Translations under genes and position numbers: made by a program | Shown here: positions 1 through 64,000 of the stretch, in pieces | How the letters are laid out: each line of letters starts with the position of its first letter | How positions within the stretch are numbered: the first letter of the stretch is position 1 | From: Candidatus Methanoplasma termitum | Lineage (GTDB): Archaea > Thermoplasmatota > Thermoplasmata > Methanomassiliicoccales > Methanomethylophilaceae | Assembly (NCBI RefSeq): GCF_000800805.1 | Contig: NZ_CP010070.1 | Span: 1,178,001 to 1,242,000 of the forward strand | Direction of reading: 5' to 3' | DNA length: 64,000 nt | Notes under the pieces: model-generated | Told to the model about the DNA's origin: nothing | The model's input: only the letters and a program-made list of their open reading frames with translations | Databases searched by the model: none

Positions 1-2
1 GT

Positions 3-731
3 GGCGAAAAAGTAGCTCTCGTGGGGGAGAGTGGTTGTGGAAAGACAACAATTTGTAAAGTCATCATGGGACTCTGGGTTCCTGAAAGCGGAAAGGTGAA
101 TATTGCCGGATACGACCTTGAAGAACTTGACATACAATCATATAGAAAAAGAGTGGCATACGTCCGACAAGAAGTTGAATTGTTCAGCGGAACAATAACA
201 GATAACATTCGAGTTTCACTTCCAACAGCCACCGACGATGACATTCGAAGGGCGTGTGAAATGGCAGGTTGTTCAGATTTCATCAGCAGGCTACCTTCAA
301 GATATGAAACTTATCTAGAAGAGGCGGGAGCAAACCTTTCCGGTGGTGAAAGGCAACGCATAGGGTTGGCAAGAGCGTTTGTGAAGAAACCGGAGTTACT
401 GATCCTGGATGAAGCCACCAGTAATCTCGATTTCTTATCTGAAGCAAAAGTTTACGACACGTTATTCAATAAGCTGAAGTGCACCACTATCATCGTTGCG
501 CACAGACTATCTACAATAAGAAGATGTGATAAAATTTTCATGATGGCCAATGGGAAGGTTGCAGAGGCTGGAACTCACGATGAGCTTATTGAAAAGCATG
601 GGTTATACTGGAAGATGTGGAATAGCCAGATAGGGAATGATGTTTCTTCAACAAAAGAAGACAAGCTGAAGAATCAATCGAAAGAAGACGCCATGTATGA
701 AAATGATGATGATTTCATTTCATATGTGTGA
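3..731 (+). CDS. ABC transporter ATP-binding domain, 3' part of an exporter gene
   Basis: This is the nucleotide-binding domain of an ABC exporter, which hydrolyses ATP at the inner face of the membrane to drive substrate export. The frame is open to the window edge (GEKVALVGESGCGKTT), so the N-terminal membrane domain lies upstream and the gene is partial. Visible motifs are Walker A (GESGCGKTT), a Q-loop (VRQEVELFSG), the signature LSGGERQR, Walker B with D-loop (LLILDEATSNLD) and the H-loop histidine (VAHRLST). The order and spacing match the MsbA/LapB-like exporter group in which transmembrane and ATPase domains are fused. A charged C-terminal tail of about 35 residues follows the domain. 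The substrate cannot be told from this fragment. Confidence 0.93.
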   Translation, partial: GEKVALVGESGCGKTTICKVIMGLWVPESGKVNIAGYDLEELDIQSYRKRVAYVRQEVELFSGTITDNIRVSLPTATDDDIRRACEMAGCSDFISRLPSRYETYLEEAGANLSGGERQRIGLARAFVKKPELLILDEATSNLDFLSEAKVYDTLFNKLKCTTIIVAHRLSTIRRCDKIFMMANGKVAEAGTHDELIEKHGLYWKMWNSQIGNDVSSTKEDKLKNQSKEDAMYENDDDFISYV

Positions 732-775
732 TGAGAGTGATCAAGGTTTCTGCCTACTGCTAACAGGAAATCACA

Positions 776-1802
776 TCAGCATCCCCGAACTTGACATTTC
801 CAGACCAACCCCGAAGTTGTGACTATGCATCTAAACCTGGCCTTGGCGTGTCTTGTTTCCTCCTTACGCCCGGCCAGCACTTCTCCCAGAACGCGTTTTA
901 TCATTGAATTCACGGTTTCGGCGATAGCCCTGATGCCGTACGTTGATTTGAGTTCCGTTCCTTCCGTCAGCTCCCTCTTCATCCTGTTCCTGTTGACCCC
1001 TCTTGTTCTCGTTCCGTTCCTGAACGTCCTTGCGGGTATGACGGCCTCGGCATCCAGATACTTCCTGACCATCTTGTGGACGTACTCGGCATCGTATCCC
1101 TTGTCTGCAACCAACGCCTCGATCCGGAACTCCGCATCGGCGAGTTTTGTCAGAAGGGCCCCATTCTTTTCACGTCGGCGGTCCTTGAGTCGGCGCGGTG
1201 TCCGCGGTCAATATCGCTTTCGTATGAACGCATACGGCCAGCGTCAGCTTCGTATACCCTCTGACGACCGCTTCCTCAATGCCGAAGTACTTCAGCTGGA
1301 GGATATAATGTTTGGATGCATGCGAAGTCGGCATCCCCGTCGCATCCGCCGCAACGATGACGTCATCGTTGCCGACGATCATCATGCTCTGGGTCGCCAG
1401 GATGCGGCCCAATACTCCGGGGTTCAAACGCCCCCTGAATTTGCGGAGGGTCGTCTCTTCGGGAATATCCGATATCCCCGTCGCTTCCGTGACGGTGACA
1501 AGCGACGGAAGTATCATAGAGAACTCGGCAAAGGATTTCCCGAGATATTCTTTCACCGCCAATAAGGCCACCTTCGCATGGTCTGAATATGTTCTCTTGC
1601 TCTTCTTCGACGAATATTCCAGATATCCCATACCTGAAAGTATCAAGAATGTTGTCCTCACTATACCGGCTAACCTGTCGGCTCTCCGAGCCGTTCCTCT
1701 GCATCCCACACTAATCCCATCCTTGGGATGGCCATTCTCTGATCGGATCAGCCATCCCGTGGGAGTGAAATGGTCTTGCCAGCGATAAAAATATAATGCC
1801 AA
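776..1802 (-). pseudogene. IS4/IS5-type DDE transposase, frameshifted
   Basis: This is a DDE transposase in two frames. The 5' part (1170-1802) carries the first catalytic Asp in VAADATGM. The 3' part (readable from about 1200 down to 776) carries the second Asp in VADKGYD and the Y-x2-R-x3-E-x6-K signature in YGIRAIAETVNSMIK. The frames join near 1195-1205 by a one-base shift: the 5' frame runs into TAPTQGPPT-stop, while the other frame continues RRLKDRRREKNGALLTKLAD into the second Asp motif. The true start is uncertain; conserved-looking sequence begins near SKKSKRTYSDHAK. I found no convincing terminal inverted repeats or target duplication. A programmed frameshift is possible in IS elements, but no slippery run is evident at the junction, so I call it broken. 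Confidence 0.75.
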
Positions 1803-1856
1803 AACAATTCAAGATCGGTCAACAGTATAATTTCCTGAAAGCCTTGACCTACATTT

Positions 1857-1867
1857 CTTTTATATAC
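1857..1867 (+). promoter_or_regulatory. TATA-like promoter of the zinc-ribbon/aEF1B pair
   Basis: A TTTTATATAC run lies about 25-30 bases before the ATG at 1889, the distance expected for an archaeal TATA box serving a leaderless or very short leader. It lies just beyond the end of the broken transposase, so the IS insertion has left this promoter intact. Confidence 0.5.
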
Positions 1868-1888
1868 AGGCAACACATCGCCAACCCC

Positions 1889-2056
1889 ATGGTAAAGGAT
1901 AAGATATGTTCCTCCTGTGGAAAGAGGCTTATCGGTCACGGGAACACCACATTCAAATGCCCGAAATGCGGGAACACCGACATCGGAAGATGTGACCAGT
2001 GCCGCGACCAGAGCGTATCGTACGAATGTAAAAAATGCGGTTTCATAGGACCTTGA
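1889..2056 (+). CDS. Small zinc-ribbon protein (HVO_2753-like)
   Basis: This 55-residue protein is almost entirely two zinc-binding knuckle pairs: CSSC, CPKC, CDQC and CKKC. That is enough ligands for two zinc ions. It matches the archaeal family of small Zn-ribbon, presumed RNA-binding proteins (HVO_2753 type) commonly found directly upstream of the aEF1B gene, as here. I chose the ATG at 1889 because the upstream extension in this frame has no family-like sequence and the TATA-like box sits about 25 bases ahead. The next gene starts 9 bases after the stop, so the two are probably cotranscribed. Its molecular role is not established by the sequence; a link to translation is inferred from the neighbour. 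Confidence 0.85.
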   Translation: MVKDKICSSCGKRLIGHGNTTFKCPKCGNTDIGRCDQCRDQSVSYECKKCGFIGP

Positions 2057-2065
2057 GGTGTGATC

Positions 2066-2335
2066 ATGGGACAGATCGTAGCAGCATATGACCTGATGCC
2101 CGAGAGCACGGAAGTGAATCTTGAGGCAGTGGTAAAGAAGATCCGCGGCATAGTCCCGAAGGGAGTGCAGGTCCTTGATCATAAGATCCTGCCCGTCGCA
2201 TTCGGACTGAAGAAGATCAACATAGGATTCTCGATCAACGATGAGAACGAGACCGCCGGCAGCGACCTCGAGAATGCTCTTTCTTCACTGCCCGGAATAG
2301 AGAACATAGAATGCGTATCCAGTACGCTTCTCTGA
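2066..2335 (+). CDS. ef1b: Elongation factor 1-beta (aEF1B)
   Basis: This is the guanine-nucleotide exchange factor that recharges EF-1alpha with GTP during translation elongation in the cytoplasm. The 89-residue length fits the archaeal single-domain form. The pattern begins MGQIVAAYDLMPES, contains KILPVAFGLKKINI (the conserved VAFGLKAL-like strand-helix) and ends in the characteristic VSSTLL-like tail. I chose the ATG at 2066 because a GAGGTG Shine-Dalgarno at 2055-2060 is correctly spaced; a GTG at 2060 would overlap that site. It follows the zinc-ribbon gene by 9 bases. Confidence 0.93.
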   Translation: MGQIVAAYDLMPESTEVNLEAVVKKIRGIVPKGVQVLDHKILPVAFGLKKINIGFSINDENETAGSDLENALSSLPGIENIECVSSTLL

Positions 2336-2340
2336 AAAAA

Positions 2341-2386
2341 ATTCTCAGCCGGCTCCTGCCGGCATAACTCGCTTTTCAGCGAGAAT
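2341..2386. terminator. Compound hairpin between convergent aEF1B and malic enzyme genes
   Basis: Two nested hairpins, GCCGGC-TCCT-GCCGGC (2348-2363) and CTCGC/GCGAG (2368-2383), are enclosed by ATTCTC (2341-2346) and GAGAAT (2381-2386). On the minus strand the structure runs into a T7 tract. It lies just after the aEF1B stop and may act for both converging transcripts. Confidence 0.5.
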
Positions 2387-2389
2387 AAT

Positions 2390-2416
2390 TAAAAAAAGAG
2401 AAGGTTTCCCTTCTTG
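2390..2416 (-). terminator. Terminator of the malic enzyme gene
   Basis: On the minus strand, a perfect 6-bp stem AGAAGG/CCTTCT closed by a GAAA tetraloop is followed at once by C and a run of T. It begins a few bases after the malic enzyme stop codon. The hairpin-plus-T-tract form is typical of an intrinsic terminator. Confidence 0.65.
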
Positions 2417-2417
2417 T

Positions 2418-3836
2418 TTATTTCTTACTGCGCTTTTTGGGGGCGGGTGCGGGTGCGCCTGCTGAGTTGAAGGCCAGTTCCGCATCTGCGATGAAGCCTT
2501 CCTTCATCAGCTTGTCAGTCATCTCTCTGGATCTCCTGATCATGAAGTCGGCCCTCTCAAAGAGTTCCTGCCTGCTCAGTTTGAGTCTGGCGACACCCTG
2601 CTGCTGCGCCTTGAGAGCAACCGCCACCGCTTCCCTCGGGAAGGGCTCGATCTCGCTCATCTTGGGTATGATGTACTCCTCGTGTATTCCCTTCTCTTCG
2701 GCGCACTTAGCCAGCTCTTCAGCTGCTGCGATGCACATCTCGTCCGTGATGGTCTTTGCCCTTACGTCGAGGGTACCACGGAATATCGCCGGGAATCCCA
2801 TTGAGTTGTTGACCTGGTTCGGGAAGTCCGAACGTCCGGTAGCGAATATCTTCACACCATACTCTTTAGCTTCCCAGGGCCACATCTCGGGGATCGGGTT
2901 CGCCGTTGCGAACACTACCGGATCGTCGGCCATGCCTTTGATCCACTCTGCGGGTATCGTTCCGGGGCCTGGAGCCGACGCCGCAACGACTATGTCGGCG
3001 CCCTTCATCGCCTCTTTTATGCCTCCGGTCTTTCCTGCGCCGTTGGTCTTCTCGCATATCTCCCATTTTTGCTTGAACTTTCCGTTAGCTGCATCTTTGC
3101 GGATATCGTCTCTTGAAAGATTCAGTATTCCCTTTGAGTCGCACATAGAGAGTTTTTTCGGGTTGAACCCTGTCGCAAGCAGGAGCCTCGATATCGCAAT
3201 GGCTGCCGCTCCCGCACCGACAACGCACAGGTTGGACTCGTTGAATTTCTTCCCCACGAGTTTCATTGCGTTTATGGCGGCGGCGACCGTAACGCATGCA
3301 GTTCCCTGCTGGTCGTCGTGCCATACCGGGATCTTACAGTCCCTTCTGAGCTCGTCAAGAATATCGAAACATTTCGGGTTAGAGATATCCTCAAGGTTTA
3401 TACCTCCGAAGGACGGGGCTATCAGCCTTACTGTGTCAATGATCTTTTGCGGGTCTTTGGTGTCAAGACATATCGGCACGCTGTCCACGCCGCCGAGATA
3501 CTTGAAAAGCATTGATTTTCCTTCCATGACTGGCATTGCGGCCTCCGGCCCTATGTCGCCCAGTCCTAAAACACGCGTTCCGTCCGAAACTACTGCAACA
3601 GTGTTCCATTTGCATGTGTGCTCGTACACCAGGTCGGGTTCCTTTGCGATGGCCTTACACGGCTCTGCTACACCTGGAGAATACCAGATCGCAAAGTCAT
3701 TGAAGGATCTCACGCACGCTTTCGATGTTATCTCGATCTTTCCCCCATAGTACTTGTGTAGGATCATTGCGTCCTGCCCGGGCTTCTTCGCCTTCTCAAG
3801 ACGCTCTTCTACCGTTATTTCTTCGTCGTTACTCAT
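2418..3836 (-). CDS. Malic enzyme (oxaloacetate-decarboxylating malate dehydrogenase)
   Basis: Malic enzyme converts malate to pyruvate and CO2 with reduction of NAD(P)+, linking C4 acids and pyruvate in central metabolism. The N-terminal half carries the family signature YSPGVAEPC near residue 52 and the GDIGPEAAMPVMEGK segment. The Rossmann domain has VVGAGAAAIAI near residue 206 and the ASAPGPGTIP/ATANPIPEM loops. The 472-residue length matches the short bacterial/archaeal form without a fused phosphotransacetylase domain. The C-terminus ends in an Ala/Pro and Lys-rich tail (APAPKKRSKK) that looks disordered. The ATG at 3836 is preceded by a GGAGAG Shine-Dalgarno. Cofactor preference cannot be decided here. 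Confidence 0.93.
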   Translation of the reverse strand: MSNDEEITVEERLEKAKKPGQDAMILHKYYGGKIEITSKACVRSFNDFAIWYSPGVAEPCKAIAKEPDLVYEHTCKWNTVAVVSDGTRVLGLGDIGPEAAMPVMEGKSMLFKYLGGVDSVPICLDTKDPQKIIDTVRLIAPSFGGINLEDISNPKCFDILDELRRDCKIPVWHDDQQGTACVTVAAAINAMKLVGKKFNESNLCVVGAGAAAIAISRLLLATGFNPKKLSMCDSKGILNLSRDDIRKDAANGKFKQKWEICEKTNGAGKTGGIKEAMKGADIVVAASAPGPGTIPAEWIKGMADDPVVFATANPIPEMWPWEAKEYGVKIFATGRSDFPNQVNNSMGFPAIFRGTLDVRAKTITDEMCIAAAEELAKCAEEKGIHEEYIIPKMSEIEPFPREAVAVALKAQQQGVARLKLSRQELFERADFMIRRSREMTDKLMKEGFIADAELAFNSAGAPAPAPKKRSKK

Positions 3837-3916
3837 GCATTTCTCTCCTTTTTTCTACGAGAATCGTAATATGCCTTCGATTTGCAGACAAATTGCCGAC
3901 ACCTGATTACGCTAAT

Positions 3917-3927
3917 CATATATATAC
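3917..3927 (+). promoter_or_regulatory. TATA box of the COG1031 radical SAM gene
   Basis: An ATATATATACC stretch lies about 25-35 bases before the ATG at 3952. No purine-rich Shine-Dalgarno precedes that ATG (the bases are CCCCCCTCCTAC), so transcription probably starts at or next to the start codon and the mRNA is likely leaderless. Confidence 0.5.
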
Positions 3928-3951
3928 CTAATTTACAATCCCCCCTCCTAC

Positions 3952-5577
3952 ATGACAAAGGACATCAGGATCACATTGGTAGACGGGTACATAGACGACC
4001 CCGCCGCGTTAGGTGTCCCTCCGTACATATCCCCTATGATAAGGGCCATTGCCGGAGCGTCTGTGGATGCGGGTGCAACGGTCGAATATGTTTCGATAGA
4101 TATGATAAGGAATGGGCGGAAGATCCCCGGCGCAGACGTGAGCGTTGTGCTCTCGGGGAACACTGTGCCAGGCAAGTATATTCGATCCATGCCGATGTCA
4201 ACGAAAGAACTGATCTCCATAACGCCGAAGCTCAAAGGCTGGAAGCTCATCGGCGGTTCCGCCGCATCTTCTCCTGCGGCCGAAGGTTTTGATTTTTCGA
4301 TCAAAACGGATCTTGCAGCCTCTCTGTATGACGGCATTATCGGCAAGGAGGTCGGTGAAAGATATCGTACGCTTGACGAATGGAACAGGTGGATGGTCCT
4401 CGGCGCAGATTTAGTGAGCCAGCATCAGGATTTTCCGCATCCTTTGGTTGCGGAGATAGAAACGTACAGAGGCTGCCACAGATACAAAAACGGCGGGTGC
4501 TCATACTGCATCGAGCCGTTGAAAGGAAAGCCGCTCATGCGCTCCCCCAAGGATATTATCGCAGAAGCAGAGAGACTTGTGTCCGTCGGTGTGAGGAACG
4601 TAAGGATCGGGGGGCAGACCTGCATCATATCTTACGGGTCGACGGATGATTCGGATATTCCGACCCCGAACCCACACGCGATACAAGAACTGTTCACCGC
4701 TTTGAATGCCCTTGATCTTAACGTCCTTCATGTGGATAATGCTAACCCGGCCGTCATAGCGTCGCACCCTGATGAATCACGAAAGGTCATAGGGACATTG
4801 GTAGAATGCTGCACATCAGGCAATGTACTGGCACTGGGCCTTGAATCGGCGGATCCCATAGTTTTCAGAGAGAACAACCTCAACTGCACCTCGGAACAGC
4901 TCATCGAATCAGTAAGGATCATCAACGAACTCGGCAGAGAACGCGGGCCGACCGGTCTGCCTAAACTTCTGCCCGGCATCAACATCATCTGCGGCCTCGA
5001 CGGAGAGACGGCTGGCACATACGCAATGGATCTGAACCTTCTTAAAAAGATACTTGAGGAGGATCTGCTGATAAGACGTATCAACATACGCCAGGTCATG
5101 CCGCTCAGAAGGGATTTTCACACTAAGGTCGATAAGAATTCTTTCAAGAAGTTCAAGGAAGCGGTAAGGGAGGAAATCGACCGGGAAATGCTCAGAAGGG
5201 TCATACCCGAAGGTAATGTCCTCAAGGATGTTTACATGGAGATCCATGATGGGAACACAACCTTCGGAAGACAGGTCGGCACATACCCGGTGTTGGTTGG
5301 GATACCGTACAAAGTTGAGTTGGGATCGTCTCATGATGTTGTTATAATCGATTGGGGCTTCAGATCCGTTACCGGGATAACCACGCCCTTCAACATCAAC
5401 ACGATGCCAATGTCTGCGATAGAGGGGCTCCCGGGAATAGGTAAGAAAAGGGCTGCGAGGATAGTTGTCGGGAGGCCGTATCACTCTATGGATGAACTTG
5501 AGGAGGCGATCGGCGATCCTATCGTTTCAGAGAGCCTCGGAAGAGTAATAGAGATCTCTTTTAAATATACTTGCTAA
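3952..5577 (+). CDS. Radical SAM protein with C-terminal helix-hairpin-helix (COG1031)
   Basis: This predicted radical S-adenosylmethionine enzyme would use a 4Fe-4S cluster to cleave SAM and start radical chemistry on an unknown substrate. The N-terminal part (residues 1-150) resembles the B12-binding-like domain of methylthiotransferase-type proteins. The cluster motif is unusual in spacing: CHRYKNGGCSYC, with seven residues between the first and second Cys, near residue 180. Near the C-terminus, LPGIGKKRAARIVVGRPY is a helix-hairpin-helix, suggesting nucleic acid binding. Domain order and length (541 residues) fit COG1031, a family widespread in methanogens and without an assigned reaction. 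Its neighbour malic enzyme is divergently transcribed and probably unrelated. Confidence 0.85.
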   Translation: MTKDIRITLVDGYIDDPAALGVPPYISPMIRAIAGASVDAGATVEYVSIDMIRNGRKIPGADVSVVLSGNTVPGKYIRSMPMSTKELISITPKLKGWKLIGGSAASSPAAEGFDFSIKTDLAASLYDGIIGKEVGERYRTLDEWNRWMVLGADLVSQHQDFPHPLVAEIETYRGCHRYKNGGCSYCIEPLKGKPLMRSPKDIIAEAERLVSVGVRNVRIGGQTCIISYGSTDDSDIPTPNPHAIQELFTALNALDLNVLHVDNANPAVIASHPDESRKVIGTLVECCTSGNVLALGLESADPIVFRENNLNCTSEQLIESVRIINELGRERGPTGLPKLLPGINIICGLDGETAGTYAMDLNLLKKILEEDLLIRRINIRQVMPLRRDFHTKVDKNSFKKFKEAVREEIDREMLRRVIPEGNVLKDVYMEIHDGNTTFGRQVGTYPVLVGIPYKVELGSSHDVVIIDWGFRSVTGITTPFNINTMPMSAIEGLPGIGKKRAARIVVGRPYHSMDELEEAIGDPIVSESLGRVIEISFKYTC

Positions 5578-5609
5578 GTCATATATTAAGAAAAAAATTA
5601 CCTATAGCC

Positions 5610-5635
5610 AGCGTTTGAAAAATGACTATAACGCT
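5610..5635. terminator. Hairpin between COG1031 and the surface protein gene
   Basis: A perfect 6-bp stem AGCGTT/AACGCT encloses TGAAAAATGACTAT. It lies between two converging genes, about 35 bases after the radical SAM stop and 40 bases after the surface-protein stop. A 12-base part, TTGAAAAATGAC, recurs at 9469-9480 at almost the same distance behind the second surface-protein gene. Confidence 0.4.
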
Positions 5636-5675
5636 AAGTCAGGGGCCATACATGATCCAGAGGTTCCTTCCTCTC

Positions 5676-8600
5676 TTAATTTTGAAGTTGTGATTTCTTC
5701 TTTGTCCATATGACCCAGCTCCCTACCCCCACCAGAACCAACAGAGTTGCTGTACCTATGACCCACCAGACAACAAAATTGCTGTTGTCACTGACTCTGT
5801 TTGCATCATCACCGGGGATGTGGAAATACAGATCTATGTGCAGAGGAACGCTGTCATCCTTGAAGGTCAACGATGGGGTCGCCTCTATGTTTGGGGTCTC
5901 CCATTTAGAGAATTCAAAGCCGTCGGCCGCAACGGCTCTGACAGTGATATCCGACCCCTCCGGAATCGCTACCGCTCCTCTGAACCTAACGAAGTCACCG
6001 CCGTTCACGCTGTATTCTGCATATCCGTTCCCTCCTGCGATGTCTATCCTTAAAGTGACCTCGCTTATTGAAACGGCTATTGTCTTCACCTCAATTGTGT
6101 GATTGGAGACAACATTGGTGAAGGTATATGATCCGCTGTCGATCTCCGCTTGTGAAAGGGAATACACACCGTCTATCAACACTTCGGATATCATAAAGCC
6201 GTCGATCGCTGTAAAAAAGACCGTTTGATTATCGCCCCCTATGGCCGATATCCTTCCGCTCGGAGTTATGATCGATCCGTTGCCGGGGAGTATGGTGGTA
6301 TAGTAGGTATTCGGTTCGGCCAACGGACTCTTTTGTTCGAATACTGCCGTGATCGTATCACTGCCCGTAATAGTATATGTGACGGGGGTTTGATTATCTA
6401 TCTTCCCGCCGATCCTGGCAAAACTGACAAAGTTCCATCCTGATATCTCTGTTGCGGTGAATTTTACCGCTGTTGTTCCGAACGGTACTGATAGGACCCA
6501 CGAACCCGGGCCAGTGAACGTCGATGTCCCGGCTTCGACCTTTCCTGTTCCGACAATGGTCAGAGAATAAGTTAATGGAACAGCATAGACCGCAGTTATT
6601 AGTGTGTCACCGTTTACCGGCACAAATAACGATACTTCTCCGCTCGGCATATCGTATGTGAAATCGTTATCTGCTGCAAGCGGCGCTTTGCCCATGGTCA
6701 ACTCGACGCTTGTGGGCAAGTCTGTGCCGGGTGCTGTCATAAGCGTCATCGGATACGGAGGGATCGCACTGTAGACCAATTTGTCCGGGTCGACTGTCGC
6801 GACGGCGGGGTCACCCTCCGGGACGAACCCCGTGTCTACAGTTAATTCGTTTCCGTCTGCGGTTACCGTTGCGAGCACGTACAATACATTGGGGTCTGAT
6901 TCCACCGCCCCGCCGAGTCCCGGCGGTGTAACTACCGCCCGGTACATCGTCCCGCTGTCTGTGTCGATCATCGGAGACAGGGAATATCTTGGGCCGTTAG
7001 CGCCGGGTATGTCCGTCCAGATTATTGCCGACCCGCCCGCAGGCAGAGTTGCAACTTGCCATTGATAGTGGACCGTCTGCCCCGTAGCCGGAGCCGACGT
7101 CGGTGAGACCATGAATGCCGCCGCGCCGTCCAAAAGCTGATACTGAGCATATTGCGGGTCTGCTTGGCCATAGTAGTTCCGGTCAATGGATATGTTCATT
7201 CCGGCGTTGAACGGATTAGGATCAAGAGAAACAGACTGAACAAAGGCCTGCAATATAGGATATCCTTCGTTGGTACCGCCAATTATGGTCCATATGCCCA
7301 TGAAATCCCACCCGGGGCCCGCTCCGAGCATCCCGGTGAAATATGTTGAGTTGGAGTTGCCTGCGTTCGCATCATCCAACGACGGCGTCATAAGTGCCGA
7401 CGCTGCCGTCTTCACACCGGAATGCTGTTCCGCCGGCACTGTACCGGCGGTCTCGTAGACAATATTGCCGTCTCCGTTGCCGGATATTGCGTCGGCGGCC
7501 AAGCCGCCATTTTTGAACAGTTGTTTTTCAAGATAGTAGCAAAGTCTGACGTATATCTGACTTCCCGCTTCGCCGATCAATCCTCCGACATCCAGAGGAT
7601 TGGAACCGTTTGCACTTACTTTGCCTTTATTGTAACATTTGAACAGTGTGAGAGCAGAAGAGCCTGTGGCGCCGCCGACTATGCCTCCCACGTCACGGAA
7701 GTTCGGTCCGGCTGTCATGGTGACATCTATTCCGCCTGCGTTATAGCAGTTCACTACCTCCGCGGACGCTACATCAACTTCTCCTATGATCCCTCCGGCA
7801 AATACGTTAAATGCAGACAAAGCATTGATCTCGCCGTCGTTGTAACACTCCTGAACAGACACCAATCTGGCACTATCGCCTGTTGTCTCACCTATGATGC
7901 CGCCTATCTGGGTAGATCCGACGCTCCCGCTCGTTGTGAACATCGCTTTCAGTGAACCATCGTTATAACATTTGGTGATATTGTATGATGACCCTGCCGG
8001 GGCCGGAGAGCCGGTCGTGTTGTAGAACCCCACTATGCCGCCGACGCGCGCATCGTAGCCGTTGCATTCTCCGTTGATCTCGCCTTGGCTTGAGTTGTAG
8101 GAGTTGGTAATTAAGAGTGTGGCTACTCCCGGATTTACCTGACCGGCAATGCCTCCGACAGAAATTGGGACATTGGTCGGATAAACATTCGAAAGTGCGC
8201 TTACCGGACCGGCGTTGTGGCAGCCGTCTATAGTTGTGTAATTGGATCTGCCGATTATGCCTCCGGCATTGACATTGTTACCGACTGCTGTCAACGCCGC
8301 TATCCTGCCGATGTTCCAAGACCTTAGGATCGATGATGAGTTTGTTGTTGAACCGAAAGTGTCGTCCGCACCCGCAATACCTCCTGCGTGTGCCATGTTG
8401 GCGTCGTTAAAAACAATCGCCGTCGCATATACCGTACGGGAATTGTAACAGTCTGTTATGTTTGTATTGTTTGTTGCCTGGCCAACTACGCCTCCCGCAT
8501 ATGCCAGTGTTGGAGACATTGCAGCCGAATATCCCGACCCGCTCCTGTCAAGTGTGATGCCCAGATCCTGTATCGTTGCACCATCGGTTTGAGCAAAGAG

Positions 8601-9233
8601 GCCGGAATAGGCCGCTCCGGCGTCGTTATAAGCTGCCGTCTTCAATCCATATATAGCATATCCGTTTCCATCGAACTTTCCTGTGAATGGCGATGCTGTA
8701 CCGACCGGAGTGAAATTACCATTGCTGTCGAAGGTTGCATTCAGAGGTGTGCTTGCGTCGAAGAATGTCGACCACGCAAAATTGCCATCGGAGGTTGTGC
8801 CTCCGAGCATAAGATCATATGTACAAGGAATGACGTCTTTGATCGCTACTGTGCCTCCAGCTGCGCTGCTGCTCATTCCGGTGTCGATGATCGCATACAA
8901 TGAAGTTACGGTCACGGCCGCATCGGTTGATGAAACTGTCACGGTCAGAACATTGCCTGACAGTGCCGCCTCGACAGACATCGGCACACCGCCGTTCAGA
9001 TCTTCAGTGATGAATATGTCGTTTGTCAGACAGTAAGACGCGTCTATACTCCACGTGAATCCGCCGTAAACATCCCCTGTACCTACTCTTGCAAGGTCCC
9101 ATTGAGTGCTTACGGGTATGTTGTCAGTTCCTGCACCGCTCATACTGTTTTGTCCGACTAACCCGACGGGTATGATCGTCACAGCCACCAAGACCACTAT
9201 TGTTAACAACAGCGCCGATCTGAAACTCCCCAT
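5676..9233 (-). CDS. Membrane-anchored surface protein with GLUG-like repeats
   Basis: This is a predicted cell-surface protein of 1185 residues. An N-terminal signal sequence (SALLLTIVVLVAVTIIPVGLVG) is followed by about eight GLUG-like repeats (residues 190-590), each with a GGIVGQ/GGIIGE core and a following CYN segment, expected to stack as a beta-solenoid. Next come Ig-like beta-sandwich stretches and a run of Listeria-Bacteroides-type beta repeats with aromatic/Trp positions. A membrane-proximal module of about 210 residues precedes a single C-terminal transmembrane helix (VVWWVIGTATLLVLVGVGSW) and a short basic tail inside the cell. The last 210 residues are clearly related to the end of the neighbouring giant protein. 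Such adhesin-like proteins are typical of gut methanogens; ligand binding is inferred. Confidence 0.85.
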   Translation of the reverse strand: MGSFRSALLLTIVVLVAVTIIPVGLVGQNSMSGAGTDNIPVSTQWDLARVGTGDVYGGFTWSIDASYCLTNDIFITEDLNGGVPMSVEAALSGNVLTVTVSSTDAAVTVTSLYAIIDTGMSSSAAGGTVAIKDVIPCTYDLMLGGTTSDGNFAWSTFFDASTPLNATFDSNGNFTPVGTASPFTGKFDGNGYAIYGLKTAAYNDAGAAYSGLFAQTDGATIQDLGITLDRSGSGYSAAMSPTLAYAGGVVGQATNNTNITDCYNSRTVYATAIVFNDANMAHAGGIAGADDTFGSTTNSSSILRSWNIGRIAALTAVGNNVNAGGIIGRSNYTTIDGCHNAGPVSALSNVYPTNVPISVGGIAGQVNPGVATLLITNSYNSSQGEINGECNGYDARVGGIVGFYNTTGSPAPAGSSYNITKCYNDGSLKAMFTTSGSVGSTQIGGIIGETTGDSARLVSVQECYNDGEINALSAFNVFAGGIIGEVDVASAEVVNCYNAGGIDVTMTAGPNFRDVGGIVGGATGSSALTLFKCYNKGKVSANGSNPLDVGGLIGEAGSQIYVRLCYYLEKQLFKNGGLAADAISGNGDGNIVYETAGTVPAEQHSGVKTAASALMTPSLDDANAGNSNSTYFTGMLGAGPGWDFMGIWTIIGGTNEGYPILQAFVQSVSLDPNPFNAGMNISIDRNYYGQADPQYAQYQLLDGAAAFMVSPTSAPATGQTVHYQWQVATLPAGGSAIIWTDIPGANGPRYSLSPMIDTDSGTMYRAVVTPPGLGGAVESDPNVLYVLATVTADGNELTVDTGFVPEGDPAVATVDPDKLVYSAIPPYPMTLMTAPGTDLPTSVELTMGKAPLAADNDFTYDMPSGEVSLFVPVNGDTLITAVYAVPLTYSLTIVGTGKVEAGTSTFTGPGSWVLSVPFGTTAVKFTATEISGWNFVSFARIGGKIDNQTPVTYTITGSDTITAVFEQKSPLAEPNTYYTTILPGNGSIITPSGRISAIGGDNQTVFFTAIDGFMISEVLIDGVYSLSQAEIDSGSYTFTNVVSNHTIEVKTIAVSISEVTLRIDIAGGNGYAEYSVNGGDFVRFRGAVAIPEGSDITVRAVAADGFEFSKWETPNIEATPSLTFKDDSVPLHIDLYFHIPGDDANRVSDNSNFVVWWVIGTATLLVLVGVGSWVIWTKKKSQLQN

Positions 9234-9531
9234 AACGTTTGCCCCACTGTATTAGTTCCCACGTATTATATAATATATAAAATCTATTTTATTATATGTA
9301 ACTATTGTAGGAGATTAAGCTGAAGAATTATGCACAAGTAGACTTTTTTTCTCGGCATGCCCGGATCTTTACACAAATTGGCCACCATACCAAGAGAACT
9401 TCTTATTGCAGAATCGTAGGATTGCCGACTCGCATCGGATGGTCTCATTTTTTAAGTTTGTCTGGGTATTGAAAAATGACAATAATGGGTTTGTTAAAGG
9501 TGTTTATTGCCTGTTCTCCACAGTTTAGAAG
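9234..9531. other. Intergenic region between the two surface protein genes
   Basis: This gap of about 300 bases holds no gene I can support. The part next to 9233 is very AT-rich (TATATAATATATAAAATC, 9266-9284) and probably carries the promoter of the 1185-residue surface protein on the minus strand. The far part includes TTGAAAAATGAC (9469-9480), the copy of the 3' element described at 5610. Confidence 0.5.
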
Positions 9532-12500
9532 TTACTGTTTCTCCTCCTCTTCTTCCTTCTTCCTTCTCTTGGCGGCTACTGCGAACCACCAGATCAGGAG
9601 GGCGATGATTATCAGCAATACTATTGCAATGAGGATCCAGAGCAGAAGCGAGAGATCGAGACCGACCCTGCTGGTATCAGAATCCGGAGCGAAGTGCAAC
9701 TTCAGGCTTATGGATGAGGACGCATTGTCGAATGACAGCGCAGGTATCCTTGCCACTGATGACGGCTCCCAACTGTCGAAGTGGTATCCGCCTTCTGCTA
9801 CTGCCCTCACATTCACATCCGAGCCGGCACTGAATGTGACCGGGATAGTGTATTTTGCGAATGCGGAACCGTCAATGCTGTACTCGGCCACTCCGCGATC
9901 CTTCTCCACGACGTCAATAGTCAGCGTGACGCTGTTATTCAGTGCCACTGCAGATATCACATCGATGGTGTGATTCATATTCACACTGTAGAATGTGTAT
10001 GAACCGCTTGAGACCTGCGCTTGGTCGATGGGCCTTCCGTCTACTATGACGGAGGTTATTGTGTATCCTTCGTTTGCATAGAAGCGGAACGTCTTATCGA
10101 TGCCGCCGGGTACCTCCACCTTGCCGCTCGGCGAGATGTTCGAGTTACCGTCAGCTGTCGCTGTGATATAGTACACCTTAACATTGATCTCGAAATACGC
10201 AGTGAATGTCTTGTTCGCAGATTGCGGACCGATATTCCTTGTTGCATTCTTGGAGCCATCCTCCCATGACATGAAGGAGTATTCTCCGGTCCTTGTCGTG
10301 TTTACGGTGAAGCTGTCGGTCTTGTTCACAAGGAACGGACTGGAATACGGCATCACTGTTGTCATTCCCGGCAGGGACCATGTGAACGTTCCCGCACCGG
10401 CCGGACTTGCCACCAGAGTTATCTCAGCTATCTTTGTCGGATCCGTGGACAGGAAATATGCAGTCAATGTGACATTGCTTGACATCGTCACCGTCCTCGG
10501 GTTGTCGGTCTTGGCGTCGTTCCACCACCTGAATGTGTAGTCTGGATCAGTAGGTATCTGGATCTGCACGACCGTGTTCGGGTTGAGCTTCACAGGCCCG
10601 GTGTAGTTCATCCAGCTCGCTCCGCCATCGACGGAGTACTGGAATGAACCCGCTCCAACAGGATATGAATTCAGGGTCAATGTATATGCGTTTGGCGCCA
10701 GGAAGTAGGCAGTGAACGTTACATTCGCCGCCTGCGGTCCGACATGCCTTGTTGTGCTCGTCGAAGCATCCTCCCAGTACTGGAAGGTATATCCGGTCTT
10801 GGCTGTAGTTATCACGGTCAGATCGTCGACCTTGTTCACCTTGAATGGTGCCGAGTAGGTCTGATTAACGGTCATTCCCGGCAGGGACCATGTGAATGTT
10901 CCTGCGCCGGCCGGATCCGTTGTCAGAGTTACGGTCACTGTGTCGCTTCCGAGGAAGTAGGCAATGAACGTTACATTCGTCGCCTGCGGTCCGACATGCC
11001 TTGTTGCGCTCAACGAAGCATCCTCCCAGAACCTGAAGGTGTATCCTGTCGCTTGGGCAGTTATCACAGTCAGATCGTCGGTCTTGTTCACAAGGAACGG
11101 TGCCGAGTATGTCTGAGCTACAGTCATTCCGGGCAGAGACCATGTGAATGTTCCTGCGCCGGTCGGGCTTGCCGTCAGAGTTATCTCAGATATCTTTGTC
11201 GGATCCGTTGACAGGAAGTATGCTGTCAACGTAGTGTTCGCAGACATTGTGACTGTCTTCGGATTGTCGGTCGTGCTGTCATTCCAGAACCTGAACACAT
11301 AGTCTGCTGCAGGGGTGGTCTGAACCTCTACAACCGAACCGGTGTTGAAAGACACTGTTCCGGTGTAACTGATCCAAGCTGTTGTACCAGCGAGTCTGTA
11401 CTCAAATGTGCCTCCTTCTCCGGGATACGAATTCAGTGTAAGTGTCACCGTTCCACTGTTGGACAGATAGTACGCCGTATATGTCGTAGCACCGGTCACA
11501 GTATTGGCGGTTATCGTGCGCGGGTTGTCTGTCGAGGTGTTGTCCATCCAATACTTGAATGTATATCCGCTGACAGACGGTGCAGTCATTGCAAAGTCTG
11601 CCGCCTTGAGTATTGCAAACACTCTTCCATTCCCGGTCGCAGGCAATACGCTTAGCAAGGCCTTACTGTTCTGGTTGACAATGAAGACGGGGTTCAACGT
11701 GTCAGGTGATGCGTTGATCGTTACCAGTGCCTGCGTCAACGGGTCATAGTAAATCGCGGTCAATGTAGTTCCTGGAGCACTTACTTGTGCTACAAGGTCG
11801 GCGACGCCCATTATCTTTCCTTCCCATCCGAGCAGTGTGTAGACAACGCTCGTTGATGATGTGGCTGAGGTCGGTGCGGTCGCTGTGAAGTCCTTGTTCA
11901 TTTCAACGGCGAAGTCCCTTCCGCTTACCTGGTTGAGGGTGAAGGGTATCGAGGCCGAGTCCTGCGTCACTGTGAACGCCGGGGACAGCGAGCTCGGATC
12001 CGCCTTCAGCGTGACCAGCGCATGCGTTGCCGTGTTGTAGTATAACGCAACGTGGGTCACCGTCGGCTGTGTGGTACCGGGCATTGCCGCGATAGCTACC
12101 GACGACGTTCCGCCTTCCCATCCCTGCAGCGCATATCCCGTGACCATCGGTGCCAACAGGGCATACGGCGAGTTCATCGGTACAACGAACTGCCTGCCTC
12201 CGCCGGCAACCTTCACTGACGGAAGATCCGTGCCTGCGACGCTCAGCGTAAAGTCCGGGTCTATGGCCGTGATGTTTGCCTTGAGGGTTATCAAGGAGTA
12301 TGTCGAGTTGTAGTAGATCGCGGTGTACGTTGTTGCCGTTGCGACCTGCTTGGTTATCGACGTTGTTCCGGACAATTCTCCAGCCCACCCGAGCAAGGTG
12401 TATCCGCTCAATGGGGAAGCCGTTGCCGTGAAGTCGGTGTTCTTCAGGACTGCGAAGTCCCTTCCGCCTGCTGTGTTTATGGTGTAGAGCACAGGGTTGC

Positions 12501-15500
12501 TGTTCTGGCTCAGTGTGAGCTCCGGAGATATGCCGGCGATGTTCGCCTGCAGAGTAACGATCACGGTCGTTGTCGCGTTGTAGTACAGGGCTGTGAACGT
12601 CTTTGCCGCTGCGACCTGTGTGGTCATAGCCGCAACGCCTGATGCTCCTCCCGCCCATCCCTGGAAGACGTATCCGCTCGCAGGGGGTGCGGTGATCGTG
12701 AAGTCCACGTTCTTGGTGACGGCGAAGTCCATTCCGCCAGCCGGGTTAACGGTGTACGGAACGTTGCCGCTCTGGCTCAGCGTGAACAACGGGTTGATCG
12801 TTGACGGGCTTGATACAAGCGTGACGATTACCTTTGCGCTCGCGTCGTAGTAGAGTGCGGTGAACGTCGTTGCCGTCGATACCTGCTTTGTCAGTGTTGC
12901 CGTTCCCGACGGTTCTCCGGACCAACCCTGTAATGTGTACACAGGAGATGTTCCGGATGTCGTCGGCGCGGTCGCCGTGAAGTCTACGCCCTTTGTGACG
13001 GCGAAGTCCATTCCGCCCGCCGGGTTAACGGTGTACGGAACGTTGCCGCCCTGGCTCAGTGTGAACGCGGGGTTTGCCGCGGTCGGGCTTGATACAAGCG
13101 TGACCAGGACCTGTGCGTTCGCATCGTAGTACAGGGCTGTGAACGTCTTTGCCGCTGCGACCTGTGTGGTCAGCGTTGCCGTTCCTGAAGGCATTCCGGA
13201 CCATCCCTGCAAGGTGTAGATTCCGGATGACATCGGTGCTGTTGCCGTGAAGTTAGTATTCTTGGTGACGGCGAAGTCCATTCCGCCCGCCGGGTTAACG
13301 GTGTACGGTACGGAGTTCGAGGCCTGCGTCATTGTGAACGCGGGGTTTGCCGCGGTCGGGCTTGATACAAGCGTTACGATTACCTTTGCGCTCGCGTCGT
13401 AGTAGAGTGCGGTGTATGTCGTGTTGCCTATTATCAGTCCCTTCTCCACTGTGGCGACTCCAGACGCCTCTCCGGACCAACCCTGTAACGTGTACACAGG
13501 AGATGTTCCGGCCGTCGTCGGCGCGGTGATCTCGAACTTCATCGTCGGGTCGACAGAGAATCTCCATTCTCCGGTAGAGAAGTCACCTGCTACAGGCGAT
13601 CCTCCCTGCGTGAGGGTGAACGCCGGAGATAATCCGGTGATGTTGGATACCAACGTAACGAATACGTATCCATCCAACTTGTACTGTGCCACATATGTTG
13701 TGGGTCCTGCGACTCCGGCCGTTATGGTCTCGGTCAGGTTCGTTCCGACCTCTGTTCCGCCCTTTGTCCAGTTGACGAAGGTGTATGCTCCTTCCGTCTG
13801 CGTGGCGGTGATCGAGAAACTTGCTCCCTTTGCCACGATGAAGTCCCTTCCGCTTCCGTTCGTTGTGTACGGAACGTTGCCGCCCTGGTTCAGTGTGAAC
13901 GCCGGAGTGATTGCTGTCGGGTCCGGCATAAGCGTTACTATCGCCTGCGTCAGCGGGTCGTAATAGAGTGCGGTGTACTTTGTCGCGGCGGCGACCGTCT
14001 TGGTCAGGTTCACTGCGCCCGACGCCTCTCCGGACCATCCCTGGAATGTGTACACAGGAGATGTTCCGGATGTCGTCGGCGCTGTCGCGGTGAATGCTAC
14101 GTTCTTTGTGACGGCGAAGTCCTTTCCGCCCGCCGGGTTAACGGTGTACGGAACGTTGCCGCCCTGGTTCAGTGTGAACGCGGGGTTTGCCGCGGTCGGG
14201 CTTGATACAAGCGTGACGATTACCTTTGCGCTCGCGTCGTAGTAGAGTGCGGTGAACGTCGTTGCCGTCGATACCTGCTTTGTCAGTGTTGCCGTTCCCG
14301 ACGGTTCTCCGGACCAACCCTGTAATGTGTACACAGGAGATGTTCCGGATGTCGTCGGCGCGGTCGCCGTGAAGTCTACGCCCTTTGTGACGGCGAAGTC
14401 CATTCCGCCCGCCGGGGTAACGGTGAACGGTACGGAGTTCGAGGGCTGCGTCATGGTGAACGCTGGGGTGGGCCGCGGTCGGGTTCGATATTAGCGTGAC
14501 CAGGACCTGTGCGTTCGCATCGTAATAGAGTGCGGTGTACTTTGTCGCGGCGGCGACCGTCTTGGTCAGGTTCACTGCGCCCGACGCCTCTCCGGACCAT
14601 CCCTGGAATGTGTACACAGGAGATGTTCCGGCCGTCGTCGGCGCTGTCGCGGTGAATGATGTGTTGGCTATCACCGCGAAGTCCTTTCCGCCCGCCGGGT
14701 TGGCGGTCCATAGGATCGAATTACCGGACTGGCTCATTGTGAACGCGGGGTTGGCCGCGGTCGGGCTTGAGACCAGCGTTACCAACACCTGCTTGCTCGC
14801 GTCGTAGTAGAGTGCGGTGAACGTCGTTGCCGTCGATACCTGCTTTGTCAGTGTTGCCGTTCCCGACGGTTCTCCGGACCAACCCTGTAATGTGTACACA
14901 GGAGATGTTCCGGATGTCATCGGCGCGGTCGCCGTGAAGTCTACGCCCTTTGTGACGACGAAGTCCCTTCCGCCCGCCGGGTTAACGGTGAACGGTACGG
15001 AGTTCGAGGCCTGCGTCATGGTGAACGCGGGGTTGGCCGCGGTCGGACTTGACACCAGCGTAACTACTGCCTGCGTCAGCGGGTTGTAGTAGAGTGCGGT
15101 GTATGTCATATCGGTGGTGATAGCGGCCTTGGTCACTCTTGCCTGACCGGAGAGTTCTCCCTCCCATCCGAGCAGTGTGTATTGTACCGAGCTTTCGGTG
15201 TGTGTTGCCGGAGCTATGACATCAAATGCCATACCGGACACAACCAGGAAGCTCCATCCTCCTGTGATCTGCGTGCCGGGCACATAGTATCCGTTCTGAT
15301 ACAGCGTGAAGGGCGGCGATATCGAAGGCGATGCCTTCAGTATGACGGTCACAGGCGCGCCGGGGGTGTAAAGCGCCACGTATGTCGTAGGTGTTGAGAC
15401 CCCTGCGCTTATTGTTTCGGTCATGTTCGGTCCGACGTTTATCCAGTTCATGAATGTCCAGCTGGGGACGTTCGGAGCTGTTATGTCGAAGCTCGTGCCC

Positions 15501-18500
15501 TTCAAGACGGCGAATATCCTTCCGTTCTTGGCACCTGTTATAACTGCCGACGGTACGCTCGCGCCGCTCTGCTTGAGGGTAAAGACCGGCGCCAATGCGT
15601 TCGGCTCTGCCTCCAGCGTTACCAGCGTCTGTGTCAGCGGATCGTAGTAGATCGCGGTGAAGGTCGTATCGGCGGTCACCGTTGCGGACAGGGTCGCATT
15701 CAGATATTCGTGGTCTGCCCATCCGAGGAAGTTATATCCGCTCATTGTCGGGGCATTGGCTGTGAAGGGCGTTCCCTTGGTCACTATAAAGTCCCTTCCG
15801 CCCGCAGGGTTCGTGGTGAACAATACGGGGTTAGAGGCCTGGGTCATGGTGAATGCGGGAGAGATCGTGTTCGGGTTGGCCTTCAGGGTCACTATCGCCT
15901 GTGTTGCCGTGTTGTAGTAGATCGCTGTGTACGTCTTGTTGGCGCCGCCCGTGGGGATCGTGTCGGTCAGCGTGACTGTGCCGGTAGGCATTCCGGACCA
16001 TCCCAGGAAGTTGTATACCGGGGATGTTCCGGCTGTCGTCGGAGCAGTTGCTGTGAACGCCGTTCCCATGTTGACGATGAAGTCCATTCCGGCCGTCGCA
16101 TTGAGTGTATAGGGCTTGTTGCCGCCCTGATCCAATGTGAACGCCGGGTTGGCCGCGGTCGGGCTTGACACCAATGTAACGATCGCCTGCGTCAACGGGT
16201 TGTAGTAGAGCGCAATATATGTTTGGTTAGAGCCGCCCATTGGGATCGTATCTGTCAACGTAGCTGTTCCGGAAGTCTTTCCTGCCCATCCCAATAAACT
16301 GTATACCGGAGATGTTCCCGCTATTGGCGGAGCGGAAGCTGTGAATGGCGTTCCCATGTTAACGATGAAATCCATTCCTCCCGTTGGGTTTACAGTGAAC
16401 AGAACATTACTTCCCTGGGTCAGTGCGAATGCTGGGGCAAGCGTGCTCGGGTCGGCTTTCAGAGTTACTATTGCCTGAGTTAACTGGTTGTAGTATAACG
16501 CTGTGTACGTTTGGTTGCTGCCGCCCATTGGGATCGTGTCTGTCAGTGTAGCTGTTCCTGAGGTCTTTCCGGACCATCCCTGGAAGTTGTATACCGGGGA
16601 TGTTCCGACTGTCATCGGAGCGGTCGCTGTGAACGGTGTTCCCATGTTGACTATGAATTCCCTTCCGCCAACTGTGTTCGTGATGAATGAAAGATCGCCG
16701 CCCTGGTTCAATGTGAACGCAGGGGAGATCGTGTTGGGACTGGGGTTCAGAGTTACTATCGCCTGTGTTAACGGGTTATAGTAAAGCGCAGTGTAGGTCA
16801 TCGGTGTGTTGATCGTCTTTGTCAGATCCGCGCCTGCTGGCTCTCCGGACCATCCCTGCAGTGTGTATACCGGGGATGTTCCCGTCGTCATCGGAGCGGT
16901 CGCTGTGAACGATACATCCTTAGTGACCGCGAATACTCTGTTGTTACCGTCGGTAACAAAAGACAGACCGACATTGTTCTGTTTCAGAGTGAAGTCCGGG
17001 GCCAAGCTGCTTGGGCTGGCCGTCAGGGTCACAAGCGCCTGTGTGTTGATGTTATAATACAACGCAGTGAAAGATGTGTTCGCTGTCACTCCCGGTGAAT
17101 CCAGTATCTCATTGTCCTTCTCCTTTCCGCTCCATCCTAGGAATGTCAGATTAAGACTGCCGAATGTCAGCGGCGCCTTGATCTGGAACGGAGTGCCGGG
17201 ATCGACCTTGAAAGTGTTATCCGTTGCTGCGGGAACCCACACATCTGCGACGGTGGAGTACTTGAACCACGTCACACCCGTCGGGTCACTCAGAACGGTT
17301 ATCGTGATTGCGGTTGTTGAAGAGACATATGCTGCTGTATATTTTTTGTCCTCGTTACCGGCTGGCACAGTGAACTTTGCGTCTGTGTAAACCTCAGATC
17401 CGACGGCTCCGCCGACAGTTCCGCCATACCAGTATGAGAATGTCTTGCCGGCGGGCGGTGTCTTCAGTTCGACGGTCGTTGTTTTGTCATTCGGTATATT
17501 CATCGGCAGGCCGGGGTATTGGAATACCGTTACTCCGTTGTCGTACGAGACCTCTGCCGCTCCTCCTGCCGGATCAAGCGTCAGCTGCCATGTCAGTGTG
17601 GTGGTGGAGAACGTTACCGTCTCGCTTATACCGGAATTGTCGCCCATCGGTCCAATCGTGATCGCGGGGTTCGCAGAGTTCAATCCTCCCGTCGCAGTGT
17701 TTCCTGTCCAGGAAACGAACACGTTAGGAGCTGTTGCACTGGCCGTAAGAGTCACACTGTTGTTATAGGGGACAAATATCTGTCCGGTCGCATTCAGCGT
17801 GCCCGTCGAGGTGCCGTCTTGCGATACAAAGCTTACGCTGCCTGACCCTGTTCCTGCGAACGTTACGTCCACAAGATAACCGGGGGCGAATGTAGCTACA
17901 ATATTATGTGCCGCGGTTATGTTGGTTAGAGTGAACACAAAAGTGCCATCGGGATTCTTAGTATAGGGGATGTCTGTTCCGCCATCCTTCAGACTCACGA
18001 GTCCGTTCCCGTAGATGGGCGTGATCGTGAATGTCTGGCTTGTTCCGGACACTGCACTGAATGAGTAGTCGGGGGTTCCGGTCGTTGTCGTCACTTTATT
18101 GACGATCTTGTCGGAACTGTTCGGCTGGACGAATCCGCCTGTGCCTATGGTGGCATTCTGGATCGCCACATTCACATTTATTGTGTACAACGCAGAGCTT
18201 ATGACGGTAAGTTTTGCGGGCGTAGATGTGTATATGATGTTCTCATATGTTGGGTTTGTAGATGTCATTATGCATCTGTACAGTTTACCGTTGTCCGTAT
18301 TGCTTACATTAGCTGCTGTGTATGTGTTCGAAGTTGCTCCGGCGATCGTGTTCCAGACAGCCCCTCCGTCTGTACTTACCTGCCAGCGATAAAGAATGCT
18401 GCTACTACAGATAGCATTGACAGAGAATACCGCATTGGTACCCGATAATGCTGTCACATCGTCGGGTGCTGTCAGAATCTGTATCGTGTTATTCGGCGAA

Positions 18501-21500
18501 TATGGCGCGGGAGTCGACGGGGGCGTTCCGGTAACACCGGTCACTACCAGCGATGCAGGTTGTGAGTACACGGTGTTGTTAGCGCTGTCCTTCACTACAC
18601 ATTGGAATGTGTTTCCTGTAGTGAATGTGGGTGTCGATCCTGAGAGATAATTGTAAGGCGATATCTGGAGCATATTCGTATCTGCTCCAGTGAAACCGAC
18701 GCCCGAAAGATCCTTCCAACCCGAGTCCCAATATTGCCAGTTGTATGTCAAAGCGCTGCTCGTTGTCGAGATCGCTTTCACCGTGAACACGGCGTTGGAC
18801 ATGTTGTCTATGGTAACTGTGGCCTGCGGTTGCTGTGTGATCGCAAGGGTAGGGGTCTCTGCCTTCCACATTGCATAGAATGTTGTCGTGGATACTCCTT
18901 GGGGTATGACCGAGCCGTACATGTCGCCTGTGTTGCGCGATGCTCCGGTCTGCATGTTACCCTCTCTCCACTCGACGAAATCATTGCCTTTCATTGCACT
19001 TGTCCAGACGGTGCCGCTGAGCTCCGGGGGAGCTGACGCTACGGGAGAACCGGGCTGCTGCCCCCAAGGGTCCGCTTCCTTTGTATATCCAATTTTGAAA
19101 TCAGGATATCCGGAGCCCATAATGCGGGTGATCGTCCCGAGCTGGGGGTCGCTGTAGACAAAGTTCACTCTGTCGGTGTAGTCTGCGGTAATTACCAGCC
19201 TTCCGGTTATGTCTGTGTCGAACTCAATGTTTCCATATGAAGTAGCAACCTCATTGACTCCAGTGGGGTTTACAAGCCTATTCTCAGATGCATAATATTT
19301 CCATTGGCCGTCAAGTTCGACAACATCCGTAAGACTGCCGGGAGATGCCGCGTTGTTATAGTCTATATTGTGTCTTTCAACGTAAGACAGACTCCATGGC
19401 GCAACGGCTTCTCCAAGATAGGCGTTCAATGCCCTGAAGGACTGTACGAACTTTGCACCCTCGGCAATGTGTACGGTGTCGTCTTCATATCTTAGTTTAC
19501 TTCCTATCCTATACACTACGCGATAGAGTACCGGGTCTCCGGGCTGCAAGTTGCTTGTTTGAACCGCTTTATTCGTCTGTGCCGTATCGCCGGGGATACC
19601 TCCATACGCAGTGAATGTCTTCACTTCACCGTTTGATTTATATTCAAGGGATATTTCGTTTGGATCCGCCGCAGTTCCTGCAGGCAGATACAGATTGTAG
19701 TATGGATAGCTCACAGTTTGATTCTGCAGATCCATGTGTCTTCCCTGGACGTGGAAATTCACATATCTTTTCGTGAAGTCGTATTCTTCATACAGAACAT
19801 CGGCTTTCCGGACGAATAAGGACTGAGGATTGTCTACATTGTCCAGATTAACTATGTACCTTACCAGAGAATGGCCCGGAGTGTCCTTGACGGCAATTCC
19901 TCCGCTCGTCAGATCCATATTGCCGGATGCTCTTATCGAGCCGCCGTTGATGATCGGTGAACTCCCAAAGTCACCGTTGGACCCGATAGGGACGGTCATC
20001 GGTGTTGTACCGCGTAATCTCTGTATGTTAATGACCCCTCCGTCAATCTGCACAGTTGACTTTGGATTGGCCTTCAGATTGCTACCCAGTGCCGCACCTG
20101 CGTTATTGGCATCTGTTCCGCTGGTAATAGAAATGATGACATTCACATTTCCGCCGGTTATGATGATGTTTGATGGTTTTGTCTCTTCGGCACCTCCTCC
20201 TATCGCAGCACCCTGCGCACGAGAAATGGTCCCTGTGGATGACCTATTTACAAGCACATATCCGCCTGATATTCTAACGTCGGCTCCTCCGCCGCCGATG
20301 CCCGAATCACTGCCTGCACCGCCGCCGATACCGGCACCTGTAAGGCAACCATATGTCGGCGAAGAGTTAGTTTGGTAGATCTTGACGGACCCGCCGCTTA
20401 TCGAGATATAATTATCATGCCCGGATTTCGCACAGTACCCTGTTGCCTGTCCCGGTGCGTTGCCGGAATATTGTGCCGCTCCCGACCCTATTCCAGAACC
20501 GCTGACGGCTGCACCTTTCTGGTTGATAGTTATGTCGCCGCCTGATATCAGAATTATTCCGCTGTCGCCACCCTTTCCTGAACCGGTTCCCGCACCGCCT
20601 ATCGCGGCTGTGCGCAGACCATACGTCGCATCGCCGTTTACTTGAGTTATGTTTATTGTTCCGCCTGTTATCGTCACATAGTTCCCGCTACCGGATTCAT
20701 TGGATGCTCCATTGAACTGCCCCCCTCCGCCAATCGCGGGAGCAGTTAGGGATGCGCCGTTAGCTTGCTGATAAGTTGTTATCGATCCCCCGTGCATCTC
20801 AAAGTCCGCTCCTTCTCCGCCGTTATAAGAACCGTCGATTGTTCCGCCGCCGCCTATACATGAGCCGCGTATCCTGGATGCGCAACCGTTTGCCAGTCGC
20901 AATATTCCCGATTCGATTTGAATGTGCCCGGCTGAATCTCCACTGTTTGCATTGCCGGTAGTGCCATTGCCCCCGATCAGCGCTCCGATAGATGGGTCTG
21001 GACCCCCGATGCCGGAAACAGCACCTGTTGAGAAGTTATATGTTATGTTCCTGGTAATGGTCAGACTTCCCATACCCTGTCCGGTTATTATCATGTCAGA
21101 TTGTATTCCGTTTGATGTTTTGACATTGCTTATAGCCGCAGAAGAGCAGTTAGTGCCCCCATAGTTAGAAATTATGTTCGACCCCAGTAACTGCATGATG
21201 ATCTTCGCACCTGGTGCTATGCTCAGGGAGTTATTGGTCCCCGGAGCCCCTCCGGTGTTGCCATTTGTTATTGTAAGAGAATCTAACACAACATAAAGTC
21301 TATTGTCGTCCGGGAATGGGATGTTACCTGTTAGACCAAATGTTATGCAGTTTGTCCCGTACGCTCCCGTGAAGTAAATCACATTGCTTGCGAGAGTTGT
21401 TACGGCTCCTGTCCCTATTTTATAATTATAATTTGTTCCGTCATATGACACCATTATGTTTGCGGTCGATGATGCCAATGTTATCTTCGATGAAGCGGGT

Positions 21501-21874
21501 ATCTCTTGCCATTGTGCATAGAATGTAACGCCGCTGTATCCGAGGAAGAACCTGTCTTCGTACGGTGTTGTAAAAGTATATCCAATCCCGCTGCCGTCGT
21601 CCTATGTGTTCCACCCTGTGAACACATAACCCGGGTTTGTCGGCAAAGGGTCGAAAAGCACTTGCGAAGCGTCTCGCCCCTGCTCAAAGACCGATCCGTT
21701 CGGAACAGCCCCCGAACCCCCATTAGCATCATAAGTCACTTCTGCCAAAGGAGATCCACTGCTTATTTGCGTATCAAATTGTATTGCGGTAAATGGTACC
21801 GCCACCATTATCAAAAACAATGCTATTATTGCTAGCGTAGAAAAACGCTCCTAAATTTCGGATCTCAACCTCAT
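9532..21874 (-). CDS. Giant adhesin-like surface protein with two in-frame TAG codons and one frameshift
   Basis: This would be a cell-surface protein of about 4,113 residues. From the ATG at 21874 (GGAGAGGGG Shine-Dalgarno 3-11 bases ahead) the frame reads MRLRSEI, TAG, ERFSTLAIIALFLIMVAVPF, a textbook signal peptide apart from the amber codon. A second TAG (codon 91) interrupts an InlB/Flg_new repeat: YVFTGWNT, TAG, DDGSGIGYTF. No TAA or TGA occurs before a one-base insertion near 14464 shifts the frame. The rest reads to a TAA at 9532. Order: signal peptide, InlB repeat, Gly-rich beta-helix (about 21,400-19,900), Ig-like regions, about 20 repeats of about 93 residues, five of about 85 residues, a stalk, a transmembrane helix (LLLWILIAIVLLIIIALLIW) and an RRKKEEEEEK tail. 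The gene may use pyrrolysine or may be decaying; the choice is open. Confidence 0.7.
10190..11465 (-). repeat. Five tandem coding repeats of about 255 bp
   Basis: A second repeat type lies between the long repeat array and the C-terminal stalk. Each unit of about 85 residues has the pattern TLTxxPxGAGTFxWSLPG, an aromatic-rich strand and a GYTFRFWEDAS or DYVFRWWNDAK core, ending TLTAYFLS. Units alternate between a WSLPG version and a YSVDGGASW version, so duplication probably occurred in pairs. Confidence 0.8.
11470..17050 (-). repeat. About 20 tandem coding repeats of about 280 bp
   Basis: The segment encodes about 20 copies of a module of about 93 residues that begins VTLVSSPTAANPAF-like, continues TQGGNVPYTVNPAGGxDFAV and TAPTTSGTSPVYTLQGWSG, and ends TFTALYYD. 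Several copies are almost identical at DNA level; for example 12805-13024 and 14197-14416 match over all 220 bases. That points to recent duplication or gene conversion, and to a risk of collapsed assembly. Confidence 0.85.
14464..14464 (-). other. One-base insertion (frameshift) in the giant surface protein gene
   Basis: In repeat copies at 13066 and 15030 the plus strand reads CGCGGGGTT or similar; here it reads CGCTGGGGTG, with one extra T. The insertion moves the reading frame from the N-terminal part (14465-21874) to the C-terminal part (9532-14463). Repeat spacing confirms it: homologous points at 14263 and 14828 are 565 bases apart, one more than two 282-base units. It may be a real mutation, a phase-variation event or an assembly error. 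Confidence 0.75.
21602..21604 (-). other. In-frame TAG (codon 91) in the giant surface protein gene
   Basis: The minus-strand TAG sits between GWNT and DDGSG of a recognisable InlB-type repeat and is exactly in frame with both sides (270 bases, 90 codons, from the ATG at 21874). In homologous repeats this position is a variable, solvent-exposed residue such as Ala, Lys or Glu. The flanking sequence shows no other damage. Confidence 0.8.
21851..21853 (-). other. In-frame TAG (codon 8) in the giant surface protein gene
   Basis: The minus-strand codon TAG follows seven sense codons (MRLRSEI) after the best start and precedes the hydrophobic core of the signal peptide. Without reading through it, the only starts left in this frame are a TTG at 21820 and an ATG at 21808, both of which would remove the basic N-region of the signal sequence. 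Confidence 0.75.
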
Positions 21875-21938
21875 GGTCCCCTCTCCAAGCTATAATAATC
21901 TTCAATTAGTTCCCCGCTGAAAGATTACTTATGATAAC

Positions 21939-21954
21939 ATATGTGCAAGCATAT
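21939..21954. promoter_or_regulatory. Possible operator upstream of the giant surface protein gene
   Basis: ATATG and CATAT arms form a 5-bp inverted repeat around a 6-base spacer, 65 bases ahead of the start at 21874. A long TATA-like tract (TATATATATAAAATATA on the minus strand, about 21,970-21,990) lies just upstream of it. The site is a candidate target for the neighbouring HxlR-type regulator; AT-rich DNA makes chance palindromes likely. Confidence 0.25.
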
Positions 21955-22089
21955 ATTAATATTGTGTATATTTTATATATATAATCAATCGAATTTCTAC
22001 ATATTAAAACAAAAGAAAAATAATTTTAATGGCTAAAAAAGGCACAGATAATGCTGCCCCCGTTCTTAGCAAAGAGACACAGAATCTGC

Positions 22090-22452
22090 TCACAGTTTGC
22101 AGCAACGGCAGTCCTGCGCCATGCAAACAGGATCCATGATCTTCCACTTCAATGCCCAATATTTTATTTGCTGTATGAATTCCACTAATTCTAACCCGGC
22201 GGGAGTGAGCGCATACTCACTTTTGATAGGAAATTGTGAAGAGTCCACTCTTTTTTCGATGAGTCCTTCAGATTCTAGCTCTTTTAGCCTCTCAGATAGC
22301 ACTTTTGGGGTTATGTCTCTCATGGCTTCTCTGATCTCGCAGAACCTCTTCCATTCGTTATCTTCATCCTTCCATAACTCTACAAGTATCAGTACTGTCC
22401 AGCGCTTTGCAACGTATTCCATCGTTCTGGACAGAGTGCACATCTTATACAT
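22090..22452 (-). CDS. HxlR-family winged-helix regulator
   Basis: This is a 120-residue DNA-binding protein of the HxlR/MarR-like family. The core reads VAKRWTVLILVELW, then ITPKVLSERLKELESEGLIEKR (recognition helix and start of the wing) and YALTPAGLELVEFIQQIKYWALKW, the usual HxlR C-terminal dimer helix. Cys-5 stands at the N-terminus as in many members, and the tail adds CMAQDCRCCKL with four more Cys residues, suggesting redox or metal sensing. It lies 215 bases upstream of the giant surface-protein gene on the same strand, making that gene a plausible target. Its own TATA-like box (TTTATAAATA on the minus strand, near 22,477-22,486) is about 25 bases ahead of the ATG. Confidence 0.88.
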   Translation of the reverse strand: MYKMCTLSRTMEYVAKRWTVLILVELWKDEDNEWKRFCEIREAMRDITPKVLSERLKELESEGLIEKRVDSSQFPIKSEYALTPAGLELVEFIQQIKYWALKWKIMDPVCMAQDCRCCKL

Positions 22453-22879
22453 GGTTGCAAATAAATACTCTCTCTATTTATAAATTGGGTATGAACTCTA
22501 ATTTTAAAGCTTTATATATTACCACTGAAAAATGGTGTTAAAAATCAAATAACACAATATTCTGAGCAAAAACAACCAAATTACCATCCGTCCTTTCAGA
22601 TTAACAGCCGTTCTCCATGCCGTTAGGCCTCTTATTTTTCAGCGTTTTTAACTGCACGGATTGGACGGAACAACGCAACTTTTTGCATCAAAAAAACAGC
22701 TTTTTTTAGAAGAGCCCAGATAAATTATTTTACTTATGTATAATTATGATTATATTATGTCTATATAGAAGAAAATCATAGCGGTAAACCCTCATCCTTC
22801 CGAATATGCTTTTATCGTGCGTCCCGCAATGCATAGAAATATAATTAACATTATATAATCAAAATTATATCTACTGTTG
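22453..22879. other. AT-rich intergenic region
   Basis: No gene is supported here. Next to 22452 is the TATA-like box of the HxlR gene; next to 22880 is ATATAATTAACATTATATAATC, a likely promoter for the ATPase gene. The middle is AT-rich, with a short GC-richer patch at about 22,600-22,670 that shows no open frame of note. Confidence 0.5.
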
Positions 22880-24283
22880 ATGTCATTCGTCGGACGCAAA
22901 GAAGAATCCCAGGAATTCGATGCTCGGTACAGATCAACCAATGCAGAACTCGTCATCCTATACGGCAGACGGCGTGTCGGAAAAACTGCGTTCCTGCAGC
23001 GATTCATGCAGGGAAAAAAGTCTTTCTTCTTCAGTGCGACCGAGTCGGAAGACAACGAACAGAGAGAAAGATTCAAACAGAAGATGTTGAATTTTGGCTT
23101 CGACGGCGAACCTTCTTTGCTCAACGATTGGGGAGGGATCTTCCGCAGTTTGATAAAGCTTAAAATGACGGGCAAGGCCTTGGTCGTTATCGATGAGTTC
23201 CAAAATCTGCTCAAAGGCAACCGGGAGATCGCTCCGATCATTCAGAAGATTTGGGACGAATTCCTTTCAAAAAAATACATCATGCTCGTGCTCTGCGAAA
23301 GCGCTGCGAATGTCATAGAGAACGAGGTCATTGAAGATAAAAAGTTCTTTCACATACATTCTGCCGCAGTAGTGAAAATGAAAGAATTGCCCTTCAAAGA
23401 AGTGATGAAGTTATTCCCGAAATATTCACTTAGCGAAAGGATTGTAGTTTACTCGGTGCTCGGCGGGGCGCCGTTCTATCTCAAACAGTTCTCCCCTTCC
23501 GTGAGCTTAGAAGAGAATCTCAAAAGGAGCATCCTTTCCCCCGGTGCGATCCTCTACAACGAAACGGAGTTCATTCTCAAACAGGACCTTCGCGAGACCG
23601 CTACATATAACACTATCCTCTCTGCTATTGCACACGGCTGCGAAAAGATGGTTGACATCTCTCAAAAAACAAAGATCATCCCGACAAAAGCAAATGTCTA
23701 TCTGAAGAATCTGATAGATCTAGGCATAGTTGTCAAAGAATACAGCATATTGGGGCCGGCTGAAAAGGCCACCGGTTTACACAACGGCGCCTATAGGATC
23801 GCGGACAACTTCTTCCGTTTCTGGTACAGGTTCGTGTATCCGAACATAGACCAGATAGAATTGGGCGAAACGGAACGCCTCGCAAAGGATATCTCTGAAC
23901 AAGTGAAAAATGAATATGCCTCAGCTTGCTTTGTTAGATTATGTATTGAGTACATAAGAGAACGTAACGCTGCGAACGATCTCCCTTTCGTTGCAAAGCG
24001 GGTGGGAAGGATATGGTGTAAAGAGTGCGCAGTAGATGTCGGGGCGACCGACGGGAAGACCTTGCTGATAGGCGAATGCAGGTGGTCGGACCAGCCGGTC
24101 GGCTTAGAGATACTGAGCGCAATGAGAGAAAAGGTCACAAAGACGAGAGAGCTCAGCGAAAAAGAGGACTACGTTCTGTGCCTTTTCTCCAAGTTTGGTT
24201 TCACGCAGGCACTGATCGACGAATCGAATGTGTCGAACATCAACCTCTTTGACGCCGTAAGCATGTTCGATACCACCCTATAG
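22880..24283 (+). CDS. Archaeal AAA-type ATPase with C-terminal DUF234 domain
   Basis: This protein of 467 residues belongs to the COG1672 group of archaeal ATPases. Residues 1-200 form the P-loop ATPase with Walker A GRRRVGKTAF, Walker B ALVVIDEFQN and sensor ALCESA-like LVLCESAANV. A winged-helix segment follows, and the C-terminal DUF234 part has DVGATDGKTLLIGECRWS, which looks like the D...ExK-type core of a PD-(D/E)xK nuclease with Arg in place of Lys. The start at ATG 22880 is preferred over TTG 22877. The gene ends in TAG, rare in this window. Such ATPases are often lineage-variable and associated with mobile regions; their role is unknown. Confidence 0.85.
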   Translation: MSFVGRKEESQEFDARYRSTNAELVILYGRRRVGKTAFLQRFMQGKKSFFFSATESEDNEQRERFKQKMLNFGFDGEPSLLNDWGGIFRSLIKLKMTGKALVVIDEFQNLLKGNREIAPIIQKIWDEFLSKKYIMLVLCESAANVIENEVIEDKKFFHIHSAAVVKMKELPFKEVMKLFPKYSLSERIVVYSVLGGAPFYLKQFSPSVSLEENLKRSILSPGAILYNETEFILKQDLRETATYNTILSAIAHGCEKMVDISQKTKIIPTKANVYLKNLIDLGIVVKEYSILGPAEKATGLHNGAYRIADNFFRFWYRFVYPNIDQIELGETERLAKDISEQVKNEYASACFVRLCIEYIRERNAANDLPFVAKRVGRIWCKECAVDVGATDGKTLLIGECRWSDQPVGLEILSAMREKVTKTRELSEKEDYVLCLFSKFGFTQALIDESNVSNINLFDAVSMFDTTL

Positions 24284-24462
24284 CGTCCATCTGGCAACGG
24301 TACTATGCAACATCAATGATGGCTCAGAGAGCTCGCCGCTGTCTGCTTTTTGAGCTGTTTCCTTTGAAATGGAAAAACAAAGAGGAGACGATATCTGAGT
24401 TCTCCGGTCAATGTCTATTCGTAACCAAAACATAAATTACAGCAGACCCTATTGCTGAACAC

Positions 24463-25500
24463 ATGGACTCCCTCCAAGCCGCAAGATATCCTTTCCTCAG
24501 GGGTTCCGCCAAATACGCCGAGGCGAACCACACGGATATCGAGTCCTTGATATCTTCGCCTTCCTACGAGAACGCCAGGAAGAGGGGGCTGGAGCGCGTG
24601 CTCGGCGCAATATCCGATCATAAAGTGGGAGATGTCTCCCTGCTTCAGGAATATGATCGATTGATGGAGGTCCTCTCCTATCCTTATGCGAGGATGATAG
24701 TGTCCTGCATCAACGACAGATTCCTCACTAAAAGGTACGCTCTTGCCGAAGCGTCAAGGATGAATGAACTCCTTTCCAACGACCATGCTTCAGAGATGAT
24801 CGTTGCCGAGGACCTTGAAGTAAGGTCTACTGTCGACACGGAAGGCATGGTGCGCATGCACTTCTCCGATTACCTGAGGTTCTCCCACGTAATGAAAGCG
24901 GTGGAATGGAAACTCATAAACACCGATCTTAAGAACGGGTTCGTCCGCATAGAGCCGGATAAGTTCGACAGGCTCCTTCAGAACGCCCTTCAGGAAAGAA
25001 TTGAATCCGAGCTCCCCCTGAACGTCCCGGACGCGTTCAGGAAAGCTTTGAAGAAAGACATCGACCATGTTGCCGTCATCCTGTCGGAAACGAAGATGAA
25101 ACTTAGCCCGACTGGTGGCGAGGGGATGAATCCCGATTATCTCCCTCCCTGCATAAGGGCCATACTCGCAAGCGCACAGAACGGAGTGAATCTTCCCCAC
25201 AGTGCCAGATTCGCTCTCGTCTCATATCTTAACGCTTTGGGATTGACATATGAACAGATAATCGCATTGTTCTCACAGTCACCAGATTTCGACGAATCAA
25301 AATCAAGCTATCAGATCAAACACATAACCGGGGAGGAGAGGGGAAGAGAAGGGTACACCCCGCCGGAATGCGCGACCATGAAGACCAACGGCATATGCTT
25401 CGATCCCGATAATTTATGCTCAAGGGTCAACCACCCTCTTTCGTACTACCGAGCTAAATCCGACTTTGCAAAAAGAGATGAAAAAGAAGAGAAAAAGTAA
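24463..25500 (+). CDS. priL: DNA primase large subunit PriL
   Basis: PriL partners with the catalytic PriS subunit to make RNA/DNA primers for replication. The 345-residue length fits the archaeal protein. The C-terminal iron-sulphur domain shows four Cys ligands at residues 230 (LPPCIRA), 303 (PPECATMK), 312 (NGICFDP) and 319 (DNLCSRV), with the conserved HITG segment between the first and second. The N-terminal helical domain binds PriS. The start at 24463 (MDSLQAARYPFLRGS) matches the usual RYPFL motif near the N-terminus of the family. PriS is not adjacent; the neighbours are an ATPase of unknown role and a BRO-type protein. Confidence 0.9.
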   Translation: MDSLQAARYPFLRGSAKYAEANHTDIESLISSPSYENARKRGLERVLGAISDHKVGDVSLLQEYDRLMEVLSYPYARMIVSCINDRFLTKRYALAEASRMNELLSNDHASEMIVAEDLEVRSTVDTEGMVRMHFSDYLRFSHVMKAVEWKLINTDLKNGFVRIEPDKFDRLLQNALQERIESELPLNVPDAFRKALKKDIDHVAVILSETKMKLSPTGGEGMNPDYLPPCIRAILASAQNGVNLPHSARFALVSYLNALGLTYEQIIALFSQSPDFDESKSSYQIKHITGEERGREGYTPPECATMKTNGICFDPDNLCSRVNHPLSYYRAKSDFAKRDEKEEKK

Positions 25501-25764
25501 TCTGGCTCATCAGCATTTTTGTACTTTCGGGTACTTTCGGCCACCTCCCTGGAGAGATTAAATACTATCACCGCAGTGTATTATCAATCGGCACGGAAAC
25601 AGTTCAAAAAAACGGATTTGCGATAATATCATCGGTATTTTGATCGCGGCCGGAGCTGTGGGAAGCGACGCCGCCGATGAACCTGATGCGTTTCCCGGTA
25701 TGAGCCCCAAAAATGGGGTAGGATGTGTAACAATGAACATTAATAAAATACCGGGGTGACGCAA

Positions 25765-26622
25765 ATGGACGAGAGTAAGATACAATTATTTGAGAACAAG
25801 CGTGTCAGAACAGTTTGGAACGAAGAAGAACAGGAATGGTACTTTTCCATTGTTGATGTATGTGCTGTACTTACTGATCAGCCTACGCAACGCAATGCAA
25901 GCACCTATTGGGCCGTGTTGAAAAACCGCCTAAAAGAAGAGGGCGCTGATGAACTGCTTACGAATTGTAAGCAGTTGAAAATGCTCGCTGAAGATGGAAA
26001 AATGAGGTTGACCGATGTTGCCGACACCGAACAACTTTTACGTATAATCCAATCCCTCCCGTCGCCCAAAGCGGAGCCGTTCAAGCTCTGGCTGGCAGCG
26101 GTCGGAAAAGAAAGGATCGAAGAAGAGATCGATCCTGAACTCGCTTTCGAACGCGCCTTCGCAACGTATCTGAAGAAGGGTTACAGCCGCGAATGGATCT
26201 ACCAGAGGCTTCTTTCCATAAAAATACGGAACGAACTGACGGATGAATGGTGTGACCGTGGAATCAGAAAAGGAAGGGAGTTTGCCATCCTGACTGATGA
26301 TATCTCTAAAGCGTGGGCGGGGTTGACAACAAGAGAGTACAAAGATCTCAAGGGCCTCAAAAAAGAGAACCTGCGCGATAACATGACGAATCTTGAGCTT
26401 GTATTGAACATGCTTGCCGAATCTACAACAACTGAGATATCCAAAGAAAAAGAACCGGAGACATTCGAAGAGAACAGAGAGGTCGCACGTTGCGGCGGAG
26501 AAGTGGCAGGGATTGCAAGAAAAGAGGCTGAGAAACGTATTGGGAAGCCTGTGATCACTTCAAAGAACAACATTGATCCGCTTTTGCTGAATGCTAACGA
26601 GAAGGAGGAAAAGCCGCGATGA
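25765..26622 (+). CDS. BRO/antirepressor-family protein
   Basis: The N-terminal 110 residues form a Bro-N domain (IQLFENKRVRTVWNEEEQEW, FSIVDVCAVLTDQP, YWAVLKNRL, and the DVADTEQLLRIIQSLPSPKAEPFKLWLA core), a DNA-binding module of phage antirepressors and DinD-like proteins. The rest is helical and charged, without a domain I can name, and resembles the long form common in methanogens. An ATG at 25765 is preceded by GGGGTGA; the GTG at 25756 is the alternative start. The 264-base gap upstream holds no clear gene. The protein is probably of mobile-element origin, but no other phage gene is near. Confidence 0.8.
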   Translation: MDESKIQLFENKRVRTVWNEEEQEWYFSIVDVCAVLTDQPTQRNASTYWAVLKNRLKEEGADELLTNCKQLKMLAEDGKMRLTDVADTEQLLRIIQSLPSPKAEPFKLWLAAVGKERIEEEIDPELAFERAFATYLKKGYSREWIYQRLLSIKIRNELTDEWCDRGIRKGREFAILTDDISKAWAGLTTREYKDLKGLKKENLRDNMTNLELVLNMLAESTTTEISKEKEPETFEENREVARCGGEVAGIARKEAEKRIGKPVITSKNNIDPLLLNANEKEEKPR

Positions 26623-26653
26623 ATAATATCCATTAAAACAAAAAACGTGTCAG

Positions 26654-27292
26654 TTATTCTTTCTTAGAAAGATTCTGCCACGTAACAACACCTCTCTGGA
26701 TGGCCGTCAAGTTACCGACAACGGCGAACCAGATCAACATTATCTCCATCCAAGATATCGAATAGCCGGCTATATCGATCGCAGAGTATCCGACCAAGAT
26801 CATTATGAATTGTAATATCGGGAACAACGTGCTCAGAACTACTCTGTCCGCCCTTCCCAGCAACCCCGCATAAAGGCGCGGTGCGCCTACGGCCTGCGCC
26901 TGCGTTCCCATGTATGATGTGAGGAGAACACCCACAAGAGCCAGCAATCCTATGTATGGATTGCACCACGCACTGACCGCAACTCCGCCTATCATGAAGA
27001 CATCAGCATACCTGTCAAAGACGTGATCCAAATAGTCACCTTTGTTGGATGCTTTTCCGGCAAGCTTTGCCACTTTTCCGTCCAACGCATCAAAGTAACC
27101 GGAGATCAGAACAACAATCGCCCCGATTATCAGAAGGTAGTGGCGGTCATAGCTGAAATAGAACAGCAGGCCTGAAAGGAAAGCAAGGATCAAACCGCCC
27201 CATGAGATCATATTCGGATTGACATTGATCATCCTCTTTGCGACGGGCGTTAAAGCAAAGTCTGCCCTTTTCCTTTGCTCGTCTAGAACCAT
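26654..27292 (-). CDS. CDP-alcohol phosphatidyltransferase (archaetidylinositol phosphate synthase type)
   Basis: This integral membrane enzyme transfers a phosphoalcohol head group onto CDP-activated lipid. The family motif is visible as DALDGKVAKLAG followed by KGDYLDHVFDRYAD, giving the metal-binding D-x2-DG-x2-A-(K)-x8-G-x3-D-x3-D pattern. About six hydrophobic segments are spread over 212 residues. Sequence style fits archaeal archaetidylinositol phosphate synthase, which makes the precursor of archaetidylinositol from CDP-archaeol and inositol phosphate; the substrate is inferred from family. The start at 27292 overlaps the end of the kinase-like gene by 10 bases. The neighbouring PfkB kinase and the nearby inositol-phosphatase-type gene are consistent with a head-group route. 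Confidence 0.83.
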   Translation of the reverse strand: MVLDEQRKRADFALTPVAKRMINVNPNMISWGGLILAFLSGLLFYFSYDRHYLLIIGAIVVLISGYFDALDGKVAKLAGKASNKGDYLDHVFDRYADVFMIGGVAVSAWCNPYIGLLALVGVLLTSYMGTQAQAVGAPRLYAGLLGRADRVVLSTLFPILQFIMILVGYSAIDIAGYSISWMEIMLIWFAVVGNLTAIQRGVVTWQNLSKKE

Positions 27293-27810
27293 CCTTCTAA
27301 TTCCTCCGTCCAATCGACATTGCCAGGTCGGTATTTATCAATATTCCCTTTTATGATGTCCTCAACCTTGTCCGCAATAGCGGAAATGCCTTCGTTCGAA
27401 GAGTCCAATTCGCATACTGGCACATCGGCTTCGATCGATTCGCACAGTATGACGTCCAGGATCTCTGCCTGAACATTCTCCCTCACTTTGCCTTCGGAGT
27501 AACCGCGCGCACCGAGTCTTTCGGCCAATATCTCCGGCCTGCATCTCAACACAATGATCATGTCAGATTCAACGCAATGGGAGATGTGCCCCTCGATTAG
27601 GATCAGGTTCATTTTCCTGTGCTCCTCCAAAGAGATATCCAATGAATCGACGTCGACGCAGTATGTATCCCTTGCTTCGTCCTTCTCTTCAAGCAGCCCG
27701 TTCTCTCTGATGAATCCGTTAAGATCCAAAACCTCATAGCCCCTGCGCCTGAGCTCTTCCGCAAGTTGCGTCTTCCCTGTGCCAGGGGTCCCGGTTATTG
27801 AGATCATCAT
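27283..27810 (-). CDS. Adenylate kinase family protein (AK6/Fap7-like)
   Basis: A P-loop nucleotide kinase of 175 residues: Walker A is GTPGTGKT at the N-terminus (MMISITGTPGTGKTQL), followed by VLDLNGFIRENG and the LIEGHISH strand typical of the archaeal/eukaryotic AK6 (Fap7/hCINAP) family. LRCRPEILAERLGARGYSEGKVREN is the conserved LID-side helix. AK6 relatives act as adenylate kinases and, in eukaryotes and archaea, in maturation of the small ribosomal subunit through uS11. The start ATG at 27810 lies 4 bases after the TGA of the upstream PfkB gene. It ends in TAG and overlaps the next gene by 10 bases, so the three genes form one operon. Confidence 0.85.
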   Translation of the reverse strand: MMISITGTPGTGKTQLAEELRRRGYEVLDLNGFIRENGLLEEKDEARDTYCVDVDSLDISLEEHRKMNLILIEGHISHCVESDMIIVLRCRPEILAERLGARGYSEGKVRENVQAEILDVILCESIEADVPVCELDSSNEGISAIADKVEDIIKGNIDKYRPGNVDWTEELEGWF

Positions 27811-27814
27811 CTTA

Positions 27815-28729
27815 TCACAGATACCTGTCTGCACGGTGCAGGACATCTTCCCATCTCGGGATGTTGGTCAGAGCTCCCACTTTTTCCACAACGAACGAGG
27901 AGGTCGCCGATGCCAGGATCAGCGACCTGTGAACATCATATCCGTTGTACAGCCCACAGTAGAATCCCGCACGGAACGCATCTCCTGCCCCCGTGGCATC
28001 AACAAAAGCATTGCCTTTGACAACAGGGATGCTTACCTTTTCTCCTTTGATCTTTGCGGTGCTTCCCTTACTGCCCTCCGTGCGGACAACGAGATCCTTC
28101 TCCACTTCCATGACATCTTTTATCCCGAGATACTTCTCGATGGTCCTTGCTTCATATTCATTGCAGAACAGCGAGTCCGACAGCGGCAATGCCTTCTCGA
28201 ACTTCGCCTTGTCCCACATCTTATAGACCTCCTGCGCAGGGTCCACCGCAATGCTCGGGCCGCCGTTTATTGTTCCCATCACGGAGATGTAGTAATCCGG
28301 CTCCCCAGTACAAAAGTGGACGTAAGCCGACCTTGAAGCGTTACCGTTTAACAGACGATCCAGCTTGCTGGCACTTCCCTGCGGCCCTTGATAGAATATC
28401 ACTCTTTGAAGCAGTTCCGAGTCGTTCACAACCATTGCTTGGGATGTTTCATATTCATTTACGTGAACGAACTCATCCATTATGAGTCCGGATTCTTTCA
28501 TGTCATTCTCATATCTTACAGGAAAGTCCTGACCTACGAAAGCGCATATTGCGGTCGGCACGCCCAGTTTGGCAGCGGTCATTGCAATATTCGTTCCCGT
28601 CCCACCGAGGGTCGTGCTCTTTGAGATTACATCGACGGACTCATTTATCTCCGGGAATCTTTTGATCGCTATTATCTGATCGACCGTAACGTGGCCGTAC
28701 ACAGAGAGGAATGGTTTTGCGCCGCCCAT
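27815..28729 (-). CDS. PfkB-family sugar/nucleoside kinase
   Basis: This 304-residue kinase of the ribokinase/PfkB superfamily phosphorylates a sugar or nucleoside with ATP. The N-terminal substrate segment STTLGGTGTNIAMTAAKLG and the C-terminal catalytic FVDATGAGDAFRAGF (anion hole and base Asp) are both present. VRTEGSKGSTA lies at the ATP site. The family in methanogens includes broad-specificity nucleoside kinases as well as sugar kinases, so the substrate is not fixed by sequence. It is the first gene of the operon with AK6-like and CDP-alcohol transferase genes, and is divergent from the inositol-phosphatase-type gene 88 bases away. Confidence 0.88.
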   Translation of the reverse strand: MGGAKPFLSVYGHVTVDQIIAIKRFPEINESVDVISKSTTLGGTGTNIAMTAAKLGVPTAICAFVGQDFPVRYENDMKESGLIMDEFVHVNEYETSQAMVVNDSELLQRVIFYQGPQGSASKLDRLLNGNASRSAYVHFCTGEPDYYISVMGTINGGPSIAVDPAQEVYKMWDKAKFEKALPLSDSLFCNEYEARTIEKYLGIKDVMEVEKDLVVRTEGSKGSTAKIKGEKVSIPVVKGNAFVDATGAGDAFRAGFYCGLYNGYDVHRSLILASATSSFVVEKVGALTNIPRWEDVLHRADRYL

Positions 28730-28816
28730 ATGCCAGGTAGGGATTATGGATATTAATGATTTTATTATCTAAAAAGGAAAATAGCTTTTTATTCTACTAC
28801 TGAGTTAAATCAAGCA

Positions 28817-29656
28817 ATGACCCCACATACAGAAGTTTTGAAGAAATCTGCGCCAGATCTGTCTAAATTCGTATGCGAAGCGGTCGACATCGTTTCCCAA
28901 GCTGGCTCTCTTATATTGGAGATCCGATTGTTCAATATTGAGAGTAAAGGAACGAAAGAGAATTATGTCACCACCTCGGACATATACATCCAGAATTTTC
29001 TTGAGGAAAAACTTCTTGCCCTGCTGCCCGGAAGCGGTTTCGTCGGGGAGGAGGCCGCCCTTAAGGATGTTGTGTCCGAATACTGCTGGATCGTGGACCC
29101 AATCGATGGGACCGCCAACTACGCAAGAGGCATTCCTTTGAGCGTAGTGTCGGTCGCACTCATAAAGGACGATGTCCCGATAGTCGGGATCGTCTTCAAT
29201 CCTTATTTGGGCCAAATGTTCGTAGCCGAGAAAGGAAAGGGCGCATATCTGAACGGCGAAGCCATCCGTGTTTCGAACAAGGACTTCGGCACCGCCATGT
29301 TTTCGACCGCATGGAGCGCTTACAACAAGGACTGGGCTGACCGAAGCTTCAATATTTCAAAAAAAGTTCACAGCGAATGCGATGACATAAGACGGCTCGG
29401 AACCGCTGCATATGAGCTGTCGCTTTTGGCATCTGGCTCAATAGATATTTACTTTGAGATCGGACTTTACCCATGGGATTATATCGCCGCTTACGTGCTT
29501 GTCACCGAGGCCGGGGGCGTGATCGATTCTATCGACGGGGGCATCGATCATAAACATCAGTCCTCTGTGCTCGCAGCGAACGACCGAAAGAACTTCGACA
29601 GATTGAAACAGATCATCCTTGAGGAGCTGGGGGATTTCCGGATACCGCTGAATTGA
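28817..29656 (+). CDS. Inositol monophosphatase / fructose-1,6-bisphosphatase family enzyme
   Basis: This is a Mg2+-dependent, Li+-sensitive-type phosphatase of 279 residues. The metal ligands are seen in GEEAALKD, WIVDPIDGTANYARG (the DPIDGT signature) and the C-terminal PWDYIAAYVLVTEAGG. Archaeal members often hydrolyse both myo-inositol-1-phosphate and fructose-1,6-bisphosphate. The nearby CDP-alcohol transferase and PfkB genes make a role in inositol lipid head-group supply or sugar phosphate balance plausible. The ATG at 28817 is close to a TATA-like TTTTTATTC stretch at about 28,787, leaving a short leader. Confidence 0.9.
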   Translation: MTPHTEVLKKSAPDLSKFVCEAVDIVSQAGSLILEIRLFNIESKGTKENYVTTSDIYIQNFLEEKLLALLPGSGFVGEEAALKDVVSEYCWIVDPIDGTANYARGIPLSVVSVALIKDDVPIVGIVFNPYLGQMFVAEKGKGAYLNGEAIRVSNKDFGTAMFSTAWSAYNKDWADRSFNISKKVHSECDDIRRLGTAAYELSLLASGSIDIYFEIGLYPWDYIAAYVLVTEAGGVIDSIDGGIDHKHQSSVLAANDRKNFDRLKQIILEELGDFRIPLN

Positions 29657-29718
29657 GTGTGCCGCATTTTCCAACAATGCTTCTAACGATTATGCTGTTC
29701 ACTTCGACGTCTGATCGA

Positions 29719-30855
29719 TCATTTTTTGTGGCTGAGGATGTCCGCGTACAGGGCCTCTAACTTCACCGCCGTTTCATGGATCGAATATCTTTCGGCGGTC
29801 CTTCTGGCCTCGGCGGACAGTCTCTCACGGTTATTCAAGCAGTACATGATGGCAGAGACACAGTCTTCCTCATTCGATTCGAACTTGTGTCCGTTCACGC
29901 CGTCCTCTATCATTTCCACGAAAGCGCGCCCGTTCGCGCATGCCGCGGGAAGCCCGCAGGACATGGCCTCCAGTGTGGTAAGCCCCTGTGTTTCGAACCT
30001 TGAGCACGATACGGCAACATCCGCCGCCGAATAATACGCTACTAATTCCTCGTCGGGAACGAACCCCGCAAAGATCACTCTTTCCTCAAGAGCCAGATCT
30101 TTCATCTGCTGTTTTAATTTATCACCCATCGGCCCTTTCCCTACAATGAGCAGCACTACATCCTCATCGACAGACCGCATTGAACTTATCAGCAGATCTA
30201 TGTTCTTCTCAACGGACAGCCTGCCTGCGCATACCAGAACTCTCTTTGATCCGATCCCGTATTTCGCCCGGATCCTTTTCCCGTCTTCCTCGTTCCTCAC
30301 GTATCTTTGGACATCAATGCCGATGTGTATTCTTTCCAGACGTTTCGGGCGCACTCTGCGGTCTTTCAGTTCCTGAGCGATGGGGGCCGTCGGGACCACG
30401 ACCGTTCCGGCGCGCCCGAGCAACGATCTTAGGTATATCCAGACCAGTTTGTCCATTATTTCGGGGGGGAGTTTTATCGGAGAATAATCGTTTATTACCT
30501 CCCCTACTGATGTAACATATGTCGTCACAGTCGGTATTTTTAGTGTTCTTGACGCGAACATGCCCTTGAGCGCCATGAATGCCACCCCATAGATGTGGAT
30601 GATGTCCGGATCAATGTTCTTTATGACCTCTATCTTATTCGATCTGTATATCGGGAGGTAATATCCCTTATATTTTTTGAATTTGATGGCCGGGAAATAT
30701 ACTGTGCCCTCTTCCCTGAACTCTTTCCCGGGATCGGGGGCGATGACGGTGACCTCATGTCCCAGCTCTTCCAGTTCTTTCTTTATCGTGACAACTGCAG
30801 TAACGACCCCGTCCCTGGTCGGGAAATAACTGTCTGTGATGAAAACTATTTTCAT
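29719..30855 (-). CDS. GT4-family glycosyltransferase
   Basis: A retaining GT-B glycosyltransferase of 378 residues. The N-terminal domain opens MKIVFITDSYFPTRDGVVTAV, as in archaeal and bacterial diacylglycerol or mannosyl transferases. The C-terminal nucleotide-sugar domain has LVCAGRLSVEKNIDLLI, the loop FAGFVPDEELVAYYSAADVAVSCS, and the E-x7-E motif in ETQGLTTLEAMSCG. It probably transfers a hexose from UDP- or GDP-sugar to a lipid or glycan at the cytoplasmic face of the membrane. It is divergent from a second GT4 gene at 31004, with a short promoter region between. Confidence 0.9.
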   Translation of the reverse strand: MKIVFITDSYFPTRDGVVTAVVTIKKELEELGHEVTVIAPDPGKEFREEGTVYFPAIKFKKYKGYYLPIYRSNKIEVIKNIDPDIIHIYGVAFMALKGMFASRTLKIPTVTTYVTSVGEVINDYSPIKLPPEIMDKLVWIYLRSLLGRAGTVVVPTAPIAQELKDRRVRPKRLERIHIGIDVQRYVRNEEDGKRIRAKYGIGSKRVLVCAGRLSVEKNIDLLISSMRSVDEDVVLLIVGKGPMGDKLKQQMKDLALEERVIFAGFVPDEELVAYYSAADVAVSCSRFETQGLTTLEAMSCGLPAACANGRAFVEMIEDGVNGHKFESNEEDCVSAIMYCLNNRERLSAEARRTAERYSIHETAVKLEALYADILSHKK

Positions 30856-31003
30856 ATTCTGCCCCGCAGGTCAGGCTTGTGCACCCTATGTCCCTTACAT
30901 ATCCTGGCTGTTAAATAAGCTTTTCATGACCGTCCGATAACCGGCGCCGCAATGATATCTATAAGTATTCTCTAACCACTAGATGGACCAATGGTCGGAT
31001 ATA

Positions 31004-32101
31004 ATGAAAATCGTTGATGTCAATCCGTTTTTCCATCCCTATCACGGCGGCATAGAGCGCAGAATGTATGACACCAGCAAACTCCTTGCCGGAAGGGGGC
31101 ACGACGTTACGGTGCTCACGGGGAGGCTCCCCGGCACCGAGGAGGAAGAGATAATGGATGGGTTCAGGGTGGTCCGCCTTAAATCCAGATATATCAACAT
31201 ATACAATCCGCCGTTCATATCGTCCAAGGGCGTATCGGAAGCACTGACCTCATTGGATGCGGATGTCGTCAACTACAATTACAGATGGGCCGGCTCTTAC
31301 AACAAGCCGCTGGCCTCGTACGACGGGAAAAAAGTATTCACTTACCACAATATGTGGGGTGAAGGCATCGGTTTTCAGGCAAAACTCTCCAAGATCAATG
31401 ACGATCGTTTCAAAAAAGGCCTGCTGACATATGACCACATCATTTGTGTCAGCGATTTTGTCAGGAATGACCTTATACGCAGAGGTATCAACAGCGAAAT
31501 GCTGACAACAGTACCGAGCGGGCTCACCGACCTGCCCGAAATGGGCGTTGAAGAGGAAGGATTCATTCTGTCCTTAGGCCGTCTTGTAAGAACGAAGGGC
31601 CTGGATTACTTGTTGGATGCTATGGTCGATGTCCCGCATAAGCTGATAATATGCGGAAAGGGGCCGGATACGGAACGGCTGAAAAGGCTTGCAAAGAAGT
31701 ACGAACTTGGCGATAGGGTCGAGTTCAAAGGCTGGGTCGAAGAGGTGGAAAAAGTACGTCTGATGAGTACGTGCAAGTTCTTCGTGATGCCTTCCCTGTT
31801 CGAATCATATGGTCTTGCGGCGGTAGAGCTTATGTCTTACGGCAAGCCTCTGATATGCACGAACGTCGACGGGCTTCCGGATACGGTGGGCAATGCGGCA
31901 GTCATTGTCAAGCCGAGGGACCCGGGATGTCTGGCTGAAGCGATCAATTCCTTACTGTCCGACGGACCGAGGCGGAAAGAGCTTTGTATGAACGCCAGAT
32001 CGAGAGCCGAAGGATATCTCTGGAAGCACCACATCGATACGATCGAGGATGTTTTCCTGAAAGTGCTGGACGGAACATATTCGAATGGCGGCCGATCTTA
32101 A
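31004..32101 (+). CDS. GT4-family glycosyltransferase
   Basis: A second retaining GT-B enzyme, of 365 residues. It begins MKIVDVNPFFHPYHGGIER, the glycine-rich donor/acceptor loop of GT4 proteins, and carries ILSLGRLVRTKGLDYLLDAM and the E-x7-E element in ESYGLAAVELMSYGKP followed by CTNVDGLPDTV. The start at 31004 is preferred over the upstream ATG at 30983 because the family N-terminus begins at MKI. The acceptor cannot be told from the sequence; a role in surface glycan or glycolipid synthesis is inferred. Its stop is 3 bases from that of the converging SAH hydrolase gene. Confidence 0.9.
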   Translation: MKIVDVNPFFHPYHGGIERRMYDTSKLLAGRGHDVTVLTGRLPGTEEEEIMDGFRVVRLKSRYINIYNPPFISSKGVSEALTSLDADVVNYNYRWAGSYNKPLASYDGKKVFTYHNMWGEGIGFQAKLSKINDDRFKKGLLTYDHIICVSDFVRNDLIRRGINSEMLTTVPSGLTDLPEMGVEEEGFILSLGRLVRTKGLDYLLDAMVDVPHKLIICGKGPDTERLKRLAKKYELGDRVEFKGWVEEVEKVRLMSTCKFFVMPSLFESYGLAAVELMSYGKPLICTNVDGLPDTVGNAAVIVKPRDPGCLAEAINSLLSDGPRRKELCMNARSRAEGYLWKHHIDTIEDVFLKVLDGTYSNGGRS

Positions 32102-32104
32102 GAC

Positions 32105-33340
32105 TTATGTCCCTTCTTCCCATCCCGACACGTATTTCTTCTGCTCTTCGGTAAGTGCGTCTATCTCGATACCCATCGACCGCAGTTTTATTTCGGCTAT
32201 AAGCGTATCTATGCTGTCAGGCAGATCGTGAACCTTGTTCTTCATTTTCGAATGATTGTTGAGAACGTACTCCATTCCGAGTGCTTGCGCAGCAAAACTC
32301 GTATCCATTATTTCGGCCGGATGCCCCTGTCCCGCGGCGAGATTCATCAGTCTCCCGTCGGCAATAAGGTACAGCTTCCTTCCGTCCTCCATTTTGTACT
32401 CATTGATGAAATCCCTTACTTTTCTGACCGATACGGCCGCGGCCTCAAGATCGTTCTTGTTGATCTCGTTATCAAAATGCCCCGCATTACCCATGATGCA
32501 GCCGCCTTTCATCGCCGCAAGATGTTTTCCTGTGATGATGTCCTTGCATCCGGTCACTGTGAATATCGCATCCGCATCCTTTACTGCGTCTGCCATCTTC
32601 ATGACCTCGAAACCGTCCATCCTTGCCTCTATAGCTTTGACGGGATCTATCTCGGTGACCGCCACCGACGCACCGAACCCTTTGGCACGCATCGCTATTC
32701 CTTTTCCGCACCATCCGTACCCTGCAACCACGATACGCTTGCCTGCGATCACAAGATTGGTGGAATTCATCCACCCGTCGAATACCGATTGACCTGTACC
32801 GTATCTGTTATCGAAAAGGAATTTCATTTTTGCGTCATTTATCGAGATCACCGGGAACTCTAACTTCCCGTTTGCCGCCATCGCCCTCAGCCTGGAGACC
32901 CCGGTTGTGGTCTCCTCGTTCGCTCCCTTGACCTTTTTCAATGAATCCCTGCGGGTCGTGTGCAGCATTGCTATGAGATCGGCACCGTCGTCGATGACCA
33001 GGTCGGGTTTGAGGTCCGCCACCTTGTTCAGATTGGAATAGTATTCTTCTTGGGTCTCGCCTTTCTTTGCATGAACATCAAGACCGTATTCATTCTGCAG
33101 TGCCAGTACAACAGAATCGTCCGTTGAAAGAGGGTTGCAGCTTGCAAGCCTGATCTTCGCGCCGCCGTTCGCAAGAGTTATAGCAAGTATCCCCGTCTTT
33201 GCTTCTGTGTGCAGCGCCATACCGATCTTCACCCCTTCGAACGGCCTCTCCTTGCGGAATTTTTTGTCGATCTCCTGCATTACCGGCATATGCTCGAATG
33301 CCCATTTCAGTCTGAGACTGCCTTTCTCCAGCAACTCGTT
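32105..33340 (-). CDS. ahcY: S-adenosylhomocysteine hydrolase (possibly S-inosylhomocysteine hydrolase)
   Basis: This NAD-dependent enzyme removes the SAM-methylation by-product by splitting it to homocysteine and a nucleoside. Visible are the substrate segments LHTEAKTG, NPLSTDDSV and ANEETTTG, the catalytic DNRYGTGQS, the NAD fold VAGYGWCGKGIAMRA and GNAGHFDNEI. The length (411 residues) fits the short archaeal form. In methanogens with a deaminase route the homologue acts on S-inosylhomocysteine, so substrate assignment is open. The start ATG at 33340 overlaps the stop of the phosphopantothenate gene as ATGA, showing translational coupling; the GTG/ATG extension to 33382 lies inside that gene and is unlikely. 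Confidence 0.93.
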   Translation of the reverse strand, partial: NELLEKGSLRLKWAFEHMPVMQEIDKKFRKERPFEGVKIGMALHTEAKTGILAITLANGGAKIRLASCNPLSTDDSVVLALQNEYGLDVHAKKGETQEEYYSNLNKVADLKPDLVIDDGADLIAMLHTTRRDSLKKVKGANEETTTGVSRLRAMAANGKLEFPVISINDAKMKFLFDNRYGTGQSVFDGWMNSTNLVIAGKRIVVAGYGWCGKGIAMRAKGFGASVAVTEIDPVKAIEARMDGFEVMKMADAVKDADAIFTVTGCKDIITGKHLAAMKGGCIMGNAGHFDNEINKNDLEAAAVSVRKVRDFINEYKMEDGRKLYLIADGRLMNLAAGQGHPAEIMDTSFAAQALGMEYVLNNHSKMKNKVHDLPDSIDTLIAEIKLRSMGIEIDALTEEQKKYVSGWEEGT

Positions 33341-34098
33341 CATTTGTTCTCCACCTCGAATTCTTGCATAAGCGACGAACATATCTCTTCGACCGCATTT
33401 TTTCTGTTAGCTTCGTTGGAGAATGTCCTTATCGTCTCTTCTATTGCCTTTTTGTTCCCTTTCAGTTCTTCGGCGAATGCAATGATGTTCTCAAGCGCTC
33501 TCGTCATCTCATCAGAGATGGAAACTGTTGCAGTCCTTGAAGTTCTTGACAGCGGGTTCAGGTCGATCGATATCACGATCTTTCCCATATCTGCCAACGC
33601 TTTCGCACGGTCCCCGTCCTCGATCGGGACGAGTATGACATCTGAATCGAATATCCCCTCTTTCGTACAAAGTGCACGGTCTGACGTCAGCATGGGGATC
33701 CTTGCGTCCGGCTCTCTTCCGAGAACACTCTCTGCACCGTTCTCTTCCATATATGATATGAGGAGTTCCATTCTCCTTTCGGTCCTGTGAAAGATGTTCA
33801 CCTCTATCTTCGCCGAGACCGTTTCCGCCAATAATATGAGATTCTTCGGGTCCAACGCCGCGGCGTTGCCGTTCACACAAACGATCGGGTTCTTCGCATT
33901 CAGAAGATATGCGGCCGCAGCCTTTTCTGCCCTTAGAGAGGAGTTCTGGCTCTTCTCGCCCATCAGGTAATCGAACGCTTCTCCCCTGCCGTGAGATATC
34001 ATTCCCGTCGGTGTCACCAGACCTTTCTCGACCAGCTCCCACAACCTCTCGCGAACCATGAGCGATCTGTAACGTGGGTGGTCGGTTGGTATGTTCAC
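33340..34098 (-). CDS. 4-phosphopantoate--beta-alanine ligase (archaeal coenzyme A synthesis)
   Basis: The enzyme joins 4-phosphopantoate and beta-alanine to 4'-phosphopantothenate with ATP, replacing bacterial PanC in the archaeal coenzyme A route. The 252-residue sequence begins IPTDHPRYRSLMVRERL and includes the conserved GMISHGRGEAFDYLMGE and CVNGNAAALDPKN segments, then IDLNPLSRTSRTATVSI. This is the pattern of the archaeal DUF137 family. It starts 51 bases from the divergent methyltransferase gene and overlaps ahcY by the ATGA arrangement. Confidence 0.9.
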   Translation of the reverse strand: MNIPTDHPRYRSLMVRERLWELVEKGLVTPTGMISHGRGEAFDYLMGEKSQNSSLRAEKAAAAYLLNAKNPIVCVNGNAAALDPKNLILLAETVSAKIEVNIFHRTERRMELLISYMEENGAESVLGREPDARIPMLTSDRALCTKEGIFDSDVILVPIEDGDRAKALADMGKIVISIDLNPLSRTSRTATVSISDEMTRALENIIAFAEELKGNKKAIEETIRTFSNEANRKNAVEEICSSLMQEFEVENK

Positions 34099-34149
34099 AC
34101 ACTCAAATAAGCGTACAGTTGATATAGATTATGTCCCGATAACGGCAAT

Positions 34150-34863
34150 ATGCCTGAAGTCAGAATCGTCCTTGTCGGACCCAAGTTCGAAGGGAATGTG
34201 GGTGCGGTCGCCAGAGCCATGGCCAATTTCGACATTGACGAGCTGTATCTTGTCGAGCCTTGCGAGCTGGGCGATGATGCATACCGCAGAGCAAAACACG
34301 GCTCGGATGTTCTGGACAAAGCCGTAACAGTGCATACGATGGATGAGGCCGTAGAAGGTTGCTTCCTTGTTGCAGGCACCAGCGGAATAATCACGCATGG
34401 GGACAGGAACTACACAAGGCTCCCGATAAAGATCAGGGAATTTGTTCAGCAGGTCTCGGGATATGAAGAGAGGATCGCCATTGTTTTTGGGAGGGAGGAT
34501 GTGGGCCTGTATCAGGATGAACTGAATAAATGCGATGTCTTCATCCATGTACCAACAAGCGAAAAATATCCAACCCTCAACCTTTCTCACGCAGCGACAT
34601 TGGTGATGTATGAGTTCTTTCAATCCGGGAATATCACAAGGCGGGCGGAACCAGCCGACAGGAAGGAAAAAGAGTACATGCTCAGTTTCTTCGATGACCT
34701 TATGGACGCCATCGATTATCCCGAGCACAGAAGATCCGATACGTCGGTCATGTTCAGACGCATGATGGGCCGCTCCATTCCGACCAAATATGAATACAAT
34801 ACGATCATGGGAATATTCGGGGATGCGTCTAAGATAATAAAGAAAGGTAAGAAATGGGGATGA
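34150..34863 (+). CDS. TrmJ-like SPOUT RNA 2'-O-methyltransferase
   Basis: A SPOUT-fold methyltransferase of 237 residues that places a 2'-O-methyl group, most likely on tRNA nucleotide 32. The family motifs are RIVLVGPKFEGNVGAVARAMANF at the N-terminus, IVFGREDVGL, and the knotted SAM site in LNLSHAATLVMYEFF. The C-terminal helical extension (about 75 residues) is the form seen in archaeal TrmJ. The final 35 bases overlap the converging FtsZ-like gene. The assignment to position 32 is by family, not by a visible feature. Confidence 0.85.
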   Translation: MPEVRIVLVGPKFEGNVGAVARAMANFDIDELYLVEPCELGDDAYRRAKHGSDVLDKAVTVHTMDEAVEGCFLVAGTSGIITHGDRNYTRLPIKIREFVQQVSGYEERIAIVFGREDVGLYQDELNKCDVFIHVPTSEKYPTLNLSHAATLVMYEFFQSGNITRRAEPADRKEKEYMLSFFDDLMDAIDYPEHRRSDTSVMFRRMMGRSIPTKYEYNTIMGIFGDASKIIKKGKKWG

Positions 34864-35677
34864 ACAGTAATACCCTGTGATCATCCCCGTGGTTTCCAGA
34901 CACTATCTCGGGGATTATTCCCGTCTTGTCTCCGATCGTTTTTGATATTGCCTCTTTGTCAGCTCTGCTTATTTTAGCATCAGAGGTAACGATGATCTTT
35001 CCGTAGTTGGGGTCGGCATCGAAAAGATGTTCGTCCATCGCCGCCAGGACCCCCTTGACCGGGTCTTTCGACGACCGAAAAGCTATTGTGTACACCCTCT
35101 CGCTGAGTGTGCTGAAGAACGGCCCGTCAAGCATCTCGCATATTCTCACAATGGCCTCCTTCATCATTTCGTCTGCAAGCGATATCGCTTCGTTGATGGT
35201 CAGCGACCCTCCGCCTCTCTGCGGCATCTTTCCGATGTCAAAGATTATCGTTCTGTCGGATATCTGGATTATTTTCTTCATCTGGCTCATCGCATTGTCT
35301 CTGCGTACCCCTTCGAACGGCATCGGTATGCTGACGACTGAGATCAGTCTCGCGCCTATATCTTTGGCGCATTCTTCGATCACCGGGATCGTTCCTGAGC
35401 CGGTGCCCCCGCCGAGTCCGGCCGTCACAATTATATTCGCATATCCTGAGAGGGATCTGCTTATCTCTCCTTTATAGTCGTTCGCCAGTGCCCATCCGAG
35501 GTTCATGTCCCCTCTGCACCCGTCCACGCCGCTGCCGTCCGCCATGGATATTGTCGAACCGTGGTCCCCGGTGTTGATCGTGACCACGGCGATATTCCGC
35601 TCGCCGGGTATCATTGAAACAATGCGCTGACCGGCTCCACCCGAACCTATGACCAGCGTCCTTCCCGCCAGGATCAT
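34829..35677 (-). CDS. FtsZ-like tubulin-fold protein lacking the T7 catalytic loop
   Basis: A tubulin/FtsZ-superfamily protein of only 282 residues. The GTP-binding signature is intact: VIGSGGAGQRIVSM at the N-terminus and GLGGGTGSGTIPVI (residues 87-100). After the helix NEAISLADEMMKEAIVRICEML the canonical FtsZ T7 loop GLINLDFAD is missing; the sequence instead reads DGPFFSTLSERVYTIAF. This implies binding of GTP but reduced or lost hydrolysis on assembly. The protein also lacks the usual long C-terminal tail. The upstream RHH gene overlaps its start by 4 bases, so the two are coexpressed. It ends in TAG, and its end overlaps the TrmJ-like gene antisense. A true divisome role is inferred. 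Confidence 0.85.
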   Translation of the reverse strand: MILAGRTLVIGSGGAGQRIVSMIPGERNIAVVTINTGDHGSTISMADGSGVDGCRGDMNLGWALANDYKGEISRSLSGYANIIVTAGLGGGTGSGTIPVIEECAKDIGARLISVVSIPMPFEGVRRDNAMSQMKKIIQISDRTIIFDIGKMPQRGGGSLTINEAISLADEMMKEAIVRICEMLDGPFFSTLSERVYTIAFRSSKDPVKGVLAAMDEHLFDADPNYGKIIVTSDAKISRADKEAISKTIGDKTGIIPEIVSGNHGDDHRVLLFIPISYLSLLS

Positions 35678-35973
35678 TCCTCCGGATCCATCCTTGACTT
35701 CACATAACCTCTGACAGCCTTCCTGACGGCCTCATCCATTGATTCGGGGTTGTTATCTGTAAGAAGGGACTCCATCTTCAGAGGCTGCTCTTTTACGTGG
35801 CCTTTGAGGGCCTTTTCCGACTCCTCGGACGTAAGATTCGCCTCGATCATCTGGCTTATCGCTTCGGCAATACACTCGGATAAACTGTTAAAGTGTCCTT
35901 TATTTACGAGCGCCTGAAGAAGCAATACCGTGTCCGGCGAAAGCCTGACGATGATCTTGTTTGTGGGGTCCAT
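35674..35973 (-). CDS. Ribbon-helix-helix protein coupled to the FtsZ-like gene (CdrS-like)
   Basis: A 99-residue protein whose first 45 residues are a ribbon-helix-helix DNA-binding domain: KIIVRLSPDTVLLLQALVNKGHFNSLSECIAEAISQMIE. The remaining half is acidic and helical, ending SRMDPEE. The stop overlaps the start of the FtsZ-like gene as ATGA, so translation is coupled. In haloarchaea the RHH regulator CdrS is encoded with ftsZ2 and controls division genes; this locus has the same arrangement in a distant lineage. The functional link is inferred from context and domain type. Confidence 0.8.
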   Translation of the reverse strand: MDPTNKIIVRLSPDTVLLLQALVNKGHFNSLSECIAEAISQMIEANLTSEESEKALKGHVKEQPLKMESLLTDNNPESMDEAVRKAVRGYVKSRMDPEE

Positions 35974-36051
35974 ATGAATGCCTTAAAATGTATGTGCGAT
36001 AAATAAAGATGTTGTGTAAAAGGTTTTGTCTTGCCAAGATAAACTTACCGT

Positions 36052-36369
36052 TCATCCGAACAGAGCGCTCAGACCAGCTGCTGCGTCCTCTTCGCTGACC
36101 GCGGGTTCCTCGTGGACTTCCGGCTTTGCTGCTGCGGCGGGTGCCTTTGCTGCTGCGGCTGGCGCCGCTGCTGCGGGTGCAGGTGCGGCTGCGACTGCGG
36201 CCGATGCTATGGCGGCCTTTATGTCGACTCCCTCGAGTGAAGCGATCAGTGCTTTGACTTTAGCTGCGTCGACCTCTACTGCTGCGGCCTTGAGGATCGC
36301 CGTTACGGCCTCCTCAGTTATCTTTTTGCCAGCAGAGTAAAGCACCATTGCACTGTAAATATACTCCAT
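36052..36369 (-). CDS. rpl12: Ribosomal protein P1/L12
   Basis: The acidic stalk protein of the large subunit, 105 residues, which recruits translation GTPases. It begins [20 protein letters not shown], has the Ala-rich hinge ([14 protein letters not shown]), and ends [14 protein letters not shown]. The same 14-residue tail ends the neighbouring L10, as expected when both use the same factor-binding peptide. It is the last gene of the L1-L10-L12 group, 15 bases after L10. Confidence 0.95.
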
Positions 36370-36384
36370 TTATTTCAACTCCTT

Positions 36385-37398
36385 TTAGCCAAATAATGCG
36401 CTCAGGCCAGCTGCTGCGTCTTCTTCGCTGACCTGTTCTTCTTCTTTCACTTCTACTTTCTTCTCCTCTTTCTTATGGGGTTCCGCTGCAGGTTTTACAC
36501 TCGCTGCGGCCGCCGCTGCCGAACTGAGTCTGGCTGCGATGGCATCGCTCTTGTATCCTGATTTGGAAGCTACGGCAAGCATCTGATTGTCTGCCTTTGC
36601 AAGAAGTATCTTGATGTTCTCTTTGGTCGGTATCGCGGCTGATATCGAAAGGCCCATTGCCTCTCTGAACGCCTTCGTGACAAGCGGCACGATCGTTTCT
36701 TTCGTTGTCCACGAAATATCGATTGCCAATGCACGAGCGTCGTGTGCAGCCGTAGCGAACATTGTTTTGTAATAATCATCGGGTATTGCGAGCACTTCTT
36801 TCTTGTACACTGTGCCGTCCTCAAAGACGGTCCTCAGGTCCATGCCCACTATTATGGGCAGGATGTTCAGTTTCGGAAGCATCGCTGCGACCCCCGGCGG
36901 GACCGGTTCCCCGGCCTTTACCAGTGTCGTATCCTTTTTGATTGCTATCTTTCCAGCCTCGATTGCGGCCTGAAGGCCTATTTTCTGAAGTTCACCGATC
37001 ATGGGACCGGGACCGAACGGGGTTGGCCCTTTGGGGACCATTATATCCTTGGGTGCCAGCTGTCCTGCTTTTATAGCGGCTGGCGTCATTGTGGCCTCAA
37101 GCTTCTTGCAAAGCTTGAACGGGTTCATGTCCGTTGCCATGATGGCGCACTGCCCGTGCACAGATCCTTTCAGTTTATCGATGCCTGGCCTCTGTTTCGC
37201 GGCTTCATCAAGCGCCAGCAACATAAGATTGTTCTTGGTCATCTTGAGTATAGCGTGCTCACGGAGGTCGGCTCTCATCGATTGGATCTGCGGCGCCGGG
37301 ATGCCATGCAGGTCAACCACTGCTACAACAGGGTTTTCCGTTATGTCCTTGACGATCTCACTTACCATGTCCTTCTTCCAAGTTGCGACGTGTGCCAT
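36385..37398 (-). CDS. rplP0: Ribosomal protein P0/L10
   Basis: The stalk base protein (337 residues) that binds 23S rRNA and carries L12 dimers. N-terminal rRNA-binding domain: WKKDMVSEIVKDI and the GIPAPQIQSMRADLR helix; then the insertion domain (PKGPTPFGPGPMIGELQKIGL); then the helical spine for L12 binding and the charged hinge KKEEKKVEVKEEE before the shared [14 protein letters not shown] tail. The length is that of the archaeal P0 form. Its start is 11 bases after the L1 stop. Confidence 0.96.
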   Translation of the reverse strand: MAHVATWKKDMVSEIVKDITENPVVAVVDLHGIPAPQIQSMRADLREHAILKMTKNNLMLLALDEAAKQRPGIDKLKGSVHGQCAIMATDMNPFKLCKKLEATMTPAAIKAGQLAPKDIMVPKGPTPFGPGPMIGELQKIGLQAAIEAGKIAIKKDTTLVKAGEPVPPGVAAMLPKLNILPIIVGMDLRTVFEDGTVYKKEVLAIPDDYYKTMFATAAHDARALAIDISWTTKETIVPLVTKAFREAMGLSISAAIPTKENIKILLAKADNQMLAVASKSGYKSDAIAARLSSAAAAAASVKPAAEPHKKEEKKVEVKEEEQVSEEDAAAGLSALFG

Positions 37399-37409
37399 CT
37401 TAGACCTCC

Positions 37410-38048
37410 TTACAAAATCCTCTCCGACGGACCCATGGACGTTTTGACATAGGCGGACGATATGTTCGCCATGCCTTTCTCGAGTTTCAGTGATACCCTC
37501 TTCAGAACAAGGTCGATGTTATCGGCTATCTGCTCTGCGGGCATTTCCACTGTCCCTACCGGCACATGGAATGTTATCCTGTCTTTCGTTCTGACGGTCA
37601 CAGACTTGCGGAGGTTGTCTATCATCCCCGTGGGATCTGCTCCCGGGGGTATGGGTTTAGGCATCTTTCCGCGAGGACCGAGGACGGTACCCAATCTTTT
37701 ACCGATGACCGCCATCAAAGGCGCCTCTGCGATGAAATAATCGGTGCTGTTCGCGATCTTCTTTGCCTGTTTCTTGTCATCTGCGATCGTTCCGATTTCG
37801 TCGGGAGTGATCACAAGATCGGCCACGCTCTTGGCTTTCAAGGCTAGTTCGCCACCACCAATCACACAGACCTTGATCTTTTTACCGCGGCCGTTCGGAA
37901 GGATTATGTCCTCCTGAATACGGTTCTTCGGTATTGCCAGATCAACGTCCTTGAGATTGATGGCCAACTCAACCGTTTCAACAAAATTGCGCTTCTTTGC
38001 ACTCTCTAGTGCTTTCTGCACAGCATTTACGGTTGGTTTTTCTGCCAA
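37410..38048 (-). CDS. rpl1: Ribosomal protein L1
   Basis: The L1 stalk protein (212 residues) binds 23S rRNA near the E site and, in methanogens, represses its own operon by binding the mRNA. Conserved segments are RNFVETVELAINLKDVD at the N-terminus, GGGELALKAK, and GKRLGTVLGPRGKMPKPIPP. It opens the L1-L10-L12 group, after a 230-base gap with a TATA-like TATATAAGG inverted (near 38,115) that likely serves this operon. Self-repression is established for other methanogens; I cannot verify the site here. Confidence 0.95.
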   Translation of the reverse strand: MAEKPTVNAVQKALESAKKRNFVETVELAINLKDVDLAIPKNRIQEDIILPNGRGKKIKVCVIGGGELALKAKSVADLVITPDEIGTIADDKKQAKKIANSTDYFIAEAPLMAVIGKRLGTVLGPRGKMPKPIPPGADPTGMIDNLRKSVTVRTKDRITFHVPVGTVEMPAEQIADNIDLVLKRVSLKLEKGMANISSAYVKTSMGPSERIL

Positions 38049-38228
38049 TTCAATTCCTCCTCGTAGTGCATACGAGCCCTGAGGCTCTCCTACAAGCAGG
38101 CCTGCTATTCTATTGCCCTATATAAGGGTTATTAATTAGAAGAAAGAAAAAGCCTATCCTCAAACCTTTCTCGCGACATATCGTATCGCGGGCGTCGGTT
38201 CGAGTTTGGCTCTGTGTGAAAATGTTGA

Positions 38229-38256
38229 ACAGACATAGGGTTCTGACCTATGCTGT
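38229..38256 (-). terminator. Hairpin after purC
   Basis: CATAGG (38234-38239) pairs with CCTATG (38247-38252), extended by ACAG (38229-38232) and CTGT (38253-38256) with one bulge. It lies 22 bases after the purC stop on the minus strand and is followed by GTTCAACATTTTC. A transcript end for purC is plausible; the T content after it is modest. Confidence 0.35.
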
Positions 38257-38277
38257 ATTTGTTGAAAGCGAACAGGT

Positions 38278-38967
38278 TTATTTCAACATCAGTTTGGCAA
38301 GTTCCATCGGCTCGACCTGCTTGCCGTTCTTGTAGACACGCATGTTGCCGCCGGAGATCTCGTCGATGAGCATGACCTTTCCGTCCTTCGATTTTCCGAA
38401 TTCGAATTTTATGTCGTATAATTCCATGCCCTTCTTGGCGATCTCGTCCCTGACGATCTTGGCGATCTTCCGCGCCAGTCTCTTAAGGTCCTCATAATCC
38501 TTTGCCGTCAAAAGACCCAGTATTACCAATGCGTCCTTTGTTATGGGGGGGTCTCCGCGGTCATCGTCCTTCAGTGTGACCTCTATGAAAGCATCAAGGG
38601 GCTGGCCTTCCGTGCAGTAGTCTCCGTACCTTTTCCTGAAGCTTCCGACCGCTCTGAACCTGCATATCACTTCCAATCCCTTACCAACGACCTTTGCCGG
38701 CTTGACTGTCATTGTAGCATTCTCGACATCCGCGCTTATGTAGTGCGTGTTGATGCCTGCCTTCCCTACCTTCTCGAAAAAGAATTTTGAAAGACTGAGG
38801 TCTGATTTTCCAAGCCCCTCTATCTTTAGTGCGACGGTGTTCGCGCCAGGGTCGAACTTTCCGTCCTCGCCGGTGGCATCGTCCTTGAATTTCAGCATAT
38901 AATTTCCGTCATCAAGCTCGTAAACAGATTTTGTCTTTCCTTCATACACATGTTTCAAATGGATCAT
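38278..38967 (-). CDS. purC: SAICAR synthase (PurC)
   Basis: PurC adds aspartate to CAIR with ATP in de novo purine synthesis. The start of the domain, [11 protein letters not shown], and the ATP-binding [12 protein letters not shown] are present, with the catalytic [13 protein letters not shown] region and the C-terminal [14 protein letters not shown]. The length (229 residues) is the usual archaeal size. The start at ATG 38967 is preferred over TTG 38973. It sits in the middle of the ribosomal protein group, between L11 and L1, while purE and both GMP synthase genes are about 5-7 kb away. Confidence 0.93.
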
Positions 38968-39080
38968 CTCCAATGTGATAAGTCGGTGATGATTTCATTA
39001 TTTTTAAGGTCTTGTAATGACTCAAAGTCAAACAAAACAAAACAAGAAAAAAATGTGATTTTTGAAAGAGTTTGGGGGTT

Positions 39081-39557
39081 TTAACCGGCGAGAACTTTAT
39101 CATAAACGCCGGCTTTGATGTCCTTTTGGAAGACCTTGGGATCCTTTCCGTCGACGGTGACACCAACGCATACGCAGTTACCCGCTACTTCGGAGACGCG
39201 CGCCTTGACGGTCGCTCCGAGGAGATCCTCTTTTTTCATGTCGGCTATCTTCTTTACCTGCTCGATGGTCAGGTTCCCGACCTTTGTCGACTTGGCGTTG
39301 CTCGATCCGCTCGCGAGGCCCAACTCGGATTTAATCAGGGCCGACATTGGCGGCGTTCCGACCTTGACATCGAATGTCTTGTCGTCGTTTACTATCACCG
39401 TTATCGGAACTTTCATTCCGGTGAATGATTTCGTCTTCTCGTTGATCTTGGCTATGACCTGGCCGGTGTTCACGCCGGTGGGGCCGAGCGCAGGACCGAG
39501 GGGCGGGCCGGCTGTGGCCTTGCCTCCTTCAATTAATGCCTCAACTTTGGTTGCCAT
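39081..39557 (-). CDS. rpl11: Ribosomal protein L11
   Basis: L11 (158 residues) binds the GTPase-associated centre of 23S rRNA. The first half (VEALIEGGKATAGPPLGPALGPTGVNTGQVIAKINEKT) has the GPPLGPALG proline-rich motif of all L11 proteins; the second half (LTIEQVKKIADMKKEDLL) is the RNA-binding domain. It starts 3 bases after Spt5 and is followed by purC, so the cluster here is secE-spt5-L11-purC-L1-L10-L12. Confidence 0.96.
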   Translation of the reverse strand: MATKVEALIEGGKATAGPPLGPALGPTGVNTGQVIAKINEKTKSFTGMKVPITVIVNDDKTFDVKVGTPPMSALIKSELGLASGSSNAKSTKVGNLTIEQVKKIADMKKEDLLGATVKARVSEVAGNCVCVGVTVDGKDPKVFQKDIKAGVYDKVLAG

Positions 39558-39560
39558 TGT

Positions 39561-40391
39561 TTACTTCTCCTTCTCAATAACTCTAACACTGTCACCTTTG
39601 ACGGTGACCGGGATGGGCACCATAGCCTCAATGAGCTCCACAGTGATCTCCTCTTTACTCTGATCGATCTGCTGTACTCTGGCTATTTCGCCCTTGAACG
39701 GGCCGTTTATAAGTTCCACCAGATCTCCTTCCACAATACCTACTACCGCAGATACGGGGACCAGATAGTGGCTTATCTCTTCTATGTTCGTTTCGCCTTC
39801 GACGAAAGAACGTGCTTTTTTGATATCTCTTGTCTTCTCTCTGAGGCGGTCGGTGTTCATACCTTCGACGAACACGTATCCTCTGAGTCCGGGAGGGCTG
39901 AATATTGCATATATGTCCTTTTCGCCCAGCTGAGCCTTTGACATGAGGCTGTCAGCAACGCTCTTTTCCTGGTCCATCTGCGTTTTGAGGACCATTATGG
40001 ATTGTTTCGCCACAGCGTTGAATTCGAGCGATGAGCTTCCCGATTTTGTGGTCGCCAGGATCCTGACGCGTACCTTGTCGCCGTACCTTGCTCCCTTTGG
40101 GCAAATGACGGTGATCTTGAGATCCCTCGGCTTGTTGTTCGGAAGATCCACTTCCAACTCGCTCTTTGTGCTGAAGTTGCTCCACAGCTCCTTACCGGCC
40201 GCATCGTTTATCATAACATCCCACTCAGGAGCGTTATCCATGTCTGGCCCGGTAGAAACATCGAATTTCATTACTGCGGACGATGTGTCCGACGCAAGAT
40301 TGAACTTCCATGTCGCCGATGTTCCCGCACGGACGACCTTGGCTCCGGCCTCTCCCGTTAAGCGGGTGCTTCCTGTTACAATATCAGACAT
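39561..40391 (-). CDS. spt5: Transcription elongation factor Spt5 with an N-terminal extension
   Basis: Spt5 (NusG family) binds the RNA polymerase clamp with Spt4 and promotes elongation. The family core lies at the C-terminal half: the NGN domain (DIYAIFSPPGLRGYVFVEG...FVEGETNIEEISHYLVPVS) and the KOW domain (VVGIVEGDLVELINGPFKGEIARVQQID...MVPIPVTVKGDSVRVIEKE). The protein is 276 residues, roughly twice the usual archaeal length, because about 130 residues at the N-terminus form a beta-rich domain (VVRAGTSATWKFNLASDT...) resembling a CARDB- or Ig-like sandwich. Such extensions occur in Thermoplasmata. The start at 40391 has GAGGTGAG ahead. Confidence 0.9.
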   Translation of the reverse strand: MSDIVTGSTRLTGEAGAKVVRAGTSATWKFNLASDTSSAVMKFDVSTGPDMDNAPEWDVMINDAAGKELWSNFSTKSELEVDLPNNKPRDLKITVICPKGARYGDKVRVRILATTKSGSSSLEFNAVAKQSIMVLKTQMDQEKSVADSLMSKAQLGEKDIYAIFSPPGLRGYVFVEGMNTDRLREKTRDIKKARSFVEGETNIEEISHYLVPVSAVVGIVEGDLVELINGPFKGEIARVQQIDQSKEEITVELIEAMVPIPVTVKGDSVRVIEKEK

Positions 40392-40409
40392 CATCTCACC
40401 TCGCTTTTA

Positions 40410-40631
40410 TTAAAAATAATCTGGAAGATAGGTCATTATCCACATTATGGCAAACCCTACAGCGCCCACTACGATCATTCCGAGTGCCGCGATGTAGCAT
40501 GTTTTTTTGTACTCTTCCCTTGTTGGGGTGCGGGCCATCTTGAGTATCCTGCCGTATTTGCCTCTGCCGAGATTCTTTGTCTTAGACTCGAAGCTGTTCT
40601 GGATCCCGTCCGCCCTTTCTTCAATGCCCAT
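40410..40631 (-). CDS. secE: Preprotein translocase subunit SecE/Sec61-gamma
   Basis: The small SecE subunit clamps the two halves of the SecY channel at the membrane. The 73-residue protein has an amphipathic segment (LKMARTPTREEYKKTCYIA, with the conserved PTREEY-like motif) and a single transmembrane helix (LGMIVVGAVGFAIMWIMTYL). It is the first gene of the expression cluster, with spt5 19 bases on, as in most archaea. Confidence 0.93.
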   Translation of the reverse strand: MGIEERADGIQNSFESKTKNLGRGKYGRILKMARTPTREEYKKTCYIAALGMIVVGAVGFAIMWIMTYLPDYF

Positions 40632-40806
40632 GTTCCTACTTCCTTACATACCCAGATCTATTTCCGGATCATATTTTTACTCTTTCGTTACCACTGAAAG
40701 TGAATAACTGAGTAACACCCATAGATAGCCCGCCTGTTTTAAAGCTTTTGGTGTCCCGATTCTTATCTGTCAAAGTCGAACGGATCCCGGAAATGATCAA
40801 TGCCCG

Positions 40807-42138
40807 TCATGGAACTTCGTCCTGGTCCTCTGTCTGTTCCCTATTATCGGCGGGCCTCTCTTGCAGGTATCTCTTTTTCAGATTGTCTTTCGATATCCAA
40901 ACTATCAATATGAACAAGGCCAGCATCACGATGTTCCTTGCAAGGATTATCATCATGCCTCCGTCCGTTATTCCTGTTCCTCCGCCGCTTATGCCAATGT
41001 TCACGGCAAAATTCAGCTGCGTAAGGACAATGGCCGCTACCGAAAGGATCAGGACATATCTTTTGTGCTTGAAATCGATGGATGTCATCAAAAATATCGT
41101 TAAGAACGGTATGATCCATATCAGATACTGAGAGGAGAAGACCTTGTTGAATAGCATAAACGCCATGACGGTGAGCAGTGCGGCCCAACAGAGGACGATC
41201 AATCTGTTGTCCTCGTTGTCCCGCCCGTCCGTGCGCATCCTGTACAAACTGTATGCGTACCAGGCAAGTGCCGCCGCAATAATGACCCCCGTCAGCGGCA
41301 TCATCATCGGGGCAACGGCATCCGGCAATGCCCCTACCAGATTATCTGATGAGCCAGCTACACCCGGTTGGAACGGACTTATCGAAACATCCGTCAGCCC
41401 CAGCATATGAATGAAGTATATCACGGAAGCGGGCAGCGATTCGATCTGAAGTGCACGGTCAACGTTCGAGCCGAAGAAGTTGAACGCCGCGTCCGCCCCG
41501 AAAACATAGAACGGGAGGAATATTATCGCGGCTGCTGCAATGAATATCCCGGCACCCCTGAGCATGTTCTTCCAATCTCTGTTGAAAAAGAAAGGTATCA
41601 AATAGATGGGGAACAGGAACACCGGATAAAGTTTGGTCATTGTCGCAACGGAAAGGATCAGGAAAGCCCATGCGTACCTCTTCGTCACAAGACAGTAGAA
41701 GGAAAGTAGGGTTAGTATCATTGGGAATATGTCGAATCTGTCGACAGCGAACTCGAACAACAACAGCACCAGTACGGTATACAGTATCATTGCGATGTGC
41801 TGGCTCTGTCGATATCTCTTAGCAAGTTTGCTCATCATCACCAGCCCGATGAGGAAGAATACGAAAACTTCCGCAACGAACGCTATCTGATATCCGAACT
41901 CACTTGACGAGAACAATCGGGGTATCGTTAAGAACACTATCGCAAAGGGAGGATACTCCATCGCCGGGATCCTTCCCTGCAGGATCTCATTCGCATAAGG
42001 GAGATATCGAACGGTCTCGCTTTCGATGCCGGTTTGGTATACAACGACAAGGAATACAACTGAAGCTACAGCAAAAATGATCCCCAGGAACAGCTGATGT
42101 CTTCTTACGCTGCCGTCCACGATGTCCCCTATTTTCAT
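40807..42138 (-). CDS. GT87-like polyprenyl-phosphate-sugar mannosyltransferase
   Basis: A polytopic membrane protein of 443 residues with 10 or more transmembrane helices. After the first helix, the extracellular loop carries YANEILQGRIPAMEYPP, and a later loop VDRFDIFPMILTLLSFYCLVTKRYAWAFLILSVATMTKLYP, both typical of GT87/DUF2029 enzymes related to mycobacterial PimE-type alpha-mannosyltransferases. Such enzymes use dolichyl-phosphate sugars outside the membrane and could decorate the surface proteins or lipids of this cell. The C-terminal tail is polar and acidic. Its donor is inferred from family. Confidence 0.8.
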   Translation of the reverse strand: MKIGDIVDGSVRRHQLFLGIIFAVASVVFLVVVYQTGIESETVRYLPYANEILQGRIPAMEYPPFAIVFLTIPRLFSSSEFGYQIAFVAEVFVFFLIGLVMMSKLAKRYRQSQHIAMILYTVLVLLLFEFAVDRFDIFPMILTLLSFYCLVTKRYAWAFLILSVATMTKLYPVFLFPIYLIPFFFNRDWKNMLRGAGIFIAAAAIIFLPFYVFGADAAFNFFGSNVDRALQIESLPASVIYFIHMLGLTDVSISPFQPGVAGSSDNLVGALPDAVAPMMMPLTGVIIAAALAWYAYSLYRMRTDGRDNEDNRLIVLCWAALLTVMAFMLFNKVFSSQYLIWIIPFLTIFLMTSIDFKHKRYVLILSVAAIVLTQLNFAVNIGISGGGTGITDGGMMIILARNIVMLALFILIVWISKDNLKKRYLQERPADNREQTEDQDEVP

Positions 42139-42270
42139 ATGTAGTGTTCCCTAAGAGACATCTGTTAAAAAAGGTTTCAATCCCCTTTGCAAAAAGCGTT
42201 CAAGGGGTATGCCCAATTATTAAATACCGCTTATCGATTCGTTCTTCCAATTCTTGCACAGGTGATATGA

Positions 42271-42435
42271 ATGGAAGAGATTCTATGCAACGTAGAGTTA
42301 GTTAAGGACAACAACGACTTCATAGCTAGGATACAGAGCGACCTCGGAGGGATGAGGGAATACAAATCGTCCAACTTCGAAGAGGTGCTCGAACAGCTTA
42401 TGATTGATCTGCAGGAAGAGTTCGAGTCGATCTGA
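42271..42435 (+). CDS. Small conserved-looking protein upstream of UPF0147
   Basis: A 54-residue acidic protein reading MEEILCNVELVKDNNDFIAR and ending LMIDLQEEFESI. It has no signal, transmembrane segment or cysteine cluster. The ATG at 42271 follows GGTGATATGA, which contains a weak ribosome site, and the stop lies 13 bases ahead of the UPF0147 gene, so they are probably one transcript. I do not recognise the family with certainty; the high share of Glu and Asp and predicted helices suggest a compact cytoplasmic protein. Confidence 0.6.
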   Translation: MEEILCNVELVKDNNDFIARIQSDLGGMREYKSSNFEEVLEQLMIDLQEEFESI

Positions 42436-42448
42436 CGGGGGTGAGAAT

Positions 42449-42709
42449 GTGGCGGACCACATTAAACAAGTAATAGACATATTAGACAACTTAGCCGAGG
42501 ACACTTCGGTACCGAGAAACATCAGGAAAGGCGCAACGGACGCCAAAGCCAGACTAATGGATACAAAGAACGCTATGGATGTTCGCGCAACGAGTGCGAT
42601 GATCATACTTGACGATCTCGCCAACGATCCCAACATCCCGCTTCACGGAAGGACCCTCATCTGGAATGTAATAAGCCAGCTTGAGGTCATCAGCGCGAAC
42701 TCGAGCTGA
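42449..42709 (+). CDS. UPF0147 family protein
   Basis: A small helical protein of 86 residues with the UPF0147 pattern: VADHIKQVIDILDNLAEDTSVPRNIRKGATDAK, then TSAMIILDDLANDPNIPLHGRTLIWNVISQLE. I chose the GTG at 42449, preceded by GGGGGTGAG, because upstream residues do not fit the family. The members are widespread in archaea and lack an assigned biochemical role. The gene ends 8 bases from the converging GMP synthase glutaminase subunit. Confidence 0.88.
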   Translation: MADHIKQVIDILDNLAEDTSVPRNIRKGATDAKARLMDTKNAMDVRATSAMIILDDLANDPNIPLHGRTLIWNVISQLEVISANSS

Positions 42710-42716
42710 AAACAAT

Positions 42717-43295
42717 TTATTTGTGCCAATATTCCGACACGATATCTAAGAAGTTGCGGAATATTTTGGGTCCATTTTCTGTGTGCTCCACTTCGGGGTG
42801 GAACTGTACGCCGTATATCGGTCTTGTGGTCGAGCGCACCGCTTCGACCTTGCAGCTTGTAGAGAACGCTGTTATCTCGAACCCTTTCGGCATTACTTTC
42901 ACTTCATCATTATGTGATGCCCAGACATTGAATTCCGACGGAAGATCTCTGAACAAATCCTCATGAGCCAGTACTTTCAGTTCTACCTTTCCGAACTCAG
43001 GTATTTCGCCCGGTCCGAGCTCCCCGCCGAAATGCTCGGATAGGAACTGCATCCCGGCGCATATCCCCAGGATCGGGAATCTCGCTTTGTCCAGATATTC
43101 GCCGTTGTTACCCATAAGAGATGCGTCTGTAGCAACGCTGGGAGCTCCTCCCGAAAGAACGATCGCATCCGCATCGCCGATCTCTTCGAACGGCGTGGTG
43201 TTCGGAACGATCTTTGTATCAACTTTGAGATCCCTCAGAACCCTCCATTCACGGTGGGTCCACTGTCCGCCGTTATCGATGACATAGATCTTCAT
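42717..43295 (-). CDS. guaAA: GMP synthase, glutamine amidotransferase subunit
   Basis: Class I glutaminase (192 residues) that feeds ammonia to the GuaAB subunit for conversion of XMP to GMP. The catalytic triad region is clear: nucleophile in GICAGMQFLSE, and His/Glu in GVQFHPEVEHTENG. The separate subunit is the archaeal arrangement. It lies next to the partner gene on the same strand but separated from it by a decayed toxin-antitoxin locus. Confidence 0.94.
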   Translation of the reverse strand: MKIYVIDNGGQWTHREWRVLRDLKVDTKIVPNTTPFEEIGDADAIVLSGGAPSVATDASLMGNNGEYLDKARFPILGICAGMQFLSEHFGGELGPGEIPEFGKVELKVLAHEDLFRDLPSEFNVWASHNDEVKVMPKGFEITAFSTSCKVEAVRSTTRPIYGVQFHPEVEHTENGPKIFRNFLDIVSEYWHK

Positions 43296-43340
43296 CGATG
43301 GGCGATGGGGGTTTTCAATATAAGGTTAATCTGCCGAGAC

Positions 43341-43622
43341 TCATCCGAACAAATCGGAATGCGTGCCTGTCCGGATCAGTTATATAATTGACTCGTCACC
43401 CCATATGCGATAGATTAAGAGCCAATCCGGAGAAATATGACACTCTCGGCAATCGCTGTATTCGCCTTTCAGTGGATGATCCTCGTATTTTGATCCGAGT
43501 GTTTCCCCCGACATCAGCTTTCTAACCACTTCATCAAAACGCTCTGCATCATAAGTGCCGCGTTTCTTAATTTTTTTAAGATCTCTCAGGAACTGCGATG
43601 TTGTGGTGGCATTGTATTTCAG
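43341..43622 (-). pseudogene. YafQ/RelE-type toxin, decayed
   Basis: The frame reads LKYNATTTSQFLRDLKKIKKRG, KYEDHPLKGEYSDCRECHISPDW, LLIYRIWGDESII, then TAA (43380-43382), then LIRTGTHSDLFG and a TGA at 43341. The full pattern is that of YafQ-family mRNA interferases, in which the terminal THSDLF segment carries the active-site His. The ochre codon removes it. No ATG, GTG or TTG start is seen; the frame starts at best with CTG at 43622, overlapping the antitoxin stop. The toxin is therefore probably inactive, leaving a solitary antitoxin. Confidence 0.7.
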
Positions 43623-43894
43623 GAAAGCAGCTCCTTCATCATCTCGCCTGCGTCTGTATACACTTTCCCAGGCGACTTGTTCTTTTCAGCCGCCCTGGCT
43701 TCCTCGATAGCGGCAATCGTTTTTGCATTGGGCTGATCTATTACCATTTCAAACGGGATTCCGCCGCAACGTACAACTGCTCTTGCAAAGACCGTAAATG
43801 CGGCAGACGTTGTCAGTCCCAATTCTCGACAGATGTTATCAAACTCATTTTTCAGGTTTCCGTCCATGCGGATGCACACGTTTGTCTGCGCCAT
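43619..43894 (-). CDS. RelB/DinJ-type antitoxin
   Basis: A 91-residue antitoxin with an N-terminal ribbon-helix-helix: VCIRMDGNLKNEFDNICRELGLTTSAAFTVFARAVVRCGGIPFEM, the classical DinJ pattern. The remainder is helical and would wrap the toxin. Its stop overlaps the beginning of the decayed toxin frame. It lies within the guaAA-guaAB interval, evidently an insertion into a purine gene cluster. With a broken toxin, it may persist by chance or act as an orphan regulator. Confidence 0.85.
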   Translation of the reverse strand: MAQTNVCIRMDGNLKNEFDNICRELGLTTSAAFTVFARAVVRCGGIPFEMVIDQPNAKTIAAIEEARAAEKNKSPGKVYTDAGEMMKELLS

Positions 43895-44156
43895 TAGATA
43901 CTCTCCTTTAGTTCAGATATTACTGCATCACTATAAATTTATTGACAATGTAAATAAAGTTACATAATTTATCTACGAGAAAAGCTAAGCAAGTTCAACC
44001 TTACATCACGCCTTACTCGGAGAGGTTCTTTTGTTTTATGCCGTTTCTTTTCCGTTCGGTCAGTGTGTTAAAGCCTCCTCTTGTAGAAAAGTGGACTGCA
44101 AACGAGGAAGTCGCAACTGAACATCTCCTTTCGGATCCCCCACACCGCCGATCTGA

Positions 44157-45110
44157 TCATTCCCACTCTATCGTTGCCGGCGGCTTGTTTGTTATATCAT
44201 AAACAACGCGGTTCACATGGCTCTTCATGGTGTTAGTGATCCTGGAGGAGATCGCATCGAGCACATCCTGCGGTATCTTCGAGTACGCTGCGGTCATGCC
44301 GTCTATTGAGGATATCGATCTTACTACGATGGTCCTGCCGTATGCTCTCCTATCTCCCTGAACGCCTACCGACCTCGTAGGGATCAGAACGGCGAAATAC
44401 TGCCATGGGAGTTCCATCTTTCCTTTCTCGGCCGCTTTTCCGATCTCGTCTTCGACAATAAAACAAGCTTCCCTTACGATGGCGATGTTCTCGGGCGTGA
44501 CCTCGTCCAAACATCTTACGGAAAGTCCGGGTCCGGGGAACGGCTGCCTTTCCGATGACCTTATTTTTAAGATCCTCGCGACCGCCCTTACTTCATCCTT
44601 GTACAGATCCCAAAGAGGTTCTACGACGGTCATTCCCATCTCTTTCGGGAGCCCTCCGACGTTGTGGTGGGATTTTATCGTGTGTCTGACGTCATCGCCG
44701 GATTCTATCCAATCCGGTGCGATTGTCCCCTGTACCAGATACTCGGCGCCGAATTCCTTCGCTTCCCTTTCGAACACACGGATGAAGCGCTCGCCGATCG
44801 TCTTCCTTTTCGTCTCCGGGTCGGTGATGCCTTTTAGGTGTCTGAAGAACTCCTCCGATGCGTCGATGATCTTGTAGTTGATCTTCATCTCTTTCAGCAT
44901 TCCTTTGACTTCCTCGGTCTCTCCTTTCCTCATCAGTCCCGTATCGACATAGACCGCGAGCAGCCTGCCGCCGATCGCTTTGCTGGCGAGGGCTGCGGAG
45001 ACCATGCTGTCCACCCCTCCTGAGCATGCGATGATCGCTTTGCCGGGGATCTTCTTCTTCAGATCCTCTACTGCATCTTTGATGAACTCATTTGCGTCCA
45101 ACATCGGCAA
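44157..45110 (-). CDS. guaAB: GMP synthase, ATP-pyrophosphatase subunit
   Basis: This subunit (317 residues) adenylates XMP and aminates it with ammonia from GuaAA. The PP-loop [16 protein letters not shown] is near the N-terminus, and the dimerisation domain contains the [11 protein letters not shown]-like segment [15 protein letters not shown]. The C-terminus ends in KPPATIEWE, the usual terminal signature. The first ATG at 45110 and the third codon ATG at 45104 both fit; the region overlaps the end of purE by about 20 bases, so the two genes are cotranscribed. Confidence 0.94.
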
Positions 45111-45573
45111 CCACCTGTTTTGAATCGGCCTCTATCTTCTCGGCCTGTTCCTTCCTGTAGTCTTTCATCTTATCAGAAAGTTTAGGGTCCTTCACGCCCA
45201 TTATCTCTATTGCCAATATCGCTGCGTTGTCGCCTCTGTCAAGGCCGACCGCGGCCACCGGGATCCCGGGAGGCATCTGAACAACGGACAACAGAGCATC
45301 AAGGTTCACACCGCCGCTTACCGGTACGCCGATCACAGGTTTGCACGTGTGCGCCGCGACGACACCGGGCAAAGCCGCAGATAACCCGGCGATCGCAATG
45401 AACACTTCGGCATCCGATGATGTAACGAAATCTTTAACTCTCTCAGGGGTCCGGTGTGCCGATGCCACAGCTATCTCGTAATCTACATTGAATTTCTTGA
45501 GCATGGTGATTGCCTTTTCGGCCACGGGCAGGTCGCTCTTGCTGCCCATTAATATGAATACCTTTTGCATCAT
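45088..45573 (-). CDS. purE: PurE (N5-carboxyaminoimidazole ribonucleotide mutase / AIR carboxylase)
   Basis: PurE moves the carboxyl group to C4 of the aminoimidazole ring in purine synthesis. The family motifs are [16 protein letters not shown] and [10 protein letters not shown] near the N-terminus, then [17 protein letters not shown] and [10 protein letters not shown]. The start at the ATG 45573 ([14 protein letters not shown]) is preferred over the longer frame. The C-terminal extension ([22 protein letters not shown]) is basic and helical and overlaps the start of guaAB. It and guaAB form a purine gene pair. Confidence 0.92.
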
Positions 45574-45653
45574 TGGCTTTAATACAATGATAGAATAAAA
45601 CCCCACCGAAAAGAAGACTGTTGGAAAAGGTTTGGAAAGCGCTTTCCGCCGGC

Positions 45654-45965
45654 TCAGCTCTTAAGAACCAACACCAGGAAGATACCGATGGCGATCAGGG
45701 CTCCGATCAGGACGGCTATCAGGTTGATGAGCGCATCATACATTACATCCCACGCGGGGACGCTGCAGAACGGCTCTATGCTGCTGTAGCCTACCAGATA
45801 CGCCCATATTACACAGACGACAAAACCGATAGCAAAGAGTGCTCCACCATAGGCCCTGTTCTTTCCTGCTCCGAAATACGCCGAGAAAATGCCTGCTACC
45901 ATCATTACCAATGAAAATACAAAGATGACAATGGTAAGGAAACCCCATAAAGTCCATGGATCCAT
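45654..45965 (-). CDS. Small membrane protein of unknown function
   Basis: A 103-residue protein with three strongly hydrophobic segments: [40 protein letters not shown] and [20 protein letters not shown]. It has no signal peptidase site and few charged residues. I do not recognise the family. The nearest gene (purE) is about 80 bases downstream and the other side is a 279-base gap. Confidence 0.7.
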
Positions 45966-46244
45966 TTTTTCTAAACCTCCGTTTCAGTTCGTATATACGA
46001 ATATTACTGGGCGGTCGTACGCGGTTGTTATTATTAAATCTTTTACTATTTCCAGCGGTTCATACGCCGGCCATACCATAGGCGCCGGCCGTGCACGAAT
46101 TGTTGGGAATTGGGCACGAAAAATAAGATAATAAACTATTATATGTGAAGGGTCATCCTTATTAAAATCATCCCGAAAATTTAAATATCACATGCATATC
46201 TACATCTTCTATATTAAGGTAAATCCTGTGGGGCGAGGGTGTGA

Positions 46245-46517
46245 ATGGAGTTTTTAGGAACTGTGGATGAGACCGGAGAGAACGGAAATGCCATAGTGAT
46301 ATGTACTAAAAATATCCCTGACATTGGAGACCCTGTCTTTGACTCTGTCAAGAACAGGGTCGGCACCGTTAAACGTATTTTCGGCCCGGTCGACGAGCCG
46401 TTCGCAACAGTGGCGGTAGAGAACACCGCAGTGTTGAAGACCCTTAGGGGAAAGGAACTTTACACAATAAGGAGAACTCAAAATGGCAAAGATAAGAGAA
46501 GGAACAGAAGAGATTGA
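46245..46517 (+). CDS. gar1: Gar1-like H/ACA RNP protein
   Basis: Gar1 binds Cbf5 and helps release and turnover of the guide RNA-pseudouridylation complex. The 90-residue sequence has the beta-barrel core [55 protein letters not shown], ending in a basic tail [15 protein letters not shown]. It overlaps the TFB gene by 35 bases, a common archaeal arrangement of gar1 and tfb. The ATG at 46245 has GGCGAGGGTGTGA ahead. Confidence 0.9.
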
Positions 46518-47415
46518 GGTCTGTCCCGAATGTGGAAGCCGCCATCTGGTGCGCGACTACGAGAGAGGTGAACTCCTATGCGAAGATTGCGGATTGGTTC
46601 TGGATGACCAATTCATAGATCAGGGGCCGGAATGGAGGGCCTTTGACGTGGAACAAGGTGAGAAGAGAGCGCGCACCGGCGCCCCGATGACCTACACCAT
46701 CCATGACAAAGGGCTGTCCACGGAGATCTCCTGGAAGAACAAGGACAGTTACGGGAAGAGCATTCCCACAAGGAACAGGGCCCAGCTGTACCGTCTCAGA
46801 AAGTGGCAGAGAAGGATCCGTGTCTCAAATGCGACAGAAAGGAACCTCGCTTTTGCGCTTTCGGAGCTGGACAGAATGGCGTCTGCGATGGGGCTCCCCA
46901 GGAACGTCAGGGAGACCGCTGCGATGATCTACAGAAAAGCGGTCAACAAGAACCTGATAAGAGGAAGGTCCATCGAGGGTGTCGTCGCCGCTTCGCTGTA
47001 CGCTGCGTGCAGGCAGTGCGGTGTTCCCAGGACCCTTGATGAGGTTGCCGGGTCCAGCCGTGTCGGAAGAAAAGAGATAGGCCGCACCTACAGATTCATG
47101 ACCCGCGAGCTTAAGCTGAAGCTCATGCCCACGAAACCTCAGGATTACGTTCAGAGATTCTGCTCTGAGCTCAAACTGAGCGGGGAGGTCCAGAGCAAGG
47201 CCGCGGAGATCCTGAAGGATGCATCGGAGAAAGAGCTCACATCGGGAAGAGGCCCCACCGGGGTCGCCGCCGCTGCGATATACATCTCATCGATAATTTG
47301 CAACGAGCGCAGGACCCAAAGAGAGGTCGCCGATGTTGCGGGAGTTACCGAGGTAACCATCCGTAACAGGTACAAAGAGCTCACCGAGAAACTCGGCATC
47401 GACATTGTGCTTTGA
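46483..47415 (+). CDS. tfb: Transcription initiation factor IIB (TFB)
   Basis: TFB bridges TBP and RNA polymerase at promoters. The N-terminal zinc ribbon is [24 protein letters not shown]. The B-reader/linker ([16 protein letters not shown]) and two cyclin-like repeats follow: [18 protein letters not shown] and [31 protein letters not shown]. The length (310 residues) is standard. The start is inside the gar1 coding region, giving translational coupling between an RNA-modification factor and a general transcription factor. Confidence 0.95.
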
Positions 47416-47475
47416 ACAAACCTTTTCCGAAAACAATTTAATTTTATTGAAAAAAGATGTCTGGCTCTTCGGAAA

Positions 47476-48525
47476 TTACGGTCTGAACCATTTAAATTCG
47501 AGATATTCTCTGGGCTCTCCCGCGCGGCAGAACAGGATCTCTTTCTTGACCCCGCCGGACAGCCTTACCGTCCTGGATATCTCGGGCCACATCATCATCT
47601 TATCACCTGGAACAGAATGTACCAGATACTTTGCGTGATCCGTGTCGGGAGACCCTTCGTATACCCTGAAGTGCGCACCGTACTTGAAACCGGTCTTCAC
47701 GACCATGCCTCTTTTTCTCATATCCCTGAAAGCGTCGAGCCTGAGCTCGAACTCCTCCTGAGTCTTTACGCCGAGTTCGATCATCTTTTCCGGGGTCATT
47801 TCCTCTCCGGACTGTGTTGTCACATTCAGATCTCCCATCTCCATGATGAAACAGCTTTCGATCAGCGAGAGTTGAAGAATGTTTCCCATCATCTTTCCGT
47901 AGAATCCTTTCTTCCCGAGATATTCGATGTGACTTTCTTCTGTGATCAGAACTCTTTCCCCTATAAGCCTGCCCTCCGCGGCGTATTTCGAGGACGAGTG
48001 CAGCGACCTTCCCCTGGGATCTCTGGACGACATGTGATAGTAGGTGAGGTCTCCTTCTTCGTCCACGACCCCATAGAGCAGTTTCTTACCCTTGCTCTCG
48101 GTGTGGGCGACCTCTTTTGAGAATACATCCAATTCCAGAACGTCCCTTTCTGACACGGCTCTTACAAGATACATCGGGCGGGAGTTGCTCATCACCGAAC
48201 CACGAGGGAAAACGGACAGATCGAAATGCCCGCTTTCGGCTTTAACGACGAACCCGCGGCTTCTCATATCCCGATATACCAGATATGCAATGTCGAATCT
48301 GTCATACTGCGTCGAAGAATGGTTGAACATTTCCGCAAAGGACATCGGCACGCCGTCTTTTGTCACCTGCAGCCTTTCGCTTTCGACGAGGAACGTTGCC
48401 TCGATGAGGTCAAGTTCCAGACCGCCTCCGCTCATCGGATATCCGAAGTTCCCCTTGTTGTAGATCTGGGTTCCTTCTTTCTGATCGCTGATTATCACTG
48501 TGTCTTCGTTCAATTCTCCCGGCAT
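47476..48525 (-). CDS. endA: tRNA-splicing endonuclease EndA, duplicated form
   Basis: This enzyme cuts the bulge-helix-bulge introns of pre-tRNA. The 349-residue protein contains two copies of the endonuclease fold, so it works as a homodimer (alpha2 arrangement). The active site is in the C-terminal copy: KTGFKYGAHFRVY (Tyr and His) and HAKYLVH (Lys). The N-terminal copy keeps the fold (YDRFDIAYLVYRDMRSRGFVV) but lacks the catalytic set. The ATG at 48525 opens the frame (MPGELNEDTVIISDQ), the usual short form before the first domain. Confidence 0.9.
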   Translation of the reverse strand: MPGELNEDTVIISDQKEGTQIYNKGNFGYPMSGGGLELDLIEATFLVESERLQVTKDGVPMSFAEMFNHSSTQYDRFDIAYLVYRDMRSRGFVVKAESGHFDLSVFPRGSVMSNSRPMYLVRAVSERDVLELDVFSKEVAHTESKGKKLLYGVVDEEGDLTYYHMSSRDPRGRSLHSSSKYAAEGRLIGERVLITEESHIEYLGKKGFYGKMMGNILQLSLIESCFIMEMGDLNVTTQSGEEMTPEKMIELGVKTQEEFELRLDAFRDMRKRGMVVKTGFKYGAHFRVYEGSPDTDHAKYLVHSVPGDKMMMWPEISRTVRLSGGVKKEILFCRAGEPREYLEFKWFRP

Positions 48526-49058
48526 CTTACATCAACAGAATACTGTTCGTATTTTATTGTTCTGCATATATTTCCTTAACGGAATCTGAAAAAGTTGCGG
48601 ATGACGAAAGACGGCGCATACCATTTATTGCAGAGAGTAAATAAATTTACAGCAGGAGTTTAACGACCCCTCCCGCAGAAAGAGTCGGATCCGTAACGTG
48701 GATCAAACGCCATATCATCAATCTTTGACAGTTCGACAGTGATCGTACGATCCCGTCACGGATCCTAATGCGGACCTCTGAGCCGTTCAGAAATGAAATG
48801 ACTATCGCCCTGCCCGATGGTCCCGGTTCGCCGTCTCTGTGGAAGACACCAAACCTGGCTTCCCATCCTACGGCCGCCCTCGATTTTCTACCAAGATTAT
48901 AAACTTAAGCGGGGGGGGGTGTCCGAAACTACAGTCCCTTTTGAATTTTGGCAGTTATCGACGCCGTTGTTTCAATCAAAGGATTTTGATCTGGCTCTTC
49001 GACATTTTTCATAAAATCCTGTAAGGCGGGCAATGCCCGCCTTGATAGAAAAGTTGTT
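48526..49058. other. Intergenic region, no gene supported
   Basis: This gap of over 500 bases holds no supported gene. The part before the terminator at 49023 contains a tract of ten G residues (about 48,912-48,921). An open frame on the minus strand (about 48,647-48,905) would read GRAIVISFLNGSEVRIRIRD and further, but has no ATG, GTG or TTG before its last third; it may be a remnant. Confidence 0.4.
49023..49043 (-). terminator. Terminator of trpB2
   Basis: A perfect 9-bp stem AAGGCGGGC/GCCCGCCTT with a three-base loop lies 16 bases after the trpB2 stop on the minus strand and is followed by ACAGGATTTTATG. The strong, short hairpin with T-rich tail looks like a transcript end. Confidence 0.6.
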
Positions 49059-50381
49059 TTAATCCGCGGCCGAATTCTTCATCGTTCCGTCTAAGTACTG
49101 CTCATATCCGTTGAGGTCGAGCATGCCGTGGCCGGACAAACAGAACACGATCGTCTTTTCTTTTTTGGCCTTCTTGCACTCGAGCGCTACATCCATTGCC
49201 GCTTTTATCGCGTGGCAGGATTCCGGAGCGGGGACGATGCCTTCCGTCCTTGCGAATGCCAACCCGGCCTCGAATGTTTCAAACTGTCCGTATGCTCTTG
49301 CGGATATCAGGCCTTTGTTCATTGCGGCAGATACAAGCGGTGACATTCCGTGGTATCTCAGACCGCCTGCGTGCACACTTTTCGGGATGAACTCCTGGCC
49401 GAGCGTATACATCATCAGAAGCGGGGTGTAACCCGCTGTGTCCCCGAAGTCGTATTTGAACTCCCCCACCGTGAGAGAGGGGGCGGCGTTCGATTCCGCG
49501 GCGATGAACTCGCAATCAGTCTTGCCTTTGATCTTCTCGCCGATCATCGGGAAACAGAACCCTCCGAAGTTGGACCCTCCTCCGGCACATGCTATCATAT
49601 AGTCAGGATCTATCTCGCCGATCTTCATCTGTTCCATTGTCTCTTGGCCGATCACCGTCTGGTGCAGCATGACGTGGTTAAGCACGCTTCCCAGAGAGTA
49701 GCATGTGTTCGGGTCCTTTGCGGCCATCTCGCATGCCTCCGATATTGCTATTCCCAATGAACCTGTTGTCTCGGGGTGCTCTTTAAGCACTTTCTTCCCG
49801 AACTCTGTGTGTGGACTTGGAGAAGCATATACCTTTGCGCCGTACGTATTCATAATTGTCTTTCTGAGAGGTTTCTGATTATAGCTTCCTTTGACCATGA
49901 AGACTGTGCAGTCAATGTCAAACAGGTTCGACACCATCGCAAGCGCTGTCCCCCATTGGCCTGCTCCTGTCTCGGTGGTAAGGGTGTGGATTCCTTCCTC
50001 GGCATTGAAATATGCCTGTGCCAGAGCAGTATTCCCTTTGTGACTGCCGAGCGGGCTCATATCTTCTCTTTTGAAATAGATCTTTGCCGGCGTCTTGAGA
50101 TATTTCTCCAGTCTTACCGCCCTCTGAAGATGCTGCGGGCGGTTCAGGTGAACCAATCCTTCTCTTACTTCTCCGGGTATGTTAACATATCTCTCTCTGC
50201 AACCTTCCTGCCTGATGATCTCTTTACAGAAAATCGGTTCAAAGTCTTCGGGTTTAGCCGGCTCTCTTGTTCCGGGGTTGAGCGGGGGATCCAAGTGTCC
50301 TATGTCCGCCACGAGATTGTACCATTTTTTTGGTATACCTTCTACTGGCAGACTTATTCTAAGGTCTTTAGCGATTGCCAT
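49059..50381 (-). CDS. trpB: TrpB2-type tryptophan synthase beta chain
   Basis: A pyridoxal-phosphate enzyme that makes tryptophan from indole and serine. The length (440 residues) and the extra N-terminal region (VEGIPKKWYNLVADIGHLDPPLNPGTREP) mark it as the TrpB2 subgroup. The PLP lysine is in SPLGSHKGNTALAQ, the phosphate-binding loop in CAGGGSNFGGFC, and TTETGAGQWGTALA is the substrate loop. No trpA is adjacent, as is usual for TrpB2, which can work without TrpA. Its terminator is at 49023. Confidence 0.93.
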   Translation of the reverse strand: MAIAKDLRISLPVEGIPKKWYNLVADIGHLDPPLNPGTREPAKPEDFEPIFCKEIIRQEGCRERYVNIPGEVREGLVHLNRPQHLQRAVRLEKYLKTPAKIYFKREDMSPLGSHKGNTALAQAYFNAEEGIHTLTTETGAGQWGTALAMVSNLFDIDCTVFMVKGSYNQKPLRKTIMNTYGAKVYASPSPHTEFGKKVLKEHPETTGSLGIAISEACEMAAKDPNTCYSLGSVLNHVMLHQTVIGQETMEQMKIGEIDPDYMIACAGGGSNFGGFCFPMIGEKIKGKTDCEFIAAESNAAPSLTVGEFKYDFGDTAGYTPLLMMYTLGQEFIPKSVHAGGLRYHGMSPLVSAAMNKGLISARAYGQFETFEAGLAFARTEGIVPAPESCHAIKAAMDVALECKKAKKEKTIVFCLSGHGMLDLNGYEQYLDGTMKNSAAD

Positions 50382-50735
50382 GACCTTAATGATTCTATCT
50401 ACCTATTTAATAATGCGTGCATTGATGTATGGTATTGTACAATATAATATGTCTGGGAGATTGCCGTCGTTGTTATTTTGATTATTGCGGCCCTATGCAT
50501 TACGGCCGCGGTTACCGCCAAAAAATTCTAAGACAAAGTGAGAGCCTCTCCCTTTCTCGACCTTTTTCCTCAACTTTTTTTATGTGAAAGAACGGCGGCT
50601 CGGCAGAGAGACCTATGCGGAGACGCAGGGTTCTCTAAAATAGTTCGGATCGAGAGGGGTTAAGGGGCCTATCTTAAATACTACAATTGCATTAACCACA
50701 GGTTAGTAACTAATAGTTAACAACTATGTGATAGC
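50382..50735. other. Divergent promoter region between trpB2 and the regulator/cdc48 operon
   Basis: This region serves two divergent genes. Toward 50736 it holds a TATA-like CTTAAATA at about 50,674-50,681 and two palindromes next to the start of the regulator (described separately). In the middle, a short frame (EIAVVVILIIAALCITAAVTAKKF, near 50,458-50,531) looks like a membrane helix but has no start codon. Confidence 0.5.
50703..50726. promoter_or_regulatory. Two adjacent palindromes ahead of the winged-helix regulator (putative operator)
   Basis: TTAGTAACTAA (50703-50713) and TAGTTAACAACTA (50714-50726) abut, 10 to 33 bases before the ATG at 50736 and about 22 bases after the TATA-like CTTAAATA. 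Both share a TAGT/ACTA half-site. The position at or just after the expected transcription start fits a repressor site, most simply for the regulator encoded directly downstream. Confidence 0.45.
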
Positions 50736-53544
<2,809 letters not shown>

Positions 53545-53620
53545 GGTCTGGCACATGCGCATTTGATAACAACAAGAAGAAACTTCTTCCAACACTTTCC
53601 TTTATTGCGACACAGCTTTT

Positions 53621-53628
53621 ATAATAGG
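53621..53628. repeat. Target-site duplication, left copy
   Basis: ATAATAGG directly abuts the left terminal inverted repeat and recurs at 54649-54656 beside the right one. Confidence 0.85.
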
Positions 53629-54648
53629 AACTGTGTTTCATAATTCGTTGGCCCGCTGACCGATGGTGATTAATTTTCAGAGGACCATCGTCCGGTGCTT
53701 GTGAGAAAGCAGGAGCCAGACGATGGCAGAGATGGGATGGGACAGACAGTATAATAGACATTGGGATGAGTATAACCAAAGACTTGTCGAACGGGGAAGG
53801 ATATTTTGGGACCTTTCATGGGTCCCTAAGCATCTGGATGAGATAGGTTCGAATGAAAAGAAACGAGGACGGCCGCGTTTGTACGGGGATGCTCTGATAT
53901 CTTATGTTTCCAGGGTCAGGACGGTCACAGGCATCCCCTTCAGGATGCTGGAGGGTCTTTTCAAGCCCGTGTTCGATCTGATCGGGATAGAGGTGCCGAG
54001 CTATCCGACGCTTTGGAGGCGCTGTACCTCTCTGGAAGCGGCAGCCGGTATCAAGGCGACCGCGCGCAAGAGGATCGTTGCGGTCGACAGTACAGGGATA
54101 AAGGTCACCGTCAGGGGAGGATGGATGAGGGAGAAGTGGAAGGTGCACAAAGGATGGCTTAAACTTCACATTCTCTCTGATGTGGAGACGAACGAGATCC
54201 TCGCATTCGTGGCGACGGACGAACGATCAAGCGATGCCAAGCACCTGCTGGCACTTGTGGATGCGGCCTTGGCCGCAGGCCACGGGATAGCGAAGGTGCT
54301 TGCGGACGGGGCGTATGACACGAGGAAGAACTGGAATGGGATGAGGGAGAGGAAGATAGAGTTCATAGCCCACATCAGGAAGAATGCTTCGACGACATCC
54401 AGAGGATGCACCGTGAGAAGCGCGCATGTACGGGAGAGGAACGCAATAGGCGAGGACGAGTGGCGTAAGAGGTACGGCTATAACATGAGATGGAAAGTGG
54501 AATCGGTCTTCTCCGACCTCAAGAGGATGTTCGGAGAATCCGTTTCTTCGAAGACGTTCGAGAACATGGTGGCGGAGATCTCCAGGAGCATCGAGTGCTT
54601 TAATATGATGAAGGCGGCAGGTATGTGAATGAATTATGAAACACAGTT
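53629..54648 (+). mobile_element. Intact insertion sequence, IS5 family ISH1-like, with target duplication
   Basis: The element is 1020 bases. Perfect 18-bp terminal inverted repeats AACTGTGTTTCATAATTC lie at 53629-53646 and 54631-54648. An 8-bp direct repeat ATAATAGG flanks both ends (53621-53628 and 54649-54656), the target-site duplication. One complete transposase gene fills the interior. IS5 elements of the ISH1 subgroup make 8-bp duplications, which fits. Perfect ends and an intact gene mean a recent insertion, between cdc48 and the COG1395 regulator. Confidence 0.88.
53723..54628 (+). CDS. IS5-family (ISH1-like) DDE transposase
   Basis: A 301-residue transposase with all three catalytic residues: Asp in IVAVDSTGIKV, Asp in VLADGAYDTRKN, and Glu in KVESVFSDLKRMFGE, the latter two carrying the usual IS5 surroundings. 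The N-terminal segment (NYNQ-like NQRLVERGRIFWDLSWVPKHLDE, then KKRGRPRLYGDALISYVSRVRT) is typical of archaeal IS5 transposases. The start ATG at 53723 lies inside the left end; the stop precedes the right inverted repeat by 2 bases. No frameshift is visible, so it is probably functional. Confidence 0.92.
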   Translation: MAEMGWDRQYNRHWDEYNQRLVERGRIFWDLSWVPKHLDEIGSNEKKRGRPRLYGDALISYVSRVRTVTGIPFRMLEGLFKPVFDLIGIEVPSYPTLWRRCTSLEAAAGIKATARKRIVAVDSTGIKVTVRGGWMREKWKVHKGWLKLHILSDVETNEILAFVATDERSSDAKHLLALVDAALAAGHGIAKVLADGAYDTRKNWNGMRERKIEFIAHIRKNASTTSRGCTVRSAHVRERNAIGEDEWRKRYGYNMRWKVESVFSDLKRMFGESVSSKTFENMVAEISRSIECFNMMKAAGM

Positions 54649-54656
54649 ATAATAGG
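54649..54656. repeat. Target-site duplication, right copy
   Basis: ATAATAGG directly follows the right terminal inverted repeat, matching all eight bases of the left copy at 53621-53628. Confidence 0.85.
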
Positions 54657-54693
54657 CATCTTTTTTTATAGAAGAACAACTGCTATCTATATT

Positions 54694-55641
54694 ATGAGCA
54701 GAGAGGAACTCATCAACACCACAAGATCCGTACTGGCTAAAGCGGGATTTGAGATCTCATCCGCTCTGAATTTGCGCAGCATTTGTTTTGATATAGTGGG
54801 AAGAAAGGACGAAACATTGCTCATCATAAAGGTTCTAAGCAATGTTGATGCATTCTCAAGAGAGAATGCAGATGATATGAAGGTCCTTGCCGATGCGCTG
54901 AAAGCGACCCCTCTGTTAATAGGTGAGACATCCAGCTCAGGACCTCTTGAGGCCGGCATAGTTTATTCAAGATTCAAGATCCCGATCATTTCCAACGAGA
55001 CCCTCGGTGAACATTTGTTGGAGGATGTGCCACCGTTCATCTTTGCGGCCCCCGGCGGACTTTATGTGAAGATCGACGGCGAGTTATTAAGAAAGATAAG
55101 AGAGACCGACGGAATAAGTCTGGGAACCCTTGCAGAGGTAACAGGGGTGTCAAGACGTACAATACAAATGTATGAATCGGGAATGGGCGCGATGATCGAT
55201 GCTGCAATGAGGCTCGAAGAATTCCTGAAGGTCCCTATAATAGAGCCTGTCAATCCGTTCGAGTATGCAAGTAAAAAGAAACCGGAGGACTATGAGGTCA
55301 AAACCGGCGAACATACGAGCTCCAATACGCTGAACCGTCTGCTTGAGATCGGGTTTGCTATCACGCCCGTAACGAAGAGCCCTTTCGAGGCCATTTCGAG
55401 AAGCCGGCAGACCGTGTTCCTTACAGGGCTTGGAGTTGATGAGGAAAGGCTGATCCAAAAGGCGATCATCGCTTCCGAGATCTCGAAGATCGCAGGGAAG
55501 CATTCACTCATTATAGTTGAGCGGGGGCGTCCCGCGGAGAGTATCGAGTCGACCGCCGTCGTGACGAGCGAAGAACTCAAAAAGATAGACGACCAGGACG
55601 AACTCACAGATCTGGCACTTTCGAGGAGCACTAAAAAATGA
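54694..55641 (+). CDS. COG1395 helix-turn-helix transcriptional regulator
   Basis: A 315-residue archaeal regulator family of unknown ligand. The N-terminal half (NTTRSVLAKAGFEISSALNLRSICFDIVGRKDETLLIIKVLSNVDAFS) resembles a nuclease-like or effector domain of COG1395 proteins. A central HTH of the Xre type is KIRETDGISLGTLAEVTGVSRRTIQMYESGMGAMIDAAMRLEEFL. The C-terminal domain repeats the nuclease-like fold. Its stop overlaps the next start as ATGA. The IS inserted just upstream lies within 45 bases of its start, so the original promoter may have been changed. Confidence 0.88.
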   Translation: MSREELINTTRSVLAKAGFEISSALNLRSICFDIVGRKDETLLIIKVLSNVDAFSRENADDMKVLADALKATPLLIGETSSSGPLEAGIVYSRFKIPIISNETLGEHLLEDVPPFIFAAPGGLYVKIDGELLRKIRETDGISLGTLAEVTGVSRRTIQMYESGMGAMIDAAMRLEEFLKVPIIEPVNPFEYASKKKPEDYEVKTGEHTSSNTLNRLLEIGFAITPVTKSPFEAISRSRQTVFLTGLGVDEERLIQKAIIASEISKIAGKHSLIIVERGRPAESIESTAVVTSEELKKIDDQDELTDLALSRSTKK

Positions 55642-56258
55642 TATCCATAGATATCGGAAAGTGCAAGGTGGATATCCTGCCGATAGTCAAAGGACTCGTC
55701 TCGGAAGCCGATAGGGTCCGAGAGGCATACGGCAAATACGAAGCATACGCCGTTGCACTCGGCATAGAGGAGATACAAGCGCTGAAACGCAGAGCGGAGA
55801 TCGAAGAGATACAAGAGCACAGCGAGATCGACATGGTATATGTTTACCACCTTTCTGTTTTCGGAGAGATAGAATCTCCTACCCCCGCGTACTGCGAATT
55901 GATCGACCTATGCTCAAAGGATTCCATTGAGGTCATACCGCTGGATATGAACAACGAGGAGTTCACCGAGATGTACATCCACAACGTAAAGACGATGGAG
56001 TTCGTGAAGGAGCACAGACTCGCGAAAAAAGGCATGAAGAAGCATTTTGACATGTCTTCCCCGGAAGCATTTTCGATATCATGGGACAATTATCTGAACA
56101 AAGTAAAGGGCTACCTCAAAGTGAGCCAAAAAAGAGAAGAATACATGGCCGCGCAGATCGTAGACATAGCAAGATACAGGCGCTCTCTGCTTGCCGTAGT
56201 AGAGGTGGAAAGGCTAAATAATATTGTGGAACATATCAAGAATGACAAAGATGAGTGA
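55638..56258 (+). CDS. Hypothetical protein in the COG1395/CPBP operon
   Basis: A 206-residue cytoplasmic protein without signal or transmembrane segment. The pattern (VDILPIVKGLVSEADRVREAYGKYEAYAVALGIEEIQAL, EIDMVYVYHLSVFGEIESPTPAYCELIDLC, IEVIPLDMNNEEFTEMYIHNVKTM, then a long charged helix near the C-terminus) suggests an alpha/beta fold related to the archaeal TraB-like group, but the catalytic pattern is missing, so I make no functional call. The start overlaps the regulator stop by 4 bases, and its own end overlaps the protease gene by 8 to 17 bases; the three are one operon. Confidence 0.65.
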   Translation: MISIDIGKCKVDILPIVKGLVSEADRVREAYGKYEAYAVALGIEEIQALKRRAEIEEIQEHSEIDMVYVYHLSVFGEIESPTPAYCELIDLCSKDSIEVIPLDMNNEEFTEMYIHNVKTMEFVKEHRLAKKGMKKHFDMSSPEAFSISWDNYLNKVKGYLKVSQKREEYMAAQIVDIARYRRSLLAVVEVERLNNIVEHIKNDKDE

Positions 56259-57300
56259 TGAGTGCCCACGGTGCAGAGAATATGCCGCTAACGGCAGTTC
56301 GTACTGCGGCTCATGCGGCAGAGCGCTCGGACACAGCGGATCGAGAAACGGTGCCGTAAAAAATTCGAGGCGCGGCCTCTCAAGCGTCATACTTCAGTTC
56401 GCATGCGTAATCGTTGTTCTCATCGTGATCGTCGAACTGATAACCCTGTTTGCAAAGAGCGGGGATGTTTTCTCTTTACTGAAAGATGTTGAGCTCCCTT
56501 TCTTCTTACTTGTGCCTTCCCCCGAAATAGTATTCAGTATCGGCATACTCGGGCCGCAGATATATTGGATACTCGTGATCATTATTATTTTCAGCAGTGC
56601 GGTTTTTGCGATATGGAAGTTCTTTGTCGAAACAGAAAAGAACGGAGGTCTATCCGAACCTAACGCATCGGAGAACACGGCCTTCTTCTGGGTGTGCGTC
56701 TCTCTCTGCGCAATGCTGACGATCCACTATATCATCGTGTTCATACTTACCAATATGCTAGGAGTAGAAGTGACAACCCCGGATTTCGGCAGTGTAACAG
56801 AGCAGGTGTTCGGTTTTGCCAACGCCGCAGTTTGGGAAGAGATGGTCACCCGCCTGCTGTATATCGGCGGGCCGATAGCGATAATCTCTTTGATCATGAC
56901 GAGAAAAATAGATTCTCTGAAATGCCTTCTGGGCGGCTTCGGGATGAGTAGGACGGCGGTTCTTTTCATAATAATCTCAAGCATCATATTCGGTGCGGCG
57001 CATTACTCCGGCTGGGACAATCAGGCATGGAAAGTACTTACCGCTACGATAATGGGTTTGTTCTTCGGATATGTGTTCGTGCGCTTCGGATTGTATGCTT
57101 CGATCCTGCTGCACTTCATCACCGATTTCTGGTCATCGTTCGACTGGATCGGGCTTGGCGGTATCGGGATCATTCTGGCATTCCTGCTCATAGGCTTCGG
57201 ATTCGTTGCTTTATATTACATCTTAAAGAGAATAATAGGTTCGAAAGAATCGATCGCGGGGATGCCTTTATTCAAGAACGGCCTAATAGAGGATAAATGA
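56251..57300 (+). CDS. CPBP-family intramembrane protease with zinc ribbon
   Basis: A membrane protein of 349 residues. A zinc ribbon (CPRCREYAANGSSYCGSCG) opens the protein, followed by about eight transmembrane helices. The CPBP/Abi motifs are visible: EEMVTRLLYIG (EExxxR), FGAAHYSGW (FxxxH) and HFITDFW (HxxxD). Members act as type II CAAX-prenyl-type or regulatory intramembrane proteases. The start at 56251 (MSDECPRC) or 56242 gives the same ribbon. The cotranscribed COG1395 regulator and unknown protein suggest a stress or membrane-signalling role; this is inference. Confidence 0.85.
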   Translation: MSDECPRCREYAANGSSYCGSCGRALGHSGSRNGAVKNSRRGLSSVILQFACVIVVLIVIVELITLFAKSGDVFSLLKDVELPFFLLVPSPEIVFSIGILGPQIYWILVIIIIFSSAVFAIWKFFVETEKNGGLSEPNASENTAFFWVCVSLCAMLTIHYIIVFILTNMLGVEVTTPDFGSVTEQVFGFANAAVWEEMVTRLLYIGGPIAIISLIMTRKIDSLKCLLGGFGMSRTAVLFIIISSIIFGAAHYSGWDNQAWKVLTATIMGLFFGYVFVRFGLYASILLHFITDFWSSFDWIGLGGIGIILAFLLIGFGFVALYYILKRIIGSKESIAGMPLFKNGLIEDK

Positions 57301-57336
57301 TATTATGCTGGCTATACACCTAATCGAACGGCGGCT

Positions 57337-58095
57337 TCATCGAAGCCAGCTTTTCAGACGCTTCTTTGACAATATCGCAGACTCGATGCTCCTGGCCTCG
57401 ATAATATAATTCCCCCGATATCTGCTGAGCTTAGGCAACACACGGGCAAAATCTATCGAACCGTCGCCTATGGTCAAGTGGTCGTCGTTCTTCCCAGTGT
57501 TATCGTGGATGTGAACGTTCACGATCCTTTCACCGAACAGCTCGATGGATCTGTCGATCGCGCCGATCGTGTTCGCATGGCCGATATCAAAACATATCTT
57601 CAGATCTGTGCCGTCCAGGAGTTCCAGCAGCTCTTCCGGAGTCTGCCCCATCATGATGCGGAAAGAAGGCATATTCTCGATTGCCGCCGTCACCCCGTAC
57701 TCATACGCCCATCTTTCTATCTCTTTCAACGAGCTTTTCGAGTGTTCCACTGACCTGTCCCTTACATTACCGAGGGAAGTGGAGTATGTTCCGGGGTGTA
57801 TGGTTATCATTTCGATCCCCATGCGGTTGGCGTGCTCCATCGTCCTTATCGTCTCTTCGGTCGACGTGTTCCTTATCCTCTCGTTCACGGCGGCGATGTT
57901 GATGTCGCAGATCGGGGCGTGTACCGAACACCCGATCCTGTACGAGCCCTTTATTTCATTAAACCTTGCGGAGAATTTTGTCACGTCGTGCTTGAACTCC
58001 GAGAATATCTCCCACCAGTCAAATTCCCTTGAGACCACATCCATTATCTCCTCCGGGTCGGCCGCACAGAAACCGGTGCAGGATACTCCGATCAT
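57337..58095 (-). CDS. Sugar phosphate isomerase/epimerase-type TIM barrel
   Basis: A 252-residue TIM-barrel enzyme of the AP endonuclease 2/xylose isomerase-like superfamily. Metal ligands are seen in MITIHPGTYS, AIENMP, CFDIGHANTIG and VHIHDNTGKNDDHLTIGDGSIDF. The substrate is unknown; archaeal members are uncharacterised. It follows the UPF0201 gene with a 3-base gap, so they form a pair. The chain ends just past the last barrel strands (YIIEARSIESAILSKKRLKSWL), so the barrel is complete. Confidence 0.8.
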   Translation of the reverse strand: MIGVSCTGFCAADPEEIMDVVSREFDWWEIFSEFKHDVTKFSARFNEIKGSYRIGCSVHAPICDINIAAVNERIRNTSTEETIRTMEHANRMGIEMITIHPGTYSTSLGNVRDRSVEHSKSSLKEIERWAYEYGVTAAIENMPSFRIMMGQTPEELLELLDGTDLKICFDIGHANTIGAIDRSIELFGERIVNVHIHDNTGKNDDHLTIGDGSIDFARVLPKLSRYRGNYIIEARSIESAILSKKRLKSWLR

Positions 58096-58098
58096 CGC

Positions 58099-58479
58099 TT
58101 ACACCTCTTCGCCGTCCACGGTCCTCGGTGCGATGCTGTCGATCAGTACTTCCGGATCGTCGCATTCTATGGTCACGGTTATCGTGCCGAGAATCGTCCT
58201 CGGCTCGGTGAAGGATATCTTTCCGACGACAGCGACCTGCTTGTTAAGATGTAACGTTATCCTGCCGCCTCTGGCGCCCTTGAACATCATCGACCTTGTG
58301 CTGTCCAGGATCTTCTGCTTTCTGATGAGCTTGTAAAACTTGTCTGTGTCTGCTTCCCCCCTTATCCAGCGATCGTCCGTTTCCAGCGATGCGCCCGGGA
58401 ATATGTTGAGGATCGCATCTTTCACTTTTTCCGGGTCCTCGCTTGGGTAGACCGGACACGTTATCTGAACAGAGACCAT
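58099..58479 (-). CDS. UPF0201 family protein
   Basis: A 126-residue protein with the UPF0201 (COG1931) pattern: QITCPVYPSEDPEKVKDAILNIFPGA, a central RSMMFKGARGGRITLHLNKQ and a C-terminal strand TITVTIECDDPEVLIDSIAP. The family has a ferredoxin-like fold and is expected to bind RNA; no reaction is known. It is upstream of the TIM-barrel gene by 3 bases. Confidence 0.85.
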   Translation of the reverse strand: MVSVQITCPVYPSEDPEKVKDAILNIFPGASLETDDRWIRGEADTDKFYKLIRKQKILDSTRSMMFKGARGGRITLHLNKQVAVVGKISFTEPRTILGTITVTIECDDPEVLIDSIAPRTVDGEEV

Positions 58480-58557
58480 GGGCTATGGCAGGCATTGTGC
58501 ATATTACAATGTTTGCAACGCCATTCATTTTTGATGATTTGTCTTGGTTGAGATATA

Positions 58558-59412
58558 TTATATCGGCATTTGTGTCACGATAAATAGGATTGTATACGTT
58601 GTAACTAACACTGCCACCAGGACCCAAAGAAATCTGATCTGTTTTTTTTGAACTATTCTCTGTCCCTCTTCAAAGGCCGTACGGTCGAGAGGAATTGCAC
58701 CTATCCTCAGCGGCCTGTATTTGTTGTCATCCTGCCAAATACAAAGACCCAACCCGTTTTGCACATCTATTGTTTCTTTTGCTTTTGCAAGAAGGCCACC
58801 CATCTTTTTGTATTGGTATGCAAGGAATTCGTGTGTGCCTTCTGGGATATGCACACTCACTTCTTTTCCGCGGAATATCTCGGCTATCTTTGTCCCGTCT
58901 ACAAAGACCTGGAACGGCCTTCTATCTGTAAAAACATATTTTGAAACACAAATCGATACCGTCGGAGAATCTTTTGGAAACCCGTCGAACACTTTATCGG
59001 AACATTTCCGCCTCATTGGAAATTTCATAGATAATATTGAATACGTCAACGCGGCAACAGATATTGCGCCTAAGCACATAATAAAGAAAAAGCTGTCGCT
59101 GAACATGTTGGTTACGAAGAATGCTGCGAATACAACAGTCAAAAACACCAAAAAGAACCGATTGAAACTTTTTCTGTTCTCCTCATAAAATTCTGGTTCT
59201 TTCTTTTTCTCTCGTCTGATTACTAACCAAAATACCGCCAATAGGATCACAAATGCTACGACCGCTCCAACTACGGTTCCTAATAGATCTTCTGAAAGAA
59301 TGATTTTATCACACAGCCGATATTTGCGTTTTTGAAAAGAGGATTTTGAATATATATATATTATGGAACAAAATATTTCATTCGAGGTGCACAGACGCTC
59401 TTCATTTTTCAT
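58558..59412 (-). CDS. Membrane protein of unknown function
   Basis: A 284-residue frame with transmembrane helices near the N-terminus (LLGTVVGAVVAFVILLAVFWLVI), two more (FFLVFLTVVFAAFFVTNMF, FFIMCLGAISVAALTYSIL), a soluble domain of about 110 residues (PTVSICVSKYVFTDRRPFQVFVDGTKIAEIF...) and a C-terminal helix (FLWVLVAVLVTTYTILFIV). The middle resembles a beta-sandwich. The first about 35 residues, before the first helix, are unlike a domain, so the real start may be internal (no ATG is visible in the right place). I do not recognise it. Confidence 0.65.
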   Translation of the reverse strand: MKNEERLCTSNEIFCSIIYIYSKSSFQKRKYRLCDKIILSEDLLGTVVGAVVAFVILLAVFWLVIRREKKKEPEFYEENRKSFNRFFLVFLTVVFAAFFVTNMFSDSFFFIMCLGAISVAALTYSILSMKFPMRRKCSDKVFDGFPKDSPTVSICVSKYVFTDRRPFQVFVDGTKIAEIFRGKEVSVHIPEGTHEFLAYQYKKMGGLLAKAKETIDVQNGLGLCIWQDDNKYRPLRIGAIPLDRTAFEEGQRIVQKKQIRFLWVLVAVLVTTYTILFIVTQMPI

Positions 59413-59476
59413 CTGCCCGAGGAGAAAAAAACATTGGTCGAAAGACTATTAGTGATGTAGCGCATATGGCCGTGAT

Positions 59477-60910
59477 ATGAGGTCGGAGGTCCTTAATGCG
59501 GCAGCTAGGAAGAATCTTTTCTTCTCCCCGGATGCGTTAGAGGTCATACTCTCGAACTCGGATCCGATGGCATTTACCAACACTGTTTTGAATGCGCTTT
59601 CCGGAAGCTCCATGTTCATAGACAAAAAGGATATAATGGATCTCGTCGCAGGGGACATAGGGATCGCACCCGAAAGAAAAGCTATTGTGCCACATAACAA
59701 AAGGCACCATGATATTTCGATCGTTCAGGGGACGGATGTCACCGGCGATTCTACCTGTGAGGGAAAGATCACGGACTTCGCAACATACTTTAAGAACCGA
59801 TTTTTTGCTCTGAAAAAGATAATCGAAAAAAGAAGGGATTTCGGGACATCCCTGCAGATATCCCGTGCGATGAGCCTTGGGAGAGAAGCGAAGATAATCG
59901 GCATGGTCTACGAAAAGAAAGAGACCAAGAACGGCCACACAACTCTCACTCTTGAAGATGAATCGGGAACGTGCACAGTACTGATCTCAAAAGATTCGGC
60001 ATGCTACGGAGAACTGTTCGTGAACGATGAGGTGGTCGGCGTTTCCGGGAGACCTGCCTCGAGGGGGGATCTTTTCATTGCGGACAAGATATTCCGGCCG
60101 GACGTCCCGACGGGTCGTACGTGGACGCCGTCCGATTCGGCCGCCTCCGTAGCTTTCCTTTCCGACATACATGTGGGAAGTTCGACATTCTTAGAAAGGG
60201 AATGGAAAAGGATGATCGCGTGGATGAACGCCAATGCATTTGACATGAGCATCGATTATCTCGTACTTCCCGGAGATGTGGTCGACGGTATAGGGATATT
60301 CCCCGACCAAGAAGATGAGCTGGATATCGCAGACATCTATATGCAATATGAAAAGCTCGGAGAATACATCAAAGAGATCCCAGACCACATCAAAATAGTC
60401 CTCCAGCCCGGGAACCATGATGCGGTTAGGCTCGCCGAGCCGCAGCCGGCGCTCAGCGGCATATTCACAAAAAGCTTCGATTCGAACGTTATCGTTGCCG
60501 GCAATCCGGTCAACATCGAGATAGAAGGCAGGACGGTCCTCTCTTACCACGGAAAGAGTATCGATGACTGGGTTGCTAACGTACAGCGCCTCAGCTATGA
60601 TGACCCTATCACCGTGATGAAAGAGATGCTTACCAGACGCCACCTTTCCCCTATGTACGGCGGGAAGACCGCCATGGCGCCAGAGAAGAAGGATTATCTG
60701 GTGGTCGAGAAGGTCCCCGACATATTCGTCTCGGGCCACGTCCACGGCGCGGGGAAGATGGATCATCGCGGCACCAAGATCATTAACGCCTCTGCGTGGC
60801 AGGATCAGACCGAGTATCAGAAATCACACAACTTCAACCCCATACCTGCGATAATGCCGGTTGTACACCTCGGCACGGGTGCGGTAAGGATGATGGATTT
60901 CTCAAAATAA
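59477..60910 (+). CDS. polB: DNA polymerase D small subunit (DP1)
   Basis: DP1 is the 3'-5' exonuclease subunit of PolD, the euryarchaeal replicative polymerase. The length is 477 residues. The N-terminal part (1-120) is helical; an OB fold (AKIIGMVYEKKETKNGHTTLTLEDESGTCTVLI) follows; the calcineurin-like phosphoesterase domain shows FLSDIHVGS, LPGDVVDGIG, LQPGNHDAVR, LSYHGKSID and FVSGHVHGAG. All metal-ligand motifs are present. PolD marks a euryarchaeal lineage. The DP2 gene is not in the window. The gene converges with the V-ATPase cluster. Confidence 0.93.
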   Translation: MRSEVLNAAARKNLFFSPDALEVILSNSDPMAFTNTVLNALSGSSMFIDKKDIMDLVAGDIGIAPERKAIVPHNKRHHDISIVQGTDVTGDSTCEGKITDFATYFKNRFFALKKIIEKRRDFGTSLQISRAMSLGREAKIIGMVYEKKETKNGHTTLTLEDESGTCTVLISKDSACYGELFVNDEVVGVSGRPASRGDLFIADKIFRPDVPTGRTWTPSDSAASVAFLSDIHVGSSTFLEREWKRMIAWMNANAFDMSIDYLVLPGDVVDGIGIFPDQEDELDIADIYMQYEKLGEYIKEIPDHIKIVLQPGNHDAVRLAEPQPALSGIFTKSFDSNVIVAGNPVNIEIEGRTVLSYHGKSIDDWVANVQRLSYDDPITVMKEMLTRRHLSPMYGGKTAMAPEKKDYLVVEKVPDIFVSGHVHGAGKMDHRGTKIINASAWQDQTEYQKSHNFNPIPAIMPVVHLGTGAVRMMDFSK

Positions 60911-60972
60911 GATCCGCCTCCGCATACAGTCAGTTTCATAAAAAAGTGATGGTGAAAAGGTTTTTAAGCGAT

Positions 60973-61113
60973 TTAGTAGATCAAGACCCAGATTATCAGA
61001 AGAAAGCCGAATATGAGCATCGAGTACGCAATGATCCAGCCGACATTAAAGGCCCGTTTCAGTTTTTTCGGGTCTTCCATCGTCTCGTCAATGCGGTCTC
61101 TTATCGATCTCAC
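60973..61113 (-). CDS. Small membrane protein coupled to ATP synthase subunit D
   Basis: A 46-residue peptide starting at GTG 61113, which overlaps the atpD stop as GTGA, so translation is coupled. It reads MRSIRDRIDETMEDPKKLKR, then a single transmembrane helix AYSMLIFGFLLIIWVLIY that ends the chain. An internal ATG gives a 35-residue version. It is too short for most gene finders. Position and coupling point to a role with the A/V-type ATP synthase, but no homology is known to me. Confidence 0.6.
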   Translation of the reverse strand: MRSIRDRIDETMEDPKKLKRAFNVGWIIAYSMLIFGFLLIIWVLIY

Positions 61114-61745
61114 TCTGCGGCCTCTCCTTTCTTCTTCAGATGCTTAAGACGGATCGTGTTCTCCCTTTCCATCTCCTCAAGACGGAAACTGACGAACCTC
61201 TCCGACTCTACCAGGTCGGGTATGATCTTGAACTCGAGAGCGTTGACCCTTCTCTTTGTTTTCTCGATCTCGTCCAGCAGCTTCTTCATGGTGGTCTCGA
61301 CCTCGGCCGCACGGACCAATGTGTCGAGAAGTTTCTCGAAGGCCATTGCCGCCTCTTCGATATAGGCCGATGTCTCGATCACACCATATCCCTTTTCGGT
61401 CATTTTGGTGTGGATCGATGTGGCCTCCACCTTCGGAACCATCATTCCCATTATGCTCTTGCTTCCGAGTTTGACCTCGGGCGTCGTCTTTAGTGCGTAT
61501 GCCGCACTCTTGACGGCGATCTCTCCCTCGGCGGCACGTGCAATGGTGATCTTCCTCATTGCCGCCTCATAGTCCGATGAAACACCCTCGCGCATCTTCT
61601 TTGCTTTGTCCATGACCTCAAAGAACTCGATGATGAGACCGTCTCTCTTCATCTTCATGATCTTGTATCCGCTTTTGGATAACTTGATCCTTTTCTTTAA
61701 GCTCAGGAGGGTCGAGCGGTTAGGGGTGATCTCTTGGGTTGACAT
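61110..61745 (-). CDS. atpD: V/A-type ATP synthase subunit D
   Basis: Subunit D is the central rotor shaft (211 residues), a long coiled coil. Conserved ends are EITPNRSTLLSLKKRIKLSKSGYKIMKMKRDGLI at the N-terminus and TKRRVNALEFKIIPDLVESERFVSFRLEEMERENTIRLKHLK at the C-terminus. It follows subunit B by 4 bases. The small membrane peptide gene overlaps its stop. Confidence 0.94.
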   Translation of the reverse strand: MSTQEITPNRSTLLSLKKRIKLSKSGYKIMKMKRDGLIIEFFEVMDKAKKMREGVSSDYEAAMRKITIARAAEGEIAVKSAAYALKTTPEVKLGSKSIMGMMVPKVEATSIHTKMTEKGYGVIETSAYIEEAAMAFEKLLDTLVRAAEVETTMKKLLDEIEKTKRRVNALEFKIIPDLVESERFVSFRLEEMERENTIRLKHLKKKGEAAE

Positions 61746-61749
61746 GGGC

Positions 61750-63132
61750 TCACTTCTTCAGATACTTCTCGATGTACTTACGGTCGATCCTGGTCAGCTG
61801 ATCTGTGTCCAACTCCCTCAGAATCTCCCAGGCAATGTCGAGCGTTCTCTCGATAGAACGGTCCTCGTCTATTCCCTGACGTACGATGCGGTCCTCAAAG
61901 AGGTCTGCGAAATCAAGGAACTTCCTGTCCTTTGCCGACAGCGAGTCCTTTCCGACGATGGCCACCAGTCCGCGCAGGTCCTTACCTTCCGCATACGATG
62001 CGTACAGCTGGTCCGAGACGGCTTTGTGGTCTTCCCTTGTTTTGCCTTTACCGACACCTGAGTTCATCAGACGGCTCAGGGAGGATGACACGTTGACCGG
62101 CGGGTATATTCCGTTGCGGTGCAGCTCCCTTGAAAGCACGATCTGTCCTTCCGTTATGTATCCGGAGAGGTCGGGGATCGGGTGGGTGATATCATCGCTG
62201 GGCATCGAGAGGATCGGGATCTGGGTAATGGAACCTTTCTTGTCCTTTATCCTTCCCGCACGCTCATACAACTGTGCAAGATCGGTGTACATGTAGCCGG
62301 GGTATCCGCGTCTTCCGGGGACCTCTTCTCTCGCCGCACCGACCTGTCTCAGAGCCTCACAGTAGTTTGTGATATCCGTCATGATGACAAGCACCTGCAT
62401 TCCGAGCTCAAAGGCCATGTATTCGGCCGTTGTGAGCCCTAGACGGGGAGTGACTATACGTTCGACGGCGGGGTCGTCGGCAAGGTTCAGGAAGACCACT
62501 GCGTTCTTCAACGCACCTGTTCTCTCGAACTCTTTCATGAACATCTGTTTCTCTTCGTTCGTTATGCCCAGAGCGATGAACACCACGGCGAACTCTTCGT
62601 TCTCTCCGAGAACTTTAGCCTGCCTTGCGATCTGCAATGCAATCTCGTTGTGGGGAAGTCCCGATCCCGAGAAGATAGGGAGCTTCTGACCCCTTACGAG
62701 GGTGTTCATTCCGTCGATGGTGGAGATACCAGTCTGGATGAAATCCGCCGGACTGTCCCTAGCCCACGGGTTTATGGCCGCTCCGACTATGTCCAACTCC
62801 TTATCGGGTACGATCCTTGCTCCTCCGTCAAGAGGTTCTCCTGCTCCGGTGAGCACTCTTCCGAGCATTTCCCTCGAGACCGGCATCTTCATGGTGTCGC
62901 CCAGGAAGCGTACTGACGCCTGCCTGTCGATACCGGATGTGCCTTCGAATATCTGAACGACTACGATCTCATCGGATGTGTCGAGGACCTGGCCTCTCTT
63001 CATTGATCCGTCGGATAACCTGACCGAGACCATCTCTTGGTAACCGACCGGCTCCGTCTTCTGAACGAAGACAAGCGGCCCGGCGATCTGTGAGACTGTC
63101 TTGTACTCCTTGGATACTTTTGCTTTTGCCAT
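61750..63132 (-). CDS. atpB: V/A-type ATP synthase subunit B
   Basis: The regulatory, non-catalytic nucleotide-binding subunit of the A1 hexamer, 460 residues. It has [60 protein letters not shown] (degenerate P-loop region), [48 protein letters not shown] and the C-terminal helices. The ATG at 63132 fits the usual start ([18 protein letters not shown]). It starts 5 bases after the A stop. Confidence 0.95.
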
Positions 63133-63137
63133 TGTTC

Positions 63138-64000
63138 TCACGCTCCCAGTCCTGCGAACTGCGTTTCCATGTCTTTCGCCACGGCTTCGAGTTCCGAGTC
63201 TATGTTCTCTTCGTATTTGGCCTGGATGAATCTTTGTCTGACCGGCAGGTATGCGATCTTATCCACCTGAGCACCGGATGCGAGCGCGTTGTTTGCCAGA
63301 TCGGAATATTTCTTGATCAGCGTCAACATCACGTACTGCCTCTTTATGGGGCAGTATGCATCGATGGGGTGGTATGCGTTCTGCTGCAGGAATATCTCGC
63401 GGATCATTCTCGCTATTTCGAGGGTAACCTTCTGCTCATCGGGCAGAGAGTCTGAACCGACCATCTGCACGACCTCTTCCAGCTCCGACTCCTTCTGAAG
63501 GATCTGCATGGCCCATGCTTTGAGGTCGGGGAAGTCTTCGGCGACGTTCTGCTTGTACCAGCCGCTTAACTGTTTATCATACATTGTATATGATGTCAGC
63601 CAGTTGATGCTGGGGAAGTGCCTTCTCTCCCTGAGCTTGGTGTCCAGCGCCCAGAAAACACGGACGATACGCAGAGTGTTCTGCGTGACCGGCTCCGACA
63701 GGTCTCCTCCGGGCGGGGATACCGCCCCGATGACCGAGATGGAACCTTCGGCTCCGCTCAGTGCCTGTGCCTTACATGCACGCTCGTAGAACTCGGACAG
63801 TCTCCCCGCGAGGTATGCCGGGAATCCTTCTTCTCCGGGCATTTCTTCCAGCCTTGACGATATCTCACGCATGGCCTCCGCCCACCTTGAGGTGGAGTCT
63901 GCCATCAGTGAAACATCATATCCCATGTCCCTGAAGTACTCTGCAATGGTGATGCCTGTGTAAACAGATGCCTCCCTTGCGGCCACGGGCATGTTGGATG
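63138..64000 (-). CDS. atpA: V/A-type ATP synthase subunit A, 3' part
   Basis: The catalytic subunit; only its C-terminal part (about 287 residues) is in the window. It opens in frame [75 protein letters not shown], the standard nucleotide-binding domain motif, then [18 protein letters not shown] and [23 protein letters not shown]. The N-terminal part and P-loop lie beyond the window edge. It leads the A-B-D order typical of archaeal operons. Confidence 0.95.

Follow-up and report, generated by a model that had tools for sequence, protein, structure and literature searches.

In the 64,000-nucleotide stretch of Candidatus Methanoplasma termitum DNA that was analyzed (the window), a giant surface-protein gene starts on the minus strand at ATG 21874, with GGAGAGGGGACC ahead of the start and a Shine-Dalgarno-like GGAGAGGGG, read directly from the sequence, at 21878..21886 (minus strand), 3 nt 5' of the ATG. 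When translated with TAG readthrough, the first frame of the gene (14138..21874, minus strand) comprises 2,578 codons including two in-frame TAGs. The first TAG is codon 8 (21853-21851, minus strand), positioned in the charged first part of the signal peptide in the context MRLRSEI-TAG-ERFSTLAIIALFLIMVAVPF, and the second is codon 91 (21604-21602, minus strand), in the context GWNT-TAG-DDGSGIGYTF. The latter is located inside a Flg_new (InlB-like) repeat (21554..21739, minus strand; residues 46-107), whose match to PF09479 scored 40.1 bits, above the gathering score (cut-off 27). From there, 2,487 stop-free codons run to a TGA at 14138, which closes the frame past a frameshift point. Both ambers are flanked by coding sequence: codon 91 has a third-position excess on each side in the comparison with the congener genome G033, and the start and signal peptide around codon 8 can be aligned with homologues. 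No structured element was found in the RNA 3' of either TAG, where the predicted structure is not unusual. The original prediction had described the ATG with its Shine-Dalgarno, the TAGs at codons 8 and 91, their placement in a signal peptide and in an InlB/Flg_new repeat, and a long stop-free run behind them, and all of these points were confirmed in the sequence.

The same prediction had treated the locus as one continuous 12.3-kb gene, which proved incorrect. An extra base (+1) at about position 14464 (minus strand) was recognized by comparing the site with those sibling repeats in the gene that align with it. They read CCCC-GCG where this site reads CCCC-A-GCG, and the added base moves the last 1,640 codons out of frame. 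These codons form a second frame (9532..14454, minus strand), the translation of which contains InlB-like repeats and a C-terminal transmembrane anchor; Flg_new_2 scored 78.8 bits in it, above the gathering score (cut-off 23.6), and its terminal part shares 41% identity across 213 residues with that of the gene in G033. Because of the insertion, the signal peptide and the membrane anchor are both present in the gene but lie in different frames and not in one product. The frameshift presumably stems from misassembly of the repeat array or from a recent event that cost the gene its C-terminal anchor, or else marks a site of inefficient frameshifting. The hydrophobic signal peptide, the Flg_new/InlB-like repeats and the C-terminal membrane anchor resemble those of the InlB-like, adhesin-like proteins of gut methanogens, a role in adhesion being putative; unlike in other InlB-like (Flg_new, Flg_new_2) surface proteins, the frame is interrupted at three places, two of them TAGs and the third the +1 insertion.

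The adjacent gene (5676..9233, minus strand) encodes a surface protein of 1,185 codons with a hydrophobic N-terminus and a related C-terminal part, and contains no in-frame TAG. Upstream of the giant gene lies an intact HxlR-like regulator gene (22090..22452, minus strand; PF01638, 75.5 bits). TAG also ends genes in the window, namely those for a DUF234 ATPase (22877-24283, plus strand) and a Tubulin/FtsZ-type protein (34829-35677, minus strand), with short extensions past the TAG of 11 and 7 codons, respectively, and that for an AAA_18 ATPase (27283-27846, minus strand). The G033 copy of the last gene (L078:6888-7415, plus strand) ends likewise, and this TAG, at the same place in both genomes and with short possible extensions, is a predicted true stop that has been conserved. 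Another G033 gene (L075:126, minus strand), with a homologue at about 25,750 (plus strand) of the window, has a TGA within a conserved stretch and is probably decayed.

The genome is a single contig of 1,488,669 bases with a GC content of 49.7% in the sampled part. The original prediction had made its amber reading depend on the presence of pyl genes, and a complete cluster of pylT, pylS, pylB, pylC and pylD was found, contiguous and uninterrupted, at about 603,150-607,106 of the genome. PylS (270.9 bits) and PylD (202.5 bits) were both over the cut-off in the profile search, while pylB and pylC, named by position and reading, are the open frames between pylS and pylD. The tRNA-Pyl gene in this cluster is 70 nt long and has a CTA anticodon. 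It is an atypical tRNA, was not reported by the ARAGORN and Rfam runs, and was identified by eye, backed by conservation across the genomes of the genus; its folding z of -0.33 is uninformative taken alone. In the genus, pylS is present in 14 of 17 genomes, and pylT likewise in 14 of 17. The PylSn profile TIGR03912 had no match in the genome, which is no argument against a pyl system since the order Methanomassiliicoccales is known to lack a separate N-terminal PylS domain (PMC3941956).

TAG is rarely used as a stop codon. In 1.25 Mb it ends 19 of the 941 called genes (2.0%), against 68.7% for TGA and 29.3% for TAA, as the original prediction had expected, and no fewer than five of these TAGs are internal to longer genes. 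The share is 0.7% in G033 and 1.6% in Ca. M. alvus (PMC4153887). We then compared 1.254 Mb (about 84% of the genome) with 1.2 Mb of G033, keeping in-frame stops that have aligned, third-position-rich sequence on both sides and pass a best-frame filter, and discarding by hand those that lay ahead of a start codon, within rRNA or on the antisense strand; the sorting is a matter of judgement and the counts are small. After this hand sorting, five TAG sites in four genes lay inside conserved coding sequence, two in a CfbC-like gene and one each in a tandem CfbA gene, an MntA-like nucleotidyltransferase gene and the surface-protein gene at codon 91, and no internal TAA or TGA was left in conserved coding sequence. 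First readthrough scans had been swamped by antisense and wrong-frame alignments, and coding-statistics scans for interrupted genes returned mostly in-frame gene junctions.

In-frame TAGs also occur in other genes of this genome. Two mtmB genes have one at the expected place, and in ramA (TIGR04270, 714 bits; about 609,693-611,309 of the genome, L006:9694-11310, plus strand), which is placed just downstream of an mtmB gene, TAG is codon 2, a position occupied by a sense codon for R in G033. A DUF6951 gene and a transposase-like frame, the latter named by reading, each have an in-frame TAG. At about 844,062-845,658 (L135:4062-5658, minus strand), the CfbC-like gene with its two TAGs is followed by the tandem CfbA gene, whose single TAG lies between its two domains, and then by CfbE. 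CfbC was the best profile for the first of these genes, yet under its cut-off (307.8 versus 402 bits). We rejected the essentiality of F430 biosynthesis as proof of TAG decoding, because TAG-free paralogues of both the CfbC-like gene and CfbA exist elsewhere. A 176-codon frame ending in TAG is present in three copies (L017:9753-10283, L124:3384-3914 and L131:15925-16455) and is possibly part of a mobile element.

Homologues of the first 958 residues of the surface protein occur in nine further genomes of the genus. The original prediction had pointed to orthologues as a place to look for the two ambers, and neither is kept: no aligned homologue has TAG at codon 8 or 91, all of them having sense codons there. 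The G033 homologue, for which no synteny with the window was found, is an open segment of 3,990 codons whose only TAG lies elsewhere, at the end of the signal peptide, where the window's protein has Q; the remaining homologues have no TAG. A second G033 surface protein of about 400 codons (contig C1, L088:5363, minus strand) has a TAG right after its signal peptide. A scan of genome contigs gave two loci, both in one MAG. The window's protein sits on a long branch among the compared sequences and shows the highest number of unique changes at otherwise invariant columns (24, versus 4-18 in the compared sequences), which hints that it may be under mildly relaxed constraint.

Ambers outside the methylamine genes have already been reported in the order, and the surface gene is a further case. 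In Ca. M. alvus, 16 non-methyltransferase amber genes were predicted, and for half of these the two relatives used for comparison have homologues that lack the amber (PMC4153887), and ISO4-H5 has 46 amber-containing genes, including an adhesin-like gene, a predicted nitrogenase gene and ten insertion elements (PMC5011839). Our genome resembles these two in its complete pylTSBCD and very few TAG stops, in having in-frame TAGs in genes unrelated to methylamine use, in that the copies in relatives often have sense codons, and, as in ISO4-H5, in an amber in an adhesin-like gene; it differs in the clustering of two TAGs at the start of a giant gene, in the additional frameshift and in belonging to another genus. 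The reported cases and the present one are alike known from sequence prediction. The surface gene shares the TAG codon, the decoding machinery and the genome with the methyltransferases MtmB, MtbB and MttB. In those enzymes pyrrolysine is a catalytic residue encoded by a conserved TAG, whereas neither TAG of the surface gene is conserved and no role is suggested for the residue.

That both interruptions are TAG and not TAA or TGA, as the original prediction had stressed, is true, yet we rejected it as evidence from the surface gene alone: since 46-52% of the single-base nonsense mutations of the gene's own codons give TAG, two out of two would be expected with a chance of about 0.24, which makes this weak evidence alone. 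The genome carries the argument instead, and its pyl machinery, few TAG stops and conserved genes with internal TAG but no internal TAA or TGA favor decoding of the predicted sense TAGs and therefore make amber decoding the likelier reading, as originally proposed, although the ambers are not conserved in orthologues. Based on these observations, we suggest that the TAGs of the surface gene are probably ambers acquired by drift and read as pyrrolysine, where the expression and decoding of this gene are what we infer. Both TAGs would serve as sense codons, PylS would charge tRNA-Pyl, and pyrrolysine would be inserted at both sites to give a giant InlB-like surface protein. The codons would have come by drift, and because the genome has largely given up TAG as a stop, a sense-to-TAG mutation would mostly swap one residue and be tolerated.

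An early stage of decay, in which the TAGs and the frameshift inactivate a costly, unselected surface gene and no full-length protein is made, is an unlikely explanation but one to be taken seriously. This alternative, also raised at the outset, retains weight through the frameshift near 14464 and the mildly raised change at conserved positions, even though amber decoding is likelier. Decay is favored by the frameshift and the clustering of lesions: the gene carries three, one of them a frameshift, while frameshift candidates are rare elsewhere in the genome (no more than four in the G033 comparison, and some of these are probably split genes). The 24 unique changes at invariant columns and the G033 homologue, with its N-terminal TAG and no clear start codon, point the same way. 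The +1 insertion also speaks directly against decoding, as it removes the C-terminal anchor and is a lesion in its own right, which amber decoding would leave in place. A further point against decoding is that two TAGs in one gene exceed, by a rough estimate, what the density of sense TAGs across the genome would lead one to expect. Against decay, the rest of the about 4,200 codons is open, and the genome accepts TAG, not TAA or TGA, in conserved genes. Seen as a possible pseudogene, the gene has one frameshift and no TAA or TGA, and it combines mildly raised change at conserved columns with a retained third-position excess, third positions changing about twice as often as second positions, although recent decay would leave the same trace.

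Of the 4,220 codons, both TAGs are confined to the first 91 (p about 5e-4, assuming uniform positions and calculated post hoc), an early placement that fits either selection against late ambers under incomplete decoding or a checkpoint on pyrrolysine supply. The proposal in the original prediction that production of the protein is tied specifically to this supply gained no support. In the case of a checkpoint, early ambers in long surface genes, together with codon 2 of ramA, would let full-length protein form only with plentiful charged tRNA-Pyl and keep abortion cheap. We consider such a checkpoint in Methanoplasma improbable. It would agree with the independent TAGs at the signal-peptide end of the G033 homologue and of another G033 surface protein, and with the TAG at codon 2 of ramA, which is required only alongside the methylamine methyltransferases. 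However, the TAG positions are not conserved, most homologues are TAG-free, codon 2 of the G033 ramA is a sense codon, and the early placement is also explicable by selection against late ambers. The rarity of TAG stops, moreover, points to decoding that is constitutive, a case made earlier for Ca. M. alvus (PMC4153887). Finally, it is very improbable that sequence or assembly errors made the TAGs, the frameshift or all three: the frameshift does lie in a long array of similar repeats that is difficult to assemble, but both TAGs are in non-repetitive sequence, and random error would neither put TAGs where they are expected in two mtmB genes nor keep conserved genes free of internal TAA and TGA.

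If the TAGs of the surface gene are read as pyrrolysine, this probable termite-gut methanogen joins the small number of methanogens whose use of pyrrolysine seems to extend past the methylamine enzymes. Standard annotation would truncate such genes, including ramA, the CfbC-like gene and the tandem cfbA. Where ambers sit in long genes also bears on the efficiency of natural amber decoding, as giant genes should have lost their late ambers to selection if decoding is incomplete. Were the checkpoint true, charged tRNA-Pyl would govern cell-surface display and methylamine use jointly.

Follow-up and report, generated by a model that had tools for sequence, protein, structure and literature searches.

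Canonical FtsZ appears to be missing from the archaeal family that contains the window (the whole stretch of 64,000 nucleotides analyzed here). What seems to remain of FtsZ in this family are two shortened relatives that lack the catalytic loop, each encoded beside its own ribbon-helix-helix (RHH) regulator. We take the family, coded f1, to be the Methanomethylophilaceae of the order Methanomassiliicoccales. One of the two relatives, FtsZ-B, is encoded in the window and is most likely a GTP-binding, non-hydrolysing remnant kept under the RHH control of its ancestor, and the family would divide without an FtsZ protofilament. The RHH and FtsZ-like reading frames lie where the first-pass annotation had placed them and overlap by 4 nt as ATGA (Table 1), and the TrmJ-family gene and FtsZ-B overlap at their 3' ends. 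Along the minus strand, the genes are presumably those of the ribosomal proteins L1, P0/L10, and L12, followed by RHH and FtsZ-B.

Table 1. Features of the FtsZ-B locus, in positions of the window.
Feature	Position	Strand	Evidence
FtsZ-B, FtsZ-like protein of 282 aa, predicted FtsZ fold without T7	34829..35677	-	ORF, profiles, alignment, model
Tandem ribbon-helix-helix (RHH) protein, 99 aa	35674..35973	-	ORF, hhalign
T7-region remnant GPFFSTLSERVYT, FtsZ-B residues 185-197	35087..35125	-	alignment; coordinates computed from ORF
T4 GTP-binding motif GGGTGSG, FtsZ-B residues 89-95	35393..35413	-	ORF, alignment
Block TTTACACAACATCTTTAT 5' of the RHH gene, candidate promoter/operator	36003..36020	-	genus alignment
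TrmJ-family RNA methyltransferase, convergent; conserved neighbour marking the locus	34150..34863	+	profile, locus comparison
Ribosomal protein L12, upstream neighbour	36052..36369	-	sequence character
Ribosomal protein P0/L10, upstream neighbour	36385..37398	-	sequence character

The window's genome is a single contig of 1.49 Mb and 99.96% complete. By the Pfam Tubulin/FtsZ GTPase domain (PF00091) it holds two FtsZ-family genes, FtsZ-B and FtsZ-A (at 550527), and the search for a canonical FtsZ elsewhere in the genome, proposed in the first-pass annotation, returned none, FtsZ-A being the only other homologue. None of the 102 genomes of the family reached the cut-off of the FtsZ equivalog profile, while 96 of them gave a weaker match. 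In a class-wide search of genomes at least 85% complete, 203 of 283 passed this cut-off. By a hand count from the table, each of the 33 genomes from the order's remaining families lay above it, with an E-value of 1e-116 or better, against 0 of 63 for the window's family (a zero taken from the family-wide search). The sister families in the order carry 3 to 8 FtsZ homologues. FtsZ-free genomes also occur elsewhere in the class and are therefore not peculiar to the window's family: for 13 of the 48 genomes of family f26, another such group, the search gave no FtsZ-family match whatsoever. Four fairly complete genomes (G018, G020, G021, and G032) contain one FtsZ-family match each, of the A-type in the last three, which indicates that FtsZ-B is not indispensable family-wide.

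FtsZ-B scored 68.1 bits against PF00091 (cut-off 33) and 82.9 bits against the NCBIfam FtsZ equivalog, far below its cut-off of 295.2; against the Tubulin_2 FtsZ-like family (PF13809) it scored 19.1 bits, below the Pfam cut-off of 27. We aligned it with C1, the RHH-linked FtsZ paralog of the sister families in the order (n = 19, 18 from 20 fetched regions and one from G048; the G041 and G060 regions held canonical FtsZs). The T7 loop had been described as replaced. The alignment bore out its absence, with no catalytic Asp recovered, but the change is more than a substitution: GPFFSTL of FtsZ-B lines up with PSLINL, after which ten positions are deleted that comprise the catalytic half of T7 and the start of H8, the deletion point lying after PFFST(L/F) relative to C1. 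The motif N[LI]D[FY][ASN]D is kept in 19/19 C1 proteins and its counterpart in 12/12 canonical FtsZ rows, compared with 0/43 FtsZ-B proteins. The ten-position deletion is shared by 42 of the 43 (8 of 18 columns filled, versus 18/18 in every C1). The exception, from genus g14 (L086), has kept its length and reads SVGMSK at the NLDFAD position, as does a second g14 copy; both g14 copies are intermediates that retain H8. Counting this second copy, the catalytic aspartates are lost in 44/44 copies read. In Staphylococcus aureus FtsZ, according to the part of PMC8936486 that we used, the T7 aspartates of one subunit act on GTP in the next one. The GGGTGSG GTP motif reported for the FtsZ-like protein is present, and T4 (GGGxGxG) is kept in 39/43 FtsZ-B and 28/28 FtsZ-A proteins. 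With T4 mostly kept but the T2 Asp lost in the window's FtsZ-B and many others, GTP binding by FtsZ-B is likely. A profile scan of genome contigs found mainly ordinary FtsZs, and L106 (UBA328) was the sole clear FtsZ-B among the matches listed. On a Methanobrevibacter contig (L113, 1753-7995), we noted three FtsZ genes, two of them with altered T7 motifs.

The origin of FtsZ-B could be traced by its position. TrmJ was present in the fetched locus of 42/43 FtsZ-B and 19/19 C1 genes and in 0/28 FtsZ-A loci, and the RHH protein upstream of FtsZ-B matches that upstream of C1 with an E-value of 1.2e-14. A cognate RHH gene lies directly upstream of 34/43 FtsZ-B and 19/19 C1 genes, so the pair is kept among relatives, a check that the first-pass annotation had called for; of the nine FtsZ-B genes for which no cognate RHH was found, at least one (L042) reaches the end of its contig. 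A 73-row tree built without FtsZ-A places FtsZ-B and C1 together on one side of a branch with support 100/98, with long-branch warnings. With FtsZ-A included (94 rows), FtsZ-B, FtsZ-A, C1, and the canonical FtsZs each formed one group (C1 94/99, the others above 95), with no firm deep order among the four and several long FtsZ-B branches. Shared locus, orthologous RHH gene, and clade show, at the level of sequence, that FtsZ-B is a vertically inherited, T7-deleted, positional ortholog of C1, which differs from it in keeping the catalytic T7 and in coexisting with canonical FtsZs.

The second homologue, FtsZ-A, has 237 aa and ends right after H7, before T7, so that it consists of the GTPase domain only. 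T7 is absent in all 28 FtsZ-A rows, five of which come from sister families in which canonical FtsZs are present too. FtsZ-A has its own RHH gene upstream (the two genes at L001, 1306-2019 and 2107-2463; G000:C1:550 kb), whose product looks tandem by eye, and FtsZ-A occurs in the window's and sister families. In both genomes examined (L088 and L090), we take its neighbour to be a leucyl-tRNA-synthetase-like gene. Two perfect palindromes of 16 and 14 bp lie at about -97 to -58 of the RHH-A start in L088; no perfect palindrome of at least 10 bp was found upstream of RHH-A in 10 genus relatives, which have similar-looking stretches by eye.

FtsZ-B is predicted to have the complete FtsZ fold including the C-terminal subdomain. 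In the AlphaFold model (pLDDT 82.8, pTM 0.84, from a 22-sequence alignment), H7 runs to residue 183 and is followed by a five-residue helix and a strand at 195-203, and the C-terminal subdomain is present. The top PDB matches to the model are FtsZs, the best being Methanocaldococcus jannaschii FtsZ (2vap; Z 33.5, rmsd 2.4, 281 aligned), compared with Z 27.7 for CetZ1 (4b46) by structure comparison alone; this result leans towards FtsZ because the input alignment was mostly FtsZ.

The family has lost every FtsZ recognisable as canonical and retains just FtsZ-B and FtsZ-A. Because FtsZ-B has no catalytic loop and often no T2 Asp, and FtsZ-A has neither T7 nor the C-terminal subdomain, neither would form a hydrolysing protofilament, which would make FtsZ-B an adaptor or switch rather than part of a treadmilling ring. 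FtsZ-B would be made from a locus that adjoins the genes of the ribosomal stalk, translational coupling would fix its ratio to its own tandem-RHH repressor, and in its GTP-bound, non-hydrolysing state it would act in the control of growth or division. We see an even chance that the T7-deleted C1 ortholog of this FtsZ-less family works in this manner.

SepF was found in 24/37 family genomes, with weaker scores in most of them, and in 24/24 others, and the PRC-barrel protein in 33/37 and 23/24, respectively. As the window's own genome has SepF, some FtsZ-like polymer could persist, which speaks against an adaptor or switch. A survey, in the part of it that we used, reports that SepF systematically co-occurs with FtsZ (PMC8178401). 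Alternatively, FtsZ-B, alone or mixed with FtsZ-A, might still assemble at the division site into a ring or scaffold that is stabilised by GTP without hydrolysing it, perhaps via SepF, an idea with which the complete predicted fold, the mostly kept GTP motif, and the SepF and PRC-barrel counts agree. However, the interface loop is deleted in FtsZ-B, and T7 and the C-terminal subdomain are missing from FtsZ-A. SepF is lost or undetected in 13/37 family genomes, among them 10 of the 20 outside the window's genus, and FtsZ-B is present in some of these: G019 and G031 (genus g4) and G027 (g12) have it, and in these PRC was undetected as well. A SepF-binding-like C-terminal tail, sought with a loose regular expression of our own that recognised just 5/12 canonical FtsZs, occurred in 0/43 FtsZ-B, 0/19 C1, and 2/28 FtsZ-A proteins. 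We therefore regard a static ring as unlikely, although it is the strongest competitor of the adaptor or switch.

The regulator encoded upstream of FtsZ-B is an RHH protein, as annotated, which can now be refined to a tandem of two units: when the N half of the family was compared with the C half, hhalign gave a probability of 96.8 and an E-value of 2.7e-10, which makes it a double RHH. It scored 15.6 bits against Pfam RHH_1 (cut-off 20.5) and 22 bits against NCBIfam CdrS, far below the cut-off of 100, and in the window's genus its second unit does not have the VTVELPK-like strand present in the C1-linked proteins. The block TTTACACAACATCTTTAT is conserved upstream of the RHH gene in most of 11 aligned genus members; it resembles a promoter and is a candidate promoter or operator. 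No operator common to both RHH genes was found in the genome; the RHH-B block gave one exact and one 1-mismatch match, and a reversed control pattern was equally frequent at up to 3 mismatches. RHH genes adjoining archaeal ftsZ2 are already known from the portions used of PMC8178401, PMC9871819, and PMC7439475. The CdrS-FtsZ2 operon is like the window's pair in that an RHH gene immediately precedes a gene of the FtsZ family with a Tubulin domain and FtsZ fold. Nevertheless, Halobacterium CdrS, in the part of PMC7439475 concerned, is a 55-aa protein with a single RHH domain, compared with the 99-aa tandem protein of the window, and archaeal FtsZ2 differs from FtsZ-B in that the latter has no T7 and falls far short of the equivalog cut-off. 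FtsZ-B might instead help the RHH protein to control transcription, as a GTP-sensing co-factor with no cytoskeletal role. The ATGA coupling of the window's family, tighter than the 13-43 nt gap of most sister-family loci, the conservation of the pair, and the RHH linkage of FtsZ-A would all fit. But RHH-FtsZ2 linkage is widespread in archaea in which FtsZ2 is a division protein (PMC7439475 and PMC8178401, in the parts that we used), so linkage alone implies no complex, and we consider the co-factor role improbable, more so than a static ring.

FtsZ-B is under purifying selection, with dN/dS of about 0.1. The closest FtsZ-B pair gave dS 0.41 and dN 0.044 (dN/dS ~0.11, Nei-Gojobori), and the window's FtsZ-B against that of G016 gave dS 1.08 and dN 0.142 (dN/dS ~0.13, same method), the larger dS values being in saturation. 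These values, together with the 44 copies sharing the loss, rule out a pseudogene or sequencing artefact. FtsZ-B could still be a weakly constrained relic heading for loss, given its long branches, its apparent absence from some genomes, and the precedent of Nitrosopumilus maritimus FtsZ, which has no T7 and does not polymerise according to part of PMC3684127. The constraint argues against this, as do the pattern GPFxSxF..xYT, conserved in 34/43 FtsZ-B proteins, and reading frames maintained in at least seven genera, and we find a relic quite implausible. The N. maritimus protein (Nmar_1262) is, like FtsZ-B, an FtsZ homologue without the T7 loop; in the same part of PMC3684127 the GTP motif is missing from it as well and its host is likely to use Cdv for division, whereas the FtsZ-B family mostly keeps the motif and CdvB was undetected.

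Finally, the suggestion in the first-pass annotation that FtsZ-B regulates or caps the division ring, conceivable in general in that a subunit lacking T7 could block the end of a protofilament, fails because no normal FtsZ remains in the complete genome or in the family above the cut-off, and we regard it as refuted for the window's genome, barring a highly diverged FtsZ that escapes PF00091 and TIGR00065, and as scarcely credible overall. Plant ARC3 and the truncated magnetosome FtsZm likewise have an FtsZ-like GTPase region without the full catalytic C-terminal half. Both act beside a canonical FtsZ, whereas none was found in the window's genome. The other part of that annotation, a GTP-binding, non-hydrolysing FtsZ relative beside an RHH gene, is supported: GTP is probably bound but not hydrolysed, and the RHH gene has a CdrS-like position.

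Two replacements for the missing ring were considered and rejected. For CdvB/ESCRT-III, the Snf7 profile matched 0/61 genomes, in a search of modest sensitivity since its control matched Sulfolobus only, and below the cut-off; the MIT domain matched 1/41 genomes, at E 7.7e-4 and also below the cut-off, in a genome that is 76% complete. For MreB, the PF06723 matches in the window's genome reached at most 72 bits and lie in frames of 529-694 aa that are Hsp70-like by our own reading. In L232 (6007-14824; G000:C1:670-679 kb), a cluster of three other genes is enclosed by a pair of Hsp70-like genes of 527 and 692 aa. Extra copies of this kind, found with the MreB profile, occur in many family genomes, and nearly all sister-family genomes have a single match. 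A full-length MreB match of 439 bits (G009:C91:2498-3487) was confined to a single genome within the genus and is possibly contamination.

FtsZ is regarded as almost universal in the division of euryarchaea. The window's family consists of gut-associated methanogens. An RHH gene beside archaeal ftsZ2 and, from the part used of the Nitrosopumilus work, a T7-less archaeal FtsZ were known. In the open literature searched, we found no report of a family whose FtsZs all lack T7 and in which Cdv was undetected, nor of FtsZ loss in the order or family. In term searches, FtsZ was unmentioned in PMC4153887 (Borrel 2014), and PMC9258230, PMC7617429, and the available part of PMC7203096 contained nothing on FtsZ loss. 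We hold with middling confidence that the whole family, by inference the Methanomethylophilaceae, divides without an FtsZ protofilament or ESCRT-III/Cdv, its FtsZs reduced to two repurposed, catalysis-dead, separately RHH-controlled GTP-binding proteins, with SepF decaying afterwards genus by genus. If true, this decay would be a graded natural experiment in Z-ring loss. A family without catalytic FtsZ or detected CdvB makes division without a hydrolysing FtsZ filament directly testable, as it does the use of a T7-less FtsZ, for which the catalytic ortholog C1 at the same locus provides a built-in comparison.
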